Part shown: one piece after another, positions 1 to 64,000 of the stretch
How positions within the stretch are numbered: the stretch's first letter is position 1
How the letters are laid out: every line of letters starts with the position of its first letter
Assembly (NCBI GenBank): GCA_963555705.1
Contig: OY743190.1
Span: 8,531,501 to 8,595,500, forward strand
DNA length: 64,000 nucleotides
Direction: 5' to 3'
DNA from: Ligustrum vulgare
Taxonomy: Eukaryota > Streptophyta > Magnoliopsida > Lamiales > Oleaceae
The notes under the pieces: generated by a model
The model's input: only the letters and a program-made list of their open reading frames with translations
What the model was told of the DNA's origin: nothing
The model's database searches: none
Translations under genes and position numbers: made by a program

Positions 1-92
1 ATAATGGGTAGTATAGTATTATGCTACTTTTGAATTTGAACATTACTCACACACCTAGGGTTTTCGAGATTTTGAGAGAAGATAGAAACTTA

Positions 93-258
93 GCCCATGT
101 TTGATGGCACTTAAAATTATGATTTTAATCAAATTTAAAGTCAACATTTAATCTTAACCATTTATTTTATGGGACCCACAACTTTTTAATCACACATCTC
201 ATCAACTTTTATCGAAATTTGCTAAAAAACTTATTTTTATCAATATCAAACATGAGGC
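93..258. mobile_element. Tourist-like MITE
   Basis: A 166-bp non-coding element. Its ends are inverted copies (left GCCCATGTTTGAT, right ATCAAACATGAGGC) and it is flanked by TTA on both sides (90-92 and 259-261). TTA target duplications and ends of this kind are typical of PIF/Harbinger-derived MITEs. The interior is AT-rich and has no gene. Confidence 0.6.
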
Positions 259-1087
259 TTATTATAGGTAATTGTTGAGAGCTGTGGAGTTGGCAAGTGA
301 CGGTGGAGCGATGATGGTGATGGCGAGTGGCGGAGAAGCAGTGATAGGGTTTTCAAGAGAAAAAAGAAGAACGTTTGTGGCATGTGTGGGAAAAAATGAC
401 TCCATGGCCATGGAGTTGGCAAGCGGCGACGGTGATGGCGAGAGGTGGAGAAGCGGTGATAGGGTTCTCAAGAGAAAAGAGAAGAACGTTTGTGGCATGT
501 GTAGAAGAAAAATGATTGTGGATAGAAGAAAATTGATTGTTTAAAAATAGATTTTTTTTAAATGAATAGTGATTTTTAGGAGAATGAATGATTGAGATTT
601 GTTTGAAAAGTCAAATATTGTGGACTTGACTTTTAATGAATAGTTGAGATTGATTACTGTAGAAAAAATAAAAATTTTTAAAGAGAACCAAACAATGACC
701 TAATGAGTAGGAACAGTAAAAGAAAATAAAAAATACCAATGTATGAAAAATGTTATGAACAATTTTGGCATGTGACTCTTTTATTGTGTAGTGGAATTTT
801 TTTGTTTGTAAATAAATTTGGTTATAAACAAGTTACCAAACAAGGATTACTTATAAATTGGTCAATTTTTTTTCTTTTTCCACACGATCTATATTACACA
901 CAACTCTTACCTTAATAATGTGGTCAAACTCTATTTATATTGACATATACAGGACTCATAACTTTTACTATTTAACCATTTATTCCTCATACTCATTACT
1001 TATAAGCACTTAAAAGCTTAACCAAACAAGTACATAGTATAATTTCTTTATTTATTTCTGATTTTACTAAGATCTTATGCCTATTTA
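259..1087. other. Intergenic stretch, no gene seen
   Basis: Contains a tandem duplication at about 277-500, in which a GA-rich block with 'gtgatagggtt...aagaagaacgtttgtggcatgtgt' appears twice about 125 bp apart. This leaves a short open frame with no recognisable protein features and no ATG-led coding logic. The rest is AT-rich. The block around 560-705 resembles a decayed MITE (ends near 'gaaccaaacaatgacc'). Confidence 0.4.
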
Positions 1088-1270
1088 GCCTGTGTTTGAT
1101 ATCCGTTATTTTGAAAACTTGAGTTTTTAAATAGTTATTTTTAAAAGAATGTGTGGTTAAAAAGTATGAAAAATTTTGGATTTACGGTCAGAATATTTTA
1201 ATATATAAATATGGTTGGAAATGAGTACTGTGAAAAAATGAGTTTTAAATAATGATTGTCAAACGAGAAC
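1088..1270. mobile_element. Tourist-like MITE, with a second short MITE at 1274-1369
   Basis: The first element has left end GCCTGTGTTTGAT, right end GTCAAACGAGAAC and TTA on both flanks (1085-1087, 1271-1273). Immediately next to it, 1274-1369 has very good inverted ends (gagcttgtttggtaa / ttactaaacaagctc) around a run of about 19 A. Both are non-coding. Confidence 0.5.
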
Positions 1271-1439
1271 TTAGAGCTTGTTTGGTAAAGCAAATTTTTA
1301 CTTTTTAAACATTTTTAAACCGCACATCCAAAAAAAAAAAAAAAAAAAATCACATTACTAAACAAGCTCTCGAGTGCACTAAATAATGCACAATAATTCA
1401 TGATATCTACATTTTAACTTTCGCCCCAGAGCATATCTT

Positions 1440-1671
1440 CCAGTGACAAAGAGGAGAGTTGGTAAGGCTCAGCGCAGCAATGTACAAGGTTCGAATTCTG
1501 AAATATTGAATTTGTGTCTTGTCATCAGCGAGAGTTACCAAAACTTTGTGCTTACCATTAAGTCCTCCACCCTGGCTCTGGGAGGCATAATCTGCGATTA
1601 ACTTTCTCAACTAATGGCTCAGGACAGGGTCGGTAGGGACCCTCAAGGTGTGGGCAACACCTTTTTTTTTT
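1440..1671 (+). mobile_element. Possible SINE (tRNA-like Pol III boxes)
   Basis: A box-A-like stretch (about 1459-1470, ttggtaaggctc) is followed 20-30 bp later by GGTTCGAATTC (1488-1498), a close match to the Pol III B box. The segment ends in a run of ten T at 1662-1671. This is the usual SINE layout, but target duplications were not found. The surrounding open frame on the minus strand has no recognisable product. Confidence 0.3.
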
Positions 1672-3008
1672 ATTACATTTTAACTTTCGATCCTTACGTT
1701 AGGTGCATCCATAAAGTGGATATAAAGTTTTATTGCCCATAATTTAAGAATGCTATCAATCTCTCAAGACCTATTCATTATTATGGTACCAATAAAAATT
1801 ATAATTCTAGGTGCTTGATCAGTTTTCTCTTGTTGACAAGGAATTTAATGATGAAGTGCATCCCTTTCAATAGATAGATAGGACATATTTATAGATGGAA
1901 TTATAAATAATATCGATGTATATGTCATATGCTTTTTTTTTTCTTGAATCACATTTAGTAGTGTTTCGTTTTAACATATTGATCATATCACAATACATTA
2001 TTAATGAAAAATGAAAAACCAAATTTAATGATAAGTTATCTCTCATCATTCTCATTAATCAATATTTTAGTATGTACAAAAACTCGCCGGCCAATTCGAA
2101 CAGGTACATCATGATTTTGTTAGAGGACTGTCCCCATACAAATAAACATGAGCCTTTTAAAACTTAAAATTCAACTTGTCAATATTAAATTTTTGAGTCC
2201 GATGATTTCAATCGGCAGGATCCAGAATTCTCAACTATTAAATCGTAGATCGATCAACTTGAGATATAGATTAATTCACGAGTCACTTTTATCGAACTGT
2301 TCAAAACACATCCAATTTGACACCAATAAATTTTATACTTATCCAGTCTCACACTCATTCATATGAGCATCTTCATTTTATATATATAATAAAATATTTA
2401 AAAAGTTTTAAGGAACTGTATGAGATATTCAAAACTAGAAAAGAGAACGATCATTGTGCTTCAAGCACCAATCCCAATGAGTATGAGGGTGCAACGGTCG
2501 CTTCAAAACCTTGAGTGTGAGCTCGAGCTGAGCCGGCGTCAACGTAGATCTTGATGATAGTAACAAATATTTAAATGAAAACTTTGAAATGCGAAGATGG
2601 AAAATATTCAATGTGAAAGGTAATTATCATTTGTGTGTCAGTGAGTGTGTATATAATAAAGTGCTTAACGCATTGTTCGTTACTTTAATTAGTCAAATTC
2701 ACCTGGATAGTGTCATCAATTTCGTAATTAATTCCTACCTTCCAACGAACCTACGCCAACAAAACTTAGCCGACAGATGATGTCTCTTAATTTTCATTTC
2801 CAACTCTCGTCCCCCATACTTAATCCTACTACAATTATTGTTTATAACTACCAATAATTATACACTCTTCCCTCCCACGCATTAATGCCTGTGCGAAAAC
2901 TCTACTCGCTACCTTATTGGTCAATGGTCATATGCCTTTCCATTGTCTTTGCTTCTGTATGGCGCTTGCACATTAACCTAATTTTTTTTTCTCAAAGAAT
3001 GAAGGGAT
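1672..3008. other. Intergenic, nothing recognised
   Basis: Several short open frames occur here on both strands (for example 2148-2366 and 2589-2780). None shows a domain, plausible splice pairing or composition different from the AT-rich background. I see no gene or RNA in it. Confidence 0.4.
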
Positions 3009-3560
3009 AAAATAATACAAAACATCCCTAATGTTTATATATTTTGCTAAAGTTGTCCTTGATTTTTTAATTTTGATATTTACACCCTCAAAATCATATT
3101 TCTTTGTGAAAATCATCATCTCCGTCCAACACTATTATATTCATCGTTAAAAAATAGTTGCACCCCAAAATTGGGATAATTAGAGTAAAATATCCATATC
3201 GTCTGGCTTCCTTACATAAATCGTTCATATTATTTTAAACTTGATATTTTCATCTTTATTTCAACATTTTCTTGCAGTGTTTGACCTTCCCTCGTGTAAG
3301 AAAATGTTAAAATAGGGATACAGATGTCAAGATTAGACAATTTACGTAAGGAAGACAAACCATGGGACCTTTTATGTTAATTGCCCAATTTTGGGTTGCA
3401 ATAGTTTTTTACTTTTTAAAAGGTAAAATTTAAAGATGTTGGATGGAAATAATGATTTCCGCAAAGAAATGTGATTTTGAGGGGTGTAAATGTTAAAACT
3501 TGAAAGGTTATAGATGATTTTCGTTAGATATGCAAATGTTAAAGATGTTTTGTGATGTTT
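3009..3560. repeat. Long imperfect inverted repeat (foldback), about 550 bp
   Basis: The left arm (about 3010-3285) reappears as its reverse complement in 3300-3560. Matching blocks in mirrored order include 'ccccaaaattggg' (3164) against 'cccaattttgggt' (3385), 'ggcttccttac' against 'gtaaggaag', 'caccctcaaaatcatatttctttg' against its complement near 3460-3490, and 'caacattttctt' against 'aagaaaatgtt' at the centre near 3290. The arms are diverged but clear. This is likely a foldback or MITE-type element able to fold into a hairpin. Confidence 0.65.
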
Positions 3561-4566
3561 ATCCAAGAATATACTAGTAAAAATAAATAAATAAAATCTA
3601 AAAAATGATGTTCAAAGAGAAATCCAATCACGTAATAATATGTTATTTATATAGAATTATTAATCACATATGAATCGTTATCAGGATGATAACACATGCT
3701 TACTCAACACGTATTTCTTTGTGTAGTTTATAAAATAGTGGACACTAATAAGTGCGATGATATTTGAAAAAGGTGCTAAGATGGATTGAAAATTCTCAAA
3801 TTTTAAAGAGTATGATTATTGGTTCTCAATATTCAAAAGCGAGCTTTTTATCTCAATATTTAAATATGTGAATCTTGACTTTACTTGATCGAAACATCAA
3901 TGTAGACATTAATATCAAACACAATTTTCACAGATTCATAGTTAGAGGACAAAATCGTTGAACAACTTGACACTTATCTTAAATTTAACCGTAAGTCACA
4001 TGATTTTTTAATGTCAAATTTATTATTTTTGTCATGTGAAGACCCAAATTTATTATTTTTGTCATGTGAAGACCCAAATTTATATATTCAAATAAATTAA
4101 GGACAAAACCTTACTTTTTGAAAGTTGAATGCTCATAACTACACTATATATCAAAGGTCAGGGAGCGCAGCCTTAATTTACCCTTTTAATTTAGCAAAGG
4201 TACAACCACCGCAACCGCAAGGCAGCCGTATCGCATGATGATAGTTGTATCTCAAATATACAGAAAGCGTGTGAACGGATGTCAAATATAAATCAAATCT
4301 ATTTAAAACCTTCAAGTGAAATCCGCCTGCGCTTCTCGCGTCACTTTCCTCTTCGCCCACAACTGAAAATGAAAACCATCGCCTTCCTCGCGCGAAGAAA
4401 ATTATAAAAACTAAAATTAAAATTCAAAAATACTTATATAAATAGTCTTATCCTCTGACTTTTAAACTCAAATCATAACCTATAGTCAACGCAACTGATT
4501 GCCTGTAATCAGCAGAAGAGGAAGAAAAAACTTCCAATCGGAGAGTTGCGTCAGATTCCGGCGAAC
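3561..4566. other. Upstream region of the VAP4-type gene
   Basis: Mostly AT-rich. It includes a perfect two-copy tandem repeat of about 30 bp at 4020-4080 (aaatttattatttttgtcatgtgaagaccc). The 5' leader and promoter of the VAP4-type gene must lie in roughly 4350-4566. A TATA-like 'acttatataaata' is present at 4432-4444, about 125 bp before the start codon. Confidence 0.4.
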
Positions 4567-7500
4567 ATGGCTATTGCCGACAGTCACAACCGCCACCAAA
4601 AGTGGAGACTATGCGGGTTGTGGCAGTCAGCAACGACCTCTTCTCCTTCCTCTACTCAGACTCTTCGTAATAACTCTCAACATAACAACTACCAAAACGG
4701 CGGCGTCGGTTCGAGAAACCGGTCGTCCTCATCCACTGTCTCCTCCTTTTCCAGATTGATCCTTCCGGCTAGACGAAGGCTACGCCTCGACCCTTCGAGT
4801 AACCTATACTTCCCTTGTGAGTTACAGCTTGCTCTTGTTTATCTTTAAATTCCAGCAATTGTTCTTTGATTTTATCTCACTATGTTGGTTAGGTTTGAAT
4901 ACAGTTCTGGTCCTCTTCTTGGTTCAGATTTCTTTGTAAACGAAATATTACGGCATGTGAAGTATTTGAAGTTTTTATATATTTCAACAAAATTCCAGCA
5001 ATTGTTCTTTGATTTTATCTCGCTATGCTGGTTAGGATAATAGGATTGAATACAGTTCTTGTCCTCTTCTTCGTTCAGATTTCTTTGTAAAACGAAATAT
5101 TACGGCATGTGAAGTATTTGAAGTTTTATATATTTCAAATGATGATTGACTAATTGTGTGTGTTTTTTTATGTGCGTGTATATAATTCCAGATGAACCAG
5201 GAAAGCAGGGGAGGAGTGCTATTAGAATTAAAAATTCCAGCAAGTCTTACGTTGCATTTAAGGTAATCGGTTTATGCTGTTCTATTCGTTTTTTTTTTTT
5301 TTTCTTTTACGTTGCTGATTCTTCTTTTTTTTTTTTTTTTTGCCTTGGATTTTAGTTTCAAACTACTGCCCCAAAGAGTTGTTATATGCGCCCACCTGGT
5401 GGTATCCTTGCTCCTGGAGAAAGTCTCGTTGCTACTGGTAATTAGCCTTTGTTCTATGTTAGACCATTTTAGACTTAATAAATGGGTATATATACGTACC
5501 AAGGTTAAAATACTTATTTACGCATAATTTTAGTTTGTTTGAAGCCCCCTGATTATGAATATGTATTCGCTTGACAGTATTCAAGTTTATGGAGCATCCA
5601 GAGAACAACGAAAAGCCTACAGATCAGAAGAGCAAGGTTAAATTCAAGATCATGAGTCTAAAGGTCAAAGAAGGAACAGATTATGTTCCTGAGTTGGTGA
5701 GTCTTTTGCTTATGATATTAGTGCTCATCTACCAATAGGCAATTAATTGTTGAACTATTACGTGAGTAGCCGCTTGCACAAAGCCTGTCATAATTTCCCA
5801 ATTTCCTTGAACATTATCTTTCCACGAATTAAATTCTCCTTTCATTTTCGTTTCATATCTGCTAACTTCATAGATGATTAAATTCGTGACGGGTGCAAAA
5901 CATTCTAATCTCACTCATTGTGTTTCAATGAGTTCCTGGTACCTAATGGAGCAGTTTCTGTTTGTGCTTTGAACTTCGCTGCCAGTATATTGGAATTATA
6001 GAATAGGATCACTCATCTTTTTTTGGGTCTAAATGTCATAAATGAGGTACCTGCATTTTGTTGCACTGTTTTTCCCCAAACACATGTGACTTTGTATGAT
6101 CTTGACTTGATTAACCCCTATGCCCACATTTTTCTTGCATGATGGAGAGAGTAAACTTAACGTATAAGAAGAAGAGCATATGACGAGTTAGTGAAACTGT
6201 CTTCCACAACAAAAAAATCTTATATATGTTATGAACACTTACATGTTCGGATTAGACATGTTATGTTCTGTGCTATTAAGCACTGAAGATACCCCATGGT
6301 GCTTCTACGCTGGTTTTGCAATGTAGTGGCATCAATCACCAGATTTTTTTCTTTAAATGAAATGCCTTCGCTGTTTTTTGAGCCAACTTGTTAATGCCAA
6401 ACTCAGTCTTACTCTCTTCAGGCACCATTTGGTTTTCATTTAAAGGGTTTTTGTTCCTCAGGGTTAGCATATCTAAGGAGCAAGAAATTTATCATGTTCG
6501 ATAATGATGTACATTTTGTTTAATTTTCAGGAATCACTTGGCTTTTGTAACAAATCATTGATTTTGTGTTGGGGCTGGAATGCTTGGTGCCATTACCTTG
6601 TTCCAAGGCTTACAATTTTTAAGTTATTGGCATTACATTCTGCTTTGCTTCTATTTAGTCCCATTGCGGTGTCCTTTGTGAGAAATGGAATATTTTTGGA
6701 GTTCCAAGTTATGTCTTACTCTTTCTTGAGTTGGAGAGACTTTGGTTCCGTCACCAATATACCTCAAAATTGCAACATCCTGTAAACTATTTAATTATAT
6801 AATTATAATTATGTTGAGTTAAAGTACCATGGAATTCTAATTTGAAAGACTAAGTGCCCGTTTGGTGTAGGAGAATTGGAGAAATTTGTGTGGTTAAAAG
6901 GTTGTTGAAAAGTGTGTAGAGTGGTGGGTTCCATAGAAGTGTGTGGTCGAAAATGAATTTGAGGAAAATTTTGGTGACTTTCTCCTGGACCAAACAGCCC
7001 TAAATGGGGCAATTCAAACAACATTCAGTTTTTCTGCATACCTGATCTTTCTAATGAAGCTTAAATATCTTATCAGTGGGCTCATCATTGGGCCTTAGCT
7101 GTAAGATGGACAGTCAATGGCCTAGGTATCGCATGGTCTCTATACTAGTAATCAGCGGAAAACATGCTATCTTGCTAAATATGTGGCATGGGACAATGCA
7201 AGTTTATTTGGTATATGAGTAATTCACATCCATTGAAAATGATGCTTTGGGGTAAATTATTGCACACTTTCAAAAATAAGATCTGTGTTTCGTGTGTGAT
7301 CTGCATGCAGATTATCACTTTTGTGAATTAAATTATTTGTTATAGCATCTTGCATGACTGAATGTATAATTAACATTATCAAAGTGATGAACTTTTCATT
7401 TATTTTTGCTCGTATTGGGCCTGACTTCTTTAATGTTGCTGGTATTTATGTGGACCTTCAGTAGTTCAGTTCATCATCTTGGAGTTGTATATATTTCAGT

Positions 7501-8054
7501 TACTTTTTGGATCTTGATTTGAATTACACGAGCACTTCTAGAGCTCAATTGGTGGGACATTTTTTTTTTTATTTGGTTCCCTTTGTGTGCAGTTCGATGA
7601 GCAAAGGGATCAAGTCACTCTTGAGCAAATATTACACGTTGTCTTCTTGGATCCACAGCGTTCAACTTCTGTAAGAATCAATTCTCATCAACTTGTATTC
7701 TATGTTCTTCCATGAATTTTGGCCTATTTTCAATTAATGATATTTTCGGTGATTCAAGGCACTTGAAAAACTGAATCGTCAATTGGCTGAAGCTGATGCT
7801 GCTACAGAAGCACGCAAGAAGCCTCCACCAGACACAGGTCCACGGGTTGTTGGGGAAGGTCTTGTTATAGATGAATGGGTAAGTATTCATTGCTCATGTC
7901 ACGAATATACCAGATTACAACCTATATATGGAAATAGCTATGAGAACTTTTCCCATTTTATGCCTCTAATCTTGCTTTCATTACTCGTGTTCAGAAAGAG
8001 CGAAGGGAGAAATATCTTGCTCGGCAGCAGGTCCAGGCTGTAGATTCGATGTAA
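4567..8054 (+). CDS. PVA41: VAP4-type vesicle-associated protein (MSP domain), 7 exons
   Basis: Coding exons: 4567-4816, 5192-5262, 5356-5437, 5578-5696, 7593-7670, 7759-7878, 7995-8054; all introns are GT-AG and the frame is open for 259 codons. VAPs bind FFAT-motif partners through the MSP fold and act at the ER and membrane contact sites. The sequence shows a low-complexity Asn/Ser-rich N-terminus (about residues 25-60), a basic stretch (ILPARRRLRLDP, about 66-77), then an MSP domain (about 78-200) with the plant VAP4 signature FQTTAPKSCYMRPPG. The C-terminus holds a charged helix (LEKLNRQLAEADAATEARKK) and ends KERREKYLARQQVQAVDSM. No C-terminal membrane anchor is visible, as expected for the VAP4 subgroup (Arabidopsis AT5G54110/AT4G21450) and unlike VAP27. 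The ATG at 4567 was chosen because upstream in-frame codons offer no ATG. Intron 4 is long (1.9 kb) and holds a MITE. Confidence 0.92.
4853..5139 (+). repeat. Tandem duplication inside intron 1 of the VAP4-type gene
   Basis: About 140 bp (4853-4990, starting 'ttccagcaattgttctttgat') is repeated almost unchanged at 4992-5139. The second copy carries a short insertion ('aggataat') and a few substitutions. The duplication lies wholly within intron 1 and does not touch the splice sites used. Confidence 0.8.
6854..7000. mobile_element. MITE in intron 4 of the VAP4-type gene
   Basis: The ends are inverted (left GTGCCCGTTTGGTGTAGGAGA, right complement GGGCTGTTTGGTCCAGGAGA). TAA flanks both sides (6851-6853, 7001-7003), the 3-bp target type of PIF/Harbinger MITEs. 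The element is 147 bp and non-coding. Confidence 0.6.
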
Positions 8055-8361
8055 AGCGTTTCTTGGGTTTGTGATGATATACAACACTATCTTTACCAAA
8101 TGAATTTTCCTAGTGTTACCTGCTCCATCTGTATTTGTTTCCTACTGTGGTTATTATTATAGAGTAATAGTAGTGTGATAAGAGATCACTAGTTTACGAG
8201 GTAAAATGCACGTCACAGAAATGTCTTCCTTCGGATGATATTCTACTTTCTTGATTGTAGATATTGCATTCTATGCTATTAATTTTAATTTTTCTTTCCG
8301 TCTTTCATACAAGAATTTATAAAATGAATATGAGCTACAATGCAAACCCATGTATAGTTAT

Positions 8362-8526
8362 GACTCTGTTTGGTAAAAGTTTTTTGTTCATAAACAAAGA
8401 ATGTGATGTTTTCGAGATAAGATATGTGGTTGAAAAATAATTTTGAGAAATGCTTGAGGTTGAAAAGTGATTTGAAAAAATGTGTCGTTTATAAACTTGT
8501 TTATGAACAGTTTACCAAATAGAGGC
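8362..8526. mobile_element. MITE between the VAP4-type and dynein light chain genes
   Basis: The ends GACTCTGTTTGGTAAAAG and TTTACCAAATAGAGGC are inverted copies. The inverted similarity runs about 30 bp inward (ttcataaac / gtttatgaa). Flanking bases are TAT and TAA, a one-base mismatch to a TWA target duplication. The rest of 8055-8800 is the 3' flank of the VAP4-type gene and has no further gene. Confidence 0.55.
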
Positions 8527-8802
8527 TAAATTATATATGAAAATATTCTTATTTACCAGTATAGGCAGTGATGTAGCGTGATCCAATTGATTTATGCTCA
8601 ATGAATTGGAAAATTCCGTGGACAAAGAGGGATCAGAAATCCATTTGACCTATGTTATCTTGCCAAGCTTGTACACACCCTTGTGAACCAAGTTTGACCC
8701 ACTTGGTATGTTGTATGGAAGAGCCATCTGGAATTCTTGATCACCACATAGAGAGAATCCTCAGGGGCCCCACCCCACCCCACTCCTCTCTTCTCTGTAG
8801 TG

Positions 8803-8810
8803 TATATATA
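8803..8810 (+). promoter_or_regulatory. TATA box of the dynein light chain gene
   Basis: TATATATA lies 60 bp before the ATG at 8871, just after a C-rich leader (ccccaccccaccccactcctctcttctctg). This spacing allows a short 5' UTR of about 30 nt. It is a positional inference only. Confidence 0.5.
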
Positions 8811-8870
8811 GTGGAAAGAAGAAAATCTTGCTCTTTATCGACTTCCATAAACTACAATTTCACTGGAATC

Positions 8871-9297
8871 ATGCTAGAAGGAAAAGCAGTAATTGGTGAG
8901 ACAGATATGCTCGAAACCATGCAACAGGATGCACTTCATATAGCAGCAAAGGCACTTGATTTCTTTGATGTCACTGAGGCCACTGAAATAGCTCGTTTCA
9001 TTAAGAAGGTATGTGTATAAACTTTAGCTCCACGGAATCTTATTCTCGAGTTTGTGAATCTTGTCTATAATATGATGTCCAATATCGCATACCAAACACA
9101 TATGTTTTAATGATAAAACTGCTTCTGGGCGGCATTAACTGCAGGAATTTGACAGGCAATATGGTTCTGGATGGCAGTGTATAGTAGGAACTCATTTCGG
9201 TTCATTTGTGAGTCATTACTTTGGCTGCTTCATCTATTTCTGCATTGGCAACCTTACAATTTTGCTCTTTAGAGGATCAACTGGACAAGAACCCTAG
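8871..9297 (+). CDS. Dynein light chain, LC8/DYNLL type, 2 exons
   Basis: Exons 8871-9008 and 9145-9297 join across a GT-AG intron and encode 96 aa. The protein follows the LC8 layout from end to end: MLEGKAVIGETDMLETMQQD, then ALHIAAKALDFFDVTEATEI, the KKEFDRQYGSGWQCIVGTHF strand region, and the C-terminal FIYFCIGNLTILLFRGS that forms the dimer interface. LC8 proteins are small dimeric hubs; land plants have lost dynein heavy chains yet keep several LC8-like proteins that bind other partners. Family length is about 90-120 aa, so it looks complete. The ATG at 8871 was preferred over an upstream in-frame codon at 8652, because that upstream stretch spans the TATA box and has no similarity. Confidence 0.9.
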
Positions 9298-10333
9298 GCA
9301 GATGAATTTCCAGCTTTGGAGACTACTATAGCTTGAAGCAATAAGCATGTTACATTTTCCAGCTTCATACGTATATTGTATAATGGAAAGAAGTAAACGA
9401 AGAATTATAATTCAAAACTCATGAGTTTAATTTTTTTTTTTTCGTTTAAAAAAAAATAATAATAAACAGATTTCTAGATATCAAGAACTTGACTCTATTT
9501 TCTAGTATTATATTAGTTGTGTGTAGATTGGTCTATGAAGTCCATTGGGCAGTGTCGAGTTTGTCGATTCTCGAAAGGTTTGATCTTTTAAGTTAATAAT
9601 AATGGTGGGATTTATAATTACCGTGCTTGGTAAAAGTTTGTTTATATACGACGTGTCAATTTTTTGTTGATTCATTTTTTTAAAAAATAAAAAATGATGG
9701 GCAAAAATCTTTGATCAGTTAAAGTTATTGTATTTTCAAAAAAATAATCAAATGAGATGCTGTCATGTTACTATTTATAAACATAATGTATAAATGAACT
9801 TTTACCAAACAAAGACTAATTATTGTTGCTTCGTTACGTATAAGAGGTTGGGCAGATTCTACGTCTCTATTTGACAAATTTGTTTTAAAAATATATTTTT
9901 ACAACACAATTTCTCAAATTACTTTTTAAATACAAAACTTTTAACAAACAGAGCCACAACCATCTTGATAAGAAAGACATAACCATGGATGGATTCAGCC
10001 CCGGCGAGGACGATCGGCTGCTCAGGCAGGATCCGCAAAAATATCTTTTTTTACCTTATGATTTTGCTGTTGAATATTTTTTTTTCCTCTTACCTTGTAG
10101 TGTCCGCTCGTATAATCGTATTGGAACAAATTCGCTCTTACTGGATTGACTTCTTGAATTCGTCATTGGTCATAACTAAGTTCATTTTTCTAAGCTCCTT
10201 ACAATTTTCATTCAAGATCACTATTGGACAATAAGGAGACTGGGAAAAAAAAATATTGTTTTAAATTACTAGAAACAAGTTTAGGAAAATTAAAATAAGT
10301 TTCCAAATTACTCTTTTGTCATAATCATTTTAC
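9298..10333. other. Gene-free stretch with MITE remnants
   Basis: About 9626-9816 (cttggtaaaagtttgtttat ... gaacttttaccaaac) and about 9864-9955 (ctctatttgacaaatttg ... aacaaacagagcc) have inverted ends of the same MITE style as 8362-8526. An ATG at 9985 opens a short frame starting MDGFSPGEDDRLLRQDPQKY. It looks more gene-like than its surroundings but soon runs into low-complexity AT-rich sequence, close to the Copia insertion point. I do not recognise it; it could be a decayed gene end. Confidence 0.35.
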
Positions 10334-10338
10334 AATGG

Positions 10339-10551
10339 TGATCAATTAGTAAAAACAATAAAGGTTTTGGTACAGAGAAAACGTCTGCATTTTCTGTGTA
10401 TCTTCTTTCTTACTGTGAATCAAAAGGAGTTGAAAATATATAATGACCAATGAAAAGAATACAAGTCAGCAAAACAGATAACAAATTAGGTGGTAGCAGA
10501 ACACGTGAAAAAAATAAGGAAAAGGACAGAAATAATAAAAATAATTTTTCA
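10339..10551 (-). repeat. Copia 3' LTR
   Basis: 213 bp, plus-strand start TGATCAATTAG and end AATTTTTCA. It lacks the 6-bp ACAAGT present in the partner LTR at 15267-15485. The polypurine tract abuts its inner side. Confidence 0.9.
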
Positions 10552-10592
10552 TCACCCCCCCCCCCCCCCCTTCTCTCTCTCTCTCTCTCTCT
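10552..10592 (-). other. Expanded polypurine tract of the Copia element
   Basis: On the plus strand this is TCA, then 16 consecutive C (10555-10570), then TT and a long (CT)n run to about 10592. In element sense it reads (AG)n-AA-G16-TGA directly before the 3' LTR, where the plus-strand primer for reverse transcription is expected. The length is unusual; part of it may be later slippage. Confidence 0.7.
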
Positions 10593-13500
10593 CAAGCTGG
10601 TATTTGGTGCAAGTCAGCCAATCCAAGCTTGGAAATCAATGCATGAAACTGAGGAGCAGCCAAAGCCTTCGTAAAAATATTGGTGATCTGGTGAGAAGAA
10701 GGAATGAACTGAGGAGAGATGATGCCTTCTTTGAATTTATTTCGAACAATGTGGCAGTCAATTTCAAGGTGCTTAGTTCTCTCATGGAAAACTAGATTAG
10801 CACTGATATGCAAAGCTGATTTTTTATCACACCATAAAGGAATAGGTAGAACTGAAGGAATCGTCAAATCTTCAAGAATATAATTGATCCATCTTACTTC
10901 ACAGACAGTTGCTGCTAAACTGCGGTATTCCGCTTCTGCTGTAGACCTCGAGATAGTGGCCTGCTTCTTTGTTTTCCAAGATATCAAGGAGTTACCAAGG
11001 TAGACACAAAATCCTGTGAGAGACTTTCTAGTATCTAGACAAGATGTCCAATCTACATCTGAGTAGGCTGTCAATGAGAAACTCTGTTGAACAGGGAAGT
11101 ATAGACCAAGAGATGGACATCCTTTCAAGTATTTCAGTAGATAGATTGATGTGTCCCAATGTACTTGACAGGGGTTATTGACAAATTAACTTAGCTGTTG
11201 GATTCCATATGTAAGATCTGGCCTAATGAGGTTTAAATACAAAAGTCTTCCAATCAATCTTCGATATCTTTTTGGATTTGGAAATAAGGGACCTGAGTTC
11301 CGGGACAATTTCGTTCCTTTTGGGATTGGAATTATGACTGATTTAGCTCCTGTGAGTCCAACATCTTTAATGATATCAAGAACGTATTTTCTCTGGTTGA
11401 CATAAGTTTCCTTATCACTTCTTGCAATTTCAAGACCTAGGAAATACTTTGCAACACCTAAATCTTTAATTGTAAACTGCGAATGCAAATATTTCTTCAC
11501 AGAAACAATATCAGATTCATGCGTGCCGGTAATTAAGACATCATCCACATAAATTAACAGGAAGAGAACATGGCCAGAAGAATTTTTAATAAAGAGGAAA
11601 TGATCATGATGTGACTGATTAAAACCATACTATGTAAGCTTAAGACAAAGTTCATTATTCCATTGTCTTGAAGCTTGCTTCAATCTGTAAAGGCTCCTCT
11701 TTAATCTGCAAACTTCGCCTGGAAATGTTATGTTATGACCTGCTGGTGGCTGCATGTAGACCTCTTCATCAAGATATTCGTGTAAAAAGGCATTATTAAT
11801 GTCTAATTGGTGAAGAGGTCAGGATCTAGCTAATGCCACAACAATAAATATTCTCACTGTTACCCGTTTTGCAACGGGTGAAAAACAGTCAAAAAATCGA
11901 TCCCTTCCAACAGGTTATAACCTTTTGCAACTAACCTCGCTTTAAGCCTGTTAATACTTCCATAAGGGTTCAATTTAACTTTGTACAACCACTTACATCC
12001 TGTGACCTTTTTTCCATTAGGTAAAGTTGTAAGCTCCCATGTGTTTTTTTCTTCTAAGGCTTTAATCTCCCTATTCATAGAATCTACCCAATTTTGATCT
12101 TTACTTACTTGAAAATAAGAACTTGGTTCATGGATCTTTGATACATTAGCCAGATAAGCAACATATGCATGATTTAAATGTGGTGAAATGGTGTATGGAT
12201 AAGTAAGAGGTGTGTGAATTGATTTGGATTTTGTTTGTTTGATCAAAGTTTTGACATTAGTAGTGGGAAATATTGGATTTTCAGAAACATTGGTAATATA
12301 ATCTTCCATCCAGGCATGTTTGCTCTTTAGTCTAGTGCTTTGTCTAGGTGCAAGATCATCATTGTGCACACTATCAGAAGATTCAGGGAATGGAACCTGT
12401 AATAATGGTATGTTATCACAATCTATGGTGGAAGTATCCTGTGCATTATCTTTAACAGGTGGATTTGTGGTGTCATATTGGAGAGTCTCACTGTCATGGA
12501 TGTCTGGTGGGTTGAAGGATGAGTTTTCAGAAGGTGATGTAATGGGTAAAGGAGTATCAATGTTAGGCTCTTTTTGGTTTTTGAAAGGGAAGAAATTTTC
12601 ATAGAAAGTGATATCTCGTGAAACATGGATTTGTTTGCTTGTTATATCATAGGCTTTGTAAGCCTTTTGTCCAAGACTATAGCCTACAAATACACATTTA
12701 TTGGCTCTTGATTCAAATTTGTCTTTATGAGGCTTTGTGTTTGCAATATAACAAAGGCATCCAAATATTTTCAAGGATGAAAGGTCAGGTTTGGTTTTGT
12801 ACAGAAGTTCATAAGGGCTTTTCCAATTCAAAACTGAACTAGGGATTCTATTTATGATGTGTGTGGCCATTAGTATGGAATAAGACCAAAATTGTTTAGT
12901 TAAGCAAGCTTGAAACATAAGGGATCTGGCCATTTGTAATAAATGTCTATATTTTCTTTCAACAACTCTATTTTGTTGTGGAGTATAAATACATGATTTT
13001 TTATGTAGGATACCAAGTGACGGGAGAAGAGATTGACAGTCATTGCTTGTGAACTCACTTCCATTATCAGTTCTAATAGTTTTAACATTCTTCTCAAATT
13101 GATTTCTGGCCATTTTGAAGAAAGATTCCAAGGTCTCGATAGTTTGGGATTTGTGTACAAGCATGAAGCTCCATGTGGCTCTACTATAGTCATAAACAAT
13201 AGTGAACATAAACAGGGTTCCAGTTAGTGTGTGTTGTCTATAAGGGCCCCATATGTCAATGTGCAATAGGTCAAAAATGGCTTTTGTGTGAATTTTTTAG
13301 TGTTGTAAAGGATGTCTGGTTTGTTTGACTTTATGGCAGATGTCACAAGGTGCAAGATGTTTGATTGTTGCAGTGTTACAAATGGCTTTGAGGAAACTAA
13401 GATGTTGCAAACATTGATAGGAAGTATGTCCCAATTTATTGTGCCAATCAACAAGAGAAATGGAAGACACTTTATTGATATAAAACTTGTCATTACTGGA

Positions 13501-14052
13501 ATTCAAGATCTCAGTAGATAAATGATTGAGAATATTCACTTCCCTATTACATCTTTTCATTCTTCCCTCTAAGATGCTATAATCATCTAGTATGTATAAC
13601 TTCCCTTTCAATTTTCCAACTGCTATAGTGCTTTCATTCTTCAGGTCCTGCAACAAGTAGTAAGTGGGGTAGAAAGTGAATTTAATCTGTGTAGATTGGC
13701 AAAGTTTCGGTACTGATAGCAGATTGAATTTGAATGTAGGCACATGTAAGACATCAGTTAATTTGAGTTTTTGGTTTATATTGATGGTTCCAGTGTGATG
13801 AACAGATTTAGTAGAACCATTAGGTAAGAAAATGGATGTGGATTGTGACACTGGTTTCAGGTTAGTCAATTTTGATGAATCGATGCAAATATGATTACTC
13901 GCACCAATATCAATAATCCAAGTCCCATAGTTCAAATTATCAAGTGAAGTAAAAACCAAGCGATGTGGGTACATACCAGAATAATCCCTTAGATGTGCAA
14001 AGTTCACTTGATTCCCACTGTCATCATTCCTCTTTCCTTTGAGTAGTTTCAT
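10592..14052 (-). pseudogene. Copia pol (protease, integrase, RT, RNase H), broken
   Basis: Reading downward from 14052: the protease motif appears as WIIDIGASNHI, where the usual active site is D-S/T-G-A, so a key residue is changed to Ile. The GAG-pre-integrase block follows (WHNKLGHTS ... CDICHKVKQTRHP), then a stop at about 13296 just before the integrase core (HIDIWGPY, TDNGSEF at about 13060, and a PQQNRVVER stretch). RT begins around 12060 (WVDSMNREIKALEEKNTWEL) and breaks near 11870 with a frameshift after GIDFLTVFHP. The catalytic YVDDVLITG motif is at about 11520-11550, and RNase H with DVDWTSCLDTRKSLTGFCVY near 11040-11065. At least one nonsense and several frameshift lesions are present. 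Confidence 0.9.
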
Positions 14053-14056
14053 AAGC

Positions 14057-15201
14057 TCTTGTTGGACAATGTTAGTGATATTAGCATTAGATGTTCCCTT
14101 TTCAGAATTCCTACCATAGACACCATCCTCAAAGTCCAGTGGTGAATCATCTTATTTCACAACATTGTTCACTGCGTTTCTACCTCCAAACTCTTTTACC
14201 ATTTGCTCCTTTGGTATTTTGTACCAATCTGGATAGCCAATGAGTTTGAAGCATCCCTCCTTTAAATGTCCATTCATGTTGCAATAATCACAATACATCA
14301 GATTTTTTTCATAATTGTTGAACTTTTTTCCATTTCACCTGCCTCCAGTGTTGCTCATTCTGCCAGAATTAGATCTGCCTGCCCAATTTACTGATCCAGA
14401 TCCATTTCTCATTTGCATATCATTTCTCACACTATGTCCTTTAACCATCATAGCTGCATTATCAGTAGGCTCAGGAAATATGTCATGTACTTCCCTTTGT
14501 TTTTCCACTCTTAAGGCCATTGAATAAGCTCTATTCACAGAAGGCAGAGGATTCATGACCAACACTTAATTTCTAACATTATCATAGGTGTCATTTAAAC
14601 CCATTAAGAATTGCATGAGTTTGTTAAAAGAAGCTTAATCTGAGACTTCCTTGGCTGCTTCACATGTACAGATCGGTGTGGGCATCAGACATGAAATTTC
14701 ATCTCACAATTTCTTAAGTTTGGTATAGTATTTCTCTACAGTCAGTGATCCTTATGTTATACTACTAATTTCCCTCTGCAACCGGTATAGTAATGGGCCA
14801 TTGCATTCACCATACCTTTCTTCTAATTCAATCCACAAATCCCTAGCTGATGTTGTATAGATAAACGCCTCCACAATCTCCTTTGAAATCGAGTTCAAAA
14901 TCTAAGACCTAATTATACAATCTACTCTAACACATTGATCATATTTTGGAGAATTATCTGCTGGCTTTTCACATTTTCCATTAATAAATCCCAATTTCAA
15001 TTTTACCCCCAAAGCAATTTTAATGGTTCTATTCCAGTTGAGGTAGTTTTTACCTGTTAATGGTGAAGTTACTAAGAGCATTCCTGGGTAGTCCGAGCTT
15101 TGAAGATCCAATGGGTTTCCATTGGTGTATTCCTTGGTTGCAGCTTGTTGTACAACCGGTGGTGGATTTCAATGTGTTCCAATTTCACCATCTGTCACCA
15201 T
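14057..15201 (-). pseudogene. Copia gag, broken
   Basis: Read downward from an ATG at 15199-15201. The N-terminal half carries the Copia gag pattern (DYPGMLLVTSPLTGKNYLNW, then WNRTIKIALGVKLKLGF) near 15030-15110. A zinc knuckle CDYCNMNGHLKEGC (CX2CX4HX4C) lies near 14260-14300. An early TGA follows about ten codons after the ATG, and further stops occur near 14940, 14640 and 14150, so no full protein can be made. Confidence 0.8.
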
Positions 15202-15253
15202 CTTCTTGTTCCAGTGAGTTGGGCAGCAATTTTATGAAAGCTAGGTTGTTTCT

Positions 15254-15266
15254 GGCTCTGATACCA
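15254..15266 (-). other. Copia primer binding site (initiator tRNA-Met)
   Basis: In element sense TGGTATCAGAGCC, directly adjoining the end of the 5' LTR. This is the standard plant Copia primer site complementary to the 3' end of tRNA-iMet. Confidence 0.9.
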
Positions 15267-15485
15267 TGATCAATTAGTAAAAATAATAAAGATTTTGGTG
15301 CAGAGAAAACGTTTGCATTTTCTGGGTATCTTCTTTCTTACTGTGAATCAAAAGGAGTTGAAAATATATACAAGTAATGACCAATGAAAAGAATACAAGT
15401 CAGCAAAACAGATAACAAAATAGGTGGTAGCAGAACACGTGAAAAAAATATGGAAAATTACAGAAATAATAAAAACAATTCTTCA
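15267..15485 (-). repeat. Copia 5' LTR
   Basis: 219 bp, TGATCAATTAG...CAATTCTTCA on the plus strand. It is followed by the target duplication AATGG at 15486-15490. Confidence 0.9.
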
Positions 15486-15490
15486 AATGG

Positions 15491-15900
15491 TGATACCGAT
15501 ATGGGTGCCATCACCATAACTGTGGTTTTCATAGTCCACTCGATCTTCTAGCAAAGAACAGCTCTTGAATTTTACGACTGTGATTCACTCAGGTGGATCT
15601 TTTGGCCAACAAAGTGATCGTTTGATACAAAGGATTCTTTTCAAAGACAAATGTATACCTGAATCGGTATTGCTATAATTAAACATTCATCTCTTTATAT
15701 CAATCTTACGAAACCTAGGTCATTTGATTGTGATAATGGAATTTGAGTGGAAAGAAAACGAATTCCTGAGAATTTGAAGTTTAATATGTTTGATTTGTTT
15801 AGTTTTCTAGGTGGAAAAAATGGAAGACTTCTCAAGTTTTATTGTTTAATTGACATTATTTTTCATGACAAATAAAACAAAATTTAACTTTTTTCACATA
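15491..15900. other. Gene-free stretch, possible exon relic
   Basis: About 15570-15665 reads openly on the plus strand as VIHSGGSFGQQSDRLIQRI and is less AT-rich than its surroundings. I do not recognise it. Since the Copia element inserted just left of here, this may be the other half of whatever sequence was interrupted. Confidence 0.25.
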
Positions 15901-17741
15901 TCTTTATCTTTATCTTTATCTTTATAAAAGTAGAAGAGAGAGTCATTTGGAGGGAAAATTGCATTTAATGGCTCTCTCTCTTCACTTTTACTTTTCTATA
16001 TAAAAATAAATAAAGATAAGATAAGATTTTTGTAGGAAAAATTATTATATATTACATATTTAGTAAGAATTGTAATAAATGTACCATGTGTAAATGTGTT
16101 ACATTGAAATGAAAAAATTAGATTAATATATATGAACATTAATAATGTGATATCTATGTAAATGTGTTATGTAGGAAATGAAAAAATTGGATTAATATAT
16201 TTGAACATAAATAAATGCGATATCTATGTAAATGTGTTACGTAGGAAATGAAAAAAAATGTATTAATATATTTGAACATAAATAAATGGCATATCAATGT
16301 AAATGTATTACATTGAAAATGAGAATTTTGGATTAATATATTTGAAAATAAATAAATACATGCTATATAAATTTATCATGTTAGAAATGAAAATTTTGAA
16401 TCAATATATTTTGAAAATAAATAAATAAGATCTTTGAAGTTTTACTTCCTAATATGTCAATAAATGAGTAGGTTCTTTAGTAAGCATATTACAAAAATAA
16501 TTAATTATTTGCTATCAAATTTTTACCACCAACGATAAATTGATAAAAAAATTTAAATCATTTCATTATTTTGACAAAAATTGGTATGTTTAAAAATAAG
16601 AAAAAACAAAATATATTAATTAATATATTGGATTTCGAATAAAATATATGTAAGCAACATATATATTAAAAATAAAATTAATTAAAAATTATAACATATT
16701 AAAAGGAAAATACGTGATAAGGTGGGCAAATTTTTAGAGAAAAATGTAAATAAAAGTCAAAAAAAAAATTTATATAAAAAATTTAATTAAGTATCAAACT
16801 TTGAGTGGTGCGATACACTGAGTGTATATGCAGAATTTTTTATTTTGATTTGTTTTGTTTTGTTTTTTTTTTTTTTAAGTTTCTAATTCAATATCATGTA
16901 TTATGTAGGAAATGAAAAAATTGGATTAATATATTTGATTATAAATAAATGTCATATCATATCTATGTAAATGTGTTACATTGAAAATGAAAAATTTAGA
17001 TTAATATATATTTTTAAAAATATATATATATGCTATATAAATTTGTTAAGTTAGAAATGAAAAAAATGAATTAATATATTTTGAAAATAAATAAATAAAA
17101 TTATTGAAATTTTACTTCATAATATGTCAATAAATGAGTAGGCTCTTCAATATGCATGTTACAAAAATAATTAATTATTTTCAATCAACTTTTTAACCAC
17201 ACTTATTTTTCTCTTCAATTTTCAGACACTACTCTTTATCTCAAAATCATAAATACATAAATTTATAAATCAAACATTATTACCAAACGGGGGCTTAATC
17301 ATTTTATCATTTTGACAAAAATTGGCATGTTTAAAAAATAAGGAAAAATAAAATATATTAATTAATATATTGGATTTAAAATAAAATATATGTAAACAAC
17401 ACATTAAAAAATATAGTTAATAAAAAATTATAACATATTAAAAGGAAAATAGGTGATGAGGTAGGCAAATTTTTAGAGAAAAATGTAAATAAAAGTCAAT
17501 TTTTTTTAATGTAAAACATTTAAATGAGTGTCAAATTTTGAGTTGCGCAGTATACTTAGTGTATATGTAGCGTTTTTTATTTTGAATAATATTGTCTTTT
17601 TTAAAATTTCAAATTCAATAACATTTTGTATTGAAATTTTATTTAAAATATGTTTTTAATATGATATGATTGAATCAAAATATCTTCAAAATTATGATTT
17701 AAAAATTATATATTCCGTGCATCGCACGGGTAGACATCTAG
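15901..17741 (+). mobile_element. Non-autonomous Helitron
   Basis: The 5' end starts TCTTTATCTTTATC directly after an A (15900). The 3' end has a GC-rich hairpin CCGTGC-ATC-GCACGG (17715-17729), then 8 bp later CTAG (17738-17741) followed by T. TC at one end, hairpin plus CTAG at the other and insertion between A and T are the diagnostic Helitron features. The 1.84-kb interior is very AT-rich, has no coding capacity, and contains about four copies of a ~62-bp unit at 16080-16440. A larger internal duplication makes about 16100-16810 resemble 16900-17560. Confidence 0.75.
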
Positions 17742-18213
17742 TTTATAGTATAATAACAACAATAATAATATTAATTGTTGAAAAAAAAAGTTAATTAACG
17801 ATAAAAAAAAAAATCAAACGAGACGTTTATAGTTTGATGACATAGGTGCTAAGAATTTGTTTGACACCAAAACAAGGAATTATTCAATCATCTTACTAAA
17901 GTAGGAAATGATTTCCAATGCAAAGTTAATGCATCAAACAACAATAAAGGTGGGAAATGGAAAAATATTTCTAAGTTTGATGACAAAAGGACCCTATTAA
18001 ACACTAGCTTAGAGAAAACAAAGAATTTTTTATAATTCTCGATGATCTTAAAAGCAAGATGGAGCTTCCTTATGTAGAGAAGGAACCCTTCAGTTCTCAG
18101 TTCTGTTAACCCAAATTACAGATATGTGCAAGCTGCAAGCAGTTCATAACAGGGAAGACCATAAATTGTATAAACATCGTATTTATAAAACCAAATGAGA
18201 ACCCACTAACAAA
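17742..18213. other. Spacer before the tRNA gene
   Basis: AT-rich with MITE-like fragments (for example 'aatttgtttgacaccaaaac' near 17853). No gene or open frame of note. Confidence 0.4.
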
Positions 18214-18218
18214 GCGGG

Positions 18219-18261
<43 letters not shown>

Positions 18262-18286
18262 GCGTGTTCGATCCACGCTCACCGCA
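18214..18286 (+). tRNA. tRNA-Phe (GAA anticodon), nuclear
   Basis: 73 nt with a full cloverleaf. The acceptor stem is GCGGGGA/TCACCGC (one internal G-A mismatch that I recall as usual in plant tRNA-Phe), the D arm GCTCAGTTGGGAGAGC, the anticodon arm TCAGA-CTGAAGA-TCTGA with GAA, and the T arm GCGTG-TTCGATC-CACGC. The discriminator base is A. No CCA is encoded and there is no intron, as expected of a nuclear gene. A and B boxes are intact. A T-run that can serve as Pol III terminator begins at about 18302. It decodes UUC/UUU. Confidence 0.97.
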
Positions 18287-18299
18287 TGTCCAATAAGCT

Positions 18300-18308
18300 A
18301 ATTTTTTT
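18300..18308 (+). terminator. Pol III terminator of tRNA-Phe
   Basis: 'aattttttta' lies about 15 nt after the tRNA 3' end, a run of seven T on the sense strand. Function is inferred from position. Confidence 0.6.
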
Positions 18309-18375
18309 ATTTTCATTTTTTTAAAAACATTTTCCCTTCATTTTCGGATTAGTAAAATTATCTCTTCCCGGAAGA

Positions 18376-18431
18376 GATAAATTGTGGATAGGAGTCTGAG
18401 ATTTCATAATATTTTGAAGCCTTCTGATTGG
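18376..18431 (+). promoter_or_regulatory. GATA / I-box and CCAAT elements of the LHCB3 promoter
   Basis: GATAA at 18376-18380, a second GGATA at 18386-18390 and an inverted CCAAT (GATTGG) at 18426-18431 lie 180-240 bp before the LHCB3 ATG. GATA/I-box plus CCAAT is the known light-response pattern of Lhcb promoters. Their use here is inferred. No clean TATA box was seen between 18500 and 18600. Confidence 0.45.
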
Positions 18432-18613
18432 TCGATTTCTTTACTTGTAATTATCAGTCACCACAATTTCAATACCTGAATTCTTGACCACCAATCCATG
18501 ATTCTCACTTTGTACATAAACTCACCCCTCACCTCTAAAATACACAGCATTTCTCCATAAACTGCCCATATTACAGAGAAGGTCACTGAAAACTTTAACA
18601 AGAAACGGCATCA

Positions 18614-19749
18614 ATGGCTGCCACTGCCAGTTCTACCACTGTTGTTAGGGCAACTCCATTCTTGGGCCAAACCAAGAATGCCAACCCTCTTAGAGATGTT
18701 GTCTCTATGGGAAATAGCAAATTCACCATGGTACTACCCCCGCCCTACATTTGGTATGGTCAGGTGATGATTTGTTTTAATGGTTTTGATTTTTTGGACA
18801 GGGTAATGAATTATGGTATGGGCCGGACCGCGTCAAGTACTTGGGGCCATTCTCAGCTCAAACTCCATCCTACTTGACCGGAGAATTCCCCGGTGATTAT
18901 GGTTGGGACACTGCTGGATTATCTGCTGATCCTGAGGCATTTGCGAAGAACAGGGCTCTGGAGGTACTCCAAGTGTTTAAACATCTTCTCTGTTTTGTAA
19001 ACCGTTTATAATCGGTTGTTTAAAAATTTTTTTTTTTTTTTTTAATAAATAAAGACGTATCTAAGTTTCGTTGGTCCATTTTTTAGTAAAAACTGGCGGA
19101 CGGAAATTTTTGATGACTTCCAAGAATTTTTTTTTTATCAAAATGAAGTTGTCATGTAACCGTTTATATACAAATTTTTTAGGCATTTAGAACTAGTTCT
19201 TGATCAAAAAGTGACAGGAAGAAGTAATTGAAATGCCAGGTTATTCATGGGAGATGGGCAATGCTTGGAGCTCTGGGATGCATCACCCCAGAAGTTCTTG
19301 AGAAATGGGTTAATGTGGACTTCAAAGAGCCAGTTTGGTTCAAGGCTGGAGCTCAAATCTTCTCTGAAGGTGGACTGGATTACTTGGGCAATCCCAATCT
19401 TGTACACGCACAGAGCATTTTGGCAGTTCTTGGATTCCAAGTTGTTCTCATGGGACTCGTCGAAGGATTCAGAATCAATGGTTTAGAAGGCGTCGGTGAG
19501 GGCAATGATCTTTACCCCGGTGGCCAATACTTTGATCCTCTTGGCCTTGCTGATGACCCTGTGACTTTCGCTGAGCTCAAGGTAAAGGAGATCAAGAATG
19601 GAAGGCTAGCCATGTTCTCCATGTTTGGATTCTTCGTTCAGGCTATTGTCACTGGAAAAGGCCCTCTGGAGAATCTGTTGGACCATCTTGATAACCCTGT
19701 TGCTAACAATGCCTGGGTTTATGCCACCAAGTTCGTGCCAGGATCATAA
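18614..19749 (+). CDS. LHCB3: LHCB3, chlorophyll a/b binding protein of LHCII, 3 exons
   Basis: Exons 18614-18730, 18802-18963 and 19240-19749 encode 262 aa. The protein is a thylakoid antenna subunit of LHCII trimers linked to photosystem II and acts in moderately bound trimers. After a Ser/Thr-rich plastid transit region (about residues 1-38), the mature part starts [20 protein letters not shown]. It lacks the phosphorylatable N-terminal segment of Lhcb1/2, the hallmark of Lhcb3. Helix B carries [14 protein letters not shown] (E93, R98), helix [21 protein letters not shown] (150-169), and helix [17 protein letters not shown] (E210, N213, R215), so the main chlorophyll ligands are present. 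It ends at FVPGS. The length matches the family (about 265 aa). It converges with the myosin gene 400 bp downstream. Confidence 0.97.
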
Positions 19750-20144
19750 ACCCAATTTCATTTGTGCAATCTAGTGCCATAAATGGAAGAGAATGCATGA
19801 TTGTGTAAATTTGCATAGATTTGATCAAGTGCTTGGAGAAAAGAGAACTCATGTACTAGTTGAATTCAACAAATAGTGAGATGAATCTTTCTTTTATATC
19901 CTCCACCCTAATTACAACATTCAATTGAGTAATGAATTACATCAATGACACATGCTATATACAAATAAGTTCATGCTGAACTTGGGCAGGGATGACAGGG
20001 AAGTAAATCAACAAAATCCCTTACTTAGCTGATACATATAAACACAATGACTCTCCTACTCTCTACCAAATTCATTCTGCTTCTAACCTATACATGCCCC
20101 TGAAACAAATAAGAGGTTTGACGGCAACGTCATCTAAAAAATAA

Positions 20145-23100
20145 TCAAAATGCTAAGATGTTTTGCTCTTCTTTACCCCACCGTATTAGTAGATTTTTCT
20201 CGGCTTCATCCTGTCGTAGCCTATGTACTCTTGCCTTGGCCTCCCTTAACCGGACCCTGTAATCCTTTTTCCACAACTGAAATCTGGATTTCAGAGACTG
20301 CAGTTCTTCCTCGGGATCCACGGCATGCCCCAACGAGACATCATCAATTGCTCTGGCCTCATCTTCAAAATTTATTTTCCTTCGCTCAAACTCCGTCACA
20401 AGGGAGTTTGCATGTAAACCACCACTAGTTAATCGACCTGCTCCAAAATCAATACCATTGTAAGCAAATTTGATAGGGTTGCTACCACAAGGAGTCTGAG
20501 AACAGCAAAGTGATGAGGAGTCATCAATCGTTGGAGGTTGACCTGAATTGTCATCAGCACTAAGACTCGTTTTGGCTGCAGCTAAACTCATCTGTAATAT
20601 CAGTAATATCAGAATAAGTAACTTAGGGCCAGATGCTTATAATTTCTTGAAGTAACTTGGAGCATAATAAACTCACTTGCAAAGATGCTGTATGCTTCTG
20701 CCACACTTCCTCCAAATTTTTCATCTTAGATTCATATTGAGACCACCGTGCCTCAAATTGTCTTATTTGCAATCTTAGAGCTGCATTTTCCTTATCCTTC
20801 TCCCCAAGAATTGCTTCTGCCATCAACACCTTCCTTTGAAGTTCTTCCACCATAGAAGGTAACATTTCAGGTGGCATATCCTGCTCAGCCACTACGAATT
20901 TATCTTACTTAAAAATCCACAAAATCAAGGTCGTAGACAGAATAAGGGGATAAATGTGCGTGGGTTGGCGAAGGAAGGACAGTGGAAACACATGCATTTC
21001 GACTCAAGTCCACTACTTTATTTTTGTGCACAAAACATAAATGCAAGGTTTTTATTTCTTTTGGAGCAGAAGCATAGTGCAGACAACATATCCATGCATG
21101 AAACATAAATTTACATGTAAGAGGAAAAAACAGTTTAATTCACTCATAACCACATTTTTCATGTTCAGTGAACTTGAAACAGAGATGCAAGTTTCTTCAT
21201 CATTTTAGGCATAAGTACAGATGATATCTGCATACATCTATGACACGTAACTGGAATTAGTGATATAACAGCAGATGGTACTGAATCTTATAGAAGCAAT
21301 AAAACAGAAATTAGTACCTTAATGTCAGAAATCTTTCTGTTTGGTTTCGCTTTAGCAACATTGGACCTTTTCGAATTCCTAAGGTAAACAAATTGCCGTA
21401 GCGCCAACCACCGACGAATTGCTGTGGAAGAGAATGTATGCGATTAGGACAATATACTCAATTAGAACAACAAAGTGATTAATGAACACAAAATCTTTCT
21501 TTACCCGATTGAATTTTCACAACTGATATTCGCTGCTTAACTGGCATTCCATAAGAAACATGCTCATTCAACTTGACCAAAGCGCAATGCTTCCTTCTGG
21601 AAATTTCACCACGAATAACTGCAAGAGTATGAAACATCAACACTTTGAGAGAAGTAACATATTATTGGAAAACTTATTAGAAGAAGCAAAATATTAGGAT
21701 TCAGAGAAAATATCATGCTACTAAAAAATATTGGTTCTCCAGAGATTCAATTAATATTCTGAAGCTTCACTTAATCGTGTAAAAGGGAAAAGATCTAATG
21801 ACATTCTGAGGAGACTCGCCAATCTGTCACTGAACACAACAGGCATCGCTAATTGTAGTAATAATGATGTAAAAGATTTACTGCTTCCAAAATTATCTTA
21901 GATGGGTAATTGATTAATTCAAAAATGACTAGTAATTCATGTCAGCCTCACATGATTGCAATTTTATTACTCCTCCTTTGAGCTCGTGAAAGTATCGACG
22001 AGCATGATGACCACGAAAGCATTTCTGAACCGCAAGAGTACCTCGCAAAACTTGGTTTCTAGCATCTTCAAACGCACCAATCTGTAATTCAAGAAACAGA
22101 TAATTAGACAAACTAATCCACAGTATCTTTTAGCCTCTGATAAATAATCAACAGGAAATCTTGTTTGAGTATCAAGTTGTTAATGAACTCCCAGAACTTT
22201 TTCCCCCTAAACTATATATAACTTGATAAGAATCTAAGTTTAATGCAAGGGAAAGAAATAGTTAATGGAAATTTTCCAATCTTCTTCACTGCATCAGGGC
22301 TATGGGATTCGAACCCAATAAGTCAGAATGAAAACAGAGTACCCAATTGCTTCCTAGACTAAACATTGTGCAGATTGCTCTCATCCTTCGCTTTTAACCT
22401 TCATCTTTAATTTCACTATGTCCAGAACTGATTGAAAAAGCATATGATTATCCTAAACACTGGAGGAGCTCTGAGCCATTTTCATGATGTATTTATCTTT
22501 TCCATTGTTTGCCTGGATTGCGGATAGATCTCCAGAGAATCATTTTAGAGTATTTCAAATTAGTTAGATGGGGGGTAAAAAGGGTAATAGAGCTATTGAA
22601 GATGTTAATAAATGTGGGAGTGTGTAGGATTCATTTTCATTCATGTTTTTAGTGAAATCAGTTAGGAGAGAACAAAGCCTCTCGAAAGCTTTGTAAAACC
22701 TTTCCATTCTAAATATATACAATTTCCAGTTTTATAATATAATACAATACATTTTCTATCTTCTTTACATTCCTCTAGCTCCTATATTCATTCTTGTCTG
22801 TTGGAATCAAGCAGGAGAAATCCAGCTGGTAACAGCCACTCCAATCACAGAAACTTGGCTGCAATTCACGGCAAGACCAACAGGATCTTATCAATTGCAC
22901 AAAGTGACTGGAAACACAAATGTGTATCCATAATAATAGCTTAAAAGCTGTAGCCTAGTTATATGCAACAGAACACATACTATGAAGTGTCAGACATCTA
23001 CACAAACTTGCCTATTGTGTCGGAAGTACAGTCATAAAACCAACTTGGTACAACAGCAAGTGCATCAAACTGCTGCAGAATGGCTTAGCCTGTGTTCGGA

Positions 23101-24389
23101 TCAACAGGTTTTTTTGGTTTATAAACCAAATTTTAAACAACACATTTTCTCTCTCTATTTTTTAACCATTCATCTACCTCGAAAAATGTGAAATAATCTG
23201 ATTTTTAATCTGCTGTAGCCTCCGAACAGATCATATACTTAAAGCAATACTCTGGCTTTCCACCTATCAGAAAAGGCTCAATTTCAAGTATGTTGATGTG
23301 AACTTAACTGTCTTTCCAGATTTTTAACAATTAACAAAGTAGACCATGTTAGAAGAAAATCTAGAACTAGCTGTAAGTATAATGTCTGCTACATTACTAT
23401 TCAAGCATCTAAACCATAGTTGGTAAGGGAAAACTCGTAGGATCTGGTTTTGGCCCAAATGCTTAGGTGATGGCCGCTTATGCTATATGTTTGAATGTTT
23501 AATTACTCCAACGAACACATGTTGCAAATATTTATTATTATATACACTATATGTGCTATTTGGCTCTTGTAACGCTTATATAACTTAGAGGATACATGCA
23601 AACATATACTCATAATATTATATTATGGTAAGCATTGGTGGTAACACATAAAATATAGAACATAAATAAAGGGGAAAAAAGGAGAAACAAATTATAAAGT
23701 TTCTGATGAAAATAATAAGCTCCAAGCATTTCCATTACATTTCAAGAAGCCTTCCATTTTTTGTTGAATGCAAAAGCCTAGTCCAATTATCCAACAATAT
23801 AATCATCCCATTTGGAGTGTGTTTTATGAATCTACTATGTAAACCCTAAGTAAACTCACATCTTTGTGATCAACTACCGGAGAATAATTATAAAACTCAG
23901 CAATGAAGTTTCACAGTTGTAAACATCCAATTTTGGAAGGAAAAAGGATAATATGCAAGCACATTGTTGTACCTTCTCAACAAAATAACCAATGTTGTCA
24001 TCCCACTCGGACTCCCTAAACCTTGGGTGCAAATCCAAGGGCGAGCTGGTGAGTTTAGCATGGTCCTTATCCACTGACCATGGCTCACCTACCTTCTCCC
24101 ATTCCTCTCCCCTTTTAGCTACAAAACTATTCCCTCCTAAACCTTTTGTATCTTCTTTTTTTACATTAAAATTTGATGAGCTCTTCGAGGACTCAGATTC
24201 CCCAGTGTTGATGCTTCTGGGCAGCGGCCTCTTAGACGAGGGCAACCGGGCCCTGGATGCTGGCTTCGGCCGTGCTGGCAGCGATGGCGGCCTGTCCTTC
24301 GCCCTCTCATTCTCGTACTTTCTCCGGAGAGAATCCAGCATTTCCTCCATGGAGCTCCGAGCTATTGAATTCGGCGACATAGAAAACAT
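20145..24389 (-). CDS. Motor-less class VIII myosin (ATM2-like), 6 exons in frame
   Basis: Minus-strand exons: 24389-23973, 22081-21952, 21618-21505, 21421-21318, 20880-20677, 20591-20145. All introns are GT-AG and all phases match, giving 471 aa. Exon 1 is the typical myosin VIII N-terminus (MFSMSPNSIARSSMEEML, then a Pro/Arg/Ser-rich stretch, ending SEWDDNIGYFVEK). The next exon begins IGAFEDARNQVLRGTLAVQK, which in intact class VIII myosins lies just after the motor. Thus the roughly 700-residue ATPase/actin-binding head is absent. Three IQ motifs remain (about residues 155-173, 177-195, 215-233) for calmodulin-like light chains, then a coiled coil (about 256-323) and the class VIII tail (DPEEELQSLKSRFQLWKKDY). 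Start chosen at the ATG aligned with ATM2; an upstream in-frame codon at 24408-24410 is TTG. It may be a headless tail protein or a decaying gene whose remaining exons happen to be intact. Confidence 0.85.
22082..23972. other. 1.9-kb intron occupying the place of the lost myosin motor
   Basis: No motor-domain coding is visible on either strand. The minus strand has a good Pol III B box (GGTTCGAATCC, complement of 22305-22315), suggesting a SINE. An LTR-like segment may lie near 22600-22800. A MITE-like element with inverted ends (gcctgtgttcggatcaacag / ctgctgtagcctccgaacag) lies at about 23093-23233. The 5' splice site GTACAACAAT and 3' site TTGAATTACAG are both canonical. Confidence 0.5.
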
Positions 24390-24761
24390 TTTCAACACGT
24401 TCCACCGCAATACTTACGCAATGTCGATCAATTTGTGAATAAAATTAGTATTTTCTCCAAATATCTACACAAGCCTAAAGCCCTAAATTAATCAGAATTG
24501 TAAAAAAATGAGAGAAAATTTGAACCACGGTTCCAATTTCAGATTTGGAGATAAAACTCTGGTAGAAACTCGTGAATTGGAGATAACTTTTCAGGGGAAA
24601 AAATACAGAAGGTAGGAAATTATGTAGCGATAAAGAAATTCTTGAAATTAGATTAAAGGATTAAATGACATTGGTTAACAACTGTTGAGGAAACAAAACT
24701 GAAGACAGAGAAATTCTGCATGGAAGGGAGATCAGCTTCAATGATTTTTTATTTTTTTTAA
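24390..24761. promoter_or_regulatory. Upstream region of the myosin-like gene
   Basis: Expected to hold the 5' UTR and promoter of the minus-strand myosin-like gene. I saw no clear TATA box and no other gene. The transposon block begins at about 24762. Confidence 0.3.
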
Positions 24762-24826
24762 GGGAAAATTACACAAACTCCTAAATTTAAATATCACTTT
24801 TTAAAAATAAGGTCAAGAAATTTAGG

Positions 24827-25700
24827 TGACGTTCTGTTTTTATTTTATTTTGTATTTTCATTTTCGAAAATATTTTGTGTTTTGTGTTTTCATTTTTGTT
24901 TTCAAATTTGCTGAAAACGCGTTTGGTTTGTCATTTCTGAAAACTGTTTTTGAAAATGAAAAGTTGGAAAACACGTTCTGTTTGAAATTTTGCAGAACAC
25001 TATTTAAACTATTTTTAATTAATTTGCTTGCAGAATACTACTAACTCCAACTCAAATTTCCTTTCACAATACACTAAAAATATGGTTACATGCAACACAC
25101 TAATGTGAGCTTTAAGAGTCTATATTAACACAGCTTGGTCAGGTTCGGGACTTGAGAAAACTCTACTTCTATTAAAATCCAGAAAATGCAAGTTCTTTCA
25201 AAATCACCAGAGTCCATTTATCATTACATTTTTTGAAATATAACAACAAGAATTCTCATTTATTTTTATTTTTTTTTGTAATATTGATATTGAATTGAAT
25301 AAAACTTTATTTAAACTAAGTTCCAAGTTAAGATAATTCTCAAAAAAAAAAAAAAAAAAAAAAAAAAAATTCTTTATTTAGGCTTAGTTCCAAGTTAGGA
25401 TAATTCTAAAAAAAATAATAAAAAAATAAAAACTTTATATTAAGCTTAGTTCTAAGTTAAGATAATTCTATTAAAAATAAATAAATAAATTCTCAAAACG
25501 CGTTTTGGACATTTTTTGTCGAAATACACACAAAACGCCCAAAACGATGTTTCGGGCGTTTTCCGTTTTATGTACAAATTTTTTTTTTTTTTCCCAAAAT
25601 GCATTTTCGAAAATGGTAAAGAGAACGCGTTTTTAGCGTTTTCGAAAATAAAAATAGAAAACGACCTCAAAACAGCAAAGAGAACAGGGGCTAAACATTT
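24827..25700. mobile_element. Insertion in the left arm of the MULE-like element (MITE-like)
   Basis: It begins gttctgtttttattttatttt and ends with the roughly complementary aaataaaaatagaaaacgac...gagaacagg. The inner flanks also mirror each other (ttttcattttcgaaaatatt / cgttttcgaaaataaaaa). It splits the MULE left arm, so it is younger than that element. It contains three tandem copies of a ~65-bp unit (25316-25480, 'cttagttccaagttaagataattct') separated by A-runs. Confidence 0.4.
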
Positions 25701-25789
25701 TTAAAAATTAGGTGTTAATTATCATTTAATATTTATTAATTAATTATTTTAATCAAAAATCAAAGAATACTTCAGTCTCGATTCTTTCC

Positions 25790-25794
<5 letters not shown>

Positions 25795-25827
<33 letters not shown>

Positions 25828-25858
25828 AATCACCGACGACCTCTCTCTCTCTCTACCC
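25795..25858 (+). repeat. (CT)n microsatellites
   Basis: Two (CT)n tracts (about 25795-25823 and 25840-25853) separated by GTACAATCACCGACGAC. They sit at the start of the GC-rich block of the MULE-like element. Open frames through here (for example minus 26034-25753) are products of repeat composition and show no domain. Confidence 0.7.
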
Positions 25859-26689
25859 ACCCCTGTCACCGTCGAAGTAGCGACGACATCGCCACCTTTC
25901 AGAGGTGACAGAAGCGATCTCGCAGTTGGCTCCGCTATCAGTGCGAGTCGCCGCTGCAGATGCTGTCGAAGCGGCGACGCCGCTGTCACGACGAAGCAGT
26001 GACGGTCGAAGGCTGTTGCTTTGATTTCTTGCAATTTTTTGGTGAGATCGCTGCTATCAACTGAGAGCGCCGTCAGAGGCCTTCAATGAAGACGTCCAAA
26101 AGAGCCTTTGAATTTTTTTTTTTCCCTTTTTTGGTGTAATTGATTCTCCAACTCTTGTTTATTTGTGAATTTGTTGGTGGTTGTGGAGATGTAGTGTGCC
26201 GATGGTTGTGTTTGGTGGTGATGGTGGTGGTGAGGTGGTCTTTCCCTGCTATTGTTTTGTATGTGTGGTGTAGCTTTGACTGTGTACGGTGGTGGGTTTA
26301 GGCGGTGGTGTTGGTGGCGGTGTTGGGATGTGGTGGTGCTGGTGGCTGTGGGCTTTGGTGGTAGATCGATGATGATCGAATGAGGCTTCTGCGTGTTGAC
26401 GGCGATATGTGGTGCGTTGTGGTTTCGATGGTTGGTGCATTCTATTGATTGTAATGGTGTTGTCGGCGCCGACGGTGGAGGCGGCAGTGACGGGGTTGAC
26501 GGCGGGGGCGGGGATCTGGATCAGATTTCTCCTGTTGCTAGCGATACGGGCTAAGAGATTTTGGGGGTGGGTGGGGTGGGGTGTGTAGGTGGAGTGAGGG
26601 GGTTGGGGTAGGGTAAGTGAGGTGGGGGTTTGTGGGGGGGGGGGTGATATATTGTGATCGATTATAGGTGATTGGGACTAATTTTTAGG

Positions 26690-27575
26690 TAAATGTCATC
26701 AAAATATTGACTAATTGTGACTTTGTGCGACTTGTGACGAGTAAGAGATGTGACCAATTATTAGGTAAATGTGACCAAAATATTGATTAATTGCGATCAA
26801 TTGTAACTTTGTGTGACCATTAGATGATGATGTGATGTGACCTACAGTTGTGTTAAATATGACTTTGTGTGATCGAACTGTGACTTTTTGTGAGCGAATT
26901 GTAACCTCCCGCGATCGAACTTTGACTTTATATGACCTAATTGTGAACTTGTGTGATCAAATTGTAATCTCGTATGATCGAACTGTGACCTTATGTAATC
27001 GAACTGTGACTTTATGTGACCTAACTGTGACCTCGTGTGATCGAACTGTGACTTTATGTAAGCGAATTGTAACCTCGTGTGACTGGACTGCAACCTTGTG
27101 TGACCAAATTGTGACATTGTGTGACCAACTGTGACTTTGTGTGACCAATTGTGACCTAACTGTGACTTTGTGTGATAGAACTGTGACCTTGTGTGATCAA
27201 CTGTGAATTTTTGTGACCAGCTGTGACTTGGTGTGACTATTGGACGAGGACGTGATGTGACCTACAATTGTGTCAAATATGACTATGTGTGACCGAACTG
27301 TGACTTTGTAAGAACGAAGTATGACTTTATGTGATCGACATGTGACCTCGTGTGATCTAACCGTGACCTCGTTTGACCTAATTGTGACCTAACTGTGACC
27401 TCGTTTGACCAAACTGCGACTTTGTGTGACCGAACTTTGACCTTGTGTGACCAACTGTGACTTTGGAGGGGTGAATTTTACAACTAAATTTGTAATTGTG
27501 ACTCTGTGTGACCTTGTGTGACATAACTGCGATCTCGTGTCAACTTACGTGACTGACTGTGATTTTAGGGGTGGG
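26690..27575. repeat. 21-bp minisatellite array
   Basis: Degenerate tandem copies of a 21-bp unit, consensus about TGTGACTTTGTGTGACCGAAC, cover roughly 0.9 kb. Since 21 is a multiple of 3, all frames stay open over long stretches and give 7-residue peptide repeats such as TVTLCDR and SQFDHTR; these are not genes. A longer-order repeat of about 420 bp is superimposed: the block 'gatgatgtgatgtgacctacagttgtgttaaatatgact' near 26823 recurs near 27248. Confidence 0.9.
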
Positions 27576-28720
27576 GATGGTGGGGTAGAGGTCAAGGGGG
27601 GCTACAAAAAGTAGAAGAAATCATTTTTTGTGGTGAGGTAGGTTGGAGTGGGTGGGTGGGTGGGGTCGGGGCTGGAAAAGTAGAAGAAAAAAATCATTTT
27701 TTGTGGGTGGGGGTAGGGTGGGGTGGGGTGGGGTGGGTCGAGGTGGGGAAAAGTAGATGAAAAAAATCATTTTTTGGAGTGGGGTGGGTGGGTGGGGTCT
27801 AGGTTGGGTTGGGGGTTGGAAAAAGTAGAAGAAAAAAATTATTTTTTGGGTGGGTGGGGTGGGGTGGGGTAGGGATGAGGTGGTTGGGGTGAAGTGTGAA
27901 AAAATAGAAGAAAAATAATTTTTTGATGGGGTATGGTGGGTGGCGGGGTGCGGTGGGATGGGATGGGGTGGGACGGTTGGGGGAAAGTGTGAAAAAATAG
28001 AAGAAAAATCATTTTTGGGTGGAGTGGGGGTGGTTGGGTGGGGTGTAAAAAATAGAAGAAAAATCATTTTTGGATAAGGGTAGGGTGGGATAGGATGGGG
28101 CGGTTGAGGTGAAGTGTGAAAAAATAGAAGAAAAATCATTTTTGAGCGGGGTGGGTTGTGGTGGGGTTGCTAGGGTGGGTGTGAAAATATAAAAGAAAAA
28201 TCATATTTGGGTGGTGTAGGATGGGGTGGGTGGGTGGCGAGGTAGGGTTTGGATGGGGTGGGTAGGGGTGTGGAAAATTAGGAGAAAAAAATTAATTTTG
28301 GATGGGTGAGGTTTGGGATGTAGTAGTAAAAAAAATCATTTTGGATGAGGTGGGTTGGGGAAGGGTCTAGGGCGAAGCTGGTGGGGGAGTCGAAAATTTG
28401 TAGAAAAAAAATTAATTTTGGATTGGGTGGGGTGGGGTGGGGTGGTGTAGGGTTTAGGCGAGTTGTGGAAAAGTAGTAGAAAAAAATCATTTTGGGTGAG
28501 GTGGGGGTGGGGTAGGGACGGGTGGGCGTGGGGTGGGCGTGGGGGTGGTTGGGGTGGGGTGGGGTGTGTAAGGTGGTGTCGGGGTGGGGGTTGATTATGG
28601 AAAAGTAGAAGGAAAAAAATCATTTTTTGAATTGAGATGGGGTGAGTGGGGTGGGTGGGTTTGACGGGGTGAGTGGGGTGAGTGAGGGGTTGGGTTGGAT
28701 TGTGATGGAGTGGTTGTGGA
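27576..28720. repeat. G-rich tandem array with AAGTAGAAGAAAAAAATCATTTTTT cores
   Basis: About 14 irregular units, each with GGGTGGGGTGGGG-type runs followed by a conserved purine core (aagtagaagaaaaaaatcatttttt) at roughly 27608, 27681, 27751, 27827, 27905, 27997, 28058, 28124, 28190, 28280, 28325, 28400, 28470 and 28607. The plus strand is strongly G-rich and should form G-quadruplexes. Minus-strand open frames rich in Pro/His/Thr here are composition artefacts. Confidence 0.9.
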
Positions 28721-29000
28721 TTAGATATTGTTTTTATTTTATTATGTAATATTATATAAGTTTTAATTTAATATATAAATGATAATTATTATAATATTAT
28801 ATTAATTAATTAACTAATTAACACCTGATTTTTTTAGAAAAATCTTAAGTTTGTTATGCTTAAAAAGTGAAAGTTTTAGTTGTATAGTTCTGTACTTTTC
28901 TTTTTCTTTTTTTTAATCTGAAGACTATCTTAATCTTAATCTTTATCTTTATCTTTATATATATAATAATAGTATAGCAGCTGATCGAGCTATTTTCCTG

Positions 29001-29614
29001 TGTCAGGATGGGCCTACGAAAGGAAAGTACCAGGTCGGCCCATCTCGTTAAGTGATCGGACTCGTATCCCGGGCTTACAAATCTTAACCCGCTAGCTTAT
29101 GGACTATAGGTTTTCAGATCGGGGTGTATGCCCGACCCCATTACCACTACAGCCCGGAAATGCCCGACGTGGTCAAGTCTTGCCTCCACAGTTAACATGC
29201 CCGTCTAACCCGGCCACTTTGTGCTTCCAGGTATTCACCGTTTATGGGCTTTATTAATGGGCCACCATCTTGGACCATCGGAGTAAAGCATAACCCATAA
29301 AGAATCATCCTGAAAAAGAGGAAATACAATTCTTATAAGATTAGAACTCCTCGTAAAAGGTAAATTTATAGCAAAAATGACTCCTTCCTTAAATTAAGGA
29401 AGTCATGGGCTTTTTTAGCCCTATAAACACAGCTCATTTGATCACATATATTCATAGACAATTCTTTATGTTTTCTAATAAAATATTCTCTCTCTACCTT
29501 TTCAGAAAACTAATTCTCACACCGGAGGGGCGATGGGGAGAATCCTCCTCGCCTTTTTTGCAGGTCATCCAAGGCGAGCTCGTTGATCTTTTCCAGCAAT
29601 CGAATATCATCAGA
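29001..29614 (+). mobile_element. Probable solo LTR
   Basis: It begins TGTCAGGATGGGCC and is GC-rich compared with its surroundings. It has a TATA-like box in 'agccctataaacacagc' (about 29418), an AATAAAATA signal (29481) and the downstream block 'tctcacaccggaggggcgatggggag' typical of the R/U5 part of Ty3-type LTRs. TCCTG precedes the start (28996-29000) and also occurs at 29615-29619, a possible target duplication, but the inner end would then be GA rather than CA. No internal retroelement genes adjoin. Confidence 0.45.
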
Positions 29615-29645
29615 TCCTGCCACGTCAAAGTTAGGATTTTTGACA

Positions 29646-31546
29646 GCATCAGCAGCCATTTTAACACACACACACTTTCCCGCCAAAAAATACTTGCCAA
29701 TTTTGTATAATCTTTACTAATTTAGGACACAGGTTTTCTTGCGTATTTATTACGGTAGTGTTCAATTGGTGCAATGATTCTTGGAATTGTTTAATATTTT
29801 TGAAGTTGCATTGCTTTAAATGTAGAAACCTGTACATATTAAACAAATAATAATTGACAGCAGTATTGAATGCGATTAAAAAATGAGTGCACGTTTATAG
29901 TTGAGTCAATGTTGGATATATAATATTATATAATTACAATAAAATATCTATTTCTAATTGTAACACATAATCAAAATTTCTTGGAATTGTACAATAATTT
30001 TTAAAAGTAGCAGTCTGTATATTTTAAACAAATACTAATAAAAATTGACATCGATTTGAATCCGGACGGAATACGAAGTGTTGCATCTGGGACTTTTCAT
30101 TTCACTTCTCCTCATCTTAATTTTATTTTATTATAAAGTTTTGGAAAAATGAAATTATTTAATATATATATAATATTAAATAATTAGTTATCGAGGAATA
30201 ATTGATATTAGTTATGTTACATAGTGTAAATCTAACATCCGTTTTCAGATTTACTTAGAAGGTTTTTTTTTTCCCCCACTTAGAAGGTTAATTAAATGCA
30301 TGATTAAACTGTAAGTAGCTTTGAGATGATAAATGTGTCGGTTCATAAACCAAGATCGTGTATCCTGATTGTATAAAAAATATTTCATAGATTATCTTCT
30401 CTCTATTTTCAACCCCTCTATGTCATACGAAAAGACACACTCTCCCTAACGAACAGGCACATTCTCCAAAGAAATCATTTTCTGGGATCCATTTTGGAGA
30501 AACATTTTAAAAAGTAAGTTCGAGTAAGCTTTAATTGATAGTGTTCCTTCTGGATTGTTGGTATATTTTTGATTTCATAAAAAAGGCACACTGCTGGAAT
30601 TCGAGAAACAAATTTGAATTAATTCAAAGAAGCTTCATTTGTTAGCGTTTTATCTGGATTGCTTTGAAGTCTTTGGTTGCTGCAATAAAACGAATAAGTT
30701 ATCCAATTTACTTGTGAGAACTCAAGTTCTTCAAATGCCTTTGTCCAGAGCCTTGAACAGGTTGTTTCAGATTTACATGAAGTAAATCAAACGAATAAGT
30801 TATCCAATTTACTAACATATTCATTTTAATATGAAAAAATCCAGGTAATGAAATTTCTGTAAATTATAATAATTAATTTTAATTGAAAGTTCTATATACT
30901 TTTCAGACAATTTAGACGTGCTTCCTGATGGTGGAACTTTTGAAAGTGCGGTTGTCAATCTCAACACTGATGGTAATTGTATTTTAATTGTCTAAATTAC
31001 ATCTGTAATACTACTTCAAAATTTATATATAATTGTTTTAACCTTTAAATTTTATGTGTAGATGAAGATAACAATTTTTCAGACTGTTTGCAAGAAGGTA
31101 TGTTTTCTATCTAATTCAAAATTCATAGATATTTTTGAAGTTAATTAAATTATAGCTTTCTGCTCCTCAGTAGTGTAAATATTAAGAATTTTTTATTCAT
31201 TTTTTTAGCACTTTACATTTTAATTAAATAAAATAGATTTTACTAATTCATAATTTAATTATCTTCAACTTTTAATTAGGTAATTATCACGACTATTCAA
31301 TTTTTAAAATGTTCATAACGAACTGAAAATAACAAATTAAATGGAATTTAATTATTGTTCGTATAAAAACACAGTATACATAAAAAAAATAACAGAGGTT
31401 TACCGTGATTTATTATTCACTTAATTATTTTGTTGGATGTGAACATTCTTCGTGTTTTTCCAGGAGAAGCTTTTTTAGATGGACCAATACTCTTCAAACC
31501 CATCCTTGCATGCAAAAACATTTAAGAAAGAATGTTAATCTCATAT
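29646..31546. other. Non-coding part of the Helitron-like segment with exon-like relics
   Basis: AT-rich. Around 30340-30520 there is a promoter/5' UTR-like block (tgtataaaaaatatttcatag, then tctctctattttcaacccctc). Short exon-like pieces with acceptor signals follow at 30905, 31061 and 31464. They do not form a convincing gene model. Confidence 0.3.
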
Positions 31547-31639
31547 ACCCTTGATGAGATCCCAGTCGGGGAATCTCGTCAAAAACGCGGAATAATGAAA
31601 TCTAAAACCTAGGAAATATCTAAATCAGATCTGACACGA

Positions 31640-32220
31640 AATTAAATAAGAATTAAACTACTGGAAAGATAAAATTGACGATAGAACCTTGACCCAAGAT
31701 TCACGACGCAAGAAATTGACGATGCGGAATCGAGATCCAAGGTTTTAACACTTTTAGCCCCTTTACTATCACACATATCCTTCTTACGTGGACAATCAAG
31801 TGCAATGTGACCCCGTTCCAAACATTTAAAGCACTTAATATTTTTATCCTTAAGAGGCTTGGAATCAGAATTATTTTTACCTTTGGTTGTCGTTTCCTCC
31901 CTCCTTTTGTGAACATGATCACTACTCTCCCGTTTTGATGTCTCCTTTCGCTTTAATGACCCTTCATCCATCCCATCTCCGTACCTAGCATGACATTCAC
32001 GCCTATTACCTCTCCTAACCCGAGAACCATCATGAGATTGATCCCGAGGTCGTTGTTCACGTTCTGCACCTCGATTCTCCATCTGAGCCATAAACCTCTC
32101 AAATTGTGCCCTCATTGCTGCAATATTATCATTACCATGTTCATTTCTTCTATTCACACCCCTGGGCTGTTTCCGGTCTCCAACAGAAGATGAAGATGTG
32201 GAAACCTTTCTATCAGACAT
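31640..32220 (-). pseudogene. gag fragment with CCHC zinc knuckle
   Basis: ATG at 32220. The translated part (MSDRKVSTSSSSVGDRKQPR...) is charged, Arg/Glu-rich and ends in a zinc knuckle CFKCLERGHIALDC (CX2CX4HX4C), followed by a run into LTR sequence at about 31744. The knuckle pattern is that of LTR-retrotransposon nucleocapsid. Protease and everything after it are deleted, so this is a remnant although the frame itself is open. Confidence 0.8.
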
Positions 32221-33071
32221 TTTTAAGACACGAATAAGGAAATTCGGAATATTTGGGAAATATTTGGAATTTTCGGATTTTTTTTTTTAAATTATCTGCC
32301 AAAGAATTGGACTATGAGTATGGCAGAAAAAACGGAACTGAATTTGGACGAAAAACGAAGAAGAAAAACACTTTTGAATTTTTGGGACTGACTCTTATGG
32401 ATCAAACTGGAAAAATTTATGACTGACACGAAGAACGCGAAGAACACGAAAAACAATCAAGAAACGCAAGAATCTGAAATAGATCCAAGCTCTGATACCA
32501 GATGATGAGATCCCAGTTGGGGAATCTCGTCGAAAACGCGGAATAATGAAATCTAAAACCTAGGAAAGATCTAAATCAGATCTAACACGAAATTAAATAA
32601 GAATTAAACTACTGGAAAGATAAAATTGACGATAGGACCTTGACCCAAGATTCACGACGCAAGAAATTGACGATGCAGAATCGAGATCCAAGGTTTTCGA
32701 AACACCACAAGGACTTGTCAATTTCCTTGATAAGATTCTAATTGAAAACGTCATAAATATTCTCGCGAATATTTGATAAGTTCAACGCCACAAATATTTC
32801 ACAATATTTGATAAGTTAGATTTGTTCTTGAAGAACACAAAAGGGACTCCTCAACCTTTTAATTAGAGAAAACTCTTTCAACTTTATTAATCTCAAAACT
32901 CAAACTAAACTGTTCTTTACAATGAATGGAAAAGAATATAAATAAGCAAAATAACCTAGTAGCTAATTTACTAAAAATAGAATTCTAATTAAACTAGAAT
33001 ACTAAAATAGGCAAACAATTAATTAAAAACGGAAAATAATTAAAAATCCCCTAAAATCCGGAAAACCTCAA

Positions 33072-33252
33072 TTACGGCCGTGATAAACACTTTTACGGCC
33101 GTAAAAGGCTTTCTGCTTAAGACTTACGGCCGTAAATATGGAATTCTTCAATTCTTCATCTGAACCCGAGGCGGAGTTACGGCCGTGATAATAATTTTTA
33201 CGGCCGTAATTATAAGAGTTACGGCCGTGACAGATCTCCGTTACGGCCGTAA
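33072..33252. repeat. Seven TTACGGCCGTAA-type palindromes in the LTR
   Basis: Copies start at 33072, 33093, 33124, 33177, 33198, 33219 and 33241. All share TTACGGCCGT; the last two bases are GA in three and AA in four. Gaps between starts are 21, 31, 53, 21, 21 and 22 bp. In element sense they lie in the upstream (U3-like) half of the LTR. Confidence 0.95.
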
Positions 33253-33418
33253 TGATCATTCTGCCCAAATAACTTCGATCACCCGTCTTGGCTTGTTCCT
33301 TTCGCCTTCTCGGCTCGACTCCAACATGAAACTTGCTCCGTTTTGCACGTAGATCGCTGTCATATTTCCGATGTCTCGACTTTGCCCTTCGATGCCTGGT
33401 CCGGATCATATCAACCCT

Positions 33419-35178
33419 TTATCTAATCTCTGCCTCCATTGACCGGTTGAAAAAAAATTTAAAAAAAACCCAATGTTTATTCGTTGAAAAAAATAACAAT
33501 TTGTGCGAGAAAAAAAAGATAAGAGGGGTGTACCTTGATTTTTTGTTGAATTCGTTATTTTTTATTGATGTGGTCATTCTTCATGTTTTCTCAGAAACAG
33601 CTTTTGATGGATGGATGGATCAACTATCTTCAAACCCATACTCGCATGAAAAAATGTTCAAAAAAAAAAAAAACATACCAGTACATAACCGGTAGTTAGT
33701 CAGTACATCGTTTGATTGTAAAATTAAAAAAAAAAATGTTAAATCTCTAACAAATACTTAGTTAGAAAAAATTGAGAGAGTTTTAACTTTACAAAAGTGC
33801 AAATTTTTTCCAACCTTGTGTAGATTTGCACATTTATGAGCTACGAATGAAATTTATCACACTTCGAATTGCGATCTCAACAATTCCTTATAGATCGGAC
33901 AGATGTGTGAGCAATAATATTGTTTGTTGATGAAAAATGAAATTTCTAAAGAAAAAAAAATGTGTCACTTTATTTTACTTAAAAGAAATAAATTCAGAAT
34001 ATAAATTATTGTTTATTTGAAGTGATATTTTTTTATTACCTGTACAAGCACCAAACGAATTTTGAAGCTCAAATCTGTGATAATAGTGAGTTTTGGTTTG
34101 CAACCTTGAGATCCAATTTTCCAGCGTCATTGGCTTGAACTGAATGAGGTTGATATAGAACTTAACAATAGTATTTTATTTGGCACTCTTTTTGAAGGGG
34201 GGGAAAAAATTTACCAGCGTCAGATTTGCGATGGTAAACAGGAACAGAGAACCATTGATAATAATCTTTCATTTAAACTAACATATGGAAATCGAAAATG
34301 GCATCGAGATTACTGTCCGAGCCAAGATGGAGTTGGGCGGTGGAAGTCTTGGCCACTTTTGGATCTGCGCTTAGTTTTAGATGTTAGGTATAGAATGTTG
34401 TATTCTGGTTTTCCTTTTTTTTTTTATTTGGCACTCTTTTTGAAGGGGGAATTTTTTTTTACCAGCGTCAGATTTGCGATGGTGAACAGGAACGACGAAT
34501 CATTGATAATAATCTTACATTTAAACTAACATATGGAAACCGAAAATGGCATCGAGATTGAAGGAAGGAAGATACTGTCCGAGCCAAGATGGAGTTGGGC
34601 GGTGGAAGTCTTGGTCACTTTTAGATCTGCGTTTAGTTTTAGATGTTAGGTATAGAATATTGTATTCGGGTTTTCCTTTTTTTTTAATATATATATACTA
34701 TTCAACTGGGTGTTATACATGGATCCATTTTCATCAATTTGGGCCAATAATATTATCCAATTCCAAAAAATATTAATGTTTTTTTACTTATAAACTGGTG
34801 TATTTATGATTTTGAGGTAAAAATAGTGGTTGTAATTTCTTAGAGAGACAATGTGTGGTTAAAGAGTAGTTTGGGTAATATTTAAGAAATTCAGTGTTTA
34901 GTCACGAACAATTATATGTTGCAGTTTCCCTTGTGACAAATCGTAATGGTTTAAAGATCATAATTCGTAATAAAGATCGTGAACGAATCAATACAACTAC
35001 AAACGTGGTTTTCAAAGAAGTGTTCCAAAATTTAGATTAGATCTAATTTGTAATATGTAATCATCGCACTTTAGTTGTTAAACTTTTTCTATTCGTATAT
35101 AAAATTTATATTTTAAAATTTTTTATTCTGTGTTTTTTTCCCATTACTTCAGATAACAAAATTGGACATTAACACTTT
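33419..35178. other. Right part of the Helitron-like segment
   Basis: Contains a tandem duplication of about 245 bp. The block 'tttatttggcactctttttgaaggggg...gtcttgg.cacttttggatctgcgcttagttttagatgttagg' at about 34178-34420 is repeated at about 34423-34680. Inside it the frame HRDYCPSQDGVGRWKSWPLL is open but not recognised. A second copy of the 31464 exon-like piece is at 33588-33660. The remainder is AT-rich with no gene. Confidence 0.4.
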
Positions 35179-35205
35179 CGTGCAACGCACGGGTACGAAT
35201 ACTAG

Positions 35206-36238
35206 TATATATAATAACAAGATTGTTGGCCCAAGTTTTCCCGCCAAAATTGCTGGCATTATTTTTTTTTCGGTCAAAATATGGAGTTTATTTGTTTGAC
35301 TTAAAATCATTAAATATCAATTATATCAGCACCATTGCATTGACACTCATTTTCCACTACACGAGAATCAGTGCATTGGTACTAACAAATTGTTTAATCA
35401 ATTCTATAATACATTGATTCATTAGTTGGATCATTTTTATATGGATTTCAAGAACAAATTATGTAACATTCAAGAATGTAAAAAAAAAAAAAAAAAAACA
35501 ATTTCCTTTTGTGAAATAGAATTTTTTTTATTTTTTTTATCATTATTATATTTTGACATTACTAAAAATATCTAAAAAAATATTATTTGTAACGTTGAAC
35601 AACATTAACGCAAGAAATAAAAAATATTGTTATTTTTCATAAATAAATTTAATACACGTGCAATTCCTTTTCATGTATTGATTGATGTTCTTCACGATCT
35701 AATTGAAAAGTTTTAATATCCTAAATTTTAAGGATTGATATAATAAAGTCCAATTAAGAAATTATGTCTATTCATTCTTTGGGAAAACATTTTTTTCCTG
35801 TGATCATTTTTTGAATTATGTTTGGCATTCATTAATTCATATCTCATTTTTTAAAATTCGTTTTTAACTATATTTTATTAATGAGGTATTCTATACTTGA
35901 TATAAAAAAAATCTCTACTTTTTAACCATATATTCTCCTATAATATACATTTCTTTTTAATTGTATTTTATGCAATGACCATGAATCGTAATTGTTTAAA
36001 AATTATGAACCACAATTATTATTTTTAATTTTTAAAGAAGTTTTTTTAATTTACATTGAATTTTCCTATTGAATATTTTTTTGTTTCTTCATATTCTTTC
36101 CTATAATATATGAATTTAATTGTTTTTGTTATATATTTTTCACATTTTCATTAATTATTGAATATATTTAGTTAGTTATTCATTAATTAATAATTATAAT
36201 TTTTTTTGTTCCGTGCAACGCACATGTGCGAATACTAG
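35206..36238 (+). mobile_element. Second Helitron-like 3' end and its AT-rich body
   Basis: Hairpin GTGC-AAC-GCAC (36213-36223) and CTAG (36235-36238) followed by T repeat the pattern seen at 35205. The left part (tatatataataaca...ttttcccgccaaaattg) resembles the start of the 28940 element after its LTR (tttcccgccaaaaaatac near 29688), so this may be a 5'-truncated copy of the same family lying in tandem. No coding sequence. Confidence 0.4.
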
Positions 36239-36829
36239 TTAGATAAATAAGCATATTTTCCCGGAAGGCCCAGAACGTAAGATTCAGCCCAACTATTTTT
36301 TTTAGGGGTCTTCACATAAATACACTACAATTTGATATCAATCTGAAATTTACTTACCATTTGTAAAACTTGAAAAATAGTTACAATAAAATTTGAAAAA
36401 CTTAAAAACACTTTCGTCTAAACATATTACCCATTTTCCCTTTACAATTAAAATCCCACAGACAGAACAATAAAGCCCAAGAAGATAGGAACGATCTTAG
36501 CGGTGAAGTCGACGAACTCATCTCCTTCGCATCTCAACGTCTTGATCTCCTTCGAAATTCAACACCAGAAAAAGAGTAGATTCACGTATATCCATCAATT
36601 CAACAATTCAATTATCTACATGAATGAAGGTATTTTAAGCTAACATTAATTCTCACTATTTTCAATTTTTAATCTGTGATTTTTTTTGTCTCTCTAATTA
36701 CGAGAATTTTAATTACATTAATAATGTTGGATTGTGTTCAATGATAATGCTTCATCTCTTATGTTTTTTTCGTGATTTTAATTGTTTGTGATACTTATAT
36801 ATCAAAATTGACATAATGTTGATGTGCAA

Positions 36830-39800
36830 ATTATGTTTGTAGATAAGGTGTTTGATAATATGTTTGAGAGATGATTCAATGTTGTTGTGTGCTGAAGTAT
36901 CAAATTCTGCTTCGAAGTATCAAACTCTGATACTTTTGTCATTAAAAGTTGATTTGCACATAAATTTTCAAACGAGTGTTTTGCCACAAGACAATGACGT
37001 GCAGAATTATTTGTTATGTCACTATTAGAGTGTTGTGAAGTATCATGTTTGTAGATAGAGTGTTTGATGATGTGTTTGATAGATAATCCATTGTTGATGT
37101 GTGCTGAAGTATCACAGTATGTTCTGAGGTATCAAACACTGATACTTTATCCTTAAAGGTTGATTTGCATATAAACTTTCAATTGAGTTTTTGCCACAAG
37201 ACAATAACATGGAGAATTATTTGTTATGACATTGTTAGAGTGTTGTGAAGTATCATGTTTGTAGATAGAGTATTTGATGATGTGTTTGTAGCGACCCAGA
37301 ATTTTTATGCAATAAATAATTATTTTAATATTTAAAAAATTGAGTCGCTATTGTTTTGAAATTAATGCCGCGACGGATTCGTCTAGCCAAGTCAAGAAAT
37401 ATCGAATTTGTTCGATTTTAAATTAAAATCCGAATTTCTAAAATTATGTTATTTTAATTATTTATTTAAAGTATTATTTTCAAAAATCATTTTTTTTTAT
37501 TCCAAATTTATTAAAATATCTCAATTTTCCTTATTCAAATGTATTTTCAGTCCAAAAACATCATCATTTTGTATAAAGAATATTACACCATTTTCTATTT
37601 CATATTACACCAAATTCTACACTATCTTATTCTATAATACCAAATCAATAAATATATCTCTCTTATTCTCCATTCACAAGCAATACCATCATTATCATCA
37701 TATAACACGGCAAGACACAAACCACCATTTCTTTATTTTATCATTCCAATTATGAGTATTCCATTCAATGATTCCTCTTCACATTATTATGTTCTCCATA
37801 TTGATCACTTTCCATCTCATTCCCAATTTCATAATTCATTCTCAACCAATGTATGCACCTCTTTACATTATACAAGCATCATCATTATCATCACCAAATT
37901 TCACTTTCATTTTTCCATCATCAGATTCCACAATACAATATATATAAAACATCATCATCACCTCATTCCAACTCACCATCACCAGTTCCTCTATAATTCA
38001 TTATCAATTCCACTACAAATTGTCTCTTCATTCCTACTCCATTTAAACCACCAGTCTACTGCATAAACTCCAATTCAACTTCTGCTATCATCATCCCTAC
38101 CAATCAATCACGAAACCACCCAATTCAATACATAACTGACTGTCCAGGTTAAACTCCAAACCTACATTGCCTCTGTCATTTCCAAAGCTTCAACCTTCAA
38201 AACCAAATTTATTTGAATCACCAAGATCAATCAACAAACCACCACAATTTCAATCCCCTATATCATCATCAAGCCAAACCAACCTGTATGATCACTTTCA
38301 CCTTCACTGCCGGAACCATTCGAGCAACCCCACTGCCTCATCACGATTTCCAACCACCAAGCCACTGAATCACCACAAGCTGCAACCACCAGCCTGCTTT
38401 TCCAATTCGCCATCCTCAAATCCGCCATAGCCGAATCTCCAAACCAGTCTCTGATTCATCATCATCATCACCAAACAGCAACCTCGTTATTTGTTTCGGA
38501 AGCCACAACTTCGATCTCGATTTCCAGCTTTGATTTAACCATCAATCTCGCACCCAATCAGCTCAGAACTTAGCTGCTATCTCCATGCCACTCACGCACC
38601 CACTGCAGCATCACCACCACCAGCTCCAAACTGCCACCACGCCACAGTCTGCCCAATCAAGGCAACCACCACCAACTGCAGCCAATCTACAGCTAATTTC
38701 CACCAGAATCATCACCTTGACGCCCAACTACCTCAAGCCACTACAACCAATTCAGACCACCACCTCGCCATTTATCATCATCAATGTCAAAACCACCGAT
38801 CGCACACTGCCCTTCAGTTGGACACCCAACCGAATCCCAAACCTAGTCCCAAATCAATCATCCAAAATAAAAACCCAAACCAAGAAATAGATGAAGCCCA
38901 GTTACTCACCTTGACTGCCGCCATCTTAACCGGATTTTGGTCGGAAGAACTGCGAACCCTAGCTTCGGTTTCACCCTAAAATCGCCCCCAAATCAGCCCA
39001 TAAACTATCCTATTTTGCACCCTCTCCACTCCTCGTAACCAGCGCCGGCGAAATCACCGGCAGAACACCTCGCTCGTGGCCTGGCGTCGCTGCGTCTCCT
39101 CCATCGCCGTCGCCATCCTCTGTCTCTTCTCTCGATCAGAAATGAAGAGAGAAATGATATTGTTAATATTAATATTTTGATTTCGAGAATTTGCAATTTG
39201 GTCCCTGAAGTTTTAAAGTTATTTCAAATCAGTCCCTATGTTTTAAAAATGTTTTATTTCAGTCCTTTCAGCTTTTAAACTTATCAACTTCAGCCCTTTA
39301 ACTTTAAACTCTTTTATTTCAGTGCTGATTTATTTTTAACCCCAAGTTTTAAAAGTATTCATTTTAATCCCTCAACTTTCAAAAGTATTCATTTTAATCC
39401 CTGAACTTTCAAAAGTATTCATTTTAGTCCCTCAACTTTCAAAACATCAATTTTAGTCCTCAAATTATAATTTATCATTTTGAATTATATATTCGATAGA
39501 CTAAAGTGACTTATTGGCTAAGACGAAGCGTACGGAGAATTTAAAGAAATTGAAGTCATTCCCGCTCAACTTTGCACTCGTCGGATTTGAGGTAGACTCG
39601 CACTTATTAATTGATTTAAATTATGATTTCATATGAATGTCATGTGACTTGTGAAAGTCAATTTTCAAGAAAATTAAGTATGTTTTATGAAAGGTAAATA
39701 TACCTTATGTTTTTATGAAAAGTAAGTATACCCTATGTTTTTACGATAATGTTTTATATGTTTTGGATCATTGCTATGCACATAAGAATTCTTACCACCT

Positions 39801-42320
39801 AAGTTCGGTAAAATTCCTGTCTCCATATGTTTATGAGGATTTACCACCTAAGTTCGGTAAAATTCCTGTCGCGTATGTTTATGAGGATTTCGATCCTATC
39901 TTATGTTATGATAGAAATGATCCCTATGAATTTCATGAATTATTTTTTGGTATACTTACTGTTATTATGATTTTACTACATAAGAATTCTTGCCACCTAA
40001 GTTCGGTAAAATTCTTATATTTATGAGGATTTCGATCTTATCCTATGTTACTGTGATTTTACTGTTATTATGATTTTACTTCATAAGAATTCTTGCCACC
40101 TAAGTTCGGTAAAGTTCTTGTATGTTTATGAGGATTTAAATCATATCTTATGTTATGTTTTCAAAAGAAATTATGCTTGGCATAATTAAAATGTTTTTAT
40201 AAGTATATGGTTTTCAAAGAGCTGTTTTCAAAGAGCTATTTTCACTATGATTTGCAAAATATGTCCCGTGCTGAAATGCACAATATGAGTTTTATCAAGA
40301 GCAGTTTTATAAAGAAGCTCTATCAATGCCCGTTTTATAAAGAGCCGGGATTTGTGTGTTTAATCATCTTATAAATTAAATTAATTTGCGATGAGTCTAC
40401 TGAGTATTTCCCCCATGAAATACTCACCCTACTTTTTCACAGTTTTGCAGATTTCGGAGACGGTGGCGAGCGATGAATGATGGTGGCAATAATCGTTAAA
40501 CAGTTGAAAGTTTGACGATAATGATTTCCGTATTTTCCAAACAATCGAATAATTTAGAGAAGTTCATTTATTTGAGAAATTATGACATTGGCAATTTCTT
40601 TACAATATTAATGGTTCGATTTACTATTTCAAATGGTTTCATAAATGTTATCAATTTTATCGGCCATTACAGTTTATTTAATGTTGCCAAAAATGAATTT
40701 CAATTATTTCTTCCGCAAAAAATATTATTCGAAAAATTTAGACAGAAAATGACGTAGTGAACCGGGTATACGGAACTCGGGGCGCTACAGTGTTTGATAG
40801 ATGATCCAATGTTGGTGTGTGCTGAAGTATCATAGTCTGTTTCGGATTATCAAACTCTGATACTTTGTCATTAAAAGTTGATTTGCACATAAACTTTCCA
40901 ACGAGTTTTTTCCACTATACAATAACATGAATAATTATTTGTTTTGACATTGTTAGAGTGTTGTGAAGTATCATGTTTGTAGATAAGGTGTGTGATGATA
41001 TGTTTGATAGATGATCTAATGTTGGTGCATGCTGAAGTATCAAACACTGATACTTTATCCTTAAAAGTTGATTTGCATATAAACTTTCAATTGAGTTTTT
41101 GCCACAAGATAATAACATGGAGAATTATTTTTTATGACATTGTTAGAGTGTTGTGAAGTATCATGTTTGTAGATAGAGTGTTTGATGATGTGTTTGATAG
41201 ATAATCCATTGTTGATGTGTGCTGAAGTATCACGGTATGTTCTGAGGTATCAAACACTGATACTTTATCCTTAAAGGTTGATTTGCATATAAACTTTCAA
41301 TTGAGTTTTTTCCACTATACAATAACATGAATAATTATTTGTTTTGGCACTGTTAGAGTGTTGTGAAGTATCATGTTTGTAGATAAGGTGTGTGATGATA
41401 TGTTTGATAGATGATCTAATGTTGGTGCATGCTGAAGTATCATACTCTGATACTTTGTCATTAAAAGTTGACTTGCATATAAACATAAACTTTCAATCGA
41501 GTTTTTTCCACAAAGACAGTGACATGGACAATTATTTATTATGACAATGTTAGAGTGTTGTGAGATCATGTTTATAGATAGGGTGTTTGATGATGTGTTT
41601 GAGGGATTATCCAATATTGATATGTGCTGAAGTATCATAGTCTGTTCCGAAGTATCGCACTCTGATACTTTGTCGTTAAAAGTTGAATTGCACATAAACT
41701 TTCAAACGAGTTTTTGTCACAATACAATAACATGGAGAATTATTTGTTTTGCAACTGTTAGAGTATTGTGAAGTATCATGTTTGTAAATAAGGTATTTGA
41801 TGATATGTTTGAGAGATGATCCAATATTGGTGTGTGCTAAAGTATCATAGTCTGGTCCGAAGTATCAAACTCTGATACTTTGTCATTAAAAGTTGATTTT
41901 CACGTAAACTTTTGATCGAGTTTTTGCCACAAAACAATGACATGGAGAATTATTTGTTGTAGCACTATTAAGGTGTTTGATGATATGTTTGAGAGATGAT
42001 CCAATATTGGTGTGTGCTGAAGTATTATAGTCTGGTCCGAAGTATCAAACTCTGATACTTTGTCATTAAAAGTTGATTTTCACATAAACTTTTGATCGAG
42101 TTTTTTCCACGAGACAATGTCATGGATAATTATTTGTCATTGCACTATTAGTGTGTTCTCAAGTATAATGTTAGTAGATAAGGTGTTTGATGATATGTTT
42201 GATAGATGATCCAATGTTGGTGCGTGCTGAAGTATCATAATCTGTTCCGAAGTATCAAACTCTGATACTTTGTCATTAAAAGTTGATTTTCACGTAAACT
42301 TTGAGTTATTTCCACAAGAA
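36830..42320. repeat. Satellite of ~180-215-bp units upstream of mudrA, split by a solo LTR
   Basis: About eleven units, e.g. with starts near 36842, 37055, 37263, then after the LTR 40981, 41172, 41383, 41577, 41787, 41968 and 42178. Each has 'gataaggtgtttgatgatatgtttgagagatgatccaatgttgg' followed by 'gaagtatcat...gaagtatcaaactctgatactttgtcattaaaagttgattt'. Two more copies lie downstream of mudrA at 45250-45690. Minus-strand frames through the units (for example 41315-41695) are repeat artefacts. Confidence 0.9.
37287..40789. mobile_element. Solo LTR A, 3.5 kb, TSD GTGTT
   Basis: Ends TGTAGCGACCC...GGGGCGCTACA, that is TG...CA with short inverted ends. It is flanked by GTGTT on both sides (37282-37286, 40790-40794). 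It interrupts one satellite unit, which reads on across the insertion. No gag or pol is present. It shares blocks with solo LTR B ('gacgaagcgtacggagaat', 'cccgctcaactttgcactcgtc', 'gatttcggaga.ggtggc'). It has its own tandem repeat around 39785-40130 with 'accacctaagttcggtaaaattc'. His/Pro/Ser-rich open frames at 37408-38890 come from CA-rich composition. The long size and family likeness suggest a Ty3-type element. Confidence 0.9.
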
Positions 42321-42436
42321 AAAAAACAAGTATCATACTCTGTTCGAAAGCATCAAACTATGATACTTTATTATTAAATCTTAGATGTTACATGCTTTTT
42401 GCTTGTATTTTCTAACACATACTATTTTATGAAGGA

Positions 42437-45033
42437 ATGGACATAACTCTTGTCATCTTACATCATGGAGGTAAATGGGTGCAAGACAAAGAGTACATTG
42501 ATTATGAAGTAGTTGGAATACCAGTTCCACATGGATGCACATATAGTAGACTTCAAAATATTATATTCTCTGCATTGGACTTGGACACAACAAAGGTAGC
42601 TCTTACAATGCAATATGAACTCAAAAAAGGAATGCCATTGGTGAAATTTGTGAATAATAACTCAGTTTCATTCTACTTGGAGCTGAAGAAAATCAACCAG
42701 GACATTGGAAGCTTTCCCTTGATAATTGATACCACCCCAGTTTCAGAAAGTATCAAATATGATACTTCTCAAAATGTCCAACTTGAGCACTTTGATAATG
42801 TTCAACATGATGACAGGATACAATTACAACCAGTTGAAAGTGAGAACTCAATCACGAAATCTGTAAAATCGATCGAAGAAATTGCTTCTGAAGTGTATGA
42901 GTGCATAGAACAGGTTAGACAGGTGGACAATGAAGTGGATGATAAAGTACAATCTATTATAGTATCAGAAACAAATGTTGCCGCATTTACAAAAAATCAG
43001 GTATTCCAAGATAAACAAGTATTGAAGGTGTCTATTGCAAAGTATGCCATGCGTAACATGTTCAATTCAAGGTGAAAAAATCTGACTCGAAGGAATATGT
43101 GCTGAAATGCATTGACAACAACCGTCAGTGGACTTTCAGGGCTTCAAAGGTGGGGAAAACAAGTATGTTTATGATACGTTACATAAAGAATGATCACACA
43201 TGTACATTAGATGCCATAATGGAAGATCATCGACAAGCTTCAAGTTCAACAGTAGCCCTCTTCATTAAACACAAATACACAGCCACAAAGACAATCTATA
43301 CTCCAAAAGACATTATGAATGACATGCTAAATGACTATGGAGTTTCAATGAGCTATGACAAATCTTGGAGAGCTCGAGAACAAGCATATGAATTGTTGAC
43401 AGGTGATCCTCGAGAATCATATCAAAGGCTGCCAACATACTTCCATATGCTAGAATTAACAAATCCCGGATCCAGTACAAGAATTGAGATAGATTCAAGC
43501 AACAGATTCAAATATTTGTTCATGGCATTGGGAGCATCTATAGAGGGGTGGAAGTTTTGTAGGCCCGTGATAGTAGTTGATGGAACCCATCTAAAGGGAC
43601 CTTGTGGTGGTACGTTATTTACAGCATGCACTCAAGATGCTAATAACAACATTTTTATACTTGGCTTCGGGATAGGTAACTCAGAAAATAATGATTCGTG
43701 GGAATGGTTCATGAATATGATTAAGGAAACATATGGTGAGAGAGAAGGTTTGTGTATTGTTTCAGATAGGCATCCAAGCATCGAAGTAGCAGTAGAGAAA
43801 ATATATCCAAATGTGTTGCATGGTGCATGTTCAGTCCATTTGTTGAAGAATTTGAAATCAACTTATGGAAAGAATGCAAAGAATGTTACACAACCATTCA
43901 ATGAAGCTGTTAGGGCTTACACAAAGGAGGAATTTGAATATCAAATGTCTCAGATGGATAACATAAATGGAGAAATTCGTGGATACTTGGTAAGTATAAC
44001 ATTTGATATTTAGTATCATAACATGATACCTTTTGAAAAATAGATAATAAGATTAATATTTTCTTATCATGTCCTTTTGCAGGAGAAAGCTGATTATGAA
44101 AAGTGGTCAAGGGCATTTATGACAACTAATAAATATTCCATAATGATATCAAACATCGTCGAGTCAGTGAATGCAGTAGTAAAGGCAGCGAAGAAGAAAC
44201 CTGTAGAAGCTTTGATGGAATGCTTAAGATATGTGTTGCAGAATTGGTTTTCCAAGAATCGAGACAATGCAATGGCTACATTTACAGTATTGGGTGCTAC
44301 ACAAGAAAAAATATTGAGGGAAAGGACAATCGAGTCAACAAAAATGAAGGTATTTGCAACTGTTTAAATGCTCTTGCATCATGCACATAACATTCCTTGT
44401 TTTCTATAATGTAATGGTCATAGCATATTGGTTGATTAATAACATGATGTTGCGGGCTGTACATAAAAAGAGATAGAGTTGCAATGCATATTCCATTTGT
44501 TTCAAAAGTACCATAATATGATACTTTTTCTGAAAAGGTATCATTATGAATTCAATTAATTCCTTGCATTTTTTTCACCACAGACAATACCTTCAACTCC
44601 ATTCATATATGAAGTTAAAAGCACCAGTAGATCAAATTTGGTGAATATACAAGAGAGGACATGCACTTGCCACAAATTTCAAGTTGATCAAATATTATGT
44701 GCTCATGCATTAGCGGTTATTCGTACAAAACACTTCAATGCCTATGACTATTGTTCTAAATACTATACAAAGTCGTCGTATGTTGACACATACAAAGGTA
44801 CTATTTTTCCACTTGGTGATCGTAGTGACTAGACCATACCAATTGATGTCTTATCTAGAGAGGTGTTACCACCTTTACCAACAAAGAAAACTGGGAGGCC
44901 TAAAGAGAAACAAATTCCATCAAAAGGCGAGCACAAAGTCACGATCAAATGTGGAAGGTGCCAAAACTATGGGCATGATCGAAAAACATGCAACAACCCA
45001 ACACCCTTGAAGAAGATGAAGGGACAAGATTGA
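42437..45033 (+). pseudogene. MULE transposase (mudrA type), frameshifted
   Basis: Exons 42437-43989, 44083-44349 and 44584-45033 with GT-AG introns. The N-terminal PB1-like/variable region (MDITLVILHHGGKWVQDKEY) leads to the FAR1/MuDR region, then the MULE DDE core with VVDGTHLKGPCGG and CIVSDRHPSIEVA carrying the first two catalytic Asp. A SWIM zinc finger CTCHKFQVDQILCAHAL follows in exon 3, and a zinc knuckle CGRCQNYGHDRKTC near the end. Two lesions: a one-base loss at about 43070 (reading ...MFNSR-stop, with the frame resuming at VKKSDSKEYVLKC), and a TAG at 44830-44832 where the family usually has Trp, placed before the zinc knuckle. The transposase would bind element ends and catalyse excision; this copy should not make a full protein. 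Confidence 0.9.
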
Positions 45034-45733
45034 AATCACCAGAAAGTTACAATATTTGATACTTTATAGTTAAATAATAATTTGAATCACTTCCAAAGGG
45101 ATGCTAATTCTTATTATTTGTTGGTTAATTAGTTCTGAAAATGTGCTCAATAATGTGAAGTAGTTGAACTTCATCATTTCTATCAGGAACTTCTTATCAC
45201 GTTGAATTTACTTACTATGGACTAGAATACAAATTTTTATTCGACAGTCTAATAGGTGCTTTTTTGATTTGCACATAAACTTTCAATTGAGTTTTTACCA
45301 CAAGATAATGACATGGACAATTATTTGTTATGGCACTGTTAGTGTGTTTGTGAAGTATCATGTTTGTAAATAGGGTGTTCGATGATGCGTTTGAGAGATA
45401 ATCCAATGTTGATGTGTGCTGAAGTATCATAGTCTTTTTCGAAGTATCACAATCTGATACTTTGACATTAAAAGTTGATTTGCACATAAACTTTCAAATG
45501 AGTTTTTGCCACTATACAATAACATGGATAATTATTTGTTTTGGTACTGTTAGAGTGTTGTGATAAGGTATTTGATGATATGTTTGAAAGATAATTCAAT
45601 GTTGGTGTGTACTGAAGTATCAGTCTCTTCCAAAGTATCAAACTCTGATACTTTGTCATTAAAAGTTGATTTGCACATAAATTTTCGATTGAGTAATTGC
45701 CACAACATTACTTTGTTTTCTATAATGTAATGA

Positions 45734-45866
45734 TCACACTTCAATGCCTATGATTATTGTTCTAAATACCAAAGTCGTCGTATGTTGACACATACAAAGT
45801 TACTATTTTTCCACTTGATGATCATAGTGATTGAAACGTACCAATTGATGTCTTATATAGAGAAGT
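45734..45866 (+). repeat. Partial second copy of the mudrA 3' end
   Basis: 'cacttcaatgcctatgattattgttctaaatac...gtcgtcgtatgttgacacatacaaa.ttactatttttccacttg' repeats 44731-44862 with a few changes and a short deletion. It follows satellite copies at 45250-45690, so a segment running from mudrA into the satellite was duplicated. Cannot encode anything useful. Confidence 0.8.
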
Positions 45867-46198
45867 GTTTTTTTTAAGGTAGTTTACAAGATTGGAAATG
45901 ATATTTGTATCAAAATGTAACCTAGTATCAAACTTATCAATACTCAAAAGACAACACGAAAACTAAACCACAGGTTGAATCTAATTTTAAACATGTTAGC
46001 TTTGTCTTATATAGAGCATTGCCACCACGGTCTCTATGTAACATTGTATGATACTTGTAATAGAAGGCAAGGCTAATGTGCTACTCTACTCTTAACAAAA
46101 ATCTAATTTCTAAGTACTCAAAAGCTAAAACTCAAGAGCTATCACAAAAATCCAAAATACGCCTTGAGTCAATACAATCATATGCCTCTTCAACTTGA

Positions 46199-49100
46199 TC
46201 ATTCATCATCAGTCATGCATTGTTCTTCTTCTTTCCACTTTGCATAGCTGAATAGTTGAGTAGCAAGGGCAACACGAAACTTGGATGAATCAAAACATTC
46301 ATGCATCTCATTCATCTTATCGTGAACTAGGAACTGGGCATATCCAATCACAAAAACACCACAATCCACGCTACTGCAAGAAAAACAATAAAATATTTCA
46401 AAAAGGTATCATTATTGATACTCCTAATGAAAATTGAGAAATTTAAACATATTCACACACAAAGAAAAAAAGAGAAATAACAAAAATAAATTTTAAGAAC
46501 CAATCTAAAAAGAAACTAACCCGCTTTTCTGTTGAGGAATGTTGTGTACAATGTTCATTAACAATGGATCAAGAATATCACAACCACGTACGCTGGGATC
46601 AAGATAGTCATTCGGCTTCCCATCCCAATATCCAGAATTTGCTAATAGAAAAGGAATTATGTGAGCAAAAGGACGAACAGAGGCAATTACTTTCTCGTCA
46701 TCAAAAACTTTGGCATATGAGTTATAAATATCCAAACATCTTCGCTTCATATCAAAATGAAGAAGCATCCAGTGATTTCTTGACTTTGCCATGATCGGCA
46801 AGAGCACATGATCAACATCAATCCAAGACATGTTGCACCTCATTGACTTCCCAATCACATATTCTAAAAGAGATGATTGATCAGATATTACAGCAAAATC
46901 AACCAAAAATTTATCAAAAATGCCCACTATCTTGCTTTGAAAATTACAATCAGTTGTTGTCCATGACTTTTCTGTCTTATTGCTGAACCTAATCATCTTT
47001 CTCAAATAGAACAAGCAAACATCTAAATGCTGCAGAATAATACCACAAAAAAGGTTAAAAACAAAAAAATTACAATACAAATGAAAGTAAGAAAAATTAA
47101 TGATGAAAACATAAAACACAAATATAACTTACAGTGTCTTCAAGTTGACCGTCTTTTGAATATAAATAGTACCACCGGATTTTCTTGGTTACGGTCAAAA
47201 TTCCAAAGTCATGTGAAGGATGAATTTCGAGTCTTGGCCTCCCAAATTTGAAAACCCTATAACATTAAAATAGGTATCATGATCTCAAATTTAAAAACAA
47301 ATAACTATAACAAAAAGTATCATAGTATCATACTTTACATAATATTAATAACTAAAGCAATCAAAAAACTTGCAAGATATTTAACTCTAGGACAACTATG
47401 ACCAAAAGTATCATAGTATGGAACTTTACATGAAATCAATAACAATATCAGAAAACTTACATTTTTTTATCTATTAGGCAATTAAGACCAAAAGTATCAT
47501 AGTATGTTACTTTTCAAAAATATTAATAACTAATGCAATCTGTAGCGACCGAGAATTTTTACGCAATGTAATAATTATTTCAAAGTTTCGAAAAACGTGC
47601 CGCTGCGATCTCACCCATTTTTACGTTAACGTCGCGACGCGTTCGTCTAGCCAAATCGAGAAATATCAGTCCATTCGATTTTAAATCAATTTCGAATTTC
47701 AAAAATTATATTATTTTAATTATTTATTTAAATTATTCTTTTCAAACCGTTTTAAATTTTAAATTACGTCAAGCTCATTTTATCAGATTCATTTCCGACC
47801 TAGTTGATTCTCGCGTACGATTTTCCTCAATTTTCATGTATTACTTTTCAAACTTTCCATCAATCACATCCATCCCATACTTCCACCCTATACTTCCACC
47901 CACTCCATTATACATCACCAACTCCTCCAAACTTCAACCCATACCCCCACCAACTTCATAATTCATCCTCACACTCCCTATACATCCTCCCTCAACCCAA
48001 CCACCAATGCAACCATCACCCACTGCCCCTTCACGCAGCCCTTACCCTGCGGCCAAGACCAACCATTGCAGCAACTCATCGCCCCACCAGTCCACTGCCA
48101 AGCCGCCACCTCCACCTCCACCCAAGCACCGTCACCACCCCAGGTTCGTGTACTCCCACCGCAAGCAGTCACCATCACCTTGACCAAACAACAGCTTCAC
48201 CACTCCAAACCGTCACCAAGCCACCCCCAGCTCACCTCCGTCTCCACGCCCAAACCAAGAACCACCATTCATCGACCACAACCTACTGCAGTGCTACCAC
48301 AACCGGCCAAGACCAACCCCCTGTACAACCCGTCACCACCACCACCACCACTTTCGTCCACTGCCCAGCCACAGCCCACTCACCTCATTCACCTCCATCA
48401 TCAACAACACCAACGCAGCCACCACCCATTTCCACCTTAACCACCGTTCGAAACATCCACAATCCCCCCGCGACACCACCACACACACCCATCATAATCA
48501 CCGCCCAATCCCAACCAAAATCAAACCAAAAACCCAAGAATCAAATAAACCTAGAAACTTACCTCTACCGTCGACCTATTCGCCAGAAAATCGCGATTTT
48601 GAGCCTAGTTCCAGCCTCGGTTACACCTTGGTTTCGCACTCAAAATAACTCGCACTCAATCCCTCAAATTTGAACCCCTCCTTGGCCGCCCCTTGCCGCC
48701 ACCCTGCGGCAGCGTTCCGCCGGCCAATTGCCGGCTGTGGCTCCGGGTAGTGACGATAGGCTCACCCTACCCGCTGCTGCTTTCTCTCTCTCGGTTGCGA
48801 GAGAGAGATATGTATATAATTATATATTTTAAATTTTTTGAAAATTTCAGTCTAGTCCCCCTCTTTTTAAAAGTGTTTAATTCAGCCCTTATAGTTTTAA
48901 AATCAATTATTTCAAGCCCTCTAGTTTAATATTCGTTTTGAGCTTCAACCCAACTTTTGAAAGTATTCATTTTAGTCCATCAACTTTCAAAGTATTCATT
49001 TTAGTCCCTCAACTTTCAAATTATTCATTTTAGTCCCTCAACTTTCAAAATCATCAATTTCAGTGCCCAAATGGTAATTTATCATTTTAACTATAAATTT

Positions 49101-52100
49101 TAAAAGAATAATTCGACTTAATCTTCTAATTGGCTAGACGAAGCGTACGGAGAATTAAAGAATTGAAGTCGTTTCCCGCTCAACTTTGCACTCGTCAAGT
49201 TTAAGGTAGACTCGTCCCTATTAATTGATTTAAATTATGATTGCATTTGAATGTGTATGTTATGTGACTTATGTGAAAGTCATTTTTATGAAAAGAGAAA
49301 AGAATGTATTTCTTCGGAAATATTATGTTGAGATGAGAATATATTTCTTATGAAATATTTATGTTGTTATGCTTGTCATAACTTATGTGCTTTCATGCAT
49401 GAGAAAAGAAAGAAGAGAATATCTTGCAAGATAAATGATGATGTTATGCATAACTTATGTGCCTTATGTGCACGAGAAAAAAGAGCAACCCACACCCGAT
49501 GATTTTAAAGGGCCTATGATTTTTCAAAGAAAAACCATGTGCTTTAATGCACAAGAAGAGCAACCCACACCCTATGATTTCTAAAGAGCTTATGAATTTT
49601 CAAAAGAAGCCATGTGCTTTAATGCACGAGAAGAGCAACCAACACCCTATGATTTCTAAAGAGCCTGCATTTATGTGTTCAATTATATTGTAGATTAATT
49701 AATTGGCGATGAGTCTACTGGGTATTTCTATGAAATGCTCATGTCTATTTTCAACAACATTTGCAGATTTCGGAGATGGTGGCAAGTGATTGATGATTGT
49801 GGCAATAGACGTTAAATGATTGAAAATCTTACTTTAATGATTTCCGTATTTCCAAACATTGGATAATTTTGAGAATTTCAGTTATTTGAGAAATTATGAC
49901 ATTTTCAATTTCTTTACAATATTAATGGCTCGATTTATTATTTCGAATTGTTTCATAAATGTTTTCAATTTTATCGACCATTACAGTTTATTTAATGTTG
50001 CCAAAAATGAATCTCAGATATTTCTTCCGCTAAAATGTTATTTTAAAGTTTAGACTAGAAGATGACGTGGTGAACCGGGTATTTAGAACTCGGGGCGCTA
50101 CACAATCAGAGTACCAATAATATGAAACTTACAAATTCTTATCTTTAAAACCTTCTTTGTACCATGCTAGAAATTTAGCAAGAGCATCATCATCAGGAAG
50201 TGATAATATTTCGCCCTTGAAAGCATAGGAACCCTTGACAACTTTGGTAGGTGCAGATGTGGAGTCATGTGCAATAAATTTGCTTCTTGACTGAGTCAAA
50301 GGACTGTTATCCTCCACATTGACGGGTTCATTCCCTTTAAAAAGAAAATAAAAGCTAATTAATAGTTTTTTGCATAATGTATAATTTGAAACAATAAATT
50401 TAGAAAATTTACCTCCCAGACATCCTTGACAACTTTAGTTGGAGTTAAATAAGAATCAGTGATTTTGGAATTTTCATATTTATTTTCATCTCTTAACTCA
50501 GGTTGTGAATCTTCTAGTAGTTTAAAAGAAGGCATGTCATCACTCATTGACTCTGATCCTTTATTTTCATCCTCTGTCAAACCCTTAAGTCCCACTATGT
50601 CGCAGCCATCATTTTCATTCAACAGTTTATCCTCTTTGATTGGAATTTCATCACTCACAATCTTCGAATCTCCAACATTCATTTGAATTTCATCACTTAC
50701 AATCTTCATAACTCCCACATTCTCACTACTGTAACTTTCATTGAATGTTGCATCCTCTTTACTGACAACTCCTTTAGGTAAATCATTCTTATTCCTCGCA
50801 TCATTCTTACTAACCAAGTCATCAATAAACTTTGATAGCATCCCACGAAAATCCTCCCTTAAACTGTCCATTTGATAAAGAAAGTCATTCTTCAAATCAA
50901 TTTGTTGAGCAGATATCTGTTCCTGTTTCAACTTGATATCTAAAAGATGTTCCTCAATTTCTTTAGAAGGAACACTTCCCTACAATGTCAAAAGAAAAAT
51001 CTATATTAAATATGGAAAAATATTGCATAAATCGTTAAGGAGAAGAACAAATGTAATATACCTCTTTTTCTTTCCCTTCACATGATAATATAGCATGATG
51101 TGATGAAGGTGGTGGACATGGAGGTATGTCTACTGGATATTTGGTAAATAATCCAAATGCATACGGCCGTTGTTTTTCTTCATCTGTTGGTTCAATAATG
51201 TTGACTTCAACCTGAAAAAAGGAAATATAAACAAATGTTGTATTATCGACATATAAGAGATTAAATAAAATCAATTAAGAAAAAATACTTACAATGGGAC
51301 CATCAAAAACTGCATTCTCAAATTGAGAAGACATCATACACTTCTCAGATTTCCAGTTTAGAATTCGGGGGTACAATGTATTTACTCTCTTGCATACATG
51401 TCCATCTAAATCCGGGATACTTTCATATGCCCATATCTGGAAAGCTAATGAAAACCCATTCAGCCTATACGAATATGATGCGACTTTTGATTTAGGATCA
51501 ATTGTAGGTTTCCTATCACGAAGAGCGCCTCTAAGACCCTTTAATGTTTTCTTAAAAACATATTTTCCCCATGGAAATTTTCCCCCCAAATCAGCATCAA
51601 CTATATTGAAAACAGCTTTCTCTACCAATTTCTCATAGCTTTCCCTATACAAAAATGAAGTCAGTAGATGCACAATTGCAATCTTAACAGCATCTTCATC
51701 ATTTACATTCACAGGCAGATGCTTGAAGACATGTTCAACTTCTTTTGATGTCACTCTTTTGTAATTCGAGAAATATTCCTCTTTCAGCCTACACTCATTT
51801 GTGTTGAAGTCAGACCAATCATCATCACCAATTACTTTAAGACCAGTCACTAAACAAAATTCCTCATCTGAAAATCGAACAAACTTTTCACCAATTTTGA
51901 ACCACTTCTGATTATTTTTTGCCTCTTTAACAAAAACCTCTCTCAAGAGCATACAATGGATCAGTTGGAGTTGTAGGCACATTTCATTAAGTTCAAGATA
52001 TGCACCAAAGCAAGTCCTCTTGAACATTTGCAACTGAGAATGTGACAGCTTGCCCTTGATGTTCTCCATAGCATAAGCTTCAAATTTGACAATAGATTTC

Positions 52101-54649
52101 CCATTCAGCCACATATCAACAGGCAACAAATATTCTCTATCCTACAAAAATAATAAAATTATCAACAGTAATATTATAGAATTCATAAGGAAATGGATGA
52201 GAAAATGTACAAACTACCTATATATAAAGTATCATATTATGCTACTTTATTATGTAATTTGATACTATTTCAAATAACATGATACTTTTCAAATAATGGC
52301 AAGTACAAAACGCGCTAATCATGCAAACAAAAAATGCAAGTGATATTCGAATCTAAAACAAAAAAAAAGCAAGTGATTTTTTGATCTAATGCTTTCTAGA
52401 AGGCAACAAAGTTACATTCACTTACATTTTCACAAAAAAACATGTATCAAATATAGGGAACACATAGATATATAGGAAAGTAGATCACAAAAAACAAAAA
52501 TAACAACACATTAAAAAGGTAACATTATGTGATACTTTTTAAACTCGTGTGATACTTTAGACAATATTGTCTAAATCTGAATTGAAATCTAAAAAACCAA
52601 CCCTTCTTTAGTTAAATAAGACTAGAACACCATCTATCATATCTAAATCTTTATGTAATTTGATACTTTTCAACATTCAATAGCTTTAATCTAAAAAACA
52701 ATAAAAGAATCAATTATGATACTTTTCTAGTAATGGCAAGTACAAAACACACTACGCAATGAAAGTTTCAGCTATGGACACATAGACATAGGCTAACAAA
52801 TTTTGTCCTACAGAAGACATCTGCATACATTAGCCTACATGATGTTAATGTTGAGGAAATTACTGTCAAAGAAACTCTATATTTCTCTGCAAGATGCCAG
52901 GGGGTCGGTTCTCGATGTGGTAATTTTTGCAAGTATCATTCACGATTGAAATTCTTTATGTATGGACCATATATATCAGCATTTTTAGATTCTTAGTTTC
53001 AGAAGCAAATTATGAGCTTTTAAAATCCTGCAAAATGTGCCCTATGTTGTCGTGTAAATTAATTTCAAGTACCAAAAAAAAAAAAGAAGACCTGATGATG
53101 GAGTTAAGATATGATAAACACTAGATTCTGCAGGTTATGAAAAGATTAGATGCCTCCAATTGCAAGTATTTAATCTACCTTAAAGCATATGATATGTGTA
53201 TGTTGAGTATGGGCATAGCATTCTTGAAGATAAACATCCAGCACATCCTGCACTTTTAAACCAGTATTCATCTATTGTCTGATGCTTATCTAAAATATCA
53301 ACCTATATATTATGATATATTTAAAGAGAACAAATATTAACTTTTAAAAAGAAATAATCACATCCATCATTTTAAACCAATAATCATCTATTGTATGATG
53401 CTTATCTTAATATGGAAATAAGTCCCCATATCATGTGTCTATATACTACTCTACTGAGATTATAGGATCTTGGTTATCACACCTGCACAGACTTTGAACC
53501 AAAACTGGCATCGAATTCTAGCACCGTAATCACTTACAATGGACATAGGCTAACAAAAAACAAAAATAACAACACATTAAAAAGGTAACATAATGTGATA
53601 CTTTTTAAACTCGTGTGCTACTTTAGACAATATTGTCTAACTCTGAATTGAAATCTAAAAAACCAACCCTTCTTTAGTTAACTAAGACTAGAACACCATC
53701 TATCATGTCTAAATCTTTATGTAATTTGATACTTTTCAACATTCAATATCTTTAATCTAAAAACAATAAAAGAATCAATTATGATACTTTTCTAGTAATG
53801 GCAAGTACAAAACACACTACGCCATGAAAGTTTCAGTTATGGACACACCAAGATATGAATACATACATAAACAGACAGATCCTCGTCCATCTCATCATTT
53901 ACAGGCTGCTTTCGCTTTTTACTTGATATTGCTGCTTCATGCTTCTTCCTCTTCTTATTTGATGAATGAGATGGATTTTCTACTTTTGTAATAGAATCCT
54001 GTCATTGGTATATATCAAAAAATCATTAGTCATCAACTCCAAAACAGGGGCAGGATTAGTCCAAAACACACTACACCATGGAATCAACACCAAACAGGGG
54101 CACCCCGGAGTGAAGTATATGACTTGTCCCTCTTTATTGTGCATGTTCATAACGTCTATCCATATTTCTCACTTTATCATCTCTTTAGCCAATTTTTATA
54201 TACTCTATAAATAATCAAATCGATCTTACTCACATATTTAGCCTCTAGCTACCCTTTAACACAATCATTGTTTTATAAATCAATTTATAAAAATGACAAT
54301 TTCTCAGCCAGTGATGAGGATAGTAATATAAACGAAACTGAAAGCAGTGTGTGGTGTATTTGGAGCATTGTAATCGCCCTAGATGCAACGTTACGGGGAC
54401 ACAAAAATTAGCAAAAATATATGATTTTAGCTGTACTTCAAACAAAAAAACATTTCTATTACCAAAAAAAATATACTGAAAAATAAAAAAACTTGCCTCT
54501 ATACCGTTCTTCTCCCTCTTCTTCTTCTTCACACCTTCAAAACCTACATTGGACTTCTTCTTCCGTTTCATCAGTAACAACTTCGTCAATTTTGTTGAAT
54601 TCGAAATAGAATTTTTCGGCTTCGCTTTTGCACTCCGAGTAACCACCAT
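46199..54649 (-). CDS. MULE-borne Ulp1-like cysteine protease with DUF1985, 9 exons
   Basis: Exons, in coding order: 54649-54497, 53998-53867, 52141-51293, 51211-51062, 50979-50413, 50311-50133, 47256-47133, 47029-46521, 46373-46199; phases match throughout, giving 945 aa. The N-terminus is Lys/Arg-rich with likely nuclear signals ([24 protein letters not shown]). Exon 3 is a DUF1985 domain ([20 protein letters not shown], then [16 protein letters not shown]). Exon 5 is acidic and probably disordered. The C-terminus is a C48/Ulp1 protease domain with the catalytic set visible: His in [10 protein letters not shown], Asp in CLDIYNS, Cys in [12 protein letters not shown]. Such proteases cut SUMO-like modifiers; the function inside MULEs is unknown. 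Intron 1 uses a GC donor (GAG|GCAAGT). The exon-6 start is the least certain. Solo LTR B sits in intron 6, the PDR fragment in intron 2. Confidence 0.85.
47541..50102. mobile_element. Solo LTR B, 2.6 kb, TSD CAATC, in intron 6 of the Ulp1 gene
   Basis: Ends TGTAGCGACCG...CGGGGCGCTACA with CAATC on both flanks (47536-47540, 50103-50107). It is the same family as solo LTR A at 37287-40789, with matching ends and central blocks, but shorter. The AAGTATCA motif of the host MULE is absent from it, as expected of a separate insertion. The 289-codon Pro/His/Thr-rich open frame at 47804-48673 is CA-repeat composition inside the LTR, not a gene. Confidence 0.9.
52490..52795. repeat. ~300-bp direct repeat, copy 1 (copy 2 at about 53541-53845)
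   Basis: The two copies run from 'acaaaaataacaacacattaaaaaggtaaca' to 'aacacactacg.catgaaagtttcag.tatggacaca' with only scattered substitutions. Both contain several TGATACTT motifs. They bracket the PDR transporter fragment within intron 2 of the Ulp1 gene. Confidence 0.9.
52814..53123 (+). pseudogene. Captured fragment of a PDR-type (ABCG) ABC transporter
   Basis: An exon with intact splice signals (tcctacag before 52814, GG|TAAT after 52919) translates to [20 protein letters not shown] and continues [15 protein letters not shown]. This is the well-known stretch between the Walker A and ABC signature of plant PDR transporters (consensus about [26 protein letters not shown]). A second piece at about 53086-53123 reads [11 protein letters not shown], like the following YEMLMELSRREK region. 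It is antisense to the host Ulp1 gene, lies inside its intron 2, and is far too short to work as a transporter. Confidence 0.75.
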
Positions 54650-55081
54650 TTTAGGATTTCGTAGATAAAAATGAGAATGGGGTTTGCATAAAGACTATTG
54701 ACGAATTAACGGTGTGAGGATTTAATAGCGAAATGGAAGAAGGATTAAAGGCTTAAACCCTACTGAAATTGTTGAGGCGAACTGGAAGAAGGATGGAAGG
54801 CTTAAACCCTACTGAGGCTATTTGAACTGAGAGTTGTGAAGAAACCGTCCCTAAGAAAAATGAATGGGCCGTTTGCGTTTGGGCTGGTCTAGGTCCGTAT
54901 AATTCAATTTTTTTCCCATCAGTAGTAAATATCAGTTTTACTACCTAATGATAGTATTTTGTGCAATTAAGCTTTTTTTTTATATATATATCTTCGCCCC
55001 AATTAACTGCTTAAATGTCCCCCGTTTTGTGAACTATACAAAGGAAAAACCCTAACACCATCCAAATCACACGATTCAGCA
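54650..55081. promoter_or_regulatory. Intergenic region with divergent promoters (Ulp1 gene, small basic protein)
   Basis: The Ulp1 gene reads left from 54649 and the next gene reads right from 55082. A near-perfect tandem pair 'gaagaaggatTAAAGGcttaaaccctactgaa' / 'gaagaaggatGGAAGGcttaaaccctactgag' lies at 54735-54820. A TATA-like 'ttttttatatatatatc' occurs at 54975-54991, about 95 bp before the ATG at 55082. The MULE right end probably falls at about 55003. Confidence 0.4.
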
Positions 55082-57648
55082 ATGGCGAAGAACAGAAACA
55101 AGAAGATGAAAAACGAATCAGGTCCAAAGGCCATGGATGTAACATCAGATAATAATACGTTCATGGATATTCCTCAAGGTTTTTGCTCTTTTTTTTTTAT
55201 AAAAGTTTTGTATTCCCCTTTTCAGCAAAAATGAAATAATCATTCGAGAAAAAAATTAATCTTCTTCCCTAATTCAATTTTTAAGCTATGGACACGTCGG
55301 AGACCGTAGTTCCCAAAGCTTTTGCCGGTGGACCGCTCAGGTCAGTGTTCCTATTAGATTTTATTATTTGTACTGCTTTGTTCTGAATTTTCATTTTCGC
55401 TTACATAATCCGTGAAGTAAGGATGAAACTATATTTTGACATTAATTAAGTGAAAACTGAGTATTATATACTAGTATACTGACCGTAAGATCCATTTCTG
55501 CAAAATGTAATCTTGAAAGAAAATTAAACAATAGATGTTTGCATTTTGTCGTTCTATTTCGTCGATGTCAGTGTAAATTAAGGTTATGTGAGAGTGTAAG
55601 AAAGAAAAGAGAGAGAAAATTGAACAAGAAAGAGAGAAGCTGTTGAAAATGAGCGATGGAGGAAGCTATCATATATGTATTCATAGTGAAGATATACAAT
55701 AAGACATACAGACGGACAATCTTTTTTTTATGATGATTGTTTGGGAGAAAATCTCCCTTACAATCGATGATAATATAAACATGTTAATGATGTATGATAA
55801 ACATAGTAATGTTTATAAATTCTTTTCAGTTGTATTATAATTTATCCCCTAAATCTAGATTTTAATTGCACAGTGCTCCAGAGTTATTACTTATCGGGTT
55901 TTTGACTAAGTAGGTCTTCTTTTTTATCATTCGGATTCTAACATAGAGCTATCATTTGTGGAAGAACACAGCCGTTGCAAAAAAAACTGGGATTTTAGTA
56001 GTAGGCAGCATTCCTTCTTAGTTTTGAGTTTTCGGAACCATTATGTTTTGGTTCTTCTCCACATTCTTATCTGGCAATCCTGACCATAGTTAGTGGGAAA
56101 TTCAATTTCGTATATCAACGCGAGATGCTTCTTCTTGGTCGAAGCCTTTTCGACTTCAATACCAATATCCGGAGATACCTATGGCTATAATTCATGAAGT
56201 AGTATATATACTCAACAAGCTATTCTACCTTGAAATGACATTATTAGCACCTATTGTATAATGCTACCAACAAGCAAGGGAAAATGACAGTGAAGGAGAA
56301 CAAAATTTGTTTTGCATTTAAACAAGGTGAAAGCTTGCTGGAAATATTTGTATAGGTTGGTGTGGATCTGAGATTAAGGAAATTTCTTGTCATGGTGTTC
56401 ATTTATCCCACAATATACAATCCATTACAGGATAATAGACTTTTTTTCGCTGTTTTTGTTAGTTGAGGCTAGTCAACTGAACATTCTTACAGATATCTAA
56501 AGAAACACTTGGCCTATGTTTGGTAAAAGTATTTTGTTTATAAAGAAAGTGTGATTTTATTTTTTCAAGGAAAAATATGTGGTTAAAAATGGTTTGGAGA
56601 AATGTGTGTGTTAAAAATGATTTTGGAAAATGTGTTATTTGTAAAAAAGTTTACCAAACGGAGGCTGGTTTGTGATTTTTTTTTTTAAGGCAAAATATGT
56701 GTTTAAAAATGGTTTGGAGAGGTGTGTGTTAAAAATGATTTTGGAAAATGTGTTATTTGTAAAAATGGTTTAACAAACGGAGGCTGGTTACAGTGAAGGT
56801 TTTTAAAATTTTTCAATCATTTAAAGTAGATACTAGTTTAGACTTTAGAGAATATATAGTCATATAGATCTCATATTTGAGAGTTCACTACAACTAAGCC
56901 TCGATTTGATTTAGCTACAAAGGTTGATTAAGGCTCTGTTTGGTGGAGATTAAAATCAGATTTTAATAAATTTTGATAGAAGTTAATAAAATGTGCGATT
57001 AAAAAATTGTGGATTCTAAAAAATATGTGGTTAAAAATAATTATTGACTTCGACTTAATACTTTAATTGAATTTTAATCCAAACCACACACATTTTTATC
57101 AGCCTACAACTTTTCTACCACACATTTCATCTATTTATCAAAATCTAGTAAAAATTTATTTTCTACACCAAACAGGGGCTAAACCGTGTCTTTCCTTCGC
57201 TCTAGACCCACCCAAATAATGGAACTCTGCCCCTTCCATTAAAGGATCGAGCAAGAACGCTTTGCTCCTAAGGCTCGTCTACACCACATTGACCAGCTTA
57301 GGTTTCTATTCATGTTTTCGTGCCTTTGATTGATTTGTTTGTATTAAAATACCGTTCTGCTTAAAACATCAATTTATATTGACAACAAGAGTTACAAGAC
57401 TACAATTTTGTATCAGATGGATGCAGTAGTATTCTGTGTCACATTACTTGTTTGAAATTTTTACAAATTTGAAGCATTATATATGCAGGAAGATGAAAAT
57501 GGGTAAACAAATGAAGAGATCAAAGAATATGCGGAAGAAGAAGGCCATAGCAAAGGCTATATCTCTAAATGACAAGTCAGAGGAGAAAATCTCGAAAAAC
57601 GAAAGCAAGACATTAAGAACTAAAGTTGCTAAAAACCTATACGAGTAA
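55082..57648 (+). CDS. Small Lys-rich protein, conserved in plants, function unknown, 3 exons
   Basis: Exons 55082-55178, 55286-55340 and 57489-57648 encode 103 aa. It starts MAKNRNKKMKNESGPKAMDV and has a short acidic/Ser/Thr middle (DTSETVVPK). Exon 3 is strongly basic (KQMKRSKNMRKKKAIAKAIS) and ends SKTLRTKVAKNLYE. I recall similar small plant proteins with the KxxxMKRxKNxRKxKAIAKAI core and the same C-terminal TLR...AK.LYE, without a known role. The basic clusters suggest a nuclear or nucleolar place, and no catalytic motif or membrane segment is seen. Intron 2 is 2.1 kb, inflated by MITEs. The gene is intact and near the right edge of the transposon block. Confidence 0.75.
56512..56788. 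mobile_element. MITE with internal duplication, intron 2 of the small basic protein gene
   Basis: Left end ggcctatgtttggtaaaag and right end tttaccaaacggaggct are inverted copies (56512-56668). The right half is then repeated (56669-56788, ending 'ttaacaaacggaggctgg'). The repeated core is 'aatatgtggttaaaaatggtttggagaaatgtgtg'. Non-coding. Confidence 0.55.
56932..57179. mobile_element. Tourist-like MITE, TSD TAA
   Basis: Left GGCTCTGTTTGGTG and right CACCAAACAGGGGC are inverted ends, with TAA on both flanks (56929-56931, 57180-57182). 248 bp, AT-rich, in the same intron as the previous MITE. It resembles the family at 93-258. Confidence 0.65.
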
Positions 57649-58419
57649 CTTTCACTTTGAATCTAGTTTAGTTATGGTGCATCTGTTTTACGGTATGGTT
57701 GCGGAATGAATCATTAACTTACTAGTTAAATTATTTGGTGTATCCTCTGGTTCTTTATCTTGTGCATTTCTTGTTTAAATCGTGCTTCGCTGTAGTGGAG
57801 ATTTTGGGGGAAAATCCTATTTGGCATGACTTTAACTTTTGTTTTTTTGTAGAAGAGGTTTTGGAGGAAGTTATTTTAAATTTTGTTTGGAAACCAATTT
57901 TTAAAAGAATTCTTTATTTTGAAAGTGTTTTCAAGGAAATAACTAGGCGTGGGTGTGGTTTCATATGGTTCTGGTTCTCTGAGAATCGAAACGAAACGAA
58001 TCAAGAACCAATGATTCTTTTGAAAAAAAATCTTTGGTTATTTTTGTAAGAGAAGATACGAATCGGAATCGAATTTTTGCTTTTAAAAATTCTTCAATTT
58101 CTGCTCGTAATTTTCAACATTTTTAAGAAAAGTTGTACAAGTCCAACAAATCATTGAAAATAAGATAATAATTAATTCTAAAATGAAGAGTGGAATTTTG
58201 TTGTTTGTTGATTCTTGAAAAATTGACGGTTGAAGGCTTGAAGTTGAACGACAGAATTAGTAAAAGAAAAATAATTTTTAATTTATGATTTTTGTTTATT
58301 ACTTGTTTTCCTTATAGTTATTGTAATGTTGAATGAATTAATAGTTGTTAGGTAATTGATATTGACTAATGGACCGGATAACATGCATTATAATTAAGAA
58401 TTGATGATTTTTTTTAATT

Positions 58420-58453
<34 letters not shown>

Positions 58454-59503
58454 TTTTGTTCTATCGATTCTGGTTCTAAACCAAGAATCAGAACCGATGG
58501 TTCTTGATTTTTAGAACTAGAATCGTTTAAAATTTTGATATAAAAAATCACAATTTTCAAGTTCATTTAAAAGCTCTTCTAACTTGATTGACTTTTCAAA
58601 ATTCATGCAGGCTCGAAAAGCTTCGTATTTATACAAAAGTATTCAATAGCTTCTTAGAGTGTATGTTTGATAGCAATTGAAATTTCATAGAAAATATAAT
58701 AGTTTTCCAAGTCCCAAATAAATATATTTTTATTTTTCATGGAATTTGAATTTCATTCTCACTATTTAGTCACATTTTCTTTGAATTCAATGAATTGAAA
58801 TTCCTTAGAGGGTATGACAATTGGTATTCCACTGCATTTTTTACTCTCTAATCAAACACATTCTTAGTTTTCATAAGAAGCATTGGAGAATATGTTGATG
58901 TTAAACTACTAAGAAATTCAATCTTAAGTTTGATTAGTTGTAAGTTGTACCAAGACATTAGACATGAAAATTATAATATTTGTTAGGATTAATTTTATAT
59001 CGAAAATTTTACATTTTTTATTTATAAAAAACAAAAACTTTTAACAAAGAGGCTTGATGTTCACGGAAACTTGAAAATAAATATTAATTTTGAATAAAGT
59101 ATGGTACTTAGGACATTTTTTCCCCCATGAAATTAGTGACAAGAAAATGGGGGGGGGGGGGGGGGGGTAAATTCCAAGCTCAATCTTGGTTGCCTCCTCT
59201 CATGAAAAAAAAATTAAAATTAAAACATCTTGAGATCAATTTTCAAATTTTAATTTAAAAGATAAATTAAGTTCCTACTTTTTTAGTAAATTTTAGCAAA
59301 AGTTAATAAAAATCTACATTCCTTATATATAAAAGGGAACAAAATGGGTAGCAACAGTGTCAATTTGATCCCAATTTCGTGCAGTTAGCTGTCCAAATTG
59401 CCCGAATTTAATTTTATTTAATTTATTTATTATTATTTTTAACAAACTAAAAACATTTAATAACAATCAAATTGAACAAAACGCATATAATACACATTTA
59501 TCA

Positions 59504-59542
<39 letters not shown>

Positions 59543-60250
59543 TATTTTTATTTTTAACAAACTAAAAACATTCAATAACAATCAAATTGAACAAAACGCA
59601 TATAATGCACATTTATCATAATTTAATATTTTTTTTAACAAACTCAAAACATTCAGTAATGATTAAATTGAACGTAACGTGTATTCAACTTACTAATTTT
59701 ATAAAAAAAAAAACATAAGTAAAAATGAAGGAAAAATTATATATTATATTATAGAGCTAATAATAATAATAAGGATAATTATATTGACATCACAACATTT
59801 GTTAATTACACCACATTTTATTTTTAATAAATATTTCTAATATTTTCTTATTTTTACACTTATTCTCCTAAGTATTTTATATAAATCTTTTATCATCAAT
59901 CATATATTAGTTTTCATATTTTGTCCATGAAGATGATTCTAGTTCAAAATATTTCTTACGACGGTGAAAAAAATCTTATTTAATCTCTTGTATTTAAAAT
60001 AACTAAAGTAATAATACAAAAGTCAAAAATATATATATATATATATATGTTTTTCAATACACGTTAGCAGAATATTTGAATATAAATAGCAATTAAAAAT
60101 AAAATATATTAATTAATTGAAACTTGAAAGTTAAGGATAATAATACTTTAAAAAAATTGAAGACATAAAAGCGTAATTAAGTGACCTTTAATATAGTTAA
60201 AATATGGTGGGAATAACTATTCTAATAATAATTTCTTTACGAAATAATTA
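57649..60250. other. Gene-free AT-rich stretch with simple repeats
   Basis: Contains an inverted segment about 57950-58520 ('ggttctctgagaatcgaaacg...aatcaagaaccaatgattc' against 'gattctggttctaaaccaagaatcag...ggttcttgattttta'), probably a MITE with several hundred bp inside. Also present are (AT)n at about 58423-58449, a G run of about 18 at 59150-59167, (TTA)n at about 59508-59543, and two to three tandem copies of a ~110-bp AT-rich unit at 59437-59700 ('aacaaactaaaaacattcaataacaatcaaattgaacaaaacgcatataat'). No gene seen. Confidence 0.5.
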
Positions 60251-60254
60251 TCGA

Positions 60255-60512
60255 TAGTAGACTTGGACGAAGAAGCAAAATAGACTTGGACGTCTGTCTC
60301 GAAATACTCTAAAATCTCCACAAATCTCTTCCCTCTCGTCCTCACATCTCAACCCATTGCCAAATTCTCCAAAATCCACCCCCAAATCCTTCGAAATACA
60401 TAAATATCTCTCAGAGATCACTCCGTCGAAACCGTAAGCGCCGCCCGACTTTTCGACTATTAACCCCAACTGAAGCTACCCGTTGTTTGTTGGGCTCTCT
60501 TATATGCTTCAA
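60255..60512 (+). promoter_or_regulatory. Probable 5' non-coding exon of the CcdA gene
   Basis: A C/T-rich block (ctcttccctctcgtcctcacatctc...) ends at CTTCAAG|GTATGA (donor at 60513). The next acceptor, ttgcacag at 60927-60934, comes 12 nt before the CcdA ATG. This looks like a spliced 5' UTR. Minus-strand frames through it are composition effects. Confidence 0.5.
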
Positions 60513-60946
60513 GGTATGAAATCTTTGACATAAGCAATTCAACATATGGTTTGTGTTTTTCTTTTTGTTTGTTTTGTTTTTCCTGAGTGTTCTTAGAAGT
60601 GTTTTTATGCTTTTTGGTCAGAAAGATGATTATGGGGGAGAGGTTTTTTAATTGATAATTGTAATAGTGGCTTCAAGGTGTGGATTGAATGAATATGTAT
60701 GTAAATGAAAGGGTTTCAGATGATAGGTCAAGGGGAAAGGAGCGGAAATAATTTATTTGAATTTGGAAGTAAATGAAGGTTCTAGGAATTTTAGTCCCTA
60801 GGTTTGTTCTGATTTCCTTTCGATATGGTATTTGGTGCAATTGTTGAAATAGATCCTACCGAAAAAGCGGTATACTAGTAAAAATATCTGACGTACATTT
60901 ACTTGAAGACACGTCTATCCTCTCTCTTTGCACAGAGATTACTGCA

Positions 60947-62607
60947 ATGAATTTGGCTATGATCAACAATTGCAGCTATTTTAGCACTCGTTATATCACA
61001 AATTCAAGCTATAAACATCTACCCAATAGAACCCATGGTAAGTTCTACAACTATCCATTCGCTGGCACATTTTTGAAGCGTCAGCCCTTGAATCTCCAGC
61101 TTTGATTTTATTATTGTGTTTTTAAGGTATAAAAGACAAGGGGGACTCAAAATTCCTCAAGAGGGAGTGCCTTGATGTTGAAGATGTCGTATCACTGTCA
61201 AAGTCAAAGACTGGCAAAATTAAACTCGTCAATGTATTCCTAAATTCGGTTACAGGTATGAAAAATTGCACACGAATGTTATTTCTTGTAATTTGTATAA
61301 GGAAAAAAAAAAAAATCATGTGGTTATTATTGAAACTTGCATAATGGTATGTGGTGTCACTTTGAAAATTAGAGGTGGAAAACCTGTAATTGAACCGCGC
61401 CCAAATTTATTTTGGTCCATTCGAGGATTATGTACTAATTTAAGTTTTATTTTTTGGCTTAAGTTGAATTTGCATTTGTGGCAGTTGAGTAACTGATTTT
61501 AGTGTTGGGATTTGCTGCAGCAAATTTGCTTTTTGCACATACTGCAAATGCTTTTACTGAGGAAAATATCAAGGTGAGAAACTAGTTCATGCTAATCTCA
61601 ATAGGTTAGTTCTCATTTTTAGTGCTTATTTTCAATGCTATCAAGAAAGGGTTGGTCATTTGACAAGCATTCAATTTATATTATGGGAATACATTATGCT
61701 AAGAATACCTTTTAGCTTGTATGCCTCTCACTACGCATTTCAAGATTCTAACATCTGGAAACTTGTTTTCCCTGTGGTCAGCAAATACCTGATTCTGTTT
61801 ATCTTTTGGCTGATGGAACTGTCGGAGATTGGCTTGCAGGCATTTTATATTCAGCCAGTCAACAGGCTAATGTAGCTGTTCAGGATCAGTTGTCAGCTCT
61901 CAGTTTTACTAGGTTAATATCCTATCAAATATGTTTTATGTTGCATTGGGGTTATGTCTGCTTGCCAAGCTATTGCTGTGTGGTTATAATGTATTTTTCT
62001 CTGCAGTCTGTCAGTCATTTTTGGTGCTGGGCTTGTAACTAGCCTTTCCCCTTGCACACTCAGTGTTTTGCCACTCACCCTGGGTTACATTGGTACGAGC
62101 TTTTGTCTCAATTTTTCTGATCTTTTGTTATTATATATACGGTTCTTGATGTCTGATAATAACCTTTAATTTTCTGGAAATCATCTAGGGGCATTTGGCT
62201 CAGGGAAGAGCAGAGCAGAGGTAAACGGCTTATTGAACCTTAATTCATGCTACTGTCTTTTGTCTTGCAAAATTCTTTTTCAGTGACATGAAATTGCATT
62301 GATAAACTGTGGAGACTAAACTTTTATTGCCTTCTGTGGCTCATATAGTTTTGTTACTCATACTCATATAATTCACATGGACTGCTGTTGAAGCAGTATT
62401 TTGAACTTAAAATCTTATATAATGTGCATGTTTTGTATTGGACAGGTTATAGGGAATTCTATTGCATTTGCAATGGGATTGGCGACTACATTAGCAATAC
62501 TAGGTGTAGCAGCCTCATTTGCTGGGAAGGCTTATGGTCAAGTAGGGCAGGGCCTACCTGTGGCTGCTTCATTTATAGCTGTGATTATGGGTTTAAATCT
62601 CTTGGAG
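60947..62607 (+). CDS. CCDA: Plastid cytochrome c biogenesis protein CcdA, 5' part (7 exons), cut by window end
   Basis: Exons 60947-61037, 61127-61255, 61521-61573, 61782-61912, 62007-62092, 62189-62220 and 62446-62607 give 228 codons in frame; the rest lies beyond 64000. CcdA is a thylakoid membrane protein that passes reducing equivalents from the stroma to the lumen for cytochrome f haem attachment. The N-terminus is a plausible transit peptide ([20 protein letters not shown]). Exon 4 has [20 protein letters not shown]. Membrane segments follow: [20 protein letters not shown] with the conserved redox Cys (C151), [20 protein letters not shown], and [18 protein letters not shown]. The second redox Cys (ASPC motif of the family) would be in a later exon. 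Exon 7 ends GAG|GTAGGT; the following intron is at least 1.4 kb. The Arabidopsis counterpart is AT5G54290. Confidence 0.9.
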
Positions 62608-62639
62608 GTAGGTGGATATGTTGGGCGATGTTGCAATTT

Positions 62640-63118
62640 AATGATACTAGCAATGGCAATGAGTCGGGTTCGGGGCGGGGCGACCTACCTGTCCCCCAAT
62701 GACCAGATTTTTTTTTTTTTTTCCAAAATTGGTAATGAAAATTTAGACGTCGAACTAGTTAGAGTTTTAAGTTTGAACTTTAAAGATAATATGTATATAT
62801 TTGAAGGAAAAAAATCAATAAACAACATAATGGTATAGTGGTTGTGTATTCTCATATCTCTAAATCCCACCAAGGTTTAATTCTTTTGGACCTCATTAAA
62901 TTTATTTTTAGTTTCTCATTCCAATTATTTAAAAAAAAAAATAAAAAATAAAAAATAAAAAATAAAAAAATAAAAAATAAAAAAATCGGGTCAATGGGAC
63001 GGGGCGGGTCTGCCCCGAACCCGCCCACGGACCCGATGGGGCGGGTCATTTTCGGGGAAGATCATCTCTGGTCCTCTGGGTTTCGGATCCTTCGAGTTTT
63101 TTTGCCATCCCTAAACGA
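62640..63118. mobile_element. GC-ended MITE in CcdA intron 7
   Basis: The ends are strikingly GC-rich for this region: left 'gagtcgggttcggggcggggcgacc', right 'ggggcgggtctgccccgaacccgccc...gggatggcaa' in inverted sense. They enclose AT-rich sequence with a (TAAAAAA)n run at 62930-62987. The pattern fits a hAT-like non-autonomous element; no target duplication was confirmed. Confidence 0.45.
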
Positions 63119-64000
63119 TACACTGTTATGGTGGTGGTATCCTTATAGTTACTTTTTACTTTAATGTTTATCTCTCGTTACACCATGAAATTTTGTGTTG
63201 GCATATACTTAAGTTATGGCACAGGTAGTAATGTTTTATTGCAAAATGCCTTTATTGTGACATCAGTCATGATAATGTCTTAAAAAGTTTAGAATAAACA
63301 GTGAACCACAGTGATGAACTTTGATTAAAGATGGTCGAGCTTGTATTAGTTACTCGCTCAACCTCACCATTTCTGTCCATCGTTGCATTTCAAGCATCTT
63401 ATCTTTAACTAAAATTGTATTCATAACTAGTGAGCTCCTATTTTGTAGTGTAACAGTGTGTTTAATCTTGCATGTCCCTTTTCATTCTCTCAACACAAAG
63501 TCTTGATATAGTCTTTACTTTGAATTGTTTCAGCTTCTCTCCAATCTTGTTTTGTTTCTTGAAATTTATTGGGAACTCAATCTTTATCTGTGGTAGATGA
63601 TTATATAAAGTCTACTTTGCTTCATTTCAGCTGAACTTATTTTCTGTAGAACATGGAAATCTTCCTAACGTCTATTTAATGTTTATTATTCTCAAAATTT
63701 CATATTTGCTGCAGATTACATTCTTACTTTGTAGGGGGTTAGATATTGATGAATTTCACCTCTACTCTCGTCATTTTGATTCTGCTTCTCCCTTTCTTTT
63801 CTTCCTCTTGAGAATAATTTGTACCTCAGTATTTTCTGAACTTACTCGTAAATATGTTATGATTGAATTGAATCTGGAAGTGTTCTCTAAACTGGCTATA
63901 AGTTGGTATTCACCATATATTGATATCTGGATTAGGTGGATCAGACTGCTCCTCTTCCTGTAAAATTCAAACTCTTTGTCCTGACCCCATGTTTTCACCA
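63119..64000. other. Remaining CcdA intron 7 sequence
   Basis: AT-rich with no exon recognisable as CcdA. The open frames here (63321-63506, 63679-63963) show no CcdA membrane segment or ASPC motif. The next CcdA exon is expected to encode the IELQLP-type loop and is presumably past the window end. Confidence 0.4.

Follow-up and report, generated by a model that had tools for sequence, protein, structure and literature searches.

Class VIII myosins are recognised by a MyTH8 N-terminal extension, an SH3-like domain and motor, IQ motifs, a coiled coil and a C-terminal WW (PMC3850447 section 7). According to PMC2275265, they occur at the plasma membrane, on endosomes and at plasmodesmata, and it has been suggested that they anchor more than they move; in that study a GFP-ATM1 IQ-tail marked endosomes as well as pit fields rich in plasmodesmata, ARA6 endosomes were arrested, and the authors anticipated a dominant-negative effect from this IQ-tail. 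Furthermore, two other papers describe the ATM1 tail as relatively stable in the membrane, where collisions with it redirect microtubules (PMC8750215), and attribute inhibition by headless tails to cargo sequestration and non-functional heterodimers (PMC4199776). No description of a headless class VIII protein was found in the open-access papers searched, in line with the original prediction that none had been described; yet many examples stand unrecognised in public protein databases, which would make the gene presented here one case of a wider class.

A 64-kb stretch of Ligustrum vulgare DNA (the window) was confirmed, from its sequence, to carry a class VIII myosin gene without a motor, both ends of which are kept as one intact predicted reading frame. 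On the minus strand, from 24389 down to 20145, the gene is divided into six exons; all introns are GT/AG with matching phases, and the predicted coding sequence of 1416 bp yields 471 aa plus a stop with no internal stops; the exon-by-exon model first proposed thus holds. Exon 1 (23973..24389, 417 bp) encodes the MyTH8 extension in a single exon, as in class VIII, with a RSSMEEML helix and the motif DRPPSLPARP...SRARLPS; it aligns with exon 1 of the full-length copy and ends ...NIGYFVEK in phase 0. Intron 1 (22082..23972, 1891 bp, GT...AG) occupies the former site of the motor exons and leads into exon 2 (21952..22081), which encodes IQ1 and begins IGAFEDARN, likewise in phase 0, so that the joint reads NIGYFVEK/IGAFEDARN. 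IQ2 lies in exon 3 (21505..21618) and IQ3 in exon 4 (21318..21421), followed by the predicted coiled coil in exon 5 (20677..20880), whose homologue in the full-length copy is the coil exon, and by the tail, C-terminus and stop in exon 6 (20145..20591), all on the minus strand.

Pfam PF00612 matches three stretches of the protein, one in each of exons 2 to 4 (E 6.3e-10), where class VIII expects three to four IQ motifs; neither a motor nor a DIL domain was matched by Pfam at E <= 1, and a sequence search of the PDB at E 0.001 found no relative. The architecture is a MyTH8 exon, three IQ motifs, a predicted coiled coil and a tail, with the motor absent, and the earlier description of a 'tail-only' protein is inexact, since the N-terminal MyTH8 exon is retained. 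In IQ3, the G of full-length IRGWLARR is altered to give IRRWLALR, a change that Abeliophyllum shares. The C-terminal WW of class VIII has lost its first W and reads RW in the window, whereas the Abeliophyllum protein P0001 has WW, as do 44 of 54 headless rows within their last 40 residues.

A search of the genome for a full-length paralogue, which the original prediction had proposed, found a motor-bearing class VIII gene on another contig, C4, beside a second LHCB3 copy. Since the window gene has no motor and a motor-bearing paralogue exists elsewhere in the genome, we call the window gene headless. Its own neighbour is a chlorophyll a/b binding protein exon (19228..19749, plus strand; Pfam PF00504, E 2.1e-37), which we take to be LHCB3; it is 95% identical to the C4 copy over 173 residues, and its arrangement relative to the myosin is the same. 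The two first exons of the myosins are 53% identical and end at the same position (...FIKK in C4), the IQ exon begins at the same point (AATTACAG/ATTGGTGC in C4), and both genes have the same two phase-0 introns. Moreover, dS is 0.74-0.79 for the myosin pair and 0.75 for the LHCB3 exon pair, and this near-equality indicates that the block was duplicated together. A PF00063 profile search of the genome placed none of the 100 matches listed on C23, the contig of the window, the list being a lower bound with 65 of 178 candidates scored. Additionally, a fragment on contig C6 differs from C4 at 3 of 204 and 2 of 104 bases and was rejected as an older duplicate, so few differences marking it as recent.

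The original prediction held that the complete set of motor exons had been lost. In support of this, no motor was matched in the 64 kb: five full-length class VIII proteins (tblastn, E <= 10) gave significant matches to the non-motor exons and, for motor residues, matches at chance level only. The word 'complete' does not stand, however, because intron 1 holds a decayed, non-coding relic of about 85 bp (23000..23084, minus strand) of the last motor exon and its donor, for which the paralogue has AILRQFDILPEMYQVGYTKLYFRAGQ. Aligned with the C4 DNA, the relic is identical in 68 of 90 columns (76%), with 17 mismatches and three frame-breaking indels; its Smith-Waterman score is 66, whereas none of 200 Markov-resampled introns exceeded 42 (blastn E 2.4e-9). 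The 3' end of intron 1 (22162-22082) also aligns with the last motor intron of C4, scoring 42 where the best of 100 resamplings reached 37, and the intron 5' of the relic scored 36 against the paralogue, within chance (null maximum 37, 100 resamplings). On its 5' side the relic adjoins a dispersed repeat (23084..23230), MITE-like by appearance, which bounds the lost motor region on one side; its borders are approximate, its extent was set against four other copies, and it has at least 54 matches in the genome, its own site and second pieces of some copies counted in. Because intron 1 holds a motor relic, the locus was formerly full-length, and partial duplication of the tail alone is ruled out by the relic together with exon 1 and the LHCB3 neighbour.

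A headless protein with the same joint, P0001, 79% identical to that of the window, is annotated in Abeliophyllum (tribe Forsythieae). The AlphaFold2 model of this orthologue has a helix at residues 259-336, with pLDDT between 87 and 95 in the 10-residue blocks of residues 271-330 and a mean of 64.6 overall. In the class VIII tree the headless pair joins 16 full-length type A rows of Lamiales (98/93), and in a second tree it falls inside 15 lamiid type A rows (support 97); we place the window gene as type A, ATM2-like and nested within the class VIII tree. Trees differ on the date of the duplication, one setting the pair beside non-Oleaceae Lamiales (98/93) and another beside the Oleaceae full-length proteins (92/47), and a clade of the pair with the latter is not rejected by a topology test (p 0.06). 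Among the 43 matches listed, a close headless type A protein is named for Abeliophyllum only. Full-length class VIII proteins of Fraxinus (P0057) and Forsythia (P0062) are present in the same database, and no close headless type A protein is named for either genus among these 43 matches, where each row names one cluster representative and lgn rows are nameless; retention of the headless gene may be patchy or unannotated.

On the headless branch, dN/dS is about 0.51 (0.38-0.66) and reaches 1 in 0 of 2000 bootstraps, compared with 0.22 on the paralogue branch; the window-C4 pairwise value is 0.36 and that of the MyTH8 part 0.18, all obtained with NG86 and parsimony and with a headless branch that also spans time before the motor was lost. 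Three frame-breaking indels in 90 relic columns stand against none in 1416 coding bases, and in a neutral simulation to the 80.7% identity observed with Abeliophyllum the frame gained a mean of 5.9 stops and was stop-free in 3 of 1000 runs. By these comparisons of sequence, the six exons have been under purifying selection, as an average since duplication, which implies that the product is used; neutral decay, the outcome that the original prediction had raised against itself, was checked and not upheld. The same figures weigh on the reading that the locus is a young pseudogene or dying duplicate whose remaining exons are decaying after motor loss, with a frame intact by luck, as does the intact relative annotated in Abeliophyllum. 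That reading draws on the faster evolution of the window gene than of the full-length copy, with the first W of WW and the G of IQ3 gone, on the absence, among the matches listed, of any close headless type A protein under the name of either Fraxinus or Forsythia, and on the mildness of substitutions between the window and Abeliophyllum, which gives no support for constraint (mean BLOSUM62 -0.30 versus a neutral -0.44 +/- 0.17). We consider it unlikely.

Counting only proteins with MyTH8 present, 53 of 271 retrieved proteins are headless class VIII, in addition to the window gene, and the headless rows fall into nine groups on one tree. One of them is an asterid-wide headless clade of 35 rows (SH-aLRT 99), with all 48 motor-bearing rows outside it, which in a second tree comprises 18 rows (100/100); full-length proteins of this lineage may fall outside the length range or the matches listed. 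Its members include Nyssa P0163, Diospyros P0026, Nicotiana P0187 and C8, a second intact headless gene of the L. vulgare genome, in whose DNA a 222-bp intron occupies the place expected for the motor. Topology tests rejected a common group of the window pair and the asterid clade (p 1.7e-61, a value weakened by the group having been named after the tree was seen) and likewise one of the pair and the headless type A rows of Apiaceae (p 1.1e-6), and the two rejections rule out one origin for all headless class VIII proteins. On balance, we favour a recurrent, partly ancient plant class of MyTH8-IQ-coil adaptors that arose in flowering plants by several motor losses between the MyTH8 and IQ exons, with one lineage across Cornales, Ericales, lamiids and campanulids and two separate origins in this genome.

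It is improbable that errors of gene prediction account for most headless proteins outside this species, which would make the wider class illusory and leave the window gene isolated. Errors do seem to occur, for example in Camellia P0007, nearly identical to a full-length Camellia row, and in Sesamum radiatum P0005, which is without part of its motor; moreover, the only two headless genes read from DNA both belong to this genome. A grouping of 35 proteins on one side of a single branch, with 0 of the 48 motor-bearing rows among them, would nevertheless not arise from scattered errors, and C8 has its short intron in place of the motor at the DNA level. Several lgn rows, furthermore, lie on contigs of 1.4-2.1 kb, with reading frames of about 1.3-1.5 kb, and look like spliced cDNA.

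Could RNA, and not a headless protein, be the chief working product of the locus, as has been suggested for the O1 short transcript of maize? There is a class XI precedent in maize, where a predicted headless protein went undetected by immunoblot (PMC3935558). Constraint at the amino-acid level, with dN/dS below 1 and a pairwise 0.18 in the MyTH8 part, and a frame maintained through six exons nevertheless make this quite improbable here. An assembly artefact, with motor exons dropped or collapsed with another copy, was likewise checked and not upheld: the gene model rests on one assembly, but collapse is very unlikely given a window that contains no N, a motor-bearing copy on a separate contig at the dS given above, a relic decayed as misassembly would not produce, and the same joint annotated in a second species.

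We think it probable that a duplicated class VIII gene lost its motor and that its headless product, held under constraint, would be used as a motor-independent anchor or brake; the original reading of a frame-preserving motor loss is supported. A type A gene in the LHCB3 block would have been duplicated, and a deletion would have removed the motor exons, running into the last of them; because both flanking introns are in phase 0, the predicted splice of MyTH8 to IQ1 keeps the frame. The predicted product is without an ATPase or actin-binding head. Judging from domain content and from the published behaviour of the engineered Arabidopsis IQ-tail, its three IQ helices would bind calmodulin, its coiled coil would dimerise it, and its tail would take it to the class VIII sites, whether on endosomes, at plasmodesmata or at the plasma membrane. 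At these sites it would either anchor independently of a motor or act as a brake, by competing or pairing with full-length myosin VIII. A calmodulin-regulated role as anchor or competitor seems most likely, and we infer that the headless product may compete with the full-length myosin at plasmodesmata or endosomes.

Natural motor-less versions that selection maintains would testify directly to a role independent of the motor and, if the recurrent class is real, much of class VIII myosin function would be motor-free. Headless proteins of separate origin retain MyTH8 (its presence being a condition of the count), which directs interest to this extension; a literature search by the name MyTH8 found one relevant paper, the one that named it. 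Since a single genome has motor-bearing, recent headless and old headless copies, the question of anchor versus motor is testable. Database names such as 'Myosin-2' and 'myosin-3-like' may meanwhile conceal motor-less proteins.

Compared with full-length class VIII type A proteins (Fraxinus P0057, Forsythia P0062 and the C4 copy), the window gene shares the MyTH8 exon, the three IQ motifs, a predicted coiled coil and the tail, and with the C4 copy also splice sites, phases and the LHCB3 neighbour, but is without the SH3-like and motor domains and has a motor relic in intron 1. The headless class XI proteins, Arabidopsis Myo11E2 and grass Myo11E4 (PMC3850447 section 9), are also motor-less plant myosin duplicates that retain the tail. 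Myo11E4 keeps three IQ motifs, as the window gene does, whereas Myo11E2 has a coiled coil and DIL with no IQ; for neither is a class VIII MyTH8 exon like that of the window gene described. The engineered ATM1/ATM2 IQ-tail, as presented in PMC2275265 and PMC8750215, is likewise a class VIII neck and tail without the motor, but it is a laboratory construct, whereas the window gene is natural and has the MyTH8 exon in addition. Finally, the asterid headless clade joins a MyTH8-like N-terminus to IQ motifs and coil without a motor, like the window gene, but forms a separate branch and, by eye, often has an extra IQ-like stretch that the window gene does not.

The motor-less class VIII myosin gene of the window lies on the minus strand, with six exons (24389-23973, 22081-21952, 21618-21505, 21421-21318, 20880-20677 and 20591-20145) and GT/AG introns, which are predicted to splice into 1416 bp encoding a protein of 471 aa, stop codon included in frame. 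In this protein Pfam detects three IQ motifs but no motor domain. When five full-length class VIII proteins were compared with all 64 kb by tblastn, they matched the MyTH8 (N-terminal extension), IQ, coil and tail exons, whereas motor residues gave nothing better than chance-level matches elsewhere in the window. These results confirm that the gene reads as the intact, motor-less 471-aa protein of the original prediction, whose joint from 23973 to 22081 is exact.

Other features of the window include an array of about 30 copies of 21-bp units upstream of the gene (26860-27465) and a broken copia-like retrotransposon (10592-14151), whose 11860-13296 frame carries integrase and reverse transcriptase domains (Pfam). 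The region 42416-52141, containing a MULE transposase domain (43057-44013), an Ulp1-type protease (46505-47128) and DUF1985 (51275-52141), perhaps represents parts of a MULE carrying an Ulp1 gene; tandem repeats of ~180-400 bp adjoin it at 40790-42385. An open frame at 62392-62838, without a Pfam match at E 0.001, resembles a CcdA-type cytochrome c biogenesis protein; if it encodes one, it would extend the Arabidopsis order LHCB3-ATM2-CcdA.

A search of the Ligustrum vulgare genome (1.385 Gb in 51 contigs) for the myosin head family listed at least 100 matches (65 of 178 candidates scored), none of those listed lying on C23, the contig of the window (C23:8531501-8595500). The full-length paralogue that the original prediction proposed to look for was found on contig C4, where the window protein matches a motor-bearing type A (ATM2-like) gene at C4:68613324-68624360. 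Its exon matches span residues 1 to 1171 of a 1177-aa Fraxinus full-length myosin, leaving just residues 371-373 and 404 unmatched between them; the gene was read as exon matches to this protein, and stops inside three matched stretches fall where matches run through introns. The adjoining copy of LHCB3, a chlorophyll a/b binding protein gene, is 95% identical to the window copy and identically arranged. As in the window, the first exon (ending ...FIKK) and the IQ exon (starting IGALED, preceded by ...AATTACAG) meet their introns in phase 0, and because both are phase 0, excision of everything between the MyTH8-side and IQ-side introns preserves the frame.

Window intron 1 retains a decayed relic of the last motor exon at 23084-23000. 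Its alignment to the end of this exon in C4, donor included, spans 90 columns, of which 68 are identical and 17 are mismatches, and three indels break the frame. Its Smith-Waterman score against the C4 motor region is 66, the maximum among 200 Markov-resampled introns being 42. The final 81 bases of intron 1 align to the C4 last motor intron (score 42, against at most 37 in a null set of 100), and the 888-base stretch on the 5' side of the relic holds no above-chance similarity to the C4 motor region. From this relic we infer that the locus was once full-length and that the deletion extended into the last motor exon, the remnant of which would be skipped by the predicted splice. The reading as a headless class VIII gene is supported, with its account of motor loss corrected: the frame was kept, as proposed, and the loss was not complete. 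A dispersed repeat ends where the relic starts (at least 54 genome matches listed, a figure that includes the window copy itself and, for some copies, a second piece; 40 of 1114 candidates scored); it may have caused the motor deletion, or it may have arrived after it.

A first protein search with the window protein (43 matches, lengths 0.55-1.75 of the query) retrieved a headless Abeliophyllum protein of 483 aa, 79% identical and with the same joint. No Fraxinus- or Forsythia-named protein was equally close among the matches listed; full-length proteins of both are present in the same database (second search, best 120 of 3731 matches).

Over the non-motor coding parts, window gene and C4 paralogue differ by dS 0.79 and dN 0.29 (ratio 0.36), and the LHCB3 exon pair by dS 0.75 (ratio 0.05). 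Polarised with 11 full-length outgroup proteins, 118 of the 192 amino-acid differences were assigned to the headless branch and 60 to that of the paralogue, leaving 14 ambiguous. With all ambiguous differences charged to it, the headless branch has a dN/dS of 0.51 (bootstrap 0.38-0.66; 0 of 2000 at ≥1), averaged over the periods before and after motor loss; the paralogue branch has 0.22. Neutral decay, which the original prediction had tied to a ratio near 1, is disfavoured by this value. Two checks bear on the period after motor loss, namely frame retention and a neutral simulation. The window frame is intact over 1416 bp, the relic having three frame-breaking indels in 90 columns, and the protein alignment with C4 contains seven indel events, full exon lengths differing by multiples of three. 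When neutral drift was simulated up to the divergence from the Abeliophyllum protein, just 3 of 1000 runs had no stop, an outcome favoured because the window gene was found, and the Abeliophyllum protein annotated, as open frames. Substitution mildness between these two proteins lends no additional support for constraint.

Headless class VIII proteins, taken as having a MyTH8-like N-terminus and IQ-tail, a motor score below 15 bits and at least 300 aa, make up 53 of the 271 retrieved proteins, plus the window protein; 44 of these 54 rows carry WW within the last 40 residues. Retrieval included a third search, for which 17 aligned headless rows served as query (best 120 of 133 matches taken). 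The monocot headless rows Dioscorea P0166, P0171 and P0175 and Typha P0016 match the IQ-tail in at least two stretches, a pattern that duplication of the coiled-coil block would give.

A quick tree combined 48 motor-bearing rows chosen by hand with 53 headless ones, namely the database rows above except P0031 and P0033 (51 rows), the 280-aa P0246 and the window. In it, 35 headless rows form one side of a branch (support 99), those named belonging to Cornales, Ericales, lamiids and campanulids (the placement was verified for one species per group and assumed for the others). A careful tree of 47 rows united 17 of the 35 with a second Ligustrum vulgare protein, encoded on contig C8 (100/100). 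A single motor loss within this asterid clade is likely rather than certain, since full-length members of the lineage may fall outside the length range of the third search or below the matches listed in the second. With motor loss counted as irreversible, the quick tree has nine headless groups. Four of these consist of one row each, and three of the four are weak: Camellia P0007, which hardly differs from a full-length row, and two unnamed rows. When the window and Abeliophyllum proteins are forced into one group with the asterid clade, 109 log units are lost (p 1.7e-61, the group having been defined after the tree was viewed); forcing them together with Apiaceae headless type A rows loses 50 (p 1.1e-6). 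The latter rejection supports a separate Oleaceae origin of headless type A. We would defend at least four separate headless groups: the asterid clade, Oleaceae type A (window), Apiaceae type A and monocots.

The C8 gene (C8:41203507-41201088), an intact headless member of the asterid-wide clade, has six exons, 401 aa, the WW motif and a MyTH8-to-IQ intron of only 222 bp; a lone matching exon, with a stop, lies at C3:36190370. A type A fragment at C6:20174143 (part of IQ2, IQ3 and coil) differs from C4 at 5 of 308 exon bases, and judged by this near-identity is therefore a recent partial duplication. Decayed class VIII tail exons with an internal stop at C3:21804823-21805850 resemble, on visual inspection, the remains of a different class VIII type.

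The Abeliophyllum orthologue, modelled by AlphaFold2 from 24 rows (mean pLDDT 64.6, pTM 0.26), shows a short helix near the N-terminus (13-27) followed by a low-confidence linker, a single helix (133-206) crossing the joint into the IQ motifs, another at 210-242, a coil at 259-336 and C-terminal helices. This fits a predicted calmodulin-bound neck, dimer and tail. In published work the engineered ATM1 IQ-tail localises to the plasma membrane, to pit fields rich in plasmodesmata and to endosomes; it arrested ARA6 endosomes and collides with microtubules, and stable transgenic plants had no significant phenotype (PMC2275265, PMC8750215). Headless tails are expected, in a passage of PMC4199776, to inhibit by cargo sequestration or non-functional heterodimers. 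A natural headless class VIII protein would act like the engineered IQ-tail unless its own changes prevent this, and by this analogy we give most weight to a putative role as anchor or brake.

Within the open-access literature searched, no natural headless class VIII myosin is described. In the relevant passages, 'headless' denotes experimentally expressed tails (PMC4199776, PMC3203191), a headless class XI transcript is reported from maize (PMC3935558), and a survey of 67 plant genomes gives just two headless myosin types, both class XI (PMC3850447). The window gene would be a headless plant myosin, a kind already known, in a new class VIII form, and its interest lies more in belonging to a recurrent class than in the single gene.
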